Assembly (NCBI GenBank): GCA_016875405.1
Contig: VGRJ01000030.1
Coordinates: 1 to 42,547 of the forward strand
Length of the DNA: 42,547 nt
DNA from: Deltaproteobacteria bacterium
GTDB lineage: Bacteria > Myxococcota_A > Polyangia > Polyangiales > Polyangiaceae
Direction: 5' to 3'
Position numbers and translations under genes: made by a program. The first letter of the stretch is position 1. Each line of letters starts with the position of its first letter. Below are positions 1-42,547 of this stretch, piece after piece. The notes beneath the pieces were generated by a model. It had not been told where the DNA came from and ran no database searches. It saw only the letters and a list, made by a program, of their open reading frames with translations.

Positions 1-3000
1 ACCACCGTCCCCGCCGAGTCATCGAGTGAGTCCTCCGCGTGCTCCTCGACCTCGGAGGGTGCGGGCGTCGCTGCAAGCCCGACGTGAGACGTGATGATTC
101 GAGTGGCGGCGGTTGCGATGGACGCGCCCGATTCGGGCTGCGGCATCGGCTCGGGCGGGGCAAAGGAGGGTGTCGCAGGAGCCGCAGCGAGCGGGGCTTG
201 CGGCTGAGGCACTGATGCGGGGGAGGGCAGTCGCGACGGGTCGAAGCTCGCCGGCGGCGCCATCGTCGCAAAGACGGGAGGCGCGAGGTCGGCAACCGAT
301 GGCGGAGCAGCGTCGACGTAACCGACGGGCGGTTTCGCGTTGGTGCCAAGCTGGAGCGAGCGCGTGATCGTCAGCACATAAACCGCGCGCTTCAACACCT
401 CCACGGTGGTAACGCCTGCAGCCGCGAGGGCCTGCAGCGACCGCGGCTCCTCGAGCAGCGCGTCCACCACCGCGGCCTCGCGATGGTCGAAGCCCAGACG
501 CCCGATTGCTGCGAGCGGATGAATCGTCAGAGCCAGCTGGCCGAGTCGCGCGAGCGTCTGGTCGATCAGCGGATCCCGCTTACGGTGCCGCACCCCGATG
601 GTGATGAGCGCGAGCGGATCGACCCCGATCGGCTCACGCCCACCATAACCGGCGAGCAAATCGTGGTCCTTGAAGAACATGTAGGTCGTGTCTTCAGGGA
701 GCGCGAGCAGGTGCTCCAGCTTCTGCTGAGCCTGCATCTTGAGGGCGATCTCGATCATCCCCTCGTCGACCATCCCCGTACGAATTAGGTACGCGCCGTG
801 CAGCTCGCCGGATCGGCTGATGGCGGCGTGACTCGCGAGGAGACCGTCCGCCTCGATTACCCCGAGCGTGAGGAGCACCTTGTCGAGCGGCGCGACGTCG
901 CCAAACGTGCGTACGTTGACGGGGCGGCCCTCTTCGACCGTGAAGGCGTGGATGGCATCCATCGCCGCCGACGTGAGCACGACGGTGCCCGACAATTGCT
1001 GGTCGAGGAGGTAGACGAGCAGGTTCGTGAGCGGCGTCTTGCGTAGGAGGCCCTCGGCCGTCGGAGCGAGCCCCTCCGCGCGCTCCTCGAACCACTCGAA
1101 GGCGGGTTGTGCGCGCTCTGCGATGCGACGCTCGGCGGCTGCGTCCGGATAGGCATCGCTCTCCGATACGTCGCTAGCCCCGAGCATTCCTCTCGGGAGT
1201 CCAGCGGGCGGAGGGATCGCAGGGGGGCCGTCGTCTATCGAGATCTCGCCGGTGGTTGCGAGGTCCAAAGCGCGGTCGTCGCGCGTGGGTGAGTAGAGCT
1301 CGTTCGTCATCGCAAGGTCCGAGAGGCTCTTGCCCGGCTCGAACGCCGCATCGAGCGCTGCGTCGAGCGCGACCTCAAAGGGCTCTTCGAGCTTGGTCGC
1401 CACGGTGACCCCACGCGCCGGTACGGGAGTCAGCATGGCACCAGGGCCTGGCCCGAGCGACGGGTCGAACACTATCGTCGAGCCGTCATCGCTCTGCTGT
1501 GCGACGAGCCCGGCGCCGAAGGCCCCGAGTAGGCCATCGTCTGGGGGCAGGTCGATGGCGAGCGCATCCGAGTCGTCTGGCTTCGTCGATAGGGCGTCCG
1601 CGAACTCCTGGCGTCGCTGGTTCGAGGTCGACTCGGTGAAGCGCGGCGTTGGCGAGAACTGGGGGACTGGAGCGGCGACGGGAGAGCGTTGCGGCGGGGG
1701 TGTGAGCTCGATTCGGCCGAGCGCGATCGGGCGCGGCGTGAGCTGAGGCGAGGGCGTCGGCTGCGGCGTATCCGCTTGCGCCAGTGCCTCTTGCTCGAGC
1801 GCGATGAAGCCCGGCGGCCGGCTGTCGGTCGCGGAGTCGCCGATGTCGGGGGCGTCTGGGGTCACGGGGACGGTGATGCGTCGCGCGCCTTGGTTCAGTG
1901 GCCCCGCCGCCTGTGCCGTCGCGACGGCGGCAGCGACGGCTCCCGTCGCGGTCGCGCGGCGGCCACCACGAGGCTCCGTCGAGCCATCACCGAGCGCCAT
2001 TACGCGCGAAATATAAACGCCCTGCTCCGCCGCGCCGTCGAGGTCGAGTGGCGGCGCGCCGTCGAGCGTTCCGCCAGATGCGTCGAGCACCGGCTGCACC
2101 AAAGGGAAGCCGAAGCGCCGCGGGTCGTTCGGCGTCTGGAGCACCATGGCGACCTGGCCGTTCGAAAGCTCGACCGTCGTGCCCGTTGGGTACATCCCCA
2201 ACGCAGCCATGAGCATGCGGGCGGTGGTCTTATCCGCTTCGTCGCGTCCTTCGCGAAGCAGGTGCATCATCGCCTGCTCGGCCGTGCGCTCCTCATCCGG
2301 ATCGGCGAGGAGCTCGGTGAAGCGGCGGGCGGTCGCGACGATACGGGCCTCGAGCGACACCGAGTGAACGCCGGCATACGCTGCGCGCGCGTTGTCGCGC
2401 ATGTTGAGGCTGAGGGCCTCATAGACGAGGGCCGTGTGCATCATCCCCGACTCGCTGCAGCCGTTCAGCGAGGTGACGACGACCGCGGTAGCGGCTGGGA
2501 GCTCGCGCTCCTGTTCGATGCCGATGCGCGGCAGCATCGCGCCGACGCGGTCTTCTCCCTCCGGCCCAGTCCCCGCCACGCGCGGAAGGCCGACATCGTA
2601 GAGGAGCGACGCCATCGCGACGCGCGACAGGGTCGCGAGCTGATCCGATAGCTGACGCGTCATCGCGAGCGTGAGCATCGCGGCGTTCACTGCGCGGCCG
2701 GCCGACTCACCGCGGACGTTGTAGAGAACGACGCCTGCGAGGAACGCTGGAGACTGCTTGGACGTCATCTCGTGGGTGACGTCGACGAGCTGCTCCACTA
2801 CGCGCTGGACGGCGTTGATCGAGTCCGTCTTCCCGCGCTGGATCGACTCGAGGAATCGTCGCACCGCGACGACCGCAAGGCAGTAGCTGCGGACGAGCAC
2901 CTCCTGAGGCGAGAGGTCCTCGTTCATGCGACGCGCCTTCAGCGGCCGCCCCTTGCGAAGGCGTAGGCGCGCGTAACGGACCGACTGCGGCGGTGGCCCG

Positions 3001-3404
3001 GCGTTTCGAAGCGCGAGGCCGAGGGTCGTCTGGAAGGTCTTCAGCTCCTCGACAGGGACGTCGTAGCCGATCGCGATCTCATCAATGCCGAAGCGCGCGA
3101 GGATCTCCGCGACCTCGAGGGCCGATTCGTAGACTTGGCGCCCCGCGCGAAACAGGCGTCGCCCGATGTAGACCGATTTGTCCGCGAAGTAGATGCGCGG
3201 GTTTGCGCCGGTCCGTCGACCGAAGTCCATGATCGCCTGCTGTGCTGCGAGGAGCTGCTGGCGCTGTGCTTCGTTCTCGCTCGTATACAGGGTTGCCTGC
3301 TTCACCAGGCGATGCAGCTCGACCATGACGGCCGAGGCGAGGACGTCTTCGTCGGCTGCCTGGGCCCTCGGACGGGCAGCTTGTTGCTGGCTTGCGGTGG
3401 TCAC
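1..3404 (-). CDS. Large degenerate HD-GYP / DUF4388 signalling protein (partial, 3' end outside window)
   Basis: The minus-strand frame stays open from a GTG at 3404 to the window edge, giving at least 1134 residues. The GTG overlaps the TGA of the upstream kinase gene (GTGA), so the two are translationally coupled. Residues about 10-120 form a helical and beta module. Residues about 200-430 resemble an HD-GYP domain: the C-terminal signature (YPTGTTVEL, then NGQVAMV) is present, but the metal-binding HD is YD (LLYDVGL) and no GYP motif is seen, so c-di-GMP phosphodiesterase activity is unlikely. Two Pro/Ala-rich linkers follow. Residues about 775-900 look like a DUF4388 (PATAN-type) domain (TPLTNLLVYLLDQQLSGTVVL), typical of deltaproteobacterial signalling proteins. 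The last visible 130 residues are Pro/Ala-rich. It is probably a scaffold or sensor working with the kinase; that role is inferred. Confidence 0.85.
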   Translation of the reverse strand, partial: MTTASQQQAARPRAQAADEDVLASAVMVELHRLVKQATLYTSENEAQRQQLLAAQQAIMDFGRRTGANPRIYFADKSVYIGRRLFRAGRQVYESALEVAEILARFGIDEIAIGYDVPVEELKTFQTTLGLALRNAGPPPQSVRYARLRLRKGRPLKARRMNEDLSPQEVLVRSYCLAVVAVRRFLESIQRGKTDSINAVQRVVEQLVDVTHEMTSKQSPAFLAGVVLYNVRGESAGRAVNAAMLTLAMTRQLSDQLATLSRVAMASLLYDVGLPRVAGTGPEGEDRVGAMLPRIGIEQERELPAATAVVVTSLNGCSESGMMHTALVYEALSLNMRDNARAAYAGVHSVSLEARIVATARRFTELLADPDEERTAEQAMMHLLREGRDEADKTTARMLMAALGMYPTGTTVELSNGQVAMVLQTPNDPRRFGFPLVQPVLDASGGTLDGAPPLDLDGAAEQGVYISRVMALGDGSTEPRGGRRATATGAVAAAVATAQAAGPLNQGARRITVPVTPDAPDIGDSATDSRPPGFIALEQEALAQADTPQPTPSPQLTPRPIALGRIELTPPPQRSPVAAPVPQFSPTPRFTESTSNQRRQEFADALSTKPDDSDALAIDLPPDDGLLGAFGAGLVAQQSDDGSTIVFDPSLGPGPGAMLTPVPARGVTVATKLEEPFEVALDAALDAAFEPGKSLSDLAMTNELYSPTRDDRALDLATTGEISIDDGPPAIPPPAGLPRGMLGASDVSESDAYPDAAAERRIAERAQPAFEWFEERAEGLAPTAEGLLRKTPLTNLLVYLLDQQLSGTVVLTSAAMDAIHAFTVEEGRPVNVRTFGDVAPLDKVLLTLGVIEADGLLASHAAISRSGELHGAYLIRTGMVDEGMIEIALKMQAQQKLEHLLALPEDTTYMFFKDHDLLAGYGGREPIGVDPLALITIGVRHRKRDPLIDQTLARLGQLALTIHPLAAIGRLGFDHREAAVVDALLEEPRSLQALAAAGVTTVEVLKRAVYVLTITRSLQLGTNAKPPVGYVDAAPPSVADLAPPVFATMAPPASFDPSRLPSPASVPQPQAPLAAAPATPSFAPPEPMPQPESGASIATAATRIITSHVGLAATPAPSEVEEHAEDSLDDSAGTV

Positions 3405-6325
3405 GAGTCGAGTTCCTTGCTCGTGTAGGACTTGCCGAGGCGCGTCATCAGGGTCTCGGCGGCCTTGCCGGCGACGCGCCTGAGATCGGAGGTGTTCCAG
3501 GGGCGACGGCGAGCGGCGTTCTCGAGGACGGCGAGCGGGTTCTGACTGTCGGCGTGCTTACCGAGCGATTCGGCTGCGGCTGCGCGAGTCTTGTCGAGTA
3601 GCGCGTCCGACATGAGGCCATGTTGGTCGAGCACCTGGATCAGCATCGCCTCCGCGCGTGGCGGATTCAGCGTGTAGAGCGTCTCGAAGAGCTGCCTTTG
3701 TTCGTCGACCGGACGCTTACGGAAGGCGTCGAAGGCTTCGATTGCACGCACGAGGCCGGGCCCGGCCGAGCGGACGTGATGGTGGCGCATCGTCGTGAGC
3801 GCGGCCATGCGGAGCTTCGGGTCGTTCGCCTCGATCCACTCGACGAGGAGCTTCGCGAGCTGCTCGTCGGAGGGGGTCATCAGCGCCGCGGCCTCGCAGC
3901 GAAGCGCCGGGTTCGAGCTATTCATGAGCGGCTTGAGTAGCGCGAGCGCCTCGACGTTTCGGGTGGCGGTGACGAGGGCAAGGCAGCGCTGCGCGAGGGC
4001 GGGCTTCAGCTGGTCGAGTCGGGCGATGACGTACGCCTCGCGCCCAGCGACGTGCCGCTCGATGTACGCCATGACGAGCTCGAGCGACTCTCCCTCCTCG
4101 AGCTGGTTGATCGCGGAGAGCGCGTCGTCGAACCAGGTCCCGTCGAGGGTGCCGAGGATGGTCCGAAGGCCGTTGAAGATCGTCTCGCGCGACGCCGCCG
4201 GGAGCGACTCGACGCTTAGAGTGCGAAGCAGCTGTCGAAGGATGGCTGCCGGGAAGATGTTTTTGGCGAGGCCCACGATCGTGAGTTCGCGCGGCATCAG
4301 CGGCGCGCGTCGTCGCTCCTGCATCGAGAGCTTCGCGAGGCTCTCGATGCGCTCTGCGAGCGTGTAGTAGACCTCGAACATTAGATCGTACCGATCGCGC
4401 GTCAGGAATTGGTGGGCAAACTGGGAGACGGGCTCGAGCAGGAGCTTCGTGTCGCCGCGCGCCTCGGCATCGGCGTACGCCTCGACCACGATGTCGAGGT
4501 ACCGACCCTTCCAGGACTCGATGTCGAGCAAGAGCCTCCCCGCGAGCGCCGTCTTCTCGATCGGGCTAAGCTCGAGAGCCGCCGAAGCGGCGACGGCATC
4601 GATGCCGCTCTGATTCGTGGTGACGGCCATCACCGCGACCTCGCGGAGGTCCTCACGTGCCATTGACTCGAGGTGCGCGACCTCGGTGAGGAGCTTCTCC
4701 TCCTCTCCGTCCGCCGCGACCTCCTCGAACATCCTGTAGGTGATGTGGCCGAAGTCAGCCTCCCAGAGTGCGCGCTTGATGTCGGCGTTCACCGGGTCCG
4801 CATTCGGATCCATGAGGAGGATCCGGACGAGCTGGAAGACCTCGTCCTCGCTGACGCCTGGGCCGATCTTCAGCTGCTCGACGCCCGCGGCGCAAAGATT
4901 GTACGGAATGACGTCGCTCGGCGCCCCAGGCTCCCAGACCGCTCGCTCCTCGTCGCTGTTTGGCGCGCGCGCGACGAAGCAGAACGGGTGCACGAGCCAG
5001 GTGAGGCAGTCTGGGTCAAGGCGGAGCGACTCGGTCGCGATGCGATGGAGCGCCCGGACGCGCCCCTTCGACTCGGTATGGTCGAGCGTGTAGGTGCGGA
5101 AGCTCGGGAGCGCGCGCTCGAAGCGGTCGAAGAACCCTTTGATGCGAAGGTGCGGGTCTTCTTCGTCTCCGGCGGCGGTGCGCGTGAGCTTGTCGGCGGG
5201 GGCGAGCTCGACCTGCGTCGCACGGGCTCGGCGGAGTTGCTCTTGGGGCGCGGCGGGCGCGGGTGCTGGAGGCGGAGGAGCGGGCGCGCGTGGTGCCGAA
5301 GAGGGTCCGGGCTCGAACGCTTGGGGTGTTTGAGCCCCCATCGCTGGCGCCGGGGCGCGCTGCGCGGCGGGAGCGGCTTGTGCGGTCGGCGCGCTCGCCA
5401 CTGCTGGCGCTCCAGCGCCGGGGCCGTTGCCGTAGGGGTTGCCCCCGAGGGCTCGCACGACGCGGCGGCACTCGTCGCGCATCTCGTGGGCCGAGGCGAA
5501 GCGATTGCGGCGGTCCCACTGGAGCGACTTGTCGACGATCGCGATCACCTCGAGCGGCAGCTCCGGCGCGATGCGGGCTACCGACGGGGCTGGCTGCGTC
5601 GCGGCGAGGATGAACGCCTCGTTGTCGCTCTTTCCTTGGTGAAGGCGCTGGCCGCTGAGAAGGGCGTAGAGCGTCGCACCCATCGCGAACACGTCCGAGC
5701 GTCCGTCGAGGCTGTCGCTCTTGCCCATCGCCTGTTCGGGCGACATGTACGAAGGGGTTCCGAGCGCGGTGCCTGCGCGCGTCATCTCGCCACCGCCGGC
5801 CTCGCGCAGCTGCGCGACGCCGAAGTCGAGGAGCTTCACCACGCCCTCGTGCGTCACGAAGATGTTCGCGGGCTTCAGGTCGCGGTGGATGATGTTGAGG
5901 TCGTGAAACGGTCCGAGCGTATCGAGCACCGCTTCGGTCACGCGGAGGGCCTCGATCGGCGGGACGATCCGCTTGTGCCGCTTCCAGACCTCCTGGAGCG
6001 TCTCGCCCTCGAGCAGCTCCATGACGAGGAAGGACTCGCCGAGCTCGGTCTCGTCATCGTCGAGGATTGCGACGCGGCCATTGTGGTCGACCTTGTTCGC
6101 GACGTACCCTTCGCGCAGAAAGCGTCCCTTGACGTTCTCGTCTCGCGCGAACTCCGTGTGCAGGACCTTCAAGGCCAGGCGCGAGCCGTTACGGTGGGTG
6201 GCTGCGTACACCGCCGCCATGCCGCCGATCCCTAGGACCTTGTCGAGCCGGTACTTGCCCTTGACCCACTGACCAATGCGCTCGTTGGCCTTTTCCTTCA
6301 TCGAGCGCGAACCGGCGCTCTGCAT
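3401..6325 (-). CDS. Ser/Thr protein kinase with C-terminal HEAT-repeat region
   Basis: This is a cytoplasmic Hanks-type kinase of 974 residues. The kinase domain spans about residues 25-290: Gly-rich loop GIGGMAAVY (32-40), ATP-binding Lys in LALKVL (53), HRDLKPAN (147-154), DFG (167-169) and SPE (195-197). All catalytic residues are present, so it should be active. A Pro/Ala-rich linker (about 300-370) leads to about 600 helical residues with HEAT-like repeats. No membrane segment is visible. I chose ATG 6325 (AGGAC about 14 nt upstream). The frame extends to GTG 6454, but that would overlap the pilS-like gene; GTG 6352 and ATG 6301 are alternatives. It lies downstream of pilC and the pilS-like gene and overlaps the next gene by 4 nt, so it probably signals to or from that DUF4388 protein. 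A link to pili is inferred from position only. Confidence 0.93.
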   Translation of the reverse strand: MQSAGSRSMKEKANERIGQWVKGKYRLDKVLGIGGMAAVYAATHRNGSRLALKVLHTEFARDENVKGRFLREGYVANKVDHNGRVAILDDDETELGESFLVMELLEGETLQEVWKRHKRIVPPIEALRVTEAVLDTLGPFHDLNIIHRDLKPANIFVTHEGVVKLLDFGVAQLREAGGGEMTRAGTALGTPSYMSPEQAMGKSDSLDGRSDVFAMGATLYALLSGQRLHQGKSDNEAFILAATQPAPSVARIAPELPLEVIAIVDKSLQWDRRNRFASAHEMRDECRRVVRALGGNPYGNGPGAGAPAVASAPTAQAAPAAQRAPAPAMGAQTPQAFEPGPSSAPRAPAPPPPAPAPAAPQEQLRRARATQVELAPADKLTRTAAGDEEDPHLRIKGFFDRFERALPSFRTYTLDHTESKGRVRALHRIATESLRLDPDCLTWLVHPFCFVARAPNSDEERAVWEPGAPSDVIPYNLCAAGVEQLKIGPGVSEDEVFQLVRILLMDPNADPVNADIKRALWEADFGHITYRMFEEVAADGEEEKLLTEVAHLESMAREDLREVAVMAVTTNQSGIDAVAASAALELSPIEKTALAGRLLLDIESWKGRYLDIVVEAYADAEARGDTKLLLEPVSQFAHQFLTRDRYDLMFEVYYTLAERIESLAKLSMQERRRAPLMPRELTIVGLAKNIFPAAILRQLLRTLSVESLPAASRETIFNGLRTILGTLDGTWFDDALSAINQLEEGESLELVMAYIERHVAGREAYVIARLDQLKPALAQRCLALVTATRNVEALALLKPLMNSSNPALRCEAAALMTPSDEQLAKLLVEWIEANDPKLRMAALTTMRHHHVRSAGPGLVRAIEAFDAFRKRPVDEQRQLFETLYTLNPPRAEAMLIQVLDQHGLMSDALLDKTRAAAAESLGKHADSQNPLAVLENAARRRPWNTSDLRRVAGKAAETLMTRLGKSYTSKELDS

Positions 6326-6363
6326 CGAATGGGCTGAGTCCTGCGTCGTCACAAGTGCACCCG

Positions 6364-6374
6364 GGTTGACAACC
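6364..6374. promoter_or_regulatory. Small palindrome upstream of the kinase gene
   Basis: GGTTG-A-CAACC is a perfect 5+1+5 inverted repeat between the pilS-like stop and the kinase start, next to a TATAAG stretch on the minus strand (about 6377-6382). It could be an operator or part of an internal promoter for the kinase. No well-spaced -35 box was found, so this is only a candidate. Confidence 0.2.
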
Positions 6375-6393
6375 TTATACCGAAGTTCGCCAG

Positions 6394-8571
6394 TCAGCGC
6401 CGCTTTCGGCGCTGCGTATTCGACTTGGTGCTGCCGTCGCCGAGGCCTTCGCACTGGCTCGCGCGAAGAACGACGTGCACACCTCGGTTCGAGGGGACCG
6501 CGCGGTTCCAGGCATCGCCTGACTCTGCGCTCCCGACGAAAAAGTCCAGGTGGCGCCCCTTCACCTTCGAGCCGCGGTCTTCGGCGATGAAGCAGCCGTC
6601 GTGTGGCTTTCCTTCGAGGTCGCGAAGCCCGTTCATTTCGGGGACGTAGAGCACCGTACCCAGGGGGATCTCAGAGGGGTCGACCGCCACGGTTCGGAGC
6701 GGAGTGATCGGCCTCCCGTTGGCTCCACGCCCCCAGGGGAACGCGGCGCGGTCGAGCAGCTCGTAGCAGATCTTGTGACCGGTTCTCGGGCACTCCGCCG
6801 CGCATTCGCAGCCACGCTTCGCGAAGCTCACCGTCTCACCACTCGCGAGTCGGCCGCTGCCCTGGACGCACAGCTTGTCGTGAAAATCCTGGCTCACCGT
6901 CCGGAGCGGCTGGCAACTCCCGGCGAAGAGTGCGCGCGTCGGTCCAGTCTCCGGGTACGTGGGCTCTTCAGGAAAGAAGTAGTACGTATTGCGAAATAGC
7001 TCAGTCGATCTCGCGCCCGCTCCGCCGACCGTCACCGGGATGGGCGCGAGCGGGTCCGGCGCAGCGGGGGGCGTCGTCGCCGGGGCCGGCTCTGGGCGAA
7101 CCGCGACGCTTGCCTGTCGCGTCGCCGTCGCGGACCAGCCGTCATCGTCCACCACGTCTTCGCTCGGAGCGAGCGTCGGACGCACGTAGTCGCGGCCGGC
7201 GCAGCCCGCTGCAAGCAACAGCAACGACGCGGCGACAGCGACCTCGCCGACCTTGCCGGCCGACGAGGGAACATCTCCCTCCTCATGCACGACGCGTCCT
7301 TCGGGGACCGTCACCGTGAACTGCGCGCCGCCGTCGGTCGCCGTGGAGGCCTCGATGATGAAGTCGTGGCCGTCTAGGATCTGCTTCACGACCGCGAGCC
7401 CGATGCCGACGCCGTGGCTGCGCGTCGTGTAAAACGCTTCGAAGAGCCGCTCTCGATGAGTCTCGTCGATGCCGGGGCCGTGGTCGCGAACGACGAGCTC
7501 GACGCTTCGATCGGCGCGCCGGTTCAACGCCACCTTTACCTCACCCCCAGCAGGACTCACCTGCAGTGCGTTGCGAACCAGATTCCAGAGCACCTGGTGC
7601 ATCTGCCCTCGGTCGGCCTCGATTTGAAGCGACGATGGGCCGTCGTAGCGAACGGCGACGCCCTCTCCGAGGCCTGAGCTCCGCGAGAGCTCGACGACGC
7701 CTGCCACGACGTCCGCGAGATCGACGATTTGTCGCTCGGGGGTGCGCGGCCGACTCAAGTCGACCATGTCGGTGACCAGCTGGTTCAAGCGGGCCGTCTC
7801 CTGCTCGATGATCCGGCAGAGCTGTCGCTCCTCGTCCGCGAGCCCTTCGCCGGTCCGCAGCAGCTCGATGGACCCGCGAATCGACCCGAGGGGATTGCGG
7901 ATCTCGTGGGCGAAGCCCGCGGCGAGTCGGCCGAGCGAAGCGAGCCGCTCGGCTTCGAGCGCGCGACGGTTCGCATCTTCGAGCTTCCCGCCGAAGAAGC
8001 GGAGGCGTTCCGCAAGGTACGCCGCAAGGAGCGCGACCACGAGGGTCGCGAGCACCGTGCTGAACGCCGGATACACCATGTCTCCCGAGCTCACGAGGTA
8101 CGCGGTCGCCGACTGATCGCTCGGCGGCGCGAGCCCGCCCGTCGCAAACGCGTAGCAGAGCCCGAGGTAGAGCGCCGAGCCCGCGGATGCGGCGGAAATC
8201 GCCCCGGACGTGCCGAGGAGGATCGCCCCCGAGACGCTGGTGAGACCGTAGAGTGAGGTCGAGCCGCTCGTGACGCCGCCGGAGATGTAGACGATGGCGG
8301 TCCAGGTCAGCTGGTCGATGGCGAGCTGTGCGTGAGCGACGGGGCGATGCCAGCGCTCCGCGCGAAGCGGGAGGGCGAACAGCGCGGTGGTGATGAAGGC
8401 AAGCGACGCCGTCGCGACGGCCACCTGGCTCGAGAAGCCACTCAGCTCGGGCAGGTAGTAGAGCTCGATGACGAGTAGGAAGACCCCGAGGACCGCGAGT
8501 CGCACGAAGCTGAGCGCGACGAGGCGCCGCCCGAGCGGAGAGTCGACGCCGACGCGGAACGAGAGATTCAC
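6394..8571 (-). CDS. pilS: PilS-like sensor histidine kinase fused in frame to a 3D-domain lipoprotein-like region
   Basis: GTG start 2 nt after pilC; 725 residues. About six hydrophobic segments lie in residues 18-190. A HisKA/HATPase_c kinase follows: phospho-acceptor His222 in AHEIRNPLG, N box LWNLVRNALQ (328-337), DHGPG (363-367), and GVGIGLA (387-393). Order and topology match PilS of the PilS/PilR pilus regulators, and pilC-pilS adjacency is known in myxobacteria; no pilR or pilA is in the window. A normal kinase would end near residue 425. Here the frame continues into a hydrophobic stretch with a lipobox (LLLAAGC, Cys457), a Pro-rich spacer and a Cys-rich 3D domain (about 620-690; AEDRG and HLDFF Asp residues) of the MltA/RpfB type, expected in the periplasm. 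A good Shine-Dalgarno (GAAGGA) sits 6 nt before an in-frame GTG at 7290, so the 3D part may also be made separately as about 298 residues. Confidence 0.85.
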   Translation of the reverse strand: MNLSFRVGVDSPLGRRLVALSFVRLAVLGVFLLVIELYYLPELSGFSSQVAVATASLAFITTALFALPLRAERWHRPVAHAQLAIDQLTWTAIVYISGGVTSGSTSLYGLTSVSGAILLGTSGAISAASAGSALYLGLCYAFATGGLAPPSDQSATAYLVSSGDMVYPAFSTVLATLVVALLAAYLAERLRFFGGKLEDANRRALEAERLASLGRLAAGFAHEIRNPLGSIRGSIELLRTGEGLADEERQLCRIIEQETARLNQLVTDMVDLSRPRTPERQIVDLADVVAGVVELSRSSGLGEGVAVRYDGPSSLQIEADRGQMHQVLWNLVRNALQVSPAGGEVKVALNRRADRSVELVVRDHGPGIDETHRERLFEAFYTTRSHGVGIGLAVVKQILDGHDFIIEASTATDGGAQFTVTVPEGRVVHEEGDVPSSAGKVGEVAVAASLLLLAAGCAGRDYVRPTLAPSEDVVDDDGWSATATRQASVAVRPEPAPATTPPAAPDPLAPIPVTVGGAGARSTELFRNTYYFFPEEPTYPETGPTRALFAGSCQPLRTVSQDFHDKLCVQGSGRLASGETVSFAKRGCECAAECPRTGHKICYELLDRAAFPWGRGANGRPITPLRTVAVDPSEIPLGTVLYVPEMNGLRDLEGKPHDGCFIAEDRGSKVKGRHLDFFVGSAESGDAWNRAVPSNRGVHVVLRASQCEGLGDGSTKSNTQRRKRR
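6396..6413 (-). other. GC-rich hairpin at the 3' end of the pilS-like gene
   Basis: AGCGCCG and CGGCGCT form a perfect 7-bp stem around a 4-nt loop, and the stem runs into the TGA of the histidine kinase gene. There is no U-run after it on the minus strand, so it is more likely an mRNA-processing or stability structure, or a partial terminator, than a classic intrinsic terminator. It could set different expression levels for pilC-pilS and the downstream kinase genes. Confidence 0.4.
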
Positions 8572-8573
8572 GC

Positions 8574-9776
8574 TTACTCGGTCTTGATATTGCCCGCGAG
8601 CGAGAAGATCGGCAGGTACATCGAGACGAGGACGACGCCGACGATCCCGCCGATCATCACCATCATGATCGGCTCGAGCATCGAGGTGAGCGACGCGACG
8701 GCGACGTCGGTCTCGTCCTCGTAGAAGTCGGCGATCTTCGTGAGCATCTGGTCGAGCGCGCCGGTCTGCTCACCGACCGAGATCATCTGCACGACCATGC
8801 CGGGGAACATGTTGAGCTCCGCGAGCGGGTCGGCGAGGTTGCGCCCCTCGGAGATCTTGCTCCGCGCGAACATCAGGCCTTCCTCGACGACCACGTTGCC
8901 AGCGCTCTTCGCGACAATCTCGACCGCATCGAGGATCGGCACGCCTGACGACAGGAGCGTGCCGAGCGTGCGCGAGAAGCGCGCCACCGTGATCTTCTTC
9001 ATCGTCGGCCCGAGGATCGGGAGCGTCAGGATCATCTTGTGGACGAAGCGCTTGCCCGCGGGGCGCCGGTAGAACTGCGACGCACCGAACACCGAGCCGC
9101 CCGCGCCGAGGATCACGAGTGGCAGGTAGCTCACGAAGCCGTTCGAGATCCCGATGACCATCTTGGTGATGCCGGGGAGGGCGTCCTTCGCGCCGAACTC
9201 CGCGAACATCGCCTCGAACGCTGGGATGACCCAGGTGAGGAGAACGAACATCACGATGACCATGATGCCGATGACGGTGATCGGGTACGACAGCGCGCCC
9301 TTCACCTGCCGCTTCAGCTTGACGTTCTTCTCGATGTAGGTGGCGAGGCGGTTCAGGATCGTGTCGAGGATGCCGCCGACCTCGCCCGCGTGGACAAGGT
9401 TGATGAAGAGGTCGTCGAAGATCTTCGGGTGACGCTTCAGCGCGTCGCTGAAGGTCGCACCCTGCTCGACGGTCTGCTTGATGTCGATGAGCGCCGCTTT
9501 GAGGACCGGGTTCTCTTCCTGATTGCTCAGGATGTCGAGGCACTGCACGAGCGGCAGGCCGGCGTCGATCATCGTCGCGAACTGGCGGACAAACTTGACG
9601 AGCTCCTGCGCCTGGACGCCGGAGCCGAACGAGAGCGCGAGCTTCTTCGAGATCTTTTGGGGGTTGAGCTGCTGGGCACGAAGCCGCTTGTCGACGGCTG
9701 CGGCGTTGTCCGCGACCATCACGCCCTTGATAATCTCGCCCGAAGCCGCGCGGGCTTGCCAAGCAAACTGCGCCAT
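8574..9776 (-). CDS. pilC: Type IV pilus assembly inner-membrane platform protein PilC
   Basis: 400 residues, the usual size for PilC/GspF proteins. It has the two tandem T2SF/GspF cytoplasmic helical domains (about residues 68-190 and 270-395), each followed by membrane segments: one or two hydrophobic stretches near 170-225 and a C-terminal segment near 370-390. The N-terminus (FAWQARAASGEIIKG) is typical of PilC. In the pilus machine it sits in the inner membrane and couples the PilB/PilT ATPases to pilin polymerisation. It is the first gene of the minus-strand unit; its stop is 2 nt before the histidine kinase start. The 48-bp gap to the divergent hydrolase gene leaves little room, so the promoters probably overlap. 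pilB and pilT are not in the window. Start ATG 9776 fits the family N-terminus although no strong Shine-Dalgarno is visible. Confidence 0.96.
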   Translation of the reverse strand: MAQFAWQARAASGEIIKGVMVADNAAAVDKRLRAQQLNPQKISKKLALSFGSGVQAQELVKFVRQFATMIDAGLPLVQCLDILSNQEENPVLKAALIDIKQTVEQGATFSDALKRHPKIFDDLFINLVHAGEVGGILDTILNRLATYIEKNVKLKRQVKGALSYPITVIGIMVIVMFVLLTWVIPAFEAMFAEFGAKDALPGITKMVIGISNGFVSYLPLVILGAGGSVFGASQFYRRPAGKRFVHKMILTLPILGPTMKKITVARFSRTLGTLLSSGVPILDAVEIVAKSAGNVVVEEGLMFARSKISEGRNLADPLAELNMFPGMVVQMISVGEQTGALDQMLTKIADFYEDETDVAVASLTSMLEPIMMVMIGGIVGVVLVSMYLPIFSLAGNIKTE

Positions 9777-9824
9777 GACGGTGAGTGTACGTGTGACGCG
9801 CGCCGACGGTCAAAGTAAGAGTCG

Positions 9825-11000
9825 ATGATGCTGGCAAGTGAGCTGCCCGGGGACCTCGACGCAGCCGCGCGTCGGGTGGTGGCCGATGGGGTCGCGCCGG
9901 CCGTGTCGATCGGGGCCGCGCACCGCGGGACGGCGTGGTCGAGCCGCTACGGCATCGCCGGAGCCCTTTGGCCGGAGGGGGTCGGTCCGACCTCGCCCGC
10001 GCCGGCGGTTTCGCGCGACACGGTCTACGACCTCGCCTCGCTGACGAAGCCGGTCGTGGCCTTGACGCTCGCGCGGCTCGAGCGAGCGGGGAGCCTCTCG
10101 CGGAGCGAGCCGCTGCGCGACCTCCTGGGTCAGGCATTCCCAGACATTTCGTGCACTTCGAGCGCGGACACCCCGCTCGACGCCCTGCTCGCGCACCGCG
10201 CTGGGCTCGTCGCGCACAATCCGTTCTACGAGGGCCTCGTCCGTGGCGAGCGCCCGACGCTTGCGGACGTACTTCGCGCCGCGGCCGACATGCGTCGTTC
10301 CGAATGCGTTGGACGATGTCCGAGCGATGGGTTCACGCCGGTCTACAGCGATCTCGGGTACCTGCTCGTCGGCGTGGCGCTCGCGGTGCGGACCGGAACT
10401 CCGCTCGACGAGCTCGTGCATCGCGAGGTCGTGGAGCCGCTGGCCCTGAGTGACGGCGAGGCGCTCGGGGCGGCCCGTCGACTGCTCGCGTCCGGCCTCG
10501 ACTCGGAGCGGTTTGCCCCGACCGAGGTCGTACCTTGGCGAGGAGGCCTTGTGCGCGGCGTCGTTCACGACGAGAACGCGTGGCTGCTCGCTGGGGACGG
10601 CTTGGCGGGGCACGCCGGCCTGTTCGGGACCGTCGGGGCCGTCGTGGCGCTCGGCCGGCTCGTGCTCGACGCGGCTGCGGGCCGGACCGCGTGGCTCTCG
10701 CCGCCCGAGCTCGACCCGCTGGTGCGCCCCCGGCCAGGCGGGACCCTTGCGGCCGGCTTCGATCGTCGAAGCCACGACGCCGCCGTGACGCCCTCGAGCG
10801 GTCGACGCTTCGGCCACGGCACCTTCGGTCACCTGGGATTTACCGGGACGAGCCTGTGGCTCGACCCCGCGACCGACCTGGTAGGCGTCCTCCTCACGAA
10901 TCGGGTCTGCCCGACGCGCGAGCACCTCGCGATCCGTGCCGCGCGGCCGTTGGTCTACGATGCAATCGCCGCAGCGATGCTCGGTGACGCGTCGACGTGA
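9825..11000 (+). CDS. Serine hydrolase of the beta-lactamase / penicillin-binding-protein fold
   Basis: 391 residues with the class C beta-lactamase (PF00144-type) motif order: SLTK (Ser72-x-x-Lys75, nucleophile and base), Tyr174-Ser-Asp in place of YxN, and HLGFTGTS near 336 in place of the KTG/HTG motif. Such proteins include esterases, D-aminopeptidases and peptidoglycan-related hydrolases; the substrate cannot be read from the sequence. There is no signal peptide, so it appears cytoplasmic, unlike true beta-lactamases. ATG 9825 is directly followed by a second ATG, and AAGAG lies just upstream. It is transcribed divergently from pilC across 48 bp and stands alone, with a likely terminator at about 11091. 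Confidence 0.88.
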   Translation: MMLASELPGDLDAAARRVVADGVAPAVSIGAAHRGTAWSSRYGIAGALWPEGVGPTSPAPAVSRDTVYDLASLTKPVVALTLARLERAGSLSRSEPLRDLLGQAFPDISCTSSADTPLDALLAHRAGLVAHNPFYEGLVRGERPTLADVLRAAADMRRSECVGRCPSDGFTPVYSDLGYLLVGVALAVRTGTPLDELVHREVVEPLALSDGEALGAARRLLASGLDSERFAPTEVVPWRGGLVRGVVHDENAWLLAGDGLAGHAGLFGTVGAVVALGRLVLDAAAGRTAWLSPPELDPLVRPRPGGTLAAGFDRRSHDAAVTPSSGRRFGHGTFGHLGFTGTSLWLDPATDLVGVLLTNRVCPTREHLAIRAARPLVYDAIAAAMLGDAST

Positions 11001-11076
11001 GCCGGGCGGAGGGGGCTCGCACGAGCCTTGATGCGAGCTCCTCATCAAAAAAAACCGGCGCCCATCGACCTTCCCT

Positions 11077-11113
11077 GAGCCGACGCGGCTCGGTTCGGGC
11101 GAACCGCGTTTTC
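11077..11113 (+). terminator. Two tandem hairpins, the second followed by TTTT
   Basis: GAGCCG-ACG-CGGCTC (11077-11091) abuts CGGTTC-GGGC-GAACCG (11091-11106), which is followed by CGTTTTC. The second hairpin plus T-run resembles an intrinsic terminator on the plus strand for the hydrolase gene, about 90 bp after its stop. The T-run is short. The two stems could also be alternative structures of one leader for the FHA gene that starts at 11143. Confidence 0.45.
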
Positions 11114-11142
11114 ATGATCGCCAGAGCGCTGAGGGTGGTAGC

Positions 11143-12609
11143 GTGACCGCCTACCCGGCCGCGATGTGGAAGCTCACGATCGAGGATGACGAAGGCCAGC
11201 GCACCGCGCTGGAGCTCGCGAACGAGGATTATTCCATCGGACGCGCAGAGGACGCGAGCATCCGCCTAACGGAACGGAACGTCTCGCGCAAGCACGCCTC
11301 GCTGCGTTCCGATCCCCAGCTTGGCTGGACGATCGACGACGGGCCCAGCTACAACGGCACCTACGTCAACGGCGAGCGCGTCACGGCGCCCGTGCCCCTG
11401 AAGAGCGGCGACGTCATACAGCTCGGGGATTACCGGCTCGAGATCGTCGACCAACAGGTCGCCGTCGCGACCGACACCGATCAGCGCCGCGCGCGCCCCG
11501 ATCGCCTCGTCATGGTGATAGGCCCGGTCCCGGGCATGGAGTTTCCGCTCACCGCCGAGCGCCTCATGGTCGGCCGCGCCGAGGAGGTGCCAGTCTCGAT
11601 CAACCACGCGTCGGTCAGCCGTATCCACTGCGAGCTCGTCGGCCTCGGACAAAGCCGCTGGGAGGTGATCGACCAGGGCAGCGCCAACGGCATCCGAATC
11701 AACGGCGTCGACCTGCGCCGCGGCATCATCGAGCCCGGCGACGCGCTCGAGCTCGGCGACGTGCGCCTCCGCTTCGTCGCGGCCGGGAAGTACCTCCGTC
11801 CCGGGTCGGACATGAGCCAGCCGATCCAGGCGATGATGTCGCTCGAGGCGATGGCGCAGGGCGTTCCGCCCTCGAGCGTCGCGCGTCGGAGCAACACCGG
11901 GCCCATCGTCGCGATCGGTGCTCTCGTCGCGGTCATCGTGATCGGCGCTGCGTGGGTCTTCCTCAAGCCGGCCTCCGGAGGCGCGGGAGCGGCCGCGAGC
12001 GGTACGGCGATGGCGCAGTCCGAAGAGGAGGCTCGCTTCATGTTGAAGACGGCCCAGGGAGCGGTCGGCGACGACATCGAGTTCGCGCACAAGACGCTGA
12101 TGCGCATCCCGGCCGACTCAGCGCTGCGCGACGGCGCGGAGTTCAAGGGGATCGAGGAGCGTTGGGCGGACGCGATGTTCGCCAAGGCTGAGCGGACGGG
12201 CGACGTGGCCGAGCGCACGCGGATTCTGAACAGCATCAGCGAGAACGACGCGGTCAGCTCCGAGAAGCGAAAGCGCGCCGCCGACATGGTCCCGGACAAG
12301 GTTGCGCCGATTGATCTGGATCAATCCGGTCAAGGCCGAGTTGGCCCTGCCGGCTCGGCGAAGGCGGCGGCCTCGGCTTCTGCCTCTACGGCGGCCGTCA
12401 CCTCGGCGGCGCCGAGCGCGGCGGCAGCGCCCGGCACGCCCGACAAGTTCGACATGAAGGGAAATAAGGGCCCGCTCTTGAGTCGTCTCCGCTCGGGGAA
12501 GGCCTCGATGCAGGACCTGCTAGAGCTGAAGGCGATCTGCATGGCCGACGGGGACCGCGCTTGCCGTAACGAGGCCGTCGCCGCGGTCGCGAAGTTGAAG
12601 TCGCAGTAG
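11143..12609 (+). CDS. Membrane protein with two N-terminal FHA domains
   Basis: 488 residues. FHA domain 1 covers about 29-100 (SIGRAEDASI, SRKHA, NGTYVNG) and FHA domain 2 about 141-212 (MVGRAEE, SVSRIHCEL, ANGIRING). Both keep the Arg, Ser/His and Asn residues that bind phosphothreonine. A single membrane segment at about 253-275 follows a short linker, and the C-terminal 210 residues, rich in Ala and Ser in places, would lie outside the cytoplasm. The FHA domains therefore face the cytoplasm and would dock Thr-phosphorylated partners, for example substrates of Hanks kinases such as the one at 3401-6325; the partner is inferred. GTG 11143 is preferred because GAGGGTGG lies upstream; ATG 11164 has no Shine-Dalgarno. 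The function of the C-terminal region is unknown. Confidence 0.9.
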   Translation: MTAYPAAMWKLTIEDDEGQRTALELANEDYSIGRAEDASIRLTERNVSRKHASLRSDPQLGWTIDDGPSYNGTYVNGERVTAPVPLKSGDVIQLGDYRLEIVDQQVAVATDTDQRRARPDRLVMVIGPVPGMEFPLTAERLMVGRAEEVPVSINHASVSRIHCELVGLGQSRWEVIDQGSANGIRINGVDLRRGIIEPGDALELGDVRLRFVAAGKYLRPGSDMSQPIQAMMSLEAMAQGVPPSSVARRSNTGPIVAIGALVAVIVIGAAWVFLKPASGGAGAAASGTAMAQSEEEARFMLKTAQGAVGDDIEFAHKTLMRIPADSALRDGAEFKGIEERWADAMFAKAERTGDVAERTRILNSISENDAVSSEKRKRAADMVPDKVAPIDLDQSGQGRVGPAGSAKAAASASASTAAVTSAAPSAAAAPGTPDKFDMKGNKGPLLSRLRSGKASMQDLLELKAICMADGDRACRNEAVAAVAKLKSQ

Positions 12610-12643
12610 CGAGAGGCCGCGGGGGGCGACTTCACCGGAGCAA

Positions 12644-13387
12644 TCAGCGCTCGCGCAGCGCGTCGAAGGCGGCTCGATGGGCGTCGCTGCCCCAGGCGCG
12701 GCGGAACGCCTCCCGCTCGGCCTCGAGCGCATCGCTTCGCTTGCGACGACGCGCCTCGCGGAGGGAGGCCTTCAGCGCGACGAGCGCGTCTCGCGTGTGC
12801 GTCGTGAGCTCCCTGGCGAGGTCGAGGGCGGCTTCGCGACCATGCTCGGCGCTGCGATTCGCGAGCCCCATCGCGACGGCGTCCGTTGCGTGCACCGCTC
12901 GAGCCGTGAGGATGAGCTCGCTCGCTCGGGCGGCCCCGACCTTCTCCTCGAGCCGCGTGAGTCCGCCCCACGCAGGGACGAGGCCCATCCGCGCGTGCAC
13001 GAACTGAACGCGCGCTTGCCGTCCCATCACCACGAGGTCGCATGCGACCGTCAGCTCCGCACCGCCGCCGAGCGCTGCTCCGTCGAGCGCGGCGATCACC
13101 GGAACGGCCGCCTCTTCGAGCGCGCTCGTGGTCGCGCCGAGCTCGAGCACCGCCTCGGCGCCGCGCGCGTCGTAGGGGAGGGCGAGCAGCTCACGCAGAT
13201 CGCCACCCGCGACGAATACCTGAGCGTGCGAGGACGCGAGCACGATCGCCGTCACGGTCCGATCGCGCGAGGCGTCCTCGATGGCTGAGACGAGCATCTC
13301 CGCGAGGTCACGAGAGATCGCGTTGCGCACCTCGGGGCGGTCGAGCGTGAGCACCAGGATAGATCCCTCGCGTCGTCGCCTCAGCAT
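12644..13387 (-). CDS. Enoyl-CoA hydratase/isomerase (crotonase) family protein
   Basis: 247 residues, normal for a single-domain crotonase. The oxyanion-hole segment VFVAGGDLREL and the helix segment ALGGGAELTVACDL are present, so one catalytic Glu (in GGGAEL) is kept. The second catalytic Glu of enoyl-CoA hydratase (PEI/EVRLG region) is His here (HARMGLVPAWGG), as in a subgroup of crotonases with a HARxG motif. Classic hydratase activity is thus uncertain; it may be an isomerase or act on another acyl-CoA. It lies 19 bp downstream of the glycosyltransferase gene on the same strand and converges on the FHA gene with a 34-bp gap. The biological link to the glycosyltransferase is not evident. 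Confidence 0.9.
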   Translation of the reverse strand: MLRRRREGSILVLTLDRPEVRNAISRDLAEMLVSAIEDASRDRTVTAIVLASSHAQVFVAGGDLRELLALPYDARGAEAVLELGATTSALEEAAVPVIAALDGAALGGGAELTVACDLVVMGRQARVQFVHARMGLVPAWGGLTRLEEKVGAARASELILTARAVHATDAVAMGLANRSAEHGREAALDLARELTTHTRDALVALKASLREARRRKRSDALEAEREAFRRAWGSDAHRAAFDALRER

Positions 13388-13406
13388 GACGTCCCACTCG
13401 CTCCTG

Positions 13407-14117
13407 TCATGCGAGACCTCGCCTCACCCGCGCGCGGCCGATCAGATAAAGGATGGTGACCACATGGCGCGGGCGGAGGTGACTCACCTCGTCGCGGTAG
13501 ACCGGGCTCACCGCGACCTCGCCGACGCGCCCTCCGCTCCGGATCACCGCCGCGAGCAGGTCGTTTGGGTATCCGAAGCGCGGCCAGAGCGCGTCGAGGT
13601 CGAGCGCCTCGACGAGGGGACGCGCGATGGCGGTGTAGCCGCACTGGCTGTCCTCGACGGGCATCCCTACCGCCCAGCCGGTGAGGCGCGACAGCACGAG
13701 CGAGCCTACGAGGCGCTCTCGCGGCATTCGGCGCCAGATCTCCGGGTGCCGAAGGCGATTGCCCTTCACGTAGTCGACGCGGCCCTCGGCGATCGGACGG
13801 ACCACTCGCTCGAGCTCGCCTGGCGCCATTTGCCCATCGCCGGCCATCACCGCGATCACGTCGGCCCCGGAGCGGATCGCGGCGCGGTAACCCGTCACGA
13901 TCGCTGCGCCGACGCCACGATTGGCGCCATGCCGGAGCACCTCGACCGCTGAGTGGCAACGCGCACGCTCTGCACGCGCCGCCGTGTCGTCCTCGCTCGC
14001 GTCGTCCACCACGAACACGCGATCGACGAAGGGCGGCATCGTCTCGAGGACCTCCTCGATGAACGGGCCCTCGTCGAGCGCGGGTACGACGGTGGCGATG
14101 ACGCAGCCTTCAAGCAT
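13407..14117 (-). CDS. Family 2 glycosyltransferase (dolichyl/polyprenyl-phosphate sugar transferase type)
   Basis: 236 residues of the GT-A fold: nucleotide-binding VVPALDEG near the N-terminus, VVDDASEDDT, GANRGVGAAIVTGYRAA, and AGDGQM at the metal-binding site, where many relatives have DADGQ, so only the second acidic residue is kept. EDSQCGYTAI is typical of DPM1-like enzymes that load a sugar on a polyprenyl phosphate. There is no C-terminal membrane domain beyond a weak hydrophobic patch, so the enzyme is cytoplasmic or peripheral. ATG 14117 has AGGA about 7 nt upstream. It is first in a two-gene unit with the crotonase. A sugar carrier made here could feed the GT-C enzyme at 18119-19549, but that is inference. 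Confidence 0.9.
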   Translation of the reverse strand: MLEGCVIATVVPALDEGPFIEEVLETMPPFVDRVFVVDDASEDDTAARAERARCHSAVEVLRHGANRGVGAAIVTGYRAAIRSGADVIAVMAGDGQMAPGELERVVRPIAEGRVDYVKGNRLRHPEIWRRMPRERLVGSLVLSRLTGWAVGMPVEDSQCGYTAIARPLVEALDLDALWPRFGYPNDLLAAVIRSGGRVGEVAVSPVYRDEVSHLRPRHVVTILYLIGRARVRRGLA

Positions 14118-14175
14118 CGGGCAGTCCTAGGTGGACGATGGTCACCGCCGCGGCGTCGTGGCAAGACCCCTCGTG

Positions 14176-14766
14176 ATGAACCGACCGACCCGACGCACGT
14201 GGCTTGCGCTCGCGCTCGCCTTGGTCGGCCTCGTCGTCGCGAACCGGCTGCTCGCGCGCTTTCCCGCGGAGGATCTCCCCGAGGGGGCCTACCTTCGCAT
14301 CGCGACGGCCCTTGAGCGCGGCGCGCCCGAGGACGCCTTCCCGTACCTCGAAGAAGAGGCGCAGGTCGCTTGCTACACCATTCGCGATTACGCGAAGCTC
14401 GCTGCCGCAGCTGTCGCGGCCGATTACCCCGAGGCGGAGCGACGGCGCGAGCTCGCCCGCTATCAGCCTCTCGCCGACGCCGGCGAGCCCCCGCGCGTGT
14501 GGTCGCGGATCGCAGAGGACCGTGGGTGGCTGCGTCGGCTGCGACGGGACCTCTCGGGGGGCGCGGCGGTCGAGGTCGTCGAGGGTCGCGCGACCGTGAC
14601 GACTGCCCGCGGGACGCGTTACTCGTTTCGTCGCCGCCCGAACGGGATCTGGGGCCTCACGTCCTTTACCGCCCAGCTCGACGCCGAGGCGCGGAGGCTC
14701 GCGCGCGACTCGGAGCTCGTGAAGAAAGCCGCCGCGGACTTTCGCGCGGGAGCGAGCGAGCGATGA
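14176..14766 (+). CDS. Membrane-anchored protein of unknown function
   Basis: 196 residues from ATG 14176. The N-terminus is MNRPTRRTW followed by one hydrophobic segment (about residues 9-24), so the protein is probably anchored in the inner membrane with a charged helical domain outside. The rest is rich in Arg, Glu and Ala with no motif I recognise; the C-terminal part (TARGTRYSFRRRPNG, then WGLTSF) looks like a small beta structure. The frame extends to 14131, but that would place polar residues before the signal-anchor and crowd the divergent glycosyltransferase start. It converges with the rhodanese gene (9-bp gap). Confidence 0.65.
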   Translation: MNRPTRRTWLALALALVGLVVANRLLARFPAEDLPEGAYLRIATALERGAPEDAFPYLEEEAQVACYTIRDYAKLAAAAVAADYPEAERRRELARYQPLADAGEPPRVWSRIAEDRGWLRRLRRDLSGGAAVEVVEGRATVTTARGTRYSFRRRPNGIWGLTSFTAQLDAEARRLARDSELVKKAAADFRAGASER

Positions 14767-14775
14767 GGGCGTCGC

Positions 14776-15204
14776 TCAGGTGCGTCGCTTGAGCTCGGCG
14801 TAGCCGCGCCCGTCGCTCACGTGCTCAATCGGGAGTCCGGCTGCGAGCCAGCCCTTCTCGGTCAGCTGTCCGAAAGCGTCGCGCGCGCCGTTGAAGCCGC
14901 CGCGCAGGTCCGCGAGGGACGAGTAGCCGCGCTGCTCGAGCACCGCCGCAGCCTTTGCCGAGCGGCCGCCCGCCGCGCACGACAGGACGAGCCGCGCATC
15001 CCTCGTGAAGGTACGCTCGAACACCAGGGAAAACTCGGGGTTTGGCACCATCTGGCCCGAGACGGAGAGAAGGAATGGGACGTTGTAGGCTCCGACGGCG
15101 TGACCGGCCGCGAACTCGTCCTCGGTTCGCACGTCGACGATGGTCCACCCTGCCGCGCGAAGCTCGTTCGCCTCGCTCGCTGAGACTTTCCTGACCTCGC
15201 TCAT
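14776..15204 (-). CDS. Single-domain rhodanese-like protein
   Basis: 142 residues forming one rhodanese domain: VDVRTEDEFAAGHAVGAYNVP is the typical CH2A/CH2B start, and the active-site loop is SCAAGGRS with the Cys needed to carry a persulfide. It has no signal peptide, so it acts in the cytoplasm, probably as a sulfurtransferase; the acceptor is unknown. The C-terminus after about residue 120 (PIEHVSDGRGYAELKRR) is an extra tail. ATG 15204 has GAGGAG about 6 nt upstream. It lies 22 bp downstream of the DUF1015 gene on the same strand, likely one transcript. Confidence 0.92.
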   Translation of the reverse strand: MSEVRKVSASEANELRAAGWTIVDVRTEDEFAAGHAVGAYNVPFLLSVSGQMVPNPEFSLVFERTFTRDARLVLSCAAGGRSAKAAAVLEQRGYSSLADLRGGFNGARDAFGQLTEKGWLAAGLPIEHVSDGRGYAELKRRT

Positions 15205-15226
15205 CGTTGTCTCCTCGCTCGCGGCC

Positions 15227-16444
15227 TCAGAAGACGTGCACGAACAGACCGCTCTTCAGCTTGGGTTCGAACCAGGTGCTCTTCGGCGGCATGATCGCGC
15301 CGGCGTCGCTCACCGCCATGACCTGCGCCACGCTCGTCGGATAGAGGAAGATTGCCACGCTCGCCTCGCCCGCATCGACTCGGCGCTCGAGCTCGCGAGC
15401 GCCGTGGATTCCGCCCACGAAATCGATGGAATCGTCGCGCCGCGGATCGATGATTCCGAACACCGGCTCGAGGATCTGCCGCTGACAGATCTGGCAGTCG
15501 AGGCTCTCGATCGGATCGTTCGCGTCGAAGGTCCCCGCGCGGACGCGCGCTCGGTACCAGCTGCCCTTCGCGTAGATCCCAAAGGTGCCTGGCTCGCTCG
15601 GCGCGGCTGCGTCCGCAGGTGACACGTCGAAGCGCGCGACGAGCTCTGCCAGGATCGCCTCGCCATCGCGGCCCGCCCGGTCGCGGATGGTGCGGTTGTA
15701 CGCCATGATGTTCATCTGATCGTGAGGGAAGATCACGGCGAGGAACACGTCGTGCTCGCGACCGTCACCGCGACTCGCCTCGTGCGCGCGGGCCGCCGCG
15801 GCGCTGCGGTGATGACCGTCGGCCACGTAGAGCGTCGGGACGGCCTCGGCGAAGAGTCGCGAGAGCTCCTTCGAGGTCGCCGCGTCGACGACCCAGAGGC
15901 GGTGATGCACCCCGTCTTCGCTGGTAAAATCGTAGATCGGTGCTGCGGTGCATTGCGCCTCGACGAGCGCGTCGATCGCGGCGACGGCACGATAGGTGAG
16001 AAAGACCGGCTCATCGTGAGCGGCGAGCGTCTCGATGTGCCGCGTCCGGTCATCCTCTTTGTCGGCGCGGGTCTTCTCGTGCTTCTTGATGCGGTCGGCG
16101 ACGTAATCGGCCACCGACGCGCACGCGACGACGCCGACTTGTCGGTGCTCGCCCATGCGCTGCGCGTAGATGTACAGGTGCGGCTCGGGATCGCGCTCGA
16201 GCACGCCGCGCTCCACGAACTCGAGGAGGTTCGTCCGGCCCTTTTCGTAGACCTCGTCTGCGTGCTCGTCGGTGCCCGAAGGGAGATCGATCTCCGGGCG
16301 CGAGACGTGGAGGAAGCTCGCGGGGTTGCCCTCGGCCAGGCGACGAGCGTCCGCCGTGCTCACGACGTCGTACGGCGGGCTCGCGACGCGGTGGACGAGC
16401 GCGACCGGAGGACGCAGGGCGAAGAACGGGCGAACGTCGGTCAT
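15227..16444 (-). CDS. DUF1015 family protein
   Basis: 405 residues, full length for DUF1015. Recognisable segments are RPFFALRPP and SPPYDVVS at the N-terminus, YIYAQRM, the strongly conserved ADGHHRSAAA, and the C-terminal region ending in STWFEPKLKSGLF. The biochemical role of the family is not established; members are often annotated as uncharacterised and sit near amino-acid or serine metabolism genes in other bacteria. No signal peptide. I chose ATG 16444 (AGGGGAA about 10 nt upstream) rather than TTG 16450. It heads a two-gene unit with the rhodanese and is divergent from the MinD-J-HTH gene. Confidence 0.92.
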   Translation of the reverse strand: MTDVRPFFALRPPVALVHRVASPPYDVVSTADARRLAEGNPASFLHVSRPEIDLPSGTDEHADEVYEKGRTNLLEFVERGVLERDPEPHLYIYAQRMGEHRQVGVVACASVADYVADRIKKHEKTRADKEDDRTRHIETLAAHDEPVFLTYRAVAAIDALVEAQCTAAPIYDFTSEDGVHHRLWVVDAATSKELSRLFAEAVPTLYVADGHHRSAAAARAHEASRGDGREHDVFLAVIFPHDQMNIMAYNRTIRDRAGRDGEAILAELVARFDVSPADAAAPSEPGTFGIYAKGSWYRARVRAGTFDANDPIESLDCQICQRQILEPVFGIIDPRRDDSIDFVGGIHGARELERRVDAGEASVAIFLYPTSVAQVMAVSDAGAIMPPKSTWFEPKLKSGLFVHVF

Positions 16445-16494
16445 ATGCAAGGTTCCCCTACCCCACGGGCGTGCTTGTGTATAGTCGCTCGGCC

Positions 16495-18099
16495 ATGACG
16501 GACCTCGACGAGTCGATCCCGCCGATGCCGGACGACGAAGAGGAGCTCCTCGCCACCGACGAGCACCTCGTCGGGCGTAAGCGTCATGTCATCGCGGTCG
16601 GCGGCGGTCGCCCGGGTGTTGGGAAAACGCTGCTCAGCGTCAACTTGGCGGTCTACCTCGCGCAGCTCGGTCGTCATGTCGTCCTCTGTGATGCCGACCC
16701 GTTCGGCGCGAGCTTGCATACCATGCTCGGGGTGCAGCGCGCGCCGCTCGTCGGGGACAAGGCTCCGCGCGGCAAGGAGTCGCTGGTCTCGACGTCGGTG
16801 CCCGGGCTCTGGTTGCTCCCGGCGGTGTATGACCCGTGGGCCGTCGCGCCGAAGCGTGCGAGCCGGCAGTCGCACTGGCTTCGGCAGCTCGGCGAGCTCG
16901 ACGTCGATTACATCGTGATGAACCTCGGAGCGTCGCTCGCGCCGGCGAGCCTGGACATGTTCGCGGAGGCCGATGTGCAGATCTGCGTCTCGGCCCCCGA
17001 GCCTCCCGCCATCGAGGCGACCTACCGATTCTGCCGCGCCTACTTCGTACGCCGCTTGCGCCGTGCCCTGATGCGCGAGCGCTTCAAGCTTCGGGTGGTC
17101 GAGCGCGCCCTCGCCGCGCTGCCGCCGTTGCCATCGCCGCGCGATCTCATCATCGAAATCGCGCGCTTCGACGAGCCGGTCGCGAACGTCGCCGCCACGG
17201 TGCTCGCGTCGCTTCGGCCGCGCCTCGTCGTCGGACGTACGCGCCTCCGCCGTGATCTCGAGCTCGGGCCCGCGATGGCAAGCCTCTCGGCTCGGCACCT
17301 TGGGCTGCCCCTCGACTACATGGGGTACGTCGAGCAGGACGACGCCGCCTGGCTCACGGCGAGGCGTTGCCGGCCCTTGCTGATCGATGCCCCGACCTCC
17401 AAGGCTGCGCGGAACCTCGAGCGCGTCGCGCGACGCCTCCTCGCCCTCCTCGCGCAGCAGGCGATGCGCCCGAACGTCGCCGGCGCCGTCGAAGCTCGGG
17501 CGCTCACGGCGCCGATGACCTTGTACGGCGTCCTCGATCTCGCGCGTGGCGCCGCGGACGACGAGATCCGGCGCGCCTACAAGTTGAAGCGGGAGATCTA
17601 CACCGAGGCGAGCCTTCCTCTCACCGGGCTCCTCGAGGACGCTCGGATTCGTGAAGAGCAGGCGCGCATCGCCGAGGCGTATGACACGCTGCTCGACCTG
17701 CCGCGACGTCGCGCCTACGACCTCTCGGTCTTCCCCGACGACACCTCGGACTCGCCTGGGACCGGGGCGCGGACGCCGACGGTGACCGAGGCCGAGCTCG
17801 CCATGCTGCGCGCCGAGCTCGCGCGTGACATCACCCCCGAGACGACCTTCTCCGGAGCCCTCCTCAAACGCGCGCGCGAAGCGAGTGGCATCGAGCTGCA
17901 GGACATCGCCGCGCAGACCAAGATCTCGGCCGTCTATCTGAGGGCCATCGAGGGAGACGACTTCGGGGCCTTGCCCGCCGCGGTTTACGTCCGCGGCTTC
18001 CTCGTGCAGATCGCGCGGGTGCTCAAGCTCGACCCGTCGCAGGTGAGCAAGAGCTACCTCAAGCGCCTGCGCGTCGCTCGCGATGACGCCGACGAGTGA
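16495..18099 (+). CDS. MinD/ParA-type ATPase fused to a J-like domain and a RodZ-like HTH domain
   Basis: 534 residues with three parts. Residues 28-330 are a MinD/FlhG-type deviant Walker ATPase: GGRPGVGKT (signature Lys replaced by Arg), VVLCDADPFGASLHTMLG, and MNLGAS at the switch II position. Residues about 341-415 look like a J domain (LYGVLDL, DDEIRRAYK, AEAYDTLLD, RRAYDLSVF) but lack the HPD motif, so DnaK stimulation is unlikely. Residues about 452-528 are an HTH_25 domain like the cytoplasmic part of RodZ (LLKRAREASGIELQDIA, ISAVYLRAIE, VYVRGFLVQIARVL). There is no membrane segment. Such a protein may position cell-envelope or pilus machinery at a pole or the cell surface; this is inferred. 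ATG 16495 is preferred over GTG 16471. A TATAGT stretch about 10 nt upstream of the ATG suggests a very short leader. Confidence 0.88.
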   Translation: MTDLDESIPPMPDDEEELLATDEHLVGRKRHVIAVGGGRPGVGKTLLSVNLAVYLAQLGRHVVLCDADPFGASLHTMLGVQRAPLVGDKAPRGKESLVSTSVPGLWLLPAVYDPWAVAPKRASRQSHWLRQLGELDVDYIVMNLGASLAPASLDMFAEADVQICVSAPEPPAIEATYRFCRAYFVRRLRRALMRERFKLRVVERALAALPPLPSPRDLIIEIARFDEPVANVAATVLASLRPRLVVGRTRLRRDLELGPAMASLSARHLGLPLDYMGYVEQDDAAWLTARRCRPLLIDAPTSKAARNLERVARRLLALLAQQAMRPNVAGAVEARALTAPMTLYGVLDLARGAADDEIRRAYKLKREIYTEASLPLTGLLEDARIREEQARIAEAYDTLLDLPRRRAYDLSVFPDDTSDSPGTGARTPTVTEAELAMLRAELARDITPETTFSGALLKRAREASGIELQDIAAQTKISAVYLRAIEGDDFGALPAAVYVRGFLVQIARVLKLDPSQVSKSYLKRLRVARDDADE

Positions 18100-18118
18100 T
18101 GCCCCTCGCGAAGGAGAC

Positions 18119-19549
18119 ATGATCGTGGTCAAGGAGAGGCGCGCGCTCTTTGCCTCACTCGGGCTGTTCGCGCTCGCCCTCGTGCCGCGGCTCTACGTCG
18201 CGCTCGCCTGGACGCGCGAGCCGGTCTGGGACGGCCACTACTACGACATCGGCGCGCGCAGCATCGCCGCGGGGCGCGGGTACGTCGGTGTCGAGGGCGG
18301 ACCATGGTGCCATTACCCGGTGGGGTACTCGGCGTGGCTCGGCCTAGCGTATCGGCTCTTCGGTACGGGCGCGTACGTCGGGCCTCTCCTCAATGCGCTG
18401 ATGGGCGCGCTCTCGGCGATGCTCGTCTACGAGCTTGGGCGACGCGCGTCGGAGCCTGCGGACGAGCGGCGTGCGTTCCTCGCCGGCGTACTCGTCGCCG
18501 TCCACCCCGGGCTCATCGCCTATACGCCGCTCCTCATGACGGAGACGACGTCTGCGTGGCTCGTCCTCGTCGCGCCGGTCCTCCTCACGGCTGGATCGAG
18601 CGCGTGGAAGCGTTCGGTCCTCGGCGGCGCCGTCTTTGGCCTCGCCGCGCTCGTCCGGCCGCAGTCGCTCCTCTGCGCACCTGCCGCCGCGTGGCTCGCG
18701 GCTCGTGCAGGAACCCGTCGCGTGCGGATGATCTCGGCCGTGCTCTCGACCGCGGCCGCGCTCGTCGTGGTCGCGCCCTGGACCGTTCGCAACTGCGTCG
18801 TGATGGACGGGTGCGCGCTCGTCTCCACGAATGGCGGATGGAACCTCGCCATCGGCTCGTTCCCCCGCGCGACGGGGCGCTTCGAGACGCTGCGCGGCAG
18901 CGATGGGTGCACCATCGTCACCGGGCAGGTCCAGCAGGATCGGTGCTGGTCCGAGCGCGCGGCGGCGTGGATTTCGGCCGACCCGCTGCGCTGGCTCGCG
19001 CTCGTGCCGAAGAAGCTCTCGTTCACGTTCGACCATGAGTCCTTCGCCATCAGCTATCTCGGCGAGGCGGACCCCGCTCGCTGGCCCGAGGCCCGCAAGG
19101 AGAACGCGCGCGAATTCCTCAGCGGTTTTCACCGCGCGCTCATGATGCTCGCTCCGCTCGCGTTCGTGGGGCGCCCCTCTCGCAAGGAACCCCTCGGCAT
19201 CGTCGCGAGCGTCGCCGTCGCGCTGCTCGGATGGATCGGGATCATGACCGACACGCATCCGTTCTGGCCCCTCGCGCTCGCGCTCGTCTTTGGGGCAACG
19301 GTCCGCGCGCGGACGGCCGACCGGGACGGCGCGTCGGTCTATGCGGCATACGTCGTGGCGACGCTGATCCTCGTTCACGCGGTGTTCTTCGGTGAGGACC
19401 GCTACCACCTCGTCGCGTCGCCGCTCCTATGCCTGCTCGTCGCGTACGCGTGGCGTGCGCCCCGCAGGGCGGACGCGTCAGCTGCCGTCGCCGAGACCGA
19501 AGAAGCGTCGGACCGCCCCGAGGAGGCGAACCTGCTCGCCGGGGACTGA
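18119..19549 (+). CDS. GT-C type membrane glycosyltransferase (PMT/ArnT-like, family 39-like)
   Basis: 476 residues with about ten hydrophobic segments. The N-terminal segment is followed by WDGHYYDIGARSIAAGRGY, matching the first periplasmic loop with the acidic residues that bind a polyprenyl-phosphate sugar in ArnT/PMT enzymes. It would transfer a sugar from a lipid carrier to an acceptor outside the inner membrane; the acceptor is unknown. ATG 18119 is chosen because AAGGAG lies at ideal spacing; ATG 18083 would overlap the upstream gene and has no Shine-Dalgarno. The start follows the MinD-J-HTH stop by 19 nt, so they share a transcript. The last 72 bp overlap the convergent MscS gene; the tail there is charged and probably not structural. 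Confidence 0.88.
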   Translation: MIVVKERRALFASLGLFALALVPRLYVALAWTREPVWDGHYYDIGARSIAAGRGYVGVEGGPWCHYPVGYSAWLGLAYRLFGTGAYVGPLLNALMGALSAMLVYELGRRASEPADERRAFLAGVLVAVHPGLIAYTPLLMTETTSAWLVLVAPVLLTAGSSAWKRSVLGGAVFGLAALVRPQSLLCAPAAAWLAARAGTRRVRMISAVLSTAAALVVVAPWTVRNCVVMDGCALVSTNGGWNLAIGSFPRATGRFETLRGSDGCTIVTGQVQQDRCWSERAAAWISADPLRWLALVPKKLSFTFDHESFAISYLGEADPARWPEARKENAREFLSGFHRALMMLAPLAFVGRPSRKEPLGIVASVAVALLGWIGIMTDTHPFWPLALALVFGATVRARTADRDGASVYAAYVVATLILVHAVFFGEDRYHLVASPLLCLLVAYAWRAPRRADASAAVAETEEASDRPEEANLLAGD

Positions 19550-21016
19550 GCGCTCCTCGGTCGCGCCCTCGCGCCGTGAATGCAAGGTCACCTCGCGCTC
19601 GGCCATCAGCGTCGAGATCTCTTCGGCGAGCGCCGGGCGAAGCGACAGGACCTCGTGGAAGGCCTCCTTGTCGAGCCGGTAGCACTCCATGTCGGTGACC
19701 GCGACCACCGAGGCGGTCCGCGGCGCGCCCGTCATGAGCCCCATCTCGCCCACGACGGTCGGCCCCTCGAGGAGCGCGACCTTTTGCCTACCGGCCATTG
19801 TGGTCACGACCACCTCGGCCGTGCCCGTCGTCACGATGTAGAGCCAGTCCGCGAGGTCGCCCTCGTGCGTCAGCTCCTCACCGGTGACGAACGGGCAATA
19901 CCTCAGGCGCTCGGCGAGGCCGTCGAGCTCGTCGGTGCGAAGCGGCGCGAGGAACGAGACCGTCCGGAGCGCGGCGCGGCGTCGCTCGAGGTCGTCGGCC
20001 CGCTTTCGCTCGCGTCGCTCGAGGCTGTCCTGCTCGACCCAGAGCTGGGCCGCAGGCACCGCGAGCGGGACGTTTGCGCGCTTCAGCGCAGCGAACACCC
20101 GAGCACGTACGCGCGAGCGCGTCAGCTCGTCGGCGGCGAGGTCCGTGAGCCAGAAACGCGCCGAGTACACCGCCATCGAGGAGCGGCGCTCGGACGCGAG
20201 GTCGAGGCACACGCAGCTCGGCGCTGGCTCGCGCGCGACGTTGTCGATCGGCGACGACTGGAGCGCGTCTTCCACGATCGCGACCACGTCGCTCGGAGCC
20301 CAACGGAAGTCGACGTTGAAGAGGATGTTGTCGCGGCGCTTGACTTCGGCCTGTCCGGCGCGCCGGCCAAGAAGCGTGAAGCTCGACGCGAGGAGTTGCG
20401 CGTTCGGGACCACGAGCGTGTCGCCGTCGCGCGTCTCGATCACCGCGTGGCGCCAGCGGATGGCGCGGACGATCCCTTGTCGACCGCTCTCGAGCTGCAC
20501 CCAGTCACCGACGCCGATCGAACGGTCGAGCTGAAGCGCGATGCCGCCGAGCACGTTGCCGAGCGTCGCCTGGAGCGATAGCGCAAGCACCGCGGTCACC
20601 ACCGCGCTCGTCGTCACGAGGCCGGTGGCGTTCACGCCGAGGCCTCGCAGCAGCCACAGCGTCGTCAGGATGTAGGTCACACCCATCGCGAGCTCGCTCA
20701 CGATCGTTGGGGGCACCACGCGCACCGCGGGGAGCGCGACGTCGAGCATGAGCACGCCCGCGAGCGCGACGAGCCCGTAGAGCCCAACGATCTGGGCGGC
20801 AGTGCGCGCGATGGTAGCTCCGCGCTCGAGCCCGGCCGCGCCGACGATGACCGCGAGGGCCATCGCGGCGAGGTAGAGCCCGAGCATCACGAACAAGCGC
20901 CGCCCGTGACGCTCGGCGTCGGGCCCGAGACGACCGAGCAGCGCGCCGGTGCCGAGGAGCGCCGCCGTCGTCGTGGCGACGCCCAGCGGGGAGGTCAGGG
21001 AGACGAGCTCATCCAT
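19478..21016 (-). CDS. MscS-type mechanosensitive channel with C-terminal cyclic-nucleotide-binding domain
   Basis: 512 residues. Hydrophobic segments lie near 10-30, 40-62, 72-95 and 105-122. The pore helix and start of the MscS beta domain follow (about 140-195: SLQATLGNVLGGIALQLDRS, then IGVGDWVQL, GIVRAIRWR, VVPNAQL). An alpha/beta portal region reaches about 310. A cNMP-binding domain covers about 350-470 with the phosphate-binding cassette VGEMGLMTGAPRTASV, keeping the Glu and Arg that bind the nucleotide. It is a bacterial cyclic-nucleotide-gated MscS-like channel in the inner membrane, where ligand binding would modulate an osmotic or ion conductance. The gene is divergent from the acyl-CoA dehydrogenase gene and its last 72 bp lie inside the GT-C gene on the other strand. 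Confidence 0.93.
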   Translation of the reverse strand: MDELVSLTSPLGVATTTAALLGTGALLGRLGPDAERHGRRLFVMLGLYLAAMALAVIVGAAGLERGATIARTAAQIVGLYGLVALAGVLMLDVALPAVRVVPPTIVSELAMGVTYILTTLWLLRGLGVNATGLVTTSAVVTAVLALSLQATLGNVLGGIALQLDRSIGVGDWVQLESGRQGIVRAIRWRHAVIETRDGDTLVVPNAQLLASSFTLLGRRAGQAEVKRRDNILFNVDFRWAPSDVVAIVEDALQSSPIDNVAREPAPSCVCLDLASERRSSMAVYSARFWLTDLAADELTRSRVRARVFAALKRANVPLAVPAAQLWVEQDSLERRERKRADDLERRRAALRTVSFLAPLRTDELDGLAERLRYCPFVTGEELTHEGDLADWLYIVTTGTAEVVVTTMAGRQKVALLEGPTVVGEMGLMTGAPRTASVVAVTDMECYRLDKEAFHEVLSLRPALAEEISTLMAEREVTLHSRREGATEERSVPGEQVRLLGAVRRFFGLGDGS

Positions 21017-21108
21017 CGCCGCCAGAGGGTCGCCCCGAGGCGTGGCGGATTCAAGGATGCGAGCGAGCCGACGCGACGGCTTCGGCCGTTGCCTGGACGG
21101 AGGGAGAT

Positions 21109-21120
21109 GTTTCGTGTACG
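21109..21120. promoter_or_regulatory. Inverted repeat TTCGT-GT-ACGAA upstream of the acyl-CoA dehydrogenase gene
   Basis: A perfect 5+2+5 inverted repeat lies 36-47 bp before the ATG at 21156, in the 139-bp region divergent from the MscS gene. Acyl-CoA dehydrogenase genes are often controlled by TetR-type repressors that bind such repeats. The assignment is a guess from position and symmetry; no regulator gene is adjacent. Confidence 0.3.
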
Positions 21121-21155
21121 AACCTTTAGCGTCTCAATCATCCGGAGCGTTCCCC

Positions 21156-22325
21156 ATGTGGCAGCCATTCACCGAAGAACATCAGGCCTTCCGAAAGCTC
21201 GTCCGTGACTTCGTCGAAAAGGAGCTCGCCCCCAACGCGCCCGAGTGGGAAGAGTCGGGGTGCTTCCCGAGCACGGTCTTCAAGCGCGCGGGGGAGCTCG
21301 GCATCCTTGGCGCCCACTACCCCGAGGAGCATGGCGGCGCCGGCGGTGACTACTGGTACAGCGTCGCCAAGGCCGAGGAGCTCTCGCGGTGCAAGTCGGC
21401 AGGCGTGTCGATGGGGCTGCTCGTCCAGAGCGACATGGCGACCCCGGCCGTGAGCGAGCTCGGGACGCCCGAGCAGATCGAGGAGTTCCTGAAGCCCGCG
21501 ATCGCGGGAGACAAGGTCGCAGCACTCGGCATCAGCGAGCCGGGTGCGGGCAGCGATGTCGCGGGGATCCTGACGACCGCGAAGCGTGACGGCGGCGACT
21601 ACGTCATCAGCGGGCAGAAGACCTTCATCACGAACGGGACGCGCGCCGACTTCGTCACGCTGCTCGCGAAGACCGACCCGGACCGCGGCGCCTACGGCTG
21701 CACGTTCTTCCTCGTCCCGACCGACACCAAGGGCTTTCAGGTGTCACGCGCGCTCGACAAAATCGGCAACCGTTCTTCGGACACCGCCGAGCTGTTCTTC
21801 GAGGACATGCGCATCCCCGAGCGCTACCGCCTCGGCGAGGAGAATCAGGGCTTCATGTACCTGATGCAGAACTTTCAGTCCGAGCGCCTCATCGGCGGTG
21901 TCGGTGCCCTCGCCGGCGCGCGTCACGCGATCGAGTTCTCGGAGCAGTACGGCCGTGAGCGAAAGGCGTTCGGCAAGCCGATCCTCTCGCGCGAGCTCTG
22001 GAAGCACAAGTTCGTCGACCTTCATATCAAGGTCGAAGCCGCCCAGGCGTTCCTCTACAAGTGCGTCGACGCCTTCAACGACGACCGCTACGTGAAGAAG
22101 GGCCCGATCAGCCTCGAGACGGTGAAGCTCATCAGCATGTCGAAGGTGCTGGTCGGCGACGTGGTCTCCGAGGTGATGGATACCTGCCTTCAGTTTCACG
22201 GCGGCTGGGGCTACATCGAGGAGTACCCGATCGCGCGGGCGTGGCGTGACTCGCGGCTCTTCCGCATCGGCGGCGGGACCACCGAGACGATGCGCTACTA
22301 CGTCGCGAAGCTCCTCGGGTACTGA
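21156..22325 (+). CDS. Acyl-CoA dehydrogenase (long-chain / isovaleryl type)
   Basis: 389 residues, the standard length. It has the N-terminal helical domain (LVRDFVEKELAP), the substrate and FAD segment GISEPGAGSDVAG, the FAD-contacting ITNGT, and FHGGWGYIEEYPIARAWRDSR. The C-terminal motif is IGGGTTETM, not EGT, so the catalytic base would be the Glu in NFQSERL on helix G, as in isovaleryl-CoA and long-chain enzymes. It oxidises an acyl-CoA to the 2-enoyl-CoA, passing electrons to ETF in the cytoplasm; the chain length cannot be read. ATG 21156 gives a normal N-terminus (MWQPFTEEHQ) with GGAG upstream; the frame is open to 20949, but that extension has no family similarity. bioD begins 2 nt after the stop. 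Confidence 0.95.
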   Translation: MWQPFTEEHQAFRKLVRDFVEKELAPNAPEWEESGCFPSTVFKRAGELGILGAHYPEEHGGAGGDYWYSVAKAEELSRCKSAGVSMGLLVQSDMATPAVSELGTPEQIEEFLKPAIAGDKVAALGISEPGAGSDVAGILTTAKRDGGDYVISGQKTFITNGTRADFVTLLAKTDPDRGAYGCTFFLVPTDTKGFQVSRALDKIGNRSSDTAELFFEDMRIPERYRLGEENQGFMYLMQNFQSERLIGGVGALAGARHAIEFSEQYGRERKAFGKPILSRELWKHKFVDLHIKVEAAQAFLYKCVDAFNDDRYVKKGPISLETVKLISMSKVLVGDVVSEVMDTCLQFHGGWGYIEEYPIARAWRDSRLFRIGGGTTETMRYYVAKLLGY

Positions 22326-22327
22326 CG

Positions 22328-22984
22328 ATGCGCGTGGTCGTCGTCGGCGCAGGCACCGGCGTTGGAAAGACACACGTCGCCTGCGCGCTCGCCGCTGCGC
22401 TCGTGCGTCGCGGCCAGCCGCTCACCGCGCGCAAGCCGGTCGAGTCGGGATACGACGAGCCCGTGAGCGACGCGGCGGCGCTCGCCCGTGCCGCCCTACA
22501 CCCGACCATCACGCCGACCTTCGCCCTCGCCGAGCCGGTGTCGCCTCACCGCGCGGCACGTCGAGCGGGGCTCACGATCGACCTCGAGCCGATCCGCGCG
22601 AGTTGGTCGGGCGACTCGGCGACACTCGTCGAGAGCGCGGGCGGCCTCTTGTCTCCGCTGGCGCCTGGCCTGACGAACCTCGACCTCGCCGCGGCGGTCG
22701 AGCCGGACGTGGTGGTGCTCGTCGTCGCCAATCGTCTGGGTGCCCTGCACGACGTCCGCGCGTGCACGATGGCGCTCGCGACGCGCGCCCTCGACACGCG
22801 GGTCCTCGTCGCGCTGTCCGAGCCTGCCGCTCGAGACGCCGCTACCGAGCACAACGCCGAGGAGCTCGAGGCGCTCGGCTGGGCGGTACGGGTGGTCGAG
22901 TTTCCGCGCGCGCTCCTCGAAGACGGCTCGACATGCGCTGCTGCCGAGAGCCTCGCCGAGTTCGTTCTGGCCGCGCGCCCCTGA
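22328..22984 (+). CDS. bioD: Dethiobiotin synthetase BioD
   Basis: 218 residues, normal for BioD. The P-loop is GAGTGVGKTH at the N-terminus; ARKPVESGYDE matches the substrate Lys region (usually KPVxTG) and VESAGGLLSP matches the EGAGG catalytic loop with the Glu kept and the first Gly changed to Ser. It carboxylates 7,8-diaminopelargonate with ATP to make dethiobiotin in the cytoplasm. It starts 2 nt after the acyl-CoA dehydrogenase stop and is probably translated by coupling, since no clear Shine-Dalgarno is visible. No other bio gene is in the window. The specificity is inferred from overall pattern; a related cobyrinate-type amidotransferase is unlikely because the protein is a lone short domain. 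Confidence 0.88.
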   Translation: MRVVVVGAGTGVGKTHVACALAAALVRRGQPLTARKPVESGYDEPVSDAAALARAALHPTITPTFALAEPVSPHRAARRAGLTIDLEPIRASWSGDSATLVESAGGLLSPLAPGLTNLDLAAAVEPDVVVLVVANRLGALHDVRACTMALATRALDTRVLVALSEPAARDAATEHNAEELEALGWAVRVVEFPRALLEDGSTCAAAESLAEFVLAARP

Positions 22985-22990
22985 CGCCGC

Positions 22991-24808
22991 TCACTTCGGC
23001 GTCGGTGGGACGATGACTTCGTTGATCGGCTGCACGCTCATCCCCGCCGGATATCCGTAGCTCACGTACGGATCCCACCCCCAAACGGTGAGGCCGAAGG
23101 GAACGCTGCTCGACGCGACGTGCGCGCCGTTGTTGCAGCCGCCGTTCGGCGCGCCGGCGGTGACGAGGTCGACCCGCGTAAACTCGAAGTTGCCCGCAGG
23201 ATCGATCGGCTGCCACCCCGTGAGGACGCCGGCGCAGTCAAGCGTCACGTCGACGAAGCCGTCCTTGCCCTTCTTTCGAGTGAACACGAGGTTCGTGTTC
23301 CCGTACGTCGGGTCGGTGAGGAAGAGGTAGTCGGGCAACCACTGCGCGGGCGGGATGACGTTCACGTAGTCGGGGTCGCCGTCGCCATTGAAGTTGTTCG
23401 GCACCGCCTGTCCGCCGCTCATGTGGCTCGATAGATAGAACGGGTGGTCGGCGTCCTGGCTCCGCACCACGAAGGGCGCGTCCGAGTTGAACGTGACGAC
23501 TTGACCGTTGCCAATGTTGGCAGGTGCGCCCGGCGGCGTCACTGGTTCGTACGCGAGGCTCGTCCCGTCGACCGCGCCCACGATCGTGAACGGGATCGCC
23601 TCGCCGCCACCGCCACGATTTCGATAGCGCACGCCGACGTACTCGTTGCCCAGCGCCTTCACGGGCGCGAGCTGTTGGTGACCCGAGTCGCACGCGGGCA
23701 CGCCGAGCGGGATGTTCATGCACCCAGTGCCGCCCCAGACGCCGATGGGCTTGTCGCTCTGGATGGTGCTGCCCGCGAGCCGATTCGCTTGCATGAACTG
23801 CAGCATCTCGCCCTTCTGCAGGTCGTAGGTCTTCGGCTGGTTCTGGCCCGTGCCGCTCACGCCATTGCCGGGTTGAATCGGCTTGGTCGGGTTGATGGTG
23901 ACCTTCGTGCCGTTCTCGGCGCCGACGATTTGAAGGTGCGGCGCGCCGCCGAATGGCACAAGGAACGGCGTGGTCTCGAAGGCGTCGGCCGCGACGTAGT
24001 TCGAGTCCCACGCGGGCGTCGGGATGAGCAGCGTTGCGCTCGAGACGAAGCTCTCCTTTCCGCCGTAGGGGTAGATGTCGTACGCGACGATCGGAGCGCT
24101 CGTCGCGATGCGGAACGCCTTGCCGCGACCGGTCCCTTCGACCTGGAAGGGCGCGTTGAAGCCCGCCGTGGTCCCCGCCGGGCAGTCGACGAAGTAGACG
24201 TCGCCCGAGGGCGAGCGCGCGAGGAACACGATCGCAATCTGTCCGGGCGGGAGCTGGCCATTTGGTAGCGGCTGGTAGCTGATGGCGTTGCCGCTCCCGA
24301 CCGGCGTGCGGGTGATGCTCGCGGCGTCGAGCGCCTGATCGCCGTAGAAGGCGTTGATCGTGATGGGCGACGTCCACGTGTTCGCGACGAGGGCGGCGAA
24401 GCAGCTCCCGCGTGTCTCGGTCTGCGGTCCGGGCATCACGCTGTAGAACTCGCACCCGAGGGTGCTCTTGTTGGCCTGCGCGGCCTCGCACGGGCTCGTG
24501 CACACGCCGCCGGGCGCGCAGCCCTGATCGGGCGGGCACTCCTTGATCACGTTACCGTCGCAGTCGGTCACCGAGTGAAGGTTGGCGGAGCACTTCACGC
24601 AGTCCGAGCCTCCCGCGCCGTTCGCCCCGACGGACAGCAGATCGCCACCCGCGCCGGAGGCCGCGCCCGAGTTGGCTCCCGCGCCTGCGGACGAGGTGAG
24701 CGTCGCCGATCTCGATGCGCTGCAAGCCGATGCGAGCCCAGCGGCGGCGGTCAGGGTGGCGATGACGGTGAGCGCGCGCGTGTCGCGGAGGAAAGCTTGA
24801 AGCATCAT
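22991..24808 (-). CDS. Lipoprotein with IgGFc-binding-type N-terminal domain
   Basis: 605 residues. The N-terminal signal ends in LASAC (Cys29), suggesting a lipoprotein, followed by a Ser/Gly/Ala-rich spacer and a Cys-rich segment (CVKCSANLHSVTDCDGN, CPPDQGC). From about residue 105 to the end it resembles the IgGFc_binding family: GCEFYSVMPGPQ, QIAIVFLARS, PIVAYDIYPYGG, IVGAENGTKVTI, LQKGEMLQFM, and PIGVWGGTGCMNIP. In bacteria this family is found on surface and secreted proteins; immunoglobulin binding need not be its role. ATG 24808 is preceded by AAAGG. The gene converges on bioD (6-bp gap) and lies 61 bp downstream of another lipoprotein gene. Confidence 0.87.
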   Translation of the reverse strand: MMLQAFLRDTRALTVIATLTAAAGLASACSASRSATLTSSAGAGANSGAASGAGGDLLSVGANGAGGSDCVKCSANLHSVTDCDGNVIKECPPDQGCAPGGVCTSPCEAAQANKSTLGCEFYSVMPGPQTETRGSCFAALVANTWTSPITINAFYGDQALDAASITRTPVGSGNAISYQPLPNGQLPPGQIAIVFLARSPSGDVYFVDCPAGTTAGFNAPFQVEGTGRGKAFRIATSAPIVAYDIYPYGGKESFVSSATLLIPTPAWDSNYVAADAFETTPFLVPFGGAPHLQIVGAENGTKVTINPTKPIQPGNGVSGTGQNQPKTYDLQKGEMLQFMQANRLAGSTIQSDKPIGVWGGTGCMNIPLGVPACDSGHQQLAPVKALGNEYVGVRYRNRGGGGEAIPFTIVGAVDGTSLAYEPVTPPGAPANIGNGQVVTFNSDAPFVVRSQDADHPFYLSSHMSGGQAVPNNFNGDGDPDYVNVIPPAQWLPDYLFLTDPTYGNTNLVFTRKKGKDGFVDVTLDCAGVLTGWQPIDPAGNFEFTRVDLVTAGAPNGGCNNGAHVASSSVPFGLTVWGWDPYVSYGYPAGMSVQPINEVIVPPTPK

Positions 24809-24869
24809 GGCCTTTGAACCTATCAGCAAACGCGCACGTCGTCGTAGACGCGCGGGGTCCGGGCCTCGC

Positions 24870-26081
24870 TCAAGGGCTAGCGGCTTCGACGAAGGGGGCC
24901 CCTGGCATGGCCTCGAGCGCGGTCAGCTTCGCGATGGTCGCCTGCTTCTTCGCGCTGTCCCACGGCGCATCCGAGAGCTCGTCGAGCGCGTACTCGCGAG
25001 TGCGGTAGGGCTCGAGGCTGGGCGGCATCGAGGCGAGGTTGGGCTCGACGCCTTCGCGGTAGAGCGCGCCTCGGAGCTCGCCGAGGAAGTAAGGCCCAGC
25101 GACGCCGCGGTCGCGGAGGGCCTTGCCGAAGAATCGAAGCGCGACGCGCGTCGTGCCACGGGCGAGGTCTCCCTTGAACCGAGTCCACGCAAGCGGCTCA
25201 CCGTCGGCCGCGTGCAGGTTCGCGTCGATGAGGTAACGGCCCGGCTCGCGGACGTCGACGCCGACCTCGAGCACGACGGCCCCGTCGACGAGCGAGTCGG
25301 TGGTCGCGCCCACGAAGCGCGCGGGCACCGCCGTCGCAGGCGTGTACGGAACCAGGAGGTGTCGCTTCACCGTGGTGTCGCCGACCAGGATCTCGGCGTC
25401 GAGGCGCAGCGTCGTCGGCTCCACGAGCCCCAGCTTGGCCGGCTCGAGGACCGCGACGAGCAGATCGCCCACCTCGCGCCCGCCGCGATGGATGAGGCGC
25501 GTGGCGCGCGCCGCACTCGCCGCGTCCATCGACGAGAGCCTGGTGAGAACAATCTCGCTCGTGCCGCCCGCTGAGAGGCTCACCGTCGCATGCCGCGGAG
25601 CTTCGGACCCCCCGTCGATGAAGCTCGCCACCACGACCACGAGCCGGGCCTCCTCATCGACGAGCCAGGCGCGGTCCGCGGTGAAGAGCACCTCTCGCTC
25701 ACCGAGGCCGGGGACGCGCTGCGGCCGCTCATGGCGCGCGTCGAAGTCGACGAGGCTCCGGTCTCCGCGGGCGATCGGGCGGCTCGTCGGCGGGTACACC
25801 GACGAGGCGAGGTACGTCTCGAGCGGCGTCGCTCCCCGCGCCGGCCTAGCCGCGCTCCGAGGAAGCGTGACGGTCGAGTCGGATGAAGGCTTCCCGTCGT
25901 GCGTCGCGCGCGCTGTCCCAGTTCCTATGTGCGCCGGAGCGCGCGTCGTTCCAAACTCTTGGTGCGCTAAGCCGAGCCTGGTGTCGCCGTCTCCGCGCGG
26001 GAAGAGCCAGCATGCCGCAAGCATCACGGCCAGCGGAACGAGCCGCCGCGCCCAGCGAGGACGTCGCGCCTCGCGGCCCAC
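24870..26081 (-). CDS. Lipoprotein of unknown function
   Basis: 403 residues from GTG 26081, which has an excellent Shine-Dalgarno (GGAGG, 7 nt) inside the upstream gene's end. The signal has an Arg-rich n-region and a clean lipobox MLAAC (Cys24). After a low-complexity stretch the rest appears beta-rich: a segment like DRAWLVDEEARLVVVVASF, then VVLEVGVDVREPGRYLIDANL followed by LARGTTRVALRFFGKALRDR, which resembles an immunoglobulin-like choice-of-anchor module that ends near residue 340. No enzyme motif was found. It is 3 nt downstream of the hydrolase-like lipoprotein gene, so the two are co-transcribed and probably localised together in the envelope. Confidence 0.82.
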   Translation of the reverse strand: MGREARRPRWARRLVPLAVMLAACWLFPRGDGDTRLGLAHQEFGTTRAPAHIGTGTARATHDGKPSSDSTVTLPRSAARPARGATPLETYLASSVYPPTSRPIARGDRSLVDFDARHERPQRVPGLGEREVLFTADRAWLVDEEARLVVVVASFIDGGSEAPRHATVSLSAGGTSEIVLTRLSSMDAASAARATRLIHRGGREVGDLLVAVLEPAKLGLVEPTTLRLDAEILVGDTTVKRHLLVPYTPATAVPARFVGATTDSLVDGAVVLEVGVDVREPGRYLIDANLHAADGEPLAWTRFKGDLARGTTRVALRFFGKALRDRGVAGPYFLGELRGALYREGVEPNLASMPPSLEPYRTREYALDELSDAPWDSAKKQATIAKLTALEAMPGAPFVEAASP

Positions 26082-26084
26082 GAT

Positions 26085-26999
26085 TCAGCCTCCGAGGAGC
26101 TCGATGCCGAGCAATTTCATGTCGCGGTGGTCGTGGTCGAAGCCACGGCAGTCGAAGGCCGGGACGTGGTTCGAGTAGTACGCTTCGTCGGCGAAGCACA
26201 TCCACGGATCGTCGTCCGGGATGTGGTAAGGCTCCGCGAGCCCGGCGGACGAATGCATTCCGACCGCGCCGTCGTTGGCGCCGCCCGCGAAGAAGTCGGG
26301 GTAGCTGCCGGTGTACCAGTACTCCTGGTAGCCGCCGATGCCGTAGAAGATGGCTCCGCCGGTGTCGTGATGGTTCCACGCCGGGCGATGATCGCTTGGT
26401 CCGACCGCTCCCGCGAGCGCGCACGACATGCCGACCATCTCGCCGACTTGCGACACGCCCGACGCGGCGAGCTCGCTGCCGCCCTCGTTGCTTGCGGTCG
26501 TGAACACCCACGCGACGTTCCAGCGGTCGTCGTCGTGGACGCTCAGCGCCTGCGAGATCACGGCCGCGCCGTTGCTGTATCCGTAAAGGTGGCAGAACCC
26601 TTCGCCCGAGCAGAACGCATCGAGCACTTCCGTCAGGTCGGCGACGGCGGTCGCCATGCTGTCCTGTTGACTGACCGGGGCATCCACGCTGACGAACCCA
26701 GGCCACTGGCCCGGCTGCCCGACGGACGACTTACCTCCGCCGCCGGTCGTGAAGCTCGTGCTGCACACGCCGCCGACGTGGATCACGTAGTCGATCGCCC
26801 CGTCGGTTGTCTGGAGCGTCGGCCCACCCAACGCCACGTCCTCGGCGCACTCGATCTCACCGCCTCCGCAGACCCGCTCGTCCTCGCGGGGCCCGCTCGG
26901 CGCGGTTCGCAGGGCACAGCCGGTCCCGAGGGTGCTCGCCGCGAGCGCCAGGGCGAGGGGCAGCGACAGCAGGCGAGTCGTGGAGTCGGAGCGCTTCAT
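26085..26999 (-). CDS. Alpha/beta-hydrolase-like lipoprotein
   Basis: 304 residues. The signal sequence ends at LGTGC (Cys28), so it is probably a lipoprotein. The nucleophile elbow GYSNGAAV (G-x-S-x-G) follows a helix and FCHLYGYSNG context typical of lipase/esterase folds. Candidate acid and His residues are in the last third (DDDPWM, NHVPAFDC and the final DHDHRDM). Many Cys residues (FCSGEGFCHLYG, VCSTSF) suggest disulfides and an extracytoplasmic location. The substrate is unknown. ATG 26999 is preceded by GAGGTGG; TTG 27002 is possible. A strong promoter-like sequence lies at 27059-27087, so this gene heads the unit with the unknown lipoprotein and possibly the IgGFc-type gene. Confidence 0.8.
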   Translation of the reverse strand: MKRSDSTTRLLSLPLALALAASTLGTGCALRTAPSGPREDERVCGGGEIECAEDVALGGPTLQTTDGAIDYVIHVGGVCSTSFTTGGGGKSSVGQPGQWPGFVSVDAPVSQQDSMATAVADLTEVLDAFCSGEGFCHLYGYSNGAAVISQALSVHDDDRWNVAWVFTTASNEGGSELAASGVSQVGEMVGMSCALAGAVGPSDHRPAWNHHDTGGAIFYGIGGYQEYWYTGSYPDFFAGGANDGAVGMHSSAGLAEPYHIPDDDPWMCFADEAYYSNHVPAFDCRGFDHDHRDMKLLGIELLGG

Positions 27000-27031
27000 C
27001 AACCACCTCTAAGACGCGGGTTTGGCATAAA

Positions 27032-27047
27032 AACCGGCCAGCCGGTT
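27032..27047 (-). promoter_or_regulatory. 5'-leader hairpin shared with the gene at 42046
   Basis: On the minus strand AACCGG-CTGG-CCGGTT is a perfect 6-bp hairpin with a 4-nt loop, followed by TTTATG. It lies between the promoter (27059-27087) and the start codon at 26999, so it would be in the mRNA leader. The stem plus U-run looks like a small intrinsic terminator or attenuator. The same core with the same loop occurs at 42008-42023 before another lipoprotein gene. Confidence 0.6.
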
Positions 27048-27058
27048 GAATTCATAAA

Positions 27059-27087
27059 ACGCTAGGGGCTTGTCGCGCGATTGTCAA
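27059..27087 (-). promoter_or_regulatory. Sigma70-type promoter for the hydrolase-like lipoprotein operon
   Basis: Minus strand TTGACA (27087-27082), 17-nt spacer, TAGCGT (27064-27059). The -35 box is a perfect consensus and the -10 box is a fair match with ideal spacing. Transcription would start near 27052 and give a leader of about 50 nt that contains the hairpin at 27032-27047. Confidence 0.65.
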
Positions 27088-27162
27088 TTCATAGGCGTGA
27101 GGTGACGCTCGGCGACGCGTTCGGTCGAGCGGCCTGGAAGGTGCGGGCCGGCGCGGGGCCCG

Positions 27163-29709
27163 TCAGGGCCGCGGGGTGGACCGTCGACGAAGCCGCACGA
27201 GGGCCGAGGGCATCACGAGCAGCGCGGTCGCGAGGCAGGCGATCTCGCCCGCCGCAGCGGCGACCCCGAAGCTTCGGATCGCCTGGTTGACCGACAGCGT
27301 CAGCGCGATGTAGCCGAGCATGGTGGTGAGCGAGCAGAGGACAACCGCGCCTCCCGTCTCGCGGACGGCGCGGACCATATCCGTCTGCCCATCCTCCTCG
27401 TAGCGCTTCAGCACGTTGACGGCGTAGTCAGAGCCGACGCCCAAGGTGATCGGAAGCGCGATGAAGTTGAGGAAATTGAGCTTCGATGCCTCAAGCGCGA
27501 GGCCCCCCTCGCTCCAGGGCCACCGCGAGCGAGCGATCGCGAGCACGGCCACCGTCCAGAGGAACCCTAAAACCACCGAGCCCACGATCCAGAAGGCACC
27601 TGTACGGCCTCGAAACGCAACCACCACGAGGAGCACGGTCAGCAGCAGCGACGCCAAGATTGCGCGCGGCGCGTCCTCGACGATGGCCTGGATCATGTCC
27701 GCGAAGATCACGCTCCGCCCGCTGCCCTCGACGACCGAGCCGTCCGGCAGCTCGGTTCGACGGAAGCTCGCGGCCCACTCGATGAGGTAGCGCGCGTCCC
27801 AGACGCTCCGCCCCTTCGCGGGCTCGAGGTAGACGAGCTTGCCGCGTGTCCCGTCCGCCTCGGTGAACGGCCGCGCGACCGCGTCGGGGAGGTCGTCGAC
27901 GCCGAGCGTCCGCAAGGTGCGGGTCGGCACGAGGTCATCGAGCTTCTTCCAGTCCTCCTCGCCGATGAAGCCCTTCGCGTGAGCTCGCTCGAGGAGCGCC
28001 CTCGTCGACCGAAGCTTCTCGAGCTTCTGTTCTTGGTCGGCGGGGAGGAGCGAGTACACGGTCACCACGCGCGCGAACGGTGGTGTGGCGGCGCCATCGC
28101 GGCGGCGCTCGAGCTCGGCGGCGAGCGGCTTCACCTGCTCGAGTCGGTCGACGGCGAGGGCGATCCCGTCGAGTCCGAGGCTCGGGAGCAAGCCATTCGC
28201 GAGCCCCATCAAGCGCCGCGCCTCCGACGGTCTGTCCATCGGCGCGTTGTCGACGTTGCGCATGTTGTATTCCATCGGGTCGTTCGCGACGTAGCGCCAC
28301 GCGAGCGCCGCCGACGCGAGCGTCACCCCGAGCCCGACGAGAAGCACCGCGCCCGAGGCTCGCTCGACGAGCCACGCGAAGGGGCGCCCGTAGAGCGCAT
28401 TGCCTCGAGCGGCGAGGCCGCGGTTGGGGTCGATGGGCAAGATGCGCTCGGAGGCGACGAGCAGCGCCGGCATGAGGAGGAACGTCGCGAGCCAGCACAT
28501 CAGCATGCCCGTCCCGCCGATCACTCCGAAGTGCTTGAAGCCTCGGAAGTCCGTGATCGCGAGCGAGCCGTAGGCGGCGGTCGCGGCCGCCGCCGCGGTG
28601 AGCGTGCCCTCCCACGTCCCCTGGTGAGCCTCATGGATGCTCTCGGGGACGGCCTGCGTTCGGCGCGCCTCGAGATAACGCGCCATGTACAGGATGCCGA
28701 AGTTGATGCCGTTGCCGACGACGATGCTGAACGAGAAGCCGGTCGACTGATCGAGGTAGCCGATGGTGAGGTAGGCGAGGCCGAAGGTGAAGCTTGCGCC
28801 CGTCGCGACCGTGAGCCCCATCGCGAGGAGCGTGCGGACGCGGAGGAAGTACAGCAGTACGACCGCGAGCACGAGGCCGACGCCCCACAGCCCGACGTGG
28901 GTCGAGTCGCGGACGATTTGTTGATGGACCTCGGCCGAGGTGAGGAGGTCGCCCGTGAAGCCGACCCGGAGGTTCGGATCGAAGCGCTTCGGCTCGAGCT
29001 TGTCGATCGCCTCCTTCGCGAGCGCCTGCAAGCGCGCGGAGGCCGCGGCGTCGCCCGAGGAGAGAGGCGTGAGCACACGGATCGCGGCCACGTGCTTCGT
29101 CGTGTCGAGGTAATAGCCTCCGGGGTAGCTCGCCGTCGCGGCGTCGAGCTTGCCCTTGTCTTTGCCTGCGCGCTCCTCGATTCGCGCGCGGAGAGAGGCC
29201 TCGTCGAGCGCCGTCGGCGGCTCGTCGTCGTCGTCGAGCAGCGCGCCGCTGCGCTTCGCGACCTCGTACTCGTAGCGCTCCTCGATCTCGCGGTGGGCCT
29301 CGTCGACGAACTCGAGCGGCGCGTAGAGGAGCTTGTGTTCCTCGAAGAACGCCTGGGTCGCTTGCACTCCCGAGTCGACCGAGCCGACGAGCTCCTTCGG
29401 CAGCGCGGCAAGGGCAGGGGACGCCGCGTCGACGAAGCGCTTCAGTCCTTCATCGTCGCTGCCCTCGGCGATCACGACGAAGGTCGAGGTTGAAGGCAAG
29501 CGGCGCTTCACCTCCTCGGCGACGACCACGCTCCGCTTGCCGCTCGGGAGGAGATCCCCGAGGCCCGTGCGGAGGGTGAGGCGCGTCGCGAGGGCGAGCG
29601 AGCAGAGCGCCGCGAGCAGCGTGACGCCGACGACGTGCCACGGGCGCGCGAGCTGGAGCTCGGCGAGCCGCGCGAGCAGCGAAGCGGCTGGGCCCCGCGG
29701 CGTGTTCAT
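27163..29709 (-). CDS. RND superfamily (MMPL / HpnN-like) exporter
   Basis: 848 residues with the RND layout: one N-terminal membrane segment (about 20-38), a large periplasmic loop of about 210 residues, a membrane block (five to six segments), a second loop, and a second membrane block ending near the C-terminus. LGDLLPSGKRSVVVAEEV after the first segment, SIVVGNGINFGILYMARYLE and ITLGVGSDYAVNVLKRYEE are typical of the MMPL/hopanoid-RND (HpnN) group, whose members move lipids or hydrophobic molecules across the inner membrane using the proton gradient. The cargo here is unknown. ATG 29709 is chosen; GTG 29715 would overlap the upstream TGA as GTGA. It is directly coupled to the M13 peptidase gene, with no RND partner (membrane fusion protein) in the window. 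Confidence 0.92.
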   Translation of the reverse strand: MNTPRGPAASLLARLAELQLARPWHVVGVTLLAALCSLALATRLTLRTGLGDLLPSGKRSVVVAEEVKRRLPSTSTFVVIAEGSDDEGLKRFVDAASPALAALPKELVGSVDSGVQATQAFFEEHKLLYAPLEFVDEAHREIEERYEYEVAKRSGALLDDDDEPPTALDEASLRARIEERAGKDKGKLDAATASYPGGYYLDTTKHVAAIRVLTPLSSGDAAASARLQALAKEAIDKLEPKRFDPNLRVGFTGDLLTSAEVHQQIVRDSTHVGLWGVGLVLAVVLLYFLRVRTLLAMGLTVATGASFTFGLAYLTIGYLDQSTGFSFSIVVGNGINFGILYMARYLEARRTQAVPESIHEAHQGTWEGTLTAAAAATAAYGSLAITDFRGFKHFGVIGGTGMLMCWLATFLLMPALLVASERILPIDPNRGLAARGNALYGRPFAWLVERASGAVLLVGLGVTLASAALAWRYVANDPMEYNMRNVDNAPMDRPSEARRLMGLANGLLPSLGLDGIALAVDRLEQVKPLAAELERRRDGAATPPFARVVTVYSLLPADQEQKLEKLRSTRALLERAHAKGFIGEEDWKKLDDLVPTRTLRTLGVDDLPDAVARPFTEADGTRGKLVYLEPAKGRSVWDARYLIEWAASFRRTELPDGSVVEGSGRSVIFADMIQAIVEDAPRAILASLLLTVLLVVVAFRGRTGAFWIVGSVVLGFLWTVAVLAIARSRWPWSEGGLALEASKLNFLNFIALPITLGVGSDYAVNVLKRYEEDGQTDMVRAVRETGGAVVLCSLTTMLGYIALTLSVNQAIRSFGVAAAAGEIACLATALLVMPSALVRLRRRSTPRP

Positions 29710-29711
29710 GG

Positions 29712-31910
29712 TCACCAGACCGTGCAGCTCGTCTTCGGGCGCATCGCCGTGCCTTCGGTGCACTGGAATGCCTCCGCAAAGGCGGGCAGGTTGCGGACCG
29801 ACCCGTTCACGCGCCAGCGCGGGTGCGAGTGCGGATCGGTCGCCGCGCGGAGCTTCGTGAGCTCATCGGTCTGCTTGCTGCACCAGACCTGACCGAGCGA
29901 GAGAAAGAGCTGCTGACGCTCATCGAAGCCCTCGGCGTTCAGCACCTCGCCGGCACCCTCGCGCATCGCCGTGAGCGCCATGTACGCGAGCATGAGCCCC
30001 GCGTTGTCGGCGATGTTCTCGCCGAGCGTGAGCTTGCCGTTCTGCTTGACGCCGGGGAGGACCTCGTAGCCCGCGTACTGCTCGTCGATGCATCCCGCCC
30101 GCTCGTCGAATTGCTTGCGCACGTCGGGCTGCCACCAGCTGCGAAGGTTCCCGTCGCCGTCGTACTGCGAGCCCTGGTCATCGAAGCCGTGGGTGAGCTC
30201 GTGACCGACGACCATGCCGATCGAGCCGAGGTTGACCGCGAGCGACGCCTTGGGCGAGTAGAACGGGGGCTGCAAGATCCCCGCGGGGAACACCATCTGG
30301 TTCTTGTTGGGGTCGTAGTATGCGTTGACCGTCTGCGGCGGCATGTACCACTCGCCGCGATCGACGGGGCGCTCGACCTTGGCGAGTCGACGCTCGAAAT
30401 CGTAGGCCGCCGCGCCGAGCACGTTGCGACCGTACGCCGTACGCTCCACCGCGAACGGATAGTCGAGCCAGCGGTCGGGATAGCCGACGAGGTACTCCAT
30501 CTTGACGAGCTTCGCCTTCGCCTGCGCGCGCGTCGCGTCATCCATCCAGGTGAGCGCGGGGAGCCGTTTGTCGAGCGCGTCTCGGATGGCCTTCAGCATG
30601 CTCCGGACGTCCTCCTTGCTCTCGGGGAGGAAGCGCTTCGCGACGTAGGACTTGCCGAGGAGCTCGCCGAGCGAGGTGTCCACCGAAGCGACGCAGCGCT
30701 TCCAGCGAGGCTTCTGCTCCTTTTGGCCGGTGATCTTTTGCACCAGTCGGAAGCCCTCTTCGTCGAAGGCCTTGGGGAGCGCGTCCGACATGCCGTGCAA
30801 CACGTGCCAGCGGAGGTAGCTCGCGAGCTCCTCGGGGCTCGCGTCGGCGAGGACGGTGTTCAGGCCGTTGAAGAACGCGACGCTCGTGACGTTGATCTTC
30901 GTGAATTTCGTGACGCCCAGCGTCGGGTACTGCGCGCGCTCAGCGAGCGCGTCGAGGTAGGCCTGGTAATCGAAGCGCTTGCTGCGCTCGGAGAGCCCGG
31001 CGCGGTCGATCCGGTTGTACATCCCCTGTGGATCACGGCGCTCGACCCGCGTCTTCGAGATCGAGGCGAGCGCCTTCTCGAGCTTCACGACCTGCTCGGC
31101 CGCGCGCGTCGACTCGTCGGCTCCGAGGCCCGCGAGCCGCAGCATCGCGGCGACGTGCCCTTGGTAGTAAGCGAGGACATCGGCGTACTTTGCGTCGAGG
31201 TAATAGTCGCGATCGGGGAGGCCGAGTCCATCCTGGTCGGCGTGCGCGATCATGGTCGTCGCGTCCTTGTCGTCAGGGCCGCTCGTGATCGAGAAGAGCG
31301 GATGAAGGCCGGCACGGTGCATGTCGGCGATGAGCCTCTCGAGCGTCTCGGCCGCGACCTGCGTCGGAGCCTCCGTCTCCGGTAGCGCCTTGCCCTTCGT
31401 CGATCCTTTGCCCTTCGCCGCGCTCGTGCCGCTGCGTGCACCCGCGCGCTCGACGAGGCGCACGCGGCGCAGCTGCTCGATGCGCGCGAGGAGCGGCTTG
31501 ACGGGTTCGAGTCCGCCGCGCTCGATCGCCGCCTCGTCGACGCACGATGCGTAGTAGTCGCCGAGCTTCCGCTCGTCCGCCGTCGCGCCCGACGCGGCGA
31601 GCCGCTCGAGGATTTCTCTCAAGTCCTCCTCGTTGCGCTTCTGGATCTCGCTGAAGCTCCGCATCCAGCGAGGCTGATCGCCGGGGATCGCGGTGTTCTT
31701 GATCCAGTTGCCGCAGGCAAATTGATAGAAGTCAACGCATGGGTCGGCGCTCCGGTCGAGCGCCTGCGAGTCGAGCCCGATCTCGGCGAGGCTCACTGCC
31801 TTCACGCGCGGCCCGCCCGATTTCGGCGCTTGTGGGGGTGGGGCGCAGGCGACGAGGAGCGCGGTGGCGCCGAGGGCGACCGAGGAGGACGTGCGTCGTA
31901 CGAGGGTCAT
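29712..31910 (-). CDS. M13 family zinc metallopeptidase (neprilysin/PepO type), lipoprotein
   Basis: 732 residues. The signal ends in the lipobox LLVAC (Cys22), followed by a short Pro-rich spacer. The M13 N-terminal domain starts at DPCVDFYQFACGNW, and the catalytic domain has NAYYDPNKNQMVFPAG, the zinc site VGHELTHGFDDQG (HELTH at about 570-574) and the third ligand Glu in GENIADNAG (about 630), all intact. It cleaves short peptides and should act outside the inner membrane. A Gly/Ser/Thr/Lys-rich insert (about 150-170, TSAAKGKGSTKGKA) is unusual for the family. ATG 31910 gives the signal peptide; the frame runs on to 33176 but that part is antisense to aspartate kinase. It is coupled to the RND gene downstream. 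Confidence 0.95.
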   Translation of the reverse strand: MTLVRRTSSSVALGATALLVACAPPPQAPKSGGPRVKAVSLAEIGLDSQALDRSADPCVDFYQFACGNWIKNTAIPGDQPRWMRSFSEIQKRNEEDLREILERLAASGATADERKLGDYYASCVDEAAIERGGLEPVKPLLARIEQLRRVRLVERAGARSGTSAAKGKGSTKGKALPETEAPTQVAAETLERLIADMHRAGLHPLFSITSGPDDKDATTMIAHADQDGLGLPDRDYYLDAKYADVLAYYQGHVAAMLRLAGLGADESTRAAEQVVKLEKALASISKTRVERRDPQGMYNRIDRAGLSERSKRFDYQAYLDALAERAQYPTLGVTKFTKINVTSVAFFNGLNTVLADASPEELASYLRWHVLHGMSDALPKAFDEEGFRLVQKITGQKEQKPRWKRCVASVDTSLGELLGKSYVAKRFLPESKEDVRSMLKAIRDALDKRLPALTWMDDATRAQAKAKLVKMEYLVGYPDRWLDYPFAVERTAYGRNVLGAAAYDFERRLAKVERPVDRGEWYMPPQTVNAYYDPNKNQMVFPAGILQPPFYSPKASLAVNLGSIGMVVGHELTHGFDDQGSQYDGDGNLRSWWQPDVRKQFDERAGCIDEQYAGYEVLPGVKQNGKLTLGENIADNAGLMLAYMALTAMREGAGEVLNAEGFDERQQLFLSLGQVWCSKQTDELTKLRAATDPHSHPRWRVNGSVRNLPAFAEAFQCTEGTAMRPKTSCTVW

Positions 31911-32027
31911 GGCTGGCCGAGGCGTAGCAGAGTCGGCGGCCCCGCGGAACGGTGGGGGGCGTGGGCGGCGCGGCGGCACGAATGACGCTTGCCATGGCCA
32001 TCCGAAGGAGCAAGAACCGCGAGCGCG

Positions 32028-33350
32028 ATGCTGGTGATGAAGTTCGGCGGGAGCTCGGTCGCGAACCGGGCGCAGATCGAGAAGGTGCGTGAGATCGTCC
32101 GGCGCCGGAGCCCGCGTCGGCCGCTCGTCGTCTCCTCGGCGCACAAGGGGATCACCGATGCGCTCGTCGCTGCGGCGCGCGCGGCGGCGGCGGGTCACCA
32201 TGACCCCGACTCGGTGATCGAGCGGCAGCGCGCGATCTCGCGTGAGCTCGGCTGCGACGACGCGCTCCTCGAGCCGCTCTACGCGGAGCTCAGGGATTTG
32301 CTGCGAGGCGTGCACCTCGTGAAGGAGCTCTCGCCACGAAGTCTCGACTACCTGTCGAGCTTCGGCGAGCGGATGAGCGTCCGCTGCATCGCCGACTTCT
32401 TCACGCGCACCGGGCTCCCGGCCGACCCTCACGACGTGTTCGATCTCGGCTTCGTCACCGACTCGCGCTTCGGCGGAGCGCGCCCTCTCCCGGGCTTCTC
32501 GGAGCGCGCGAAGGCCGCGGTCGCGAAGCTGCCGACGGATCGGATCCCGATCGTCACGGGCTTCATTGGCAAGAACGAGCGCGGCGAGATCACGACGGTG
32601 GGGCGCAACGGGAGCGACCTCACGGCGACGCTGCTCGGCGCGGCGCTCGACGCGGAGGAGGTCGAGATCTGGAGCGACACCGACGGCGTCATGACCGCGG
32701 ACCCGCGCCTCGTGCCGAGCGCGCGGAACATCCCGCACATGCGCTTCGACGAGGCCGCCGAGCTCGCCTACTTCGGGAGTCGCGTCCTGCACCCGTCGAC
32801 GCTCTTGCCGGCGATGGCGCAGCGCATCCCCGTGCGCGTACTCAACACGAACCGACCCGAACACCCCGGCACGGTCATCGAGGAGGCGACGCCGCCGAAC
32901 CCGCACCCGGCGACGAGCATCGCGTACACCGAGGACCAGGCGGTCGTGACCATCGCCTCGACGCGCATGTTCGGCGAGGTCGGGTTCCTCGGCGAGGTCT
33001 TCGCTGCCTGCGCCCGCCACGAGGTGGTCGTTGACATGGTCGCGACCTCCGAGGTCAGCATTTCGCTCACGGCCAAGCGCACGCCCGCCCTCGAGCGGAC
33101 GGTGGACGAGCTGCGGGCGCTCGGGGATGTCGAGGTTCGCGACGGGCGCACGGTCCTCGTCGTCGTCGGTCAACACTTGGCGACGCGGCCGGGCGTCGCA
33201 GCCGAGATCCTACGCGCCGTCGGAGACGCCGGCGTCAACGTCGAGATGATCGGCTACGCGGCGGGCTCGATCAACCTGTCGATGGTGGTGGCGGACGCCG
33301 CCGTCGCGAAGGCCGTTGAGACGCTCCACCGAACGCTCTTCGACGGGTGA
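32028..33350 (+). CDS. lysC: Aspartate kinase (monofunctional, with two C-terminal ACT domains)
   Basis: 440 residues. MKFGGSS (residues 4-10) is the ATP/Asp-binding Lys motif; [25 protein letters not shown] and the [13 protein letters not shown] segment (about 210-225) complete the kinase domain. The C-terminal 140 residues contain two ACT modules ([17 protein letters not shown] and [19 protein letters not shown]), so feedback inhibition by lysine or threonine is likely. It phosphorylates aspartate at the entry to Lys/Thr/Met and diaminopimelate synthesis. ATG 32028 gives the family N-terminus; ATG 32037 is also possible, and AAGGAG lies 17 nt before 32028. It stands alone, divergent from the M13 gene, with a strong hairpin after its stop. 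Confidence 0.95.
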
Positions 33351-33363
33351 CCGTCCCCCCGCT

Positions 33364-33424
33364 CGGATCGCGATCCGATCGGCGAGGCCAATGGCGGATC
33401 TCGTTCCGCCATAACTTCAGTTAT
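33364..33424. other. Cluster of three inverted repeats after the aspartate kinase gene
   Basis: CGGATCG-CGATCCG (33364-33377) is a 14-bp perfect palindrome. ATGGCGGA-TCTCGT-TCCGCCAT (33391-33412) is an 8-bp stem with a 6-nt loop. ATAACT-TC-AGTTAT (33411-33424) follows and runs into TTTCGTT. The middle stem could end lysC transcription, though the T-run is broken. The repeats could also be regulator sites for the kinase/FHA locus downstream. Confidence 0.5.
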
Positions 33425-33597
33425 TTCGTTCATTCCTGAATGGTCTTCGGCTGGCCCGCATCTCGCTTTGGGCATGGCCGAAAGGACCGCTTCAGCCACT
33501 GCCTCGACGCGACGCCTCGGGTCTGAGCCTGCCTCGGCTCGCCGCCGACGCCTCGCTCGTCGACCTCTTTCTCGCGGAGGCGCGCTACTCGGCGACG

Positions 33598-34452
33598 GTG
33601 ACCCATCCGACATTGGTCTCGGTCGAGGACGTGGTCGAGCTCGAGGGGGCGCGCTCTCGCGTCATGCCCTACGTGCGTGGTGCGAACCTCGCGACGCTGC
33701 TCGAGCGGCAGGGGGGAGCCGCGCTGCCTCCCGCGCTGCCTCCCGCGCTGCCTCCCGCGCTGCCTCCCGCGATCGTGACCGCGCTGCTCGTCGAGCTACT
33801 CGCGGCGCTCGGCGCCGTCCATGCGGCGCGTGACCCGTTCGGAGCGCGCCTCGAGCTGGTCCACGGAGACGTCGCCGCCGAGAACGTGATCGTGGGGCCC
33901 GACATGCGCCCGCGGCTCCTGGATTTCGGCCTCGCAAGCTGCCGTCACGCGCGGCGGGCGCGCCGTGGACCTCGAGGTGGCAGGCCGTCGTCGATGGCGT
34001 CGGAGCAGCTGTGTCGCAGGCGCGTCGGTGCTCGCACCGACCTGTTCGCCCTCGGGGTGCTCGGCTGGCGGCTCTACACGGGCGACCTCCCGTTCGAGGG
34101 GACGAGCACCGCCGAGCGCCTCGAGAGCATCCGCCGAGGCCCTGCGAGGACGTCTCGAGCGCACCATGAGGCGGCGCTCGACGTCCTCCGTCAAGCCCTC
34201 GCGTGGTCGGCGTCGGAGCGGCCAGCCTCCGCACACGAGCTCGCGCGCGCCCTCGCTTGCGTCGCGCCGCCGGCGGACTCGTTCTCGCTCGCTGCCTGGG
34301 GCGACGCGCACGTCCGTCGCCGCCTCGCCGCGCCCCGAGTGCTTACCGGATCGAGGTCCTCCGCGCTCGAGACGACGCTCCTCACTCCGCCGCCCGCGTC
34401 GCGGCAGCGTCGTTGCGCGTCGATTCGCTCGAACGAGGTGATGAATGGCTGA
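33598..34452 (+). CDS. N-terminally truncated Ser/Thr protein kinase (probable pseudogene)
   Basis: The readable part begins where a Hanks kinase normally has the alphaC helix. Homology in this frame already starts at about 33538 (LAADASLVDLFLAEAR), before the GTG at 33598. It continues with HPTLVSV, the hinge VMPYVRG, catalytic loop VHGDVAAENVIV, DFG, and DLFALGVLGWRLYTGDLPF. The Gly-rich loop and ATP-binding Lys are absent in every frame between the aspartate kinase stop and 33538. In another frame, about 33500-33530, RRLGSEPAS resembles a kinase N-terminus, suggesting a deletion of the N-lobe region. Activity is very unlikely. Its C-terminus overlaps the FHA gene start by 8 nt (ATGA-type coupling). 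The 12-bp repeat at 33721-33768 lies in it. Confidence 0.7.
   Translation: MTHPTLVSVEDVVELEGARSRVMPYVRGANLATLLERQGGAALPPALPPALPPALPPAIVTALLVELLAALGAVHAARDPFGARLELVHGDVAAENVIVGPDMRPRLLDFGLASCRHARRARRGPRGGRPSSMASEQLCRRRVGARTDLFALGVLGWRLYTGDLPFEGTSTAERLESIRRGPARTSRAHHEAALDVLRQALAWSASERPASAHELARALACVAPPADSFSLAAWGDAHVRRRLAAPRVLTGSRSSALETTLLTPPPASRQRRCASIRSNEVMNG
33721..33768 (+). repeat. Four tandem copies of GCGCTGCCTCCC
   Basis: A 12-bp unit is repeated exactly four times, in frame with the truncated kinase, giving (ALPP)x4. It falls between the hinge and the catalytic loop, where family members usually carry a short loop with LPP. Exact identity of the copies suggests a recent slippage expansion. 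Confidence 0.9.
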
Positions 34453-35569
34453 GGAACGTCGCAAGAAGACCGCTGCGCCGCGCGCGAGCGAGTCGACCCG
34501 CCTCTTCGAGGCTCCGAGTCGAGGACAGGACCGCGTCGTCGTCGTGTGGCCGGGCGGCGTCGCGTCGGCCCCTCGAGATAGAGAGCGTTTGCTCATTCTT
34601 GGTCGCGACGACTCGTGCGACCTCCAGGTGGACCACCCTTCGGTGTCGCGTCGTCACGTGACGTTGCAGCGTACGCACGCGGGCGTCCTCGTGGAGGAAC
34701 TCGGGAGTCGCAACGGCACGTACGTCGTAGACGTGCGACTCAAGAAGCGCTCGCCGCGCGAGCTGATGGGTGGACTGCCGCTGCGCCTCGGGGAGGCGCT
34801 CGTGCTGGTGCAGCGGGCGCTGCGGTCAGGGCGAACGCGCGAGCGTGGCGCGGCCCTCGACGAGCAGATCGTGCTCCTCGCGGCAGGTGACGTCCCGCTC
34901 TTCCTCCAAGGCGAATACGGCGTCAGGAAGTGGAGCCTCGCGACCCGGATCCACGGCGCTTCGCCGCGCCGCGCCCGTCCCCTCATCCGCATCGACTGCG
35001 TCGGCATCGACGACCTCGAGCTCCTCAATGCGGTGTCGCTCGCCCTCGAGGACGAGCCCGGCGTGCTCGCCGGGCGGGAGCCTCATGGAGCGCGTGGGCT
35101 CGCCGGGACGCTCGTGCTCACCGACGTTCACGAGCGCTCCCTCGCCGCGCAGTCGAGGCTCGTTCGAGCGCTCAACTCCGAGACGTCGCTCGGGCGGGTG
35201 CGCGTCATTGCGACATGCTCCTGCGATCTCGAGTCCATGACCCGCACGGGCGCGTTCCGGCTCGACCTCTTTCATCGGCTCGCAGGCCACGTCGCGCGAG
35301 TCCTTCCGCTTCGGGACCGCCCCGACGAGGTCGAGGTCCACGCGCGCTCGCTCGCCGCCACGGTCGGTGAGTCGCGGCCAGTCGCCGCCCACGTTCTCGA
35401 GCGACGCTCTCGTCGCGCTGAGGCGTCATGCTGGGCCCGGCAACATGCCCGAGCTTCGCAACGCGGTGACCGCCGCCGCCTTGCTCGCTCTCGAGGGCGT
35501 CATCCGGCTCGAGCACCTCGGTCCGCGCTTGAAGGAGAGCGCGCCCCGGAGCGCCGCGCGTGTCGATGA
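34445..35569 (+). CDS. FHA-AAA+ regulator, 5' fragment of a frameshifted sigma54-activator-like gene
   Basis: Residues about 45-115 form an intact FHA domain (LLILGRDDSCDLQV, SVSRRHVTL, GSRNGTYVVD). Next is a degraded AAA+ domain: the Walker A region is GEYGVRKW where GETGTGKE is expected, the Walker B region is GTLVLTDVHERS where GTLFLDEI is expected, and no GAFTGA loop is seen. FRLDLFHRL keeps the arginine-finger pattern. Family similarity ends at about 35380 (AATVGES); after this the frame gives Arg-rich nonsense while the homology continues in the +1 frame (35367-35756). It is therefore a frameshifted gene, or a sequencing error here. Without GAFTGA it could not remodel sigma54-polymerase even if repaired. 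ATG 34445 overlaps the truncated kinase. Confidence 0.6.
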   Translation: MAEERRKKTAAPRASESTRLFEAPSRGQDRVVVVWPGGVASAPRDRERLLILGRDDSCDLQVDHPSVSRRHVTLQRTHAGVLVEELGSRNGTYVVDVRLKKRSPRELMGGLPLRLGEALVLVQRALRSGRTRERGAALDEQIVLLAAGDVPLFLQGEYGVRKWSLATRIHGASPRRARPLIRIDCVGIDDLELLNAVSLALEDEPGVLAGREPHGARGLAGTLVLTDVHERSLAAQSRLVRALNSETSLGRVRVIATCSCDLESMTRTGAFRLDLFHRLAGHVARVLPLRDRPDEVEVHARSLAATVGESRPVAAHVLERRSRRAEASCWARQHARASQRGDRRRLARSRGRHPARAPRSALEGERAPERRACR

Positions 35570-35756
35570 ACCTGCGTCCTCTGCCACGCGGCTACGCGGA
35601 GAGCTCTCGGCGCTCGAGGGTCGTCGCATCCTGGAGGCGCTCGAACGCTGTGCAGGAAGCCAGACGCGCGCGGCGAAGCTCCTCGGGATCGGGCGCCGGA
35701 CCTTGCTGAAGCGCCTCGACGCTTACGGGATCACTCGGCCGCGTCGCGGGAAGTGA
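35367..35756 (+). CDS. 3' fragment of the FHA-AAA+ regulator with Fis-type HTH
   Basis: 129 residues if read from GTG 35367. It continues the AAA+ lid (TFSSDALVALRRH, then GPGNMPELRN, family pattern WPGNVRELRN) and ends in a Fis-type DNA-binding helix-turn-helix (EGRRILEALERCAGSQ, TRAAKLLGIGRRTLLKRLDAYGI). Both pieces belong to the gene started at 34445, shifted by +1. It has no obvious Shine-Dalgarno and is probably not made on its own. It converges on the TPR/PEGA gene with a 16-bp gap. Confidence 0.6.
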   Translation: MSRGQSPPTFSSDALVALRRHAGPGNMPELRNAVTAAALLALEGVIRLEHLGPRLKESAPRSAARVDEPASSATRLRGELSALEGRRILEALERCAGSQTRAAKLLGIGRRTLLKRLDAYGITRPRRGK

Positions 35757-35772
35757 CCGTCCTTCAGCGTCG

Positions 35773-37170
35773 TCAGTGAAAGCGATAGCTGACGCCTGCC
35801 GGCGCCACGATCGCGATCCCCTTCGAGCCGGCGAGCACCGACGGCCATACTCCGACGAGCAGCGAACCCGCGAGCGGAGAGGCCTTCGCTTCCGTCACGA
35901 GGACGCCGCCGCCGTCGTTCGGGGCTCCGCTCGCGCCACGGGTTCGGAGGAGCGCGACCGCGATCTCGACCGTCCCGCCGCCGACGATGCCCGAGTCGAT
36001 GTCGATCGTCGCGCCGAGCTTGTCGCCGAGCACAACGGCGACCTCGGCCCCGCCCGCCTTGCCGATCGCTTCCGGTGGCACGGCGCCGTAGGCCCCTACG
36101 AGCAGAGCGCGATGCTTCTCGATGCCGACCACGCCGCCGAGCCCGAGCCAGAGCGGGCCGACGACGCGCATCGAAATCGCCGGGCCCCCGGCCGCGACGA
36201 AGCCGCCGGGCATGAACGTCCCGCCCAGGGCGCGAAGGCCTGCGTGCAGTCGCGACGCGAGCGACCAGCCCACGAAGAGCTGCCCTCCGAGGACGCCTCC
36301 TGAATGCGCGCGAAGTTCGCCGGTGCACGCGCCCGCACCCACGATCGTCTCGGTGTCGCCGCAGGCCGCCTGCACATTCCCGCTCTCTCCAGGGAACGCA
36401 TACGGGAGCCCGTCGAGGACCGACGTCTCGCTCCGCGTGACGTCACCGTAGCCCAGCCCGCCGAGGAACCCGATTTCGACGACGACGCGTCCTCGATGGC
36501 TCGGCTCGGCGGGAGGAGGCGCGCTGTTCGTTCGGGCGGGTGCCGCGATCGCTACCGGTGCCTTGGGCAGGTCTTCGAGCGCGGGGACCTCGACGTGCTC
36601 GCGCGCGCCCGCTTGCAGCGCGACCTTCTTCGACCAGGGACGCTTGCCCGGAGTGGTCGCTTCGACCTGATGCTCGCCAGGCTCGAGCGCGATCGGGGTC
36701 GCGAGCTCCGTCGCGGTTCGTTCGACGCCGTCGAGCGCGAGCGTGGTGCCCGCGGGCATCGTGATGGAAATCAAGGCAAGCTGCTTCTCGAGCGCTCGTT
36801 GTCGCGCACGCGCAGTCTTCTCGGCGAGGCCCTGCTTTTCGCGCTCGGCAGTGGCCGCGGCGCGTTCGAGCGTCTGATGAGCGTTGGTGCGACGCCCTTG
36901 CTTCTCGAGGCAGGTCGCGAGGTCGAGGAGCGTGGCGCTCTTGGGGTCGAGCGCGGCGCTCTCGTCGAGCTTCGCGCACGCGACGTCAAACTGGCCCTTG
37001 CCGAGGAGCGCCTTGCCCTCGCGGGCGAGCTGCCCCGCGTCTGCGGTCGCCGTTGGAGGCGCGACGGCGGGCGGCTGCTTCGGCAGCGCGGGCTGGGCGC
37101 TGGTGCTGCGGGCCTCGGTCGCTGCGAGCAACGAGAAGAGGGCAACCGCGAGGCATCTGGACGCGGACAT
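35773..37170 (-). CDS. TPR and PEGA-domain envelope protein with a beta-barrel-like C-terminus
   Basis: 465 residues. A signal peptide (SRCLAVALFSLLAAT) precedes TPR-like helices (about 45-130: LAREGKALLGKGQFDVACAKL, LLDLATCLEKQGR), a PEGA-like beta module (about 150-190: ISITMPAGTTLALDGVERTA, ALEPGEHQVEA) and a glycine-rich, alternating-hydrophobic C-terminal half ending in VSYRFH, which suggests an outer-membrane barrel closing on a terminal aromatic strand. Proteins with this layout are common in Myxococcota; their function is not established. ATG 37170 gives the signal peptide; upstream codons of the same frame run into the divergent gene and lack similarity. It is divergent from the Cys-rich lipoprotein across 138 bp. 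Confidence 0.85.
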   Translation of the reverse strand: MSASRCLAVALFSLLAATEARSTSAQPALPKQPPAVAPPTATADAGQLAREGKALLGKGQFDVACAKLDESAALDPKSATLLDLATCLEKQGRRTNAHQTLERAAATAEREKQGLAEKTARARQRALEKQLALISITMPAGTTLALDGVERTATELATPIALEPGEHQVEATTPGKRPWSKKVALQAGAREHVEVPALEDLPKAPVAIAAPARTNSAPPPAEPSHRGRVVVEIGFLGGLGYGDVTRSETSVLDGLPYAFPGESGNVQAACGDTETIVGAGACTGELRAHSGGVLGGQLFVGWSLASRLHAGLRALGGTFMPGGFVAAGGPAISMRVVGPLWLGLGGVVGIEKHRALLVGAYGAVPPEAIGKAGGAEVAVVLGDKLGATIDIDSGIVGGGTVEIAVALLRTRGASGAPNDGGGVLVTEAKASPLAGSLLVGVWPSVLAGSKGIAIVAPAGVSYRFH

Positions 37171-37222
37171 CTCGGGGACCGTACCGCGATCCTCGAGTCC
37201 CGCGAAGGCCCCTCCGCCGCGC

Positions 37223-37277
37223 GCCGCCTTGTCGCCGCCTTGTCGCCGCCTTGTCGCCGCCTTGTCGCCGCCTTGTC
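37223..37277. repeat. Five tandem copies of an 11-bp repeat GCCGCCTTGTC
   Basis: Five exact head-to-tail copies fill much of the 138-bp divergent region between the TPR/PEGA gene (start 37170) and the Cys-rich lipoprotein gene (start 37309). The unit is not a multiple of 3, so no coding frame is repeated, and 11 bp is close to one helical turn, so a repeated protein-binding site would lie on one face of the DNA. Slippage of a GC-rich unit is the simpler explanation. Confidence 0.92.
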
Positions 37278-37308
37278 GCGGCTGCCTGCCTGCGACTACT
37301 ATCCGTCG

Positions 37309-37923
37309 ATGTTCACCCGCCGCAGCATCGGAATGGCGTGTCTCGTCGCGGCCGCATGGTGGTCCTCGACGACCGGCTGCGTCGACGAGAGCCTGCCGCC
37401 CGGGGGACCCACGTCGACGGCGCTCGTCGCGACCGGCGCGGGCGGAGCCTCCCCGTGCCACGGCTACCACCCCGACGGCTTCTGCGCGGCCTACGCGGCG
37501 AGCCCGGAGACCTGCGAGTGCGCCGACTGCGCCGAGGCTGCGGTGTGCTCGAGTCGGTGCATGGACGACGGCAAGTGCGACTTCGACGCGGGCGAGGACT
37601 GCTCGTGCAGCGACTGCTTCTTCAAGTCGACGAAGTGCAACCCGTCGAACGGCGGGTGCAACAACAACGACGGGGGCATCTGCTCGACGTCTGAGAACTG
37701 CACCTGCCCCGACTGCACGAACACCGAGTATTGCAAGACGCACTGCGAGGACAACGGCGAGTGCGTGCCCTACTTTGAGGGCTGCACGTGCGCGGACTGC
37801 AAGACGAAACCACCGTGCGGGGGGGCTTCCTCGACTGCGGCCTCGAGCAGCGTCGCTGCGAGCAGCACGGGCGCCTCATCGAGCGCGTCGGGCGGCGGCG
37901 GCGGCGCGGGCGGTGCGGGCTGA
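37309..37923 (+). CDS. Small Cys-rich lipoprotein
   Basis: 204 residues. The signal ends at WWSSTTGC (Cys24) and looks like a lipoprotein signal. A central region of about 110 residues has many Cys in a repeating pattern: CECADC, CSSRC, CSCSDC, CNPSNGGC, CTCPDC, CTCADC. The pattern (C-x-C-x-x-C, then a C-rich turn) recurs about four times, so disulfides or metal binding are likely. The last 30 residues are Ser/Gly/Ala repeats. ATG 37309 fits the signal; no strong Shine-Dalgarno is seen. The frame is open upstream to 36304 but that part is antisense to the TPR/PEGA gene. Function unknown; it precedes the DUF1592/DUF1501 pair. Confidence 0.82.
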   Translation: MFTRRSIGMACLVAAAWWSSTTGCVDESLPPGGPTSTALVATGAGGASPCHGYHPDGFCAAYAASPETCECADCAEAAVCSSRCMDDGKCDFDAGEDCSCSDCFFKSTKCNPSNGGCNNNDGGICSTSENCTCPDCTNTEYCKTHCEDNGECVPYFEGCTCADCKTKPPCGGASSTAASSSVAASSTGASSSASGGGGGAGGAG

Positions 37924-38037
37924 CGCGTGAACGCTCGAGGCCGGGTCACGAGCGCGGCCCCCTCTCAGAACGATTCCCTTGCGCGCGAGGCGGGGCTTGG
38001 GTTTCCTCTATAGCTGCGCCCCAGCGGAGGAAGTCCG

Positions 38038-40413
38038 ATGAGCCACCTGCCCCTAGGTACCCGTCCCTCGTTCATGTTCGCTGCTGCCGCGCTGGTCGGC
38101 GCCGCGGTGCTCGGCGCTAGCGGGTGTAGCGAGGACGCCCCGCCTTGCGAGTCGACCTACGACTACTTTGCGACGAAGGTCTGGCCCGTCATCGGCACGA
38201 AGTGCATCTCCTGCCACAACGCGCAGGGCATCGCGAAGGACACGTCGTACGTCCTGAAGGGGCCAGCCGAGGCCGGCTTCCTCGACCACAACCTCGCCGT
38301 CTTCTCGGACCTCGCGTCCTTCGAGAAGCACGGCGTCTCGCAGGTGCTGCTGAAGCCGACCATGCAGATCCCGCACGAGGGGCAGCAGATCTTCGCGCAG
38401 GACAGCGAGGAGTATCGAGTGCTCGAGGGCTTCGTGGACAAGCTGAAGAGCGGTGAGACCTGCTCGACCGCGGAGGCTGCCCACTACACCGGGGTCGAGC
38501 TCCTCGACGACGCTGCCACCCTGCGCAAGGCGTCGCTCCTGCTCGCGGCGCGCCTCCCGACCGCCGATGAGACCGCGAAGGTAAAGGCCGGCGGCCCTGC
38601 GGCCCTCGAGGGCGTGCTCGCGACGATGATGACCGAAGAGCCGTTCTTCGAGTTCATCAAGCGCACCTACAACGACCTCTTCCTCACCGACTTCTACCTC
38701 GGCAACGTCAACGCGGTGACCGACGCGCTGCCCTACGCCGACGCCGGCTGGTACCAAAAGGTGTCGAAGGATGATCTCGCGAAGTACGGCGCCGCGAACG
38801 CGCAGGAGCTCGCAGCCTTCACCAACGCCGCCGTCGCGCGCGAGCCGCTCGCCTTGATCGAGCACGTCGTGCGCGAGGGTCGCCCGTTCACCGACATCCT
38901 GACCGCCGACTACATGATGGTGACGCCCCTCTCGGCGCGCTCGTTCGGCGTCGAGGCTACGTTCAAGAACCCGTACGATCCGCGCGAGTGGGCCGAGGGC
39001 CGCCTGCCGGACGTCGAGCGGACCGACGCGCAGGGCAAACCGACCGGGGAGGCGGTGCCGTACCCGCACGCCGGCGTCCTGTCGTCGCCGGTGATGCTCG
39101 TCCGTCATCCGTCGACGCCGACGAACCGGAACCGCGCTCGCGCGCGAAAGGCGTACCTGTGGTTCCTCGGGACGAACATCCTGCTCACCGCGGAGCAGCC
39201 GATCGATCAGACCGTCGTCGACTCGAACAACCCCACCCGCGACAGCGCGACCTGCACGGTGTGTCACGCGAACGTCGATCCGGTGGCGGGGTGCTTTCAG
39301 GCCTTCAACGATAGCGGCAAGTTTGTGCCTGACCCGAGGTGGTACACGGAAATGTGGCCCGCGGGCTTTGGTGACGAGAAGCTCCCGCTCGAGAAGTCGG
39401 CCACCGGGCTCCCGTGGCTCGGTCGGCGCCTGTCGCAGGACCCGCGCTTCGCCCTCTCGGTCGTCTTCACGATGTACAAGGCGCTGACGGGCCGTGAGCC
39501 GCTCATCGCGCCGTCCGACACGACCGACCCCGACTATCAGGCGAAGTTTGCGGCGTTCTACGCTCAAGCCGACACGCTCCGCCGCATCGGTGAGGCCTTC
39601 GTCGCGAGCCAGTACGATCTGCGGGTCGTGTTCGCGAGGCTCGTCGAGTCGCCCTACTTCCGGGCCACGAACAGCGTGAAGCTCGATGACTCGGCGCGGG
39701 TTCGACTCGGCGAGGTCGGGCGAGCCCAACTGCTCCCACCGGAGCAGCTGCATGACAAGATCCAGGCCGTGCTCGGCATCCCGTGGGCCGATGGGAACCG
39801 CAACCCCTACCTGCGCTCGCAGTTCCGGACCCCGGGCAACCTCGGTGGCTTTCAGCTGTTCTACGGCGGCATCGACTCGAACTCGGTGACGAACCGCAGC
39901 ACCTCGCCGAACGGCGTGCTCGCCTCGGTCGCGGAGCGCATGACCATTCAGATGGCGTGCCGCAGCGTGCCTTACGATTTCGCGCGCGGCCCTGACTCCC
40001 GGTTGCTCTTCCCGCTCGTGGAGCTCGACGGCAAGGAGATCGACCCGATGACCTTCGAGCCCGAGACCGAGGCGGGGCTCCCCATCGAGCTCGCTCAGCT
40101 CGGTATCCGGAAGTCCCTCGTGCACCTGCACGAGCGTATCCTCGGTGAGTCTCATGCCGTCGACGACCCGGACATCGAGCGCGCGTTCACGCTCTTCGTC
40201 GAGGCGTGGCGGCAAGGCAAGGACGGGATGAAGGCGACGGAGAAGCCCGTCCCGGCCGACCTTCCCTACGACTGCCGCGTGACGGCCGATTACTTCTCGG
40301 GCGCGGCGTATCCGGAGGAGCGCCGCGTGACGAAGGACGAGACGTACGTCATCCGTGCCTGGATGGCCGTCGTCACCTATCTCCTGGGCGACTATCGGTT
40401 CCTTTACGAGTGA
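38038..40413 (+). CDS. DUF1592/DUF1588-like cytochrome c-type lipoprotein
   Basis: 791 residues with a lipoprotein-type signal (LGASGC, Cys30). Two c-type haem motifs are present: CISCH (56-60) in an N-terminal PSCyt-like domain, and CTVCH (406-410) in CTVCHANVDPVAGCFQAFNDS, which matches the DUF1588 haem segment (CxxCHxxxDPxGxxxexfD). The preceding HAGVLSSPVMLVRHPSTPTNRN matches the DUF1592 to DUF1588 junction. The family is known from Planctomycetes and Myxococcota, and its substrate and electron partner are unknown. ATG 38038 is preceded by GGAGGAAG. The next gene, a DUF1501 Tat protein, starts 11 nt after the stop with its Shine-Dalgarno overlapping the stop, so they are co-expressed and probably form a complex or pathway. 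Confidence 0.85.
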   Translation: MSHLPLGTRPSFMFAAAALVGAAVLGASGCSEDAPPCESTYDYFATKVWPVIGTKCISCHNAQGIAKDTSYVLKGPAEAGFLDHNLAVFSDLASFEKHGVSQVLLKPTMQIPHEGQQIFAQDSEEYRVLEGFVDKLKSGETCSTAEAAHYTGVELLDDAATLRKASLLLAARLPTADETAKVKAGGPAALEGVLATMMTEEPFFEFIKRTYNDLFLTDFYLGNVNAVTDALPYADAGWYQKVSKDDLAKYGAANAQELAAFTNAAVAREPLALIEHVVREGRPFTDILTADYMMVTPLSARSFGVEATFKNPYDPREWAEGRLPDVERTDAQGKPTGEAVPYPHAGVLSSPVMLVRHPSTPTNRNRARARKAYLWFLGTNILLTAEQPIDQTVVDSNNPTRDSATCTVCHANVDPVAGCFQAFNDSGKFVPDPRWYTEMWPAGFGDEKLPLEKSATGLPWLGRRLSQDPRFALSVVFTMYKALTGREPLIAPSDTTDPDYQAKFAAFYAQADTLRRIGEAFVASQYDLRVVFARLVESPYFRATNSVKLDDSARVRLGEVGRAQLLPPEQLHDKIQAVLGIPWADGNRNPYLRSQFRTPGNLGGFQLFYGGIDSNSVTNRSTSPNGVLASVAERMTIQMACRSVPYDFARGPDSRLLFPLVELDGKEIDPMTFEPETEAGLPIELAQLGIRKSLVHLHERILGESHAVDDPDIERAFTLFVEAWRQGKDGMKATEKPVPADLPYDCRVTADYFSGAAYPEERRVTKDETYVIRAWMAVVTYLLGDYRFLYE

Positions 40414-40424
40414 GGAGGCACACC

Positions 40425-41717
40425 ATGGATCGACGCGATTTCGTAAAGCTCTGCTCGCTCGCGGGCCTCGGGGTGGTGAGCCTCGGTGCGCCTGGAACCA
40501 TCGGCTCGGCGCGCGCGGCGGCCCCGAAGTTCTGGGTCTTCGTCAACGCGAACGGCGGCTGGGACCCGACGATGCTCTGCGACCCGAAGGGCAACGAGAA
40601 GAACGCCCAGGGATTCAATGTCAACAACTACGCCCCAGACGCGATCCTCACGGCGGGCGCGATCTCGTTCCCGGACATCGGCAACAACAAGGCGTTCTTC
40701 GAGCGCTTTAAAGACATCTGCACCGTCCTCAACGGGATCGACTGCGAGACCAACGGCCACGACAGCGGGATTCGCAACGCGATGTCCGGCAGGCTGAACA
40801 TCAACACGCCGGCGCTCCCGGCGCTGCTGGCGGCCGCGTTGAACCCGGCACTCCCGATGTCGTTCATCACGAACGGCGGCTACGACGAGACCGACGGCAA
40901 CATCGCGAGCACCCGACTCGGCGGAGCGGACGGCGCGCTCAAGTTGCTCATCCACCCGAACCTCATCTACGTCGATGACAACAACTTCGACGCGAGCCCG
41001 CGCTACCTCGACGAGTCGTCGCTCGACCTCGTGAAGAAGGCTCGCGAGGATCGGCTCATGGCGCTTCAGACGGCGCAACAGCTACCGCGCCAGCGACACG
41101 CGATGAGCATGCTGTACACCGCGCGCATCGGCATGTCCGACATGAAGAAGATCCAGGAGGAGCTCGACGTCATCCGGACTCAGGTGGGCGATTTCTCCAA
41201 GTACGGGAGCGGCCAGAACCTCGCGAGGCAAGCGCACGTCGCGCTCGCAGCCTACAAGGCCGGCCTCACTCAGTCGGTGAACCTCTCCGTCGGCGGCTTC
41301 GACACCCACAGCCAGCACGACACGAACCAGCAGAACGCCCTCGACGCGCTCCGGAGCGGCGTGATGGCGCTCTTCGACATCGCGGAGGCGGCGGGGTGCG
41401 CGGACGAGATGTTCGTCGTCGTCGGCTCCGACTTCGGTCGCACGCCGAAGTACAACGAGGGCAACGGCAAGGACCACTGGTCGGTCGGGTCGATGCTGCT
41501 CCTCTCACCGCACATCAAGGGCAACCGCGTCATCGGCGCGACGGACGAGGCCTTCGCCTACGAGAAGCTCGACCTCGACAGCTTGGAGGTCGGCGGCTCG
41601 GGCGTCCTGAAGAACGGCCACGTCCACAAGTGGCTCCGCGGCTTCGCCGGGATCGCCGACCACCCCCTGGTGCGCCGCTATCCGATCAGCGTGAAGGGCG
41701 AGATCGACCTCGCCTGA
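40425..41717 (+). CDS. DUF1501 family Tat-exported protein
   Basis: 430 residues. The N-terminus MDRRDFVKLCSLAGLGVVSL is a twin-arginine signal (DRRDFVK), with a likely cleavage near ARAAAPKF, so a folded, possibly cofactor-bearing protein is exported. The rest is DUF1501-like, related to the sulfatase/alkaline-phosphatase fold: KFWVFVNANGGWDP, NGIDCETNGHDSGIRNAMSG, SVGGFDTHSQH, FVVVGSDFGRTPKYNEGNGKDHWS. The Asp/His residues in DTHSQHD and GSDFGRTP lie where that fold binds metal. ATG 40425 has GGAGG 7 nt upstream; the frame is open further up, but that part overlaps the cytochrome gene. It pairs with the upstream cytochrome-type gene, an arrangement known from Planctomycetes. Function unknown. 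Confidence 0.9.
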   Translation: MDRRDFVKLCSLAGLGVVSLGAPGTIGSARAAAPKFWVFVNANGGWDPTMLCDPKGNEKNAQGFNVNNYAPDAILTAGAISFPDIGNNKAFFERFKDICTVLNGIDCETNGHDSGIRNAMSGRLNINTPALPALLAAALNPALPMSFITNGGYDETDGNIASTRLGGADGALKLLIHPNLIYVDDNNFDASPRYLDESSLDLVKKAREDRLMALQTAQQLPRQRHAMSMLYTARIGMSDMKKIQEELDVIRTQVGDFSKYGSGQNLARQAHVALAAYKAGLTQSVNLSVGGFDTHSQHDTNQQNALDALRSGVMALFDIAEAAGCADEMFVVVGSDFGRTPKYNEGNGKDHWSVGSMLLLSPHIKGNRVIGATDEAFAYEKLDLDSLEVGGSGVLKNGHVHKWLRGFAGIADHPLVRRYPISVKGEIDLA

Positions 41718-41726
41718 GGGGGTCTC

Positions 41727-41761
41727 CTCGCGGGGGCTCGTCGCGAGAGGGCTCGCCCTTT
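41727..41761 (+). terminator. Terminator-like hairpins after the DUF1501 gene
   Basis: CTCGCG (41727-41732) pairs with CGCGAG (41742-41747), and directly after it AGGG-CTCG-CCCT (41748-41759) is followed by TTA. Two stems and a short T-run 10-45 bp after the stop fit termination of the cytochrome/DUF1501 transcript. Confidence 0.45.
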
Positions 41762-42007
41762 ACGGGGTGGAGGTGGCGTGGCACGTCATCGGTCGCCGCA
41801 GCGCCTTGCCGCCGCTCGACGACCGGCGTGCGCGCGGCGCTCGCTGGCCTCGCTGTTGGCCCGGGTGCTGGAGCGCGCTCGGCCCGGTGGGTGACTACAA
41901 TTCCGACCAGTCGGCGGCGCCTGCGACGCGGATTGGCGGAAAAGAAGCTGAATTTGCGTGTCTCTTCCGGCCTCGACGTTGGTACGCCGTGTGCTCTGTT
42001 GAAATTA

Positions 42008-42023
42008 GGCCGGCTGGCCGGTT
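42008..42023 (+). promoter_or_regulatory. Leader hairpin, second copy
   Basis: GGCCGG-CTGG-CCGGTT forms a stem with two G-U pairs at its base and is followed by TTCTG. Core, loop and following T-run are the same as at 27032-27047 (minus strand). It lies 23 bp before the ATG at 42046 and just before the Shine-Dalgarno AAGGAGGA. Confidence 0.6.
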
Positions 42024-42045
42024 TTCTGTGGTAAGGAGGAAGAGG

Positions 42046-42537
42046 ATGGGCGCTGAAGATCGGTTCGGGGTGATCGCGGTCCTGGTGAGCGGCGTTATCG
42101 CCTGCGGAGGCTCGACGGAGGGCGCGAGCGGCGCGGGGGGAGGCTCGAGCGCGGATGAGCTGTCAGCCTCGGCGGCGACCGGCACGAGCGGCAGCGCGAG
42201 CGGCAACTCGTCGTCGGTGTCTGGGACCGGGAGCGGCGCCTCTGGCGGTGGCGCACAGTGCACCGCGGCGTCGGTCGACATGAACGATCCATGTGAGGTC
42301 TGCGTCGTGACGAGCTGCACGGCGGAGGCGCTCGCCTGCTGCCAGAACGAGGGGTGCCTCGACATCGTCGCGTGCGCGCAGGAGAAGGGGTGCGCGGGCG
42401 TCGACTGCTACCAGGAGGACACCTGCAAGCAAGTCATCGACGACGCCGGCGGCGTTCAGATCGCGGTGGGCTTTGCGGCCCCGCTCGGGGAGTGCGCGGT
42501 CGAGAACTGCGCGGCTGAGTGCGGGACGGGTGGCTGA
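42046..42537 (+). CDS. Small Cys-rich lipoprotein with Ser/Gly-rich linker
   Basis: 163 residues. A short signal (FGVIAVLVSGVIACGGS, Cys20) gives a lipoprotein with a Ser/Gly/Ala-rich linker (about 21-68) and a Cys-rich C-terminal domain: CEVCVVTSC, ALACCQNEGCLDIVACAQEKGC, DCYQEDTCKQ, and CAVENCAAEC. The Cys pairs fit a disulfide-linked helical knot. Such domains are frequent in myxobacterial lipoproteins of unknown function. ATG 42046 has a very good Shine-Dalgarno (AAGGAGGA). It is preceded by the hairpin at 42008-42023, which the hydrolase-like lipoprotein gene also has, so the two may share control. The stop is at 42535-42537, so the gene is complete. Confidence 0.82.
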   Translation: MGAEDRFGVIAVLVSGVIACGGSTEGASGAGGGSSADELSASAATGTSGSASGNSSSVSGTGSGASGGGAQCTAASVDMNDPCEVCVVTSCTAEALACCQNEGCLDIVACAQEKGCAGVDCYQEDTCKQVIDDAGGVQIAVGFAAPLGECAVENCAAECGTGG

Positions 42538-42547
42538 CGTTCGAGAC

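Follow-up and report, generated by a model that had tools for sequence, protein, structure and literature searches.

A PilS-type histidine kinase continuous in one frame with an MltA-like 3D lipoprotein in relatives of Sorangium

The fused frame and its surroundings

The window, by which we mean the whole stretch of 42,547 nt analysed here, comes from contig VGRJ01000030.1 (assembly GCA_016875405.1) of a member of the Polyangiaceae, and its genome is referred to below as G000. On the reverse strand, 3 bases past the stop of a pilC gene, a GTG at position 8571 opens a single frame that runs to position 6394, a total of 725 codons with zero internal stops. Pfam recognizes four domains in this frame, all above their cut-offs and, from the N- to the C-terminus, in the order 6TM_PilS, HisKA, HATPase_c and 3D (Table 1). 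The first three domains, as well as the position directly behind pilC, are those of PilS, which belongs to the PilS-PilR system of type IV pili, and His222 within the AHEIRNP motif of HisKA is invariant in an alignment of the window's protein with the nine matching fusions described below (10/10). Where the product departs from PilS is its C-terminus, which continues into a lipoprotein. An earlier note, made from the letters of this DNA, had described an unbroken frame from the kinase to the 3D domain, with a hydrophobic stretch and a lipobox cysteine, Cys457, in between. Both observations were borne out, the former by the 725 codons, by the order of the Pfam domains and by the frame being open likewise in nine other assemblies, the latter by a non-polar stretch at residues 444-456 and a Cys that is invariant in 10/10 fused sequences.

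The linkage of the fused kinase to type IV pili consists of the pilC gene directly upstream. Its best NCBIfam model is that of myxobacterial PilC (T4PiliAsmPilCMyx), with 535.6 bits, which is under the model's cut-off of 700, and GspF reaches 353. A PilR-like regulator of the NtrC type was not found among the neighbouring ORFs scanned, the nearest sigma-54 activator ORF lying at 34445-35569. Directly downstream of the fusion is an ORF for a Ser/Thr protein kinase, the true start of which probably lies inside the ORF as listed.

Several other ORFs of the window deserve mention in their own right. At 33598-35569 (+), a protein kinase ORF overlaps by a few bases an ORF that combines FHA with a sigma-54 activator; its Pfam match is without the first ~55 profile positions, such that the start may lie upstream. 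A large protein with an IgGFc_binding domain (PF17517, 308 bits) is encoded at 22991-24829 (-). The region 27163-33176 (-) holds a Peptidase M13 ORF of 1154 aa, in which the Pfam match does not start before residue 479, and behind it an overlapping MMPL ORF.

Table 1. Features of the fused frame and its immediate neighbours in the window
Feature	Positions	Strand	Remarks
Fused frame, PilS-type histidine kinase + MltA-like 3D lipoprotein	6394..8571	-	725 aa; matching fusion in nine more genomes
6TM_PilS membrane domain, residues 15-191	7999..8529	-	Pfam PF25323, 33.6 bits vs cut-off 27
HisKA dimerisation/phosphoacceptor domain, residues 213-276	7744..7935	-	Pfam PF00512
HATPase_c, residues 320-424	7300..7614	-	Pfam PF02518; final domain in stand-alone PilS
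15-residue insert HEEGDVPSSAGKVGE, residues 429-443	7243..7287	-	Only in the window genome; absent in the 9 other fusions (alignment)
In-frame GTG, candidate second start of the earlier note	7288..7290	-	Unsupported: Shine-Dalgarno rank 68/236, acidic n-region
Internal type II signal: non-polar 444-456 + lipobox Cys457	7201..7242	-	Cys invariant 10/10
Ala/Pro-rich linker, variable, residues 458-525	6997..7200	-	Pairwise aa identity
MltA-like lytic transglycosylase domain (predicted), residues 526-711	6439..6996	-	Profile, fold, active-site residues
Pfam 3D, residues 626-684	6520-6696	-	47.8 bits vs cut-off 23.8
pilC, directly upstream of the fusion	8574..9776	-	Pfam T2SSF
Ser/Thr protein kinase ORF, directly downstream	3401..6454	-	Pfam Pkinase

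Distribution and origin of the fusion

Our searches covered 39 relatives, 5 genomes of the genus, 108 of the family and 183 of the order. With a reporting threshold of E 1e-112, at which a weaker fusion could escape, the order-wide protein search found the contiguous in-frame fusion in 10 of the 183 genomes, which represent four genera of one family: four genomes of the window's own genus (G000, which is that of the window, G002, G003 and G004) and six from three other genera (G049, G052, G053, G075, G076 and G077). The branch of bacteria that bears the fusion consists of relatives of Sorangium. The earlier note had held that a fusion would be contradicted if all relatives had a stop codon between kinase and 3D part, but 10/10 sequences of the fusion clade are in frame. 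The fact that the frame is open alike in nine other assemblies, with the same in-frame joint, excludes chance together with a sequencing or assembly error. Each of the ten genomes has one PilS match and is without a second full 3D match. In G002, the fusion ends at a contig edge within the 3D domain, the remainder of which is on a second contig, and the additional 3D match of this genome is a fragment on a contig other than that of the fusion. A scan of named genomes, from which the window's own genome was left out, returned nine fused loci (L094-L102), all in metagenome assemblies, which by contig and position are the nine other fused genomes of the order search; its remaining matches were stand-alone 3D genes of Sorangium, Polyangium, Minicystis and other Myxococcota.

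One genome of the same genus, G001, which is 97% complete, yielded neither the PilS nor the 3D part. In G001 the best hits of the neighbouring pilC and Ser/Thr kinase are remote (37% and 42%), which suggests that the entire block of pilC, pilS, 3D and kinase is missing from it, either by loss or through an assembly gap.

Outside the fusion clade, the two parts are encoded separately. In the 108 genomes of the family, both PilS and 3D are present in 75, PilS alone in 24, 3D alone in 1 and neither in 8. This co-occurrence is above expectation (Fisher p = 2.1e-4, uncorrected for relatedness), though the 24 genomes that have PilS without 3D indicate that there is no general tie between them. The earlier note had suggested looking in related genomes for the 3D part as a separate gene with the same neighbours. 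In the non-fused genomes of the family the stand-alone 3D gene is found far from pilS: among the 65 that have both, they are on different contigs in 59 and on the same contig, at least 0.7 Mb apart, in 6 (G043, G090, G107, G114, G115 and G116). At the level of loci, the 31 with both parts, from 10 genomes, invariably have them on one strand and in one frame, while 77 loci with 3D had no PilS match in the examined flank (at most 1.5 to 4 kb) and 51 loci with PilS had no 3D in theirs. Adjoining but separate PilS and 3D genes were not found among the loci examined.

The trees indicate that the fusion arose once. In a PilS tree with 48 rows, of which 10 are fused, 35 stand-alone and 3 from other families, a branch supported at 100/99 separates the ten fusions from the rest, and they are also grouped in a 3D tree of 50 rows obtained with a quick method (SH-aLRT 91). 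The neighbouring genes indicate how this came about. The pilC gene is upstream in 9/10 fusions, the contig of the tenth beginning about 100 bases before pilS, and the Ser/Thr kinase is downstream in 9/10, with G002 counted via its second contig; in G049, no match to this kinase was present within 1.7 kb downstream. Stand-alone pilC-pilS, in G043, is flanked by a divergent beta-lactamase-like gene on one side and by MlaC and TPR genes on the other. On the 3D side, 4 of 56 stand-alone 3D loci, two of them in Sorangium strains, have a relative of the fusion's Ser/Thr kinase just downstream, aligned over at least 980 residues; at a fifth locus (L104) the alignment extends over 617 residues, and seven further loci gave shorter matches only. 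With these neighbours on both sides, a pilC-pilS block appears to have been joined to a block of 3D and Ser/Thr kinase, a joining that, as read from the genes, cost pilS its stop and the 3D gene its start.

The stand-alone 3D lipoprotein genes with a full-length relative of the fusion's Ser/Thr kinase behind them are located at L132:4001-7506, L160:4001-7543, L110:4001-7425 and L106:4001-8204. An MlaC-like gene and a gene for a TPR protein lie downstream of stand-alone pilC-pilS at both L163 (G114) and L164 (G043).

The 3D domain and the joint

A profile of the 3D part, made from 53 of the 62 available sequences with near-copies excluded, finds in the PDB the MltA of Burkholderia (E 7.8e-6), E. 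coli MltA and YuiC. When residues 501-725 are modelled (mean pLDDT 89.0), the 3D part has the double-psi barrel fold of MltA: the best structural match is 2pi8_A (MltA; Z 12.6, 181 aligned residues, rmsd 4.6), and the top 13 VIA rows, with Z from 8.9 to 12.6, are all members of the MltA family or YuiC. Hence, of the designation "MltA/RpfB type" in the earlier note, MltA (and YuiC) holds by sequence as well as by fold, whereas "RpfB type" is too loose. Expansins, NSF N-domains and diffocin, which come below MltA and YuiC in the VIA and Foldseek rows, were rejected as relatives, as they share the barrel arrangement only.

Three aspartates, Asp631, Asp665 and Asp676, are invariant in 53/53 3D sequences, and the last two align by position with Asp297 and Asp308 of MltA. 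According to PMC4499186, residues 261, 297 and 308 of MltA equal 129, 151 and 162 of YuiC, the last Asp being catalytic, and the equivalent Asp in Bd3285 of Bdellovibrio is described in PMC10127604 as required in vivo. Going by the fold and the active-site residues, the 3D half is probably an active lytic transglycosylase. Its eight Cys are also invariant in 53/53 sequences, which is expected of an exported domain. The fold, the three catalytic Asp and the lipobox are common to the known MltA/3D lipoproteins (E. coli MltA, B. subtilis YuiC, Bdellovibrio Bd3285), from which the 3D part of the fusion differs in that it is shorter than MltA, has the eight invariant Cys, is attached to a kinase and lacks a start of its own. 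The stand-alone 3D lipoprotein of the Polyangiaceae (Sorangium, Polyangium, Minicystis) is 47-60% identical to the window over the domain, but has its own gene, start and signal peptide, and lies far from pilS.

With respect to the joint, stand-alone PilS proteins (29 loci, some sharing a genome) have a polar tail and end 37-75 residues after the GxGIGL motif. The lipobox Cys of the fusions is 52-55 residues past this point in nine of them and 70 residues past it in the window, the longer spacing being that of the private 15-residue insert; measured in this way, the joint falls at the normal C-terminus of PilS. All ten joints contain a run of 12-19 residues that is free of D, E, K, R, H, Q and N and has a mean hydropathy of 2.1-2.6, and all end in Gly or Ser, followed by the invariant Cys. 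A PROSITE-like lipobox pattern fits 8/10 including the window; G075 and G076, which have a Pro near the site, fail it. Around these constant elements the sequence is free to vary, since the identity of the joint is 12% between G077 and G076 and 64 to 94% across the three other pairs, with 64% between G000 and G004. A lipobox-like Cys, by a simple pattern, is also present in 41 of 53 stand-alone 3D loci, and what follows it is often, like in the fusions, a short motif with Trp or Phe at its end. The added membrane passage that the earlier note had proposed between the kinase and the 3D part is supported by these features. At 12 residues, the non-polar stretch of three genomes is short for a helix that spans the membrane, and that of the window genome is directly preceded by an acidic residue. 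An AlphaFold model of the full-length protein (10 sequences) was unusably poor, with a mean pLDDT of 51.8 and values under 50 for residues 431-725; its six helices and a further one at 442-454 are consistent with such a passage, though without evidential weight.

Probable maturation of the fused product and a possible tie to pili

We consider it probable that the fusion is a polyprotein that carries a type II signal inside the chain and is cut by LspA, yielding a kinase in the membrane and a lytic transglycosylase lipoprotein in the periplasm. That ribosomes read through the joint follows from the open frame, and the fact that the signal and the Cys are kept while the remaining joint drifts argues for export, lipidation and a cut by LspA. 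In one pass of the ribosome, a six-TM kinase of the PilS type would thus be made first, then the type II signal, which begins three to five residues past the last strand of the ATPase domain, and then the MltA-like 3D lipoprotein. The internal signal would insert N-in/C-out via Sec, the 3D domain would be exported and disulphide-bonded, Lgt would lipidate Cys457 and LspA would cleave before it. The kinase would keep the signal peptide as a hydrophobic C-terminal membrane tail, perhaps trimmed afterwards, and a lipid-anchored lytic transglycosylase would be released, its synthesis fixed 1:1 with that of the kinase.

Three other readings have to be weighed against a cut polyprotein. The same frame might give rise to two proteins, the fusion and a lipoprotein initiated on its own inside the frame close to the joint, as the earlier note had proposed for the GTG at 7290 on account of a good Shine-Dalgarno sequence. 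The codon exists, but its pairing is ordinary: at -5.4 kcal/mol, it is equalled or bettered by 68 of 236 in-frame ATG, GTG and TTG codons within the kinase parts, against which all energies were ranked and whose best tenth begins at -7.2. Furthermore, a lipoprotein started there would have an acidic n-region (net -3), the 15-residue insert around the codon is specific to the window, and an equivalent start is not common to the ten fusions. More generally, candidate starts up to 42 codons before the Cys vary in position from genome to genome, and none is in the best tenth. An in-frame ATG or GTG would yield a usable basic signal peptide in G004, G075, G076 and G077, where a second start may be in use, the ATG of G077 having the best Shine-Dalgarno energy of these (-7.0, rank 29/236), but the sole candidate in G003 is a GTG ten codons before the Cys, which would leave an uncharged signal of 10 residues and is not workable. 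We therefore regard an internal start as quite improbable, and since the kinase is not followed by a stop, ribosomes on it must continue regardless of whether one is used. The lipoprotein signal starts at residue 444 of the fused frame and not at the N-terminus of the primary product; with no internal start supported, it is an "internal" signal and not that of an ordinary lipoprotein gene.

An uncut product would be a sensor kinase with seven TM segments, in which the attached periplasmic 3D domain reads or cuts peptidoglycan and passes a signal through the membrane on to the ATPase domain. Periplasmic sensor domains are a frequent feature of histidine kinases, the linker of about 70 residues after the Cys is long enough to reach the wall, and in a frame without a stop the kinase is inseparable from the 3D part during translation. 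However, such a protein would not need the Cys, which is invariant in 10/10 sequences amid drift, and we know of no signalling layout in which a spanning segment comes right behind the ATPase domain, opposite the usual position of the sensor. We thus think an uncut kinase unlikely. The bifunctional wall-cutting kinase of the earlier note is accordingly upheld with regard to the fusion and a probable wall-cutting domain, but not with regard to a stable bifunctional form, for which the invariant lipobox makes a cut polyprotein the likelier state. Finally, the stop of the kinase might have been lost by chance, with the C-terminal part a non-functional, degenerating passenger, which could account for the poor conservation of the linker (33-38% aa identity in three fused pairs, although 88% in the close pair G053/G052). 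As a general reading this is refuted by the three catalytic Asp that are kept, by the persistence of the fusion across four genera and by purifying selection on both parts, with dN/dS in pairs of fused genomes of 0.05, 0.10, 0.33 and 0.22 for the 3D part (four pairs) and of 0.16-0.34 for the kinase part, and hardly any credence is left for it.

If the fusion is a cut polyprotein, the kinase would be held at the membrane on both sides of its ATPase domain until Lgt and LspA act. It is conceivable, if doubtful, that lipoprotein export and maturation thereby switch the kinase, which would allow it to sense envelope export or inhibitors of LspA such as myxovirescin, and would tie pilus regulation to the placement of a wall enzyme.

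There is a precedent for part of this arrangement. FbcH of Bradyrhizobium is a polyprotein of cytochrome b and c1 that is cut by signal peptidase I. It likewise joins a polytopic membrane protein to an exported protein via an internal signal peptide, but relies on signal peptidase I and not on a lipobox, and it yields respiratory subunits instead of a sensor kinase plus a wall enzyme. Titles and abstract openings of the open-access literature held no report of a kinase-3D fusion, and the open-access literature searched held none of a polyprotein in bacteria that matures through signal peptidase II. While each half comes from a known family, what is new, as far as our searches of this literature show, is the order of the parts and the lipobox that lies internally, behind a histidine kinase.

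A functional tie to the pilus, as inferred here, could be that pili must cross the wall. AgmT, a lytic transglycosylase of another family, links the gliding machinery of Myxococcus to the wall and serves motility, according to PMC11444678. Cleavage at the lipobox would make the product of the fusion a polyprotein, in a bacterium, that matures through signal peptidase II. The fusion may be taken as nature's own indication that a kinase of the PilS type and a lipoprotein predicted to cut peptidoglycan share one process.
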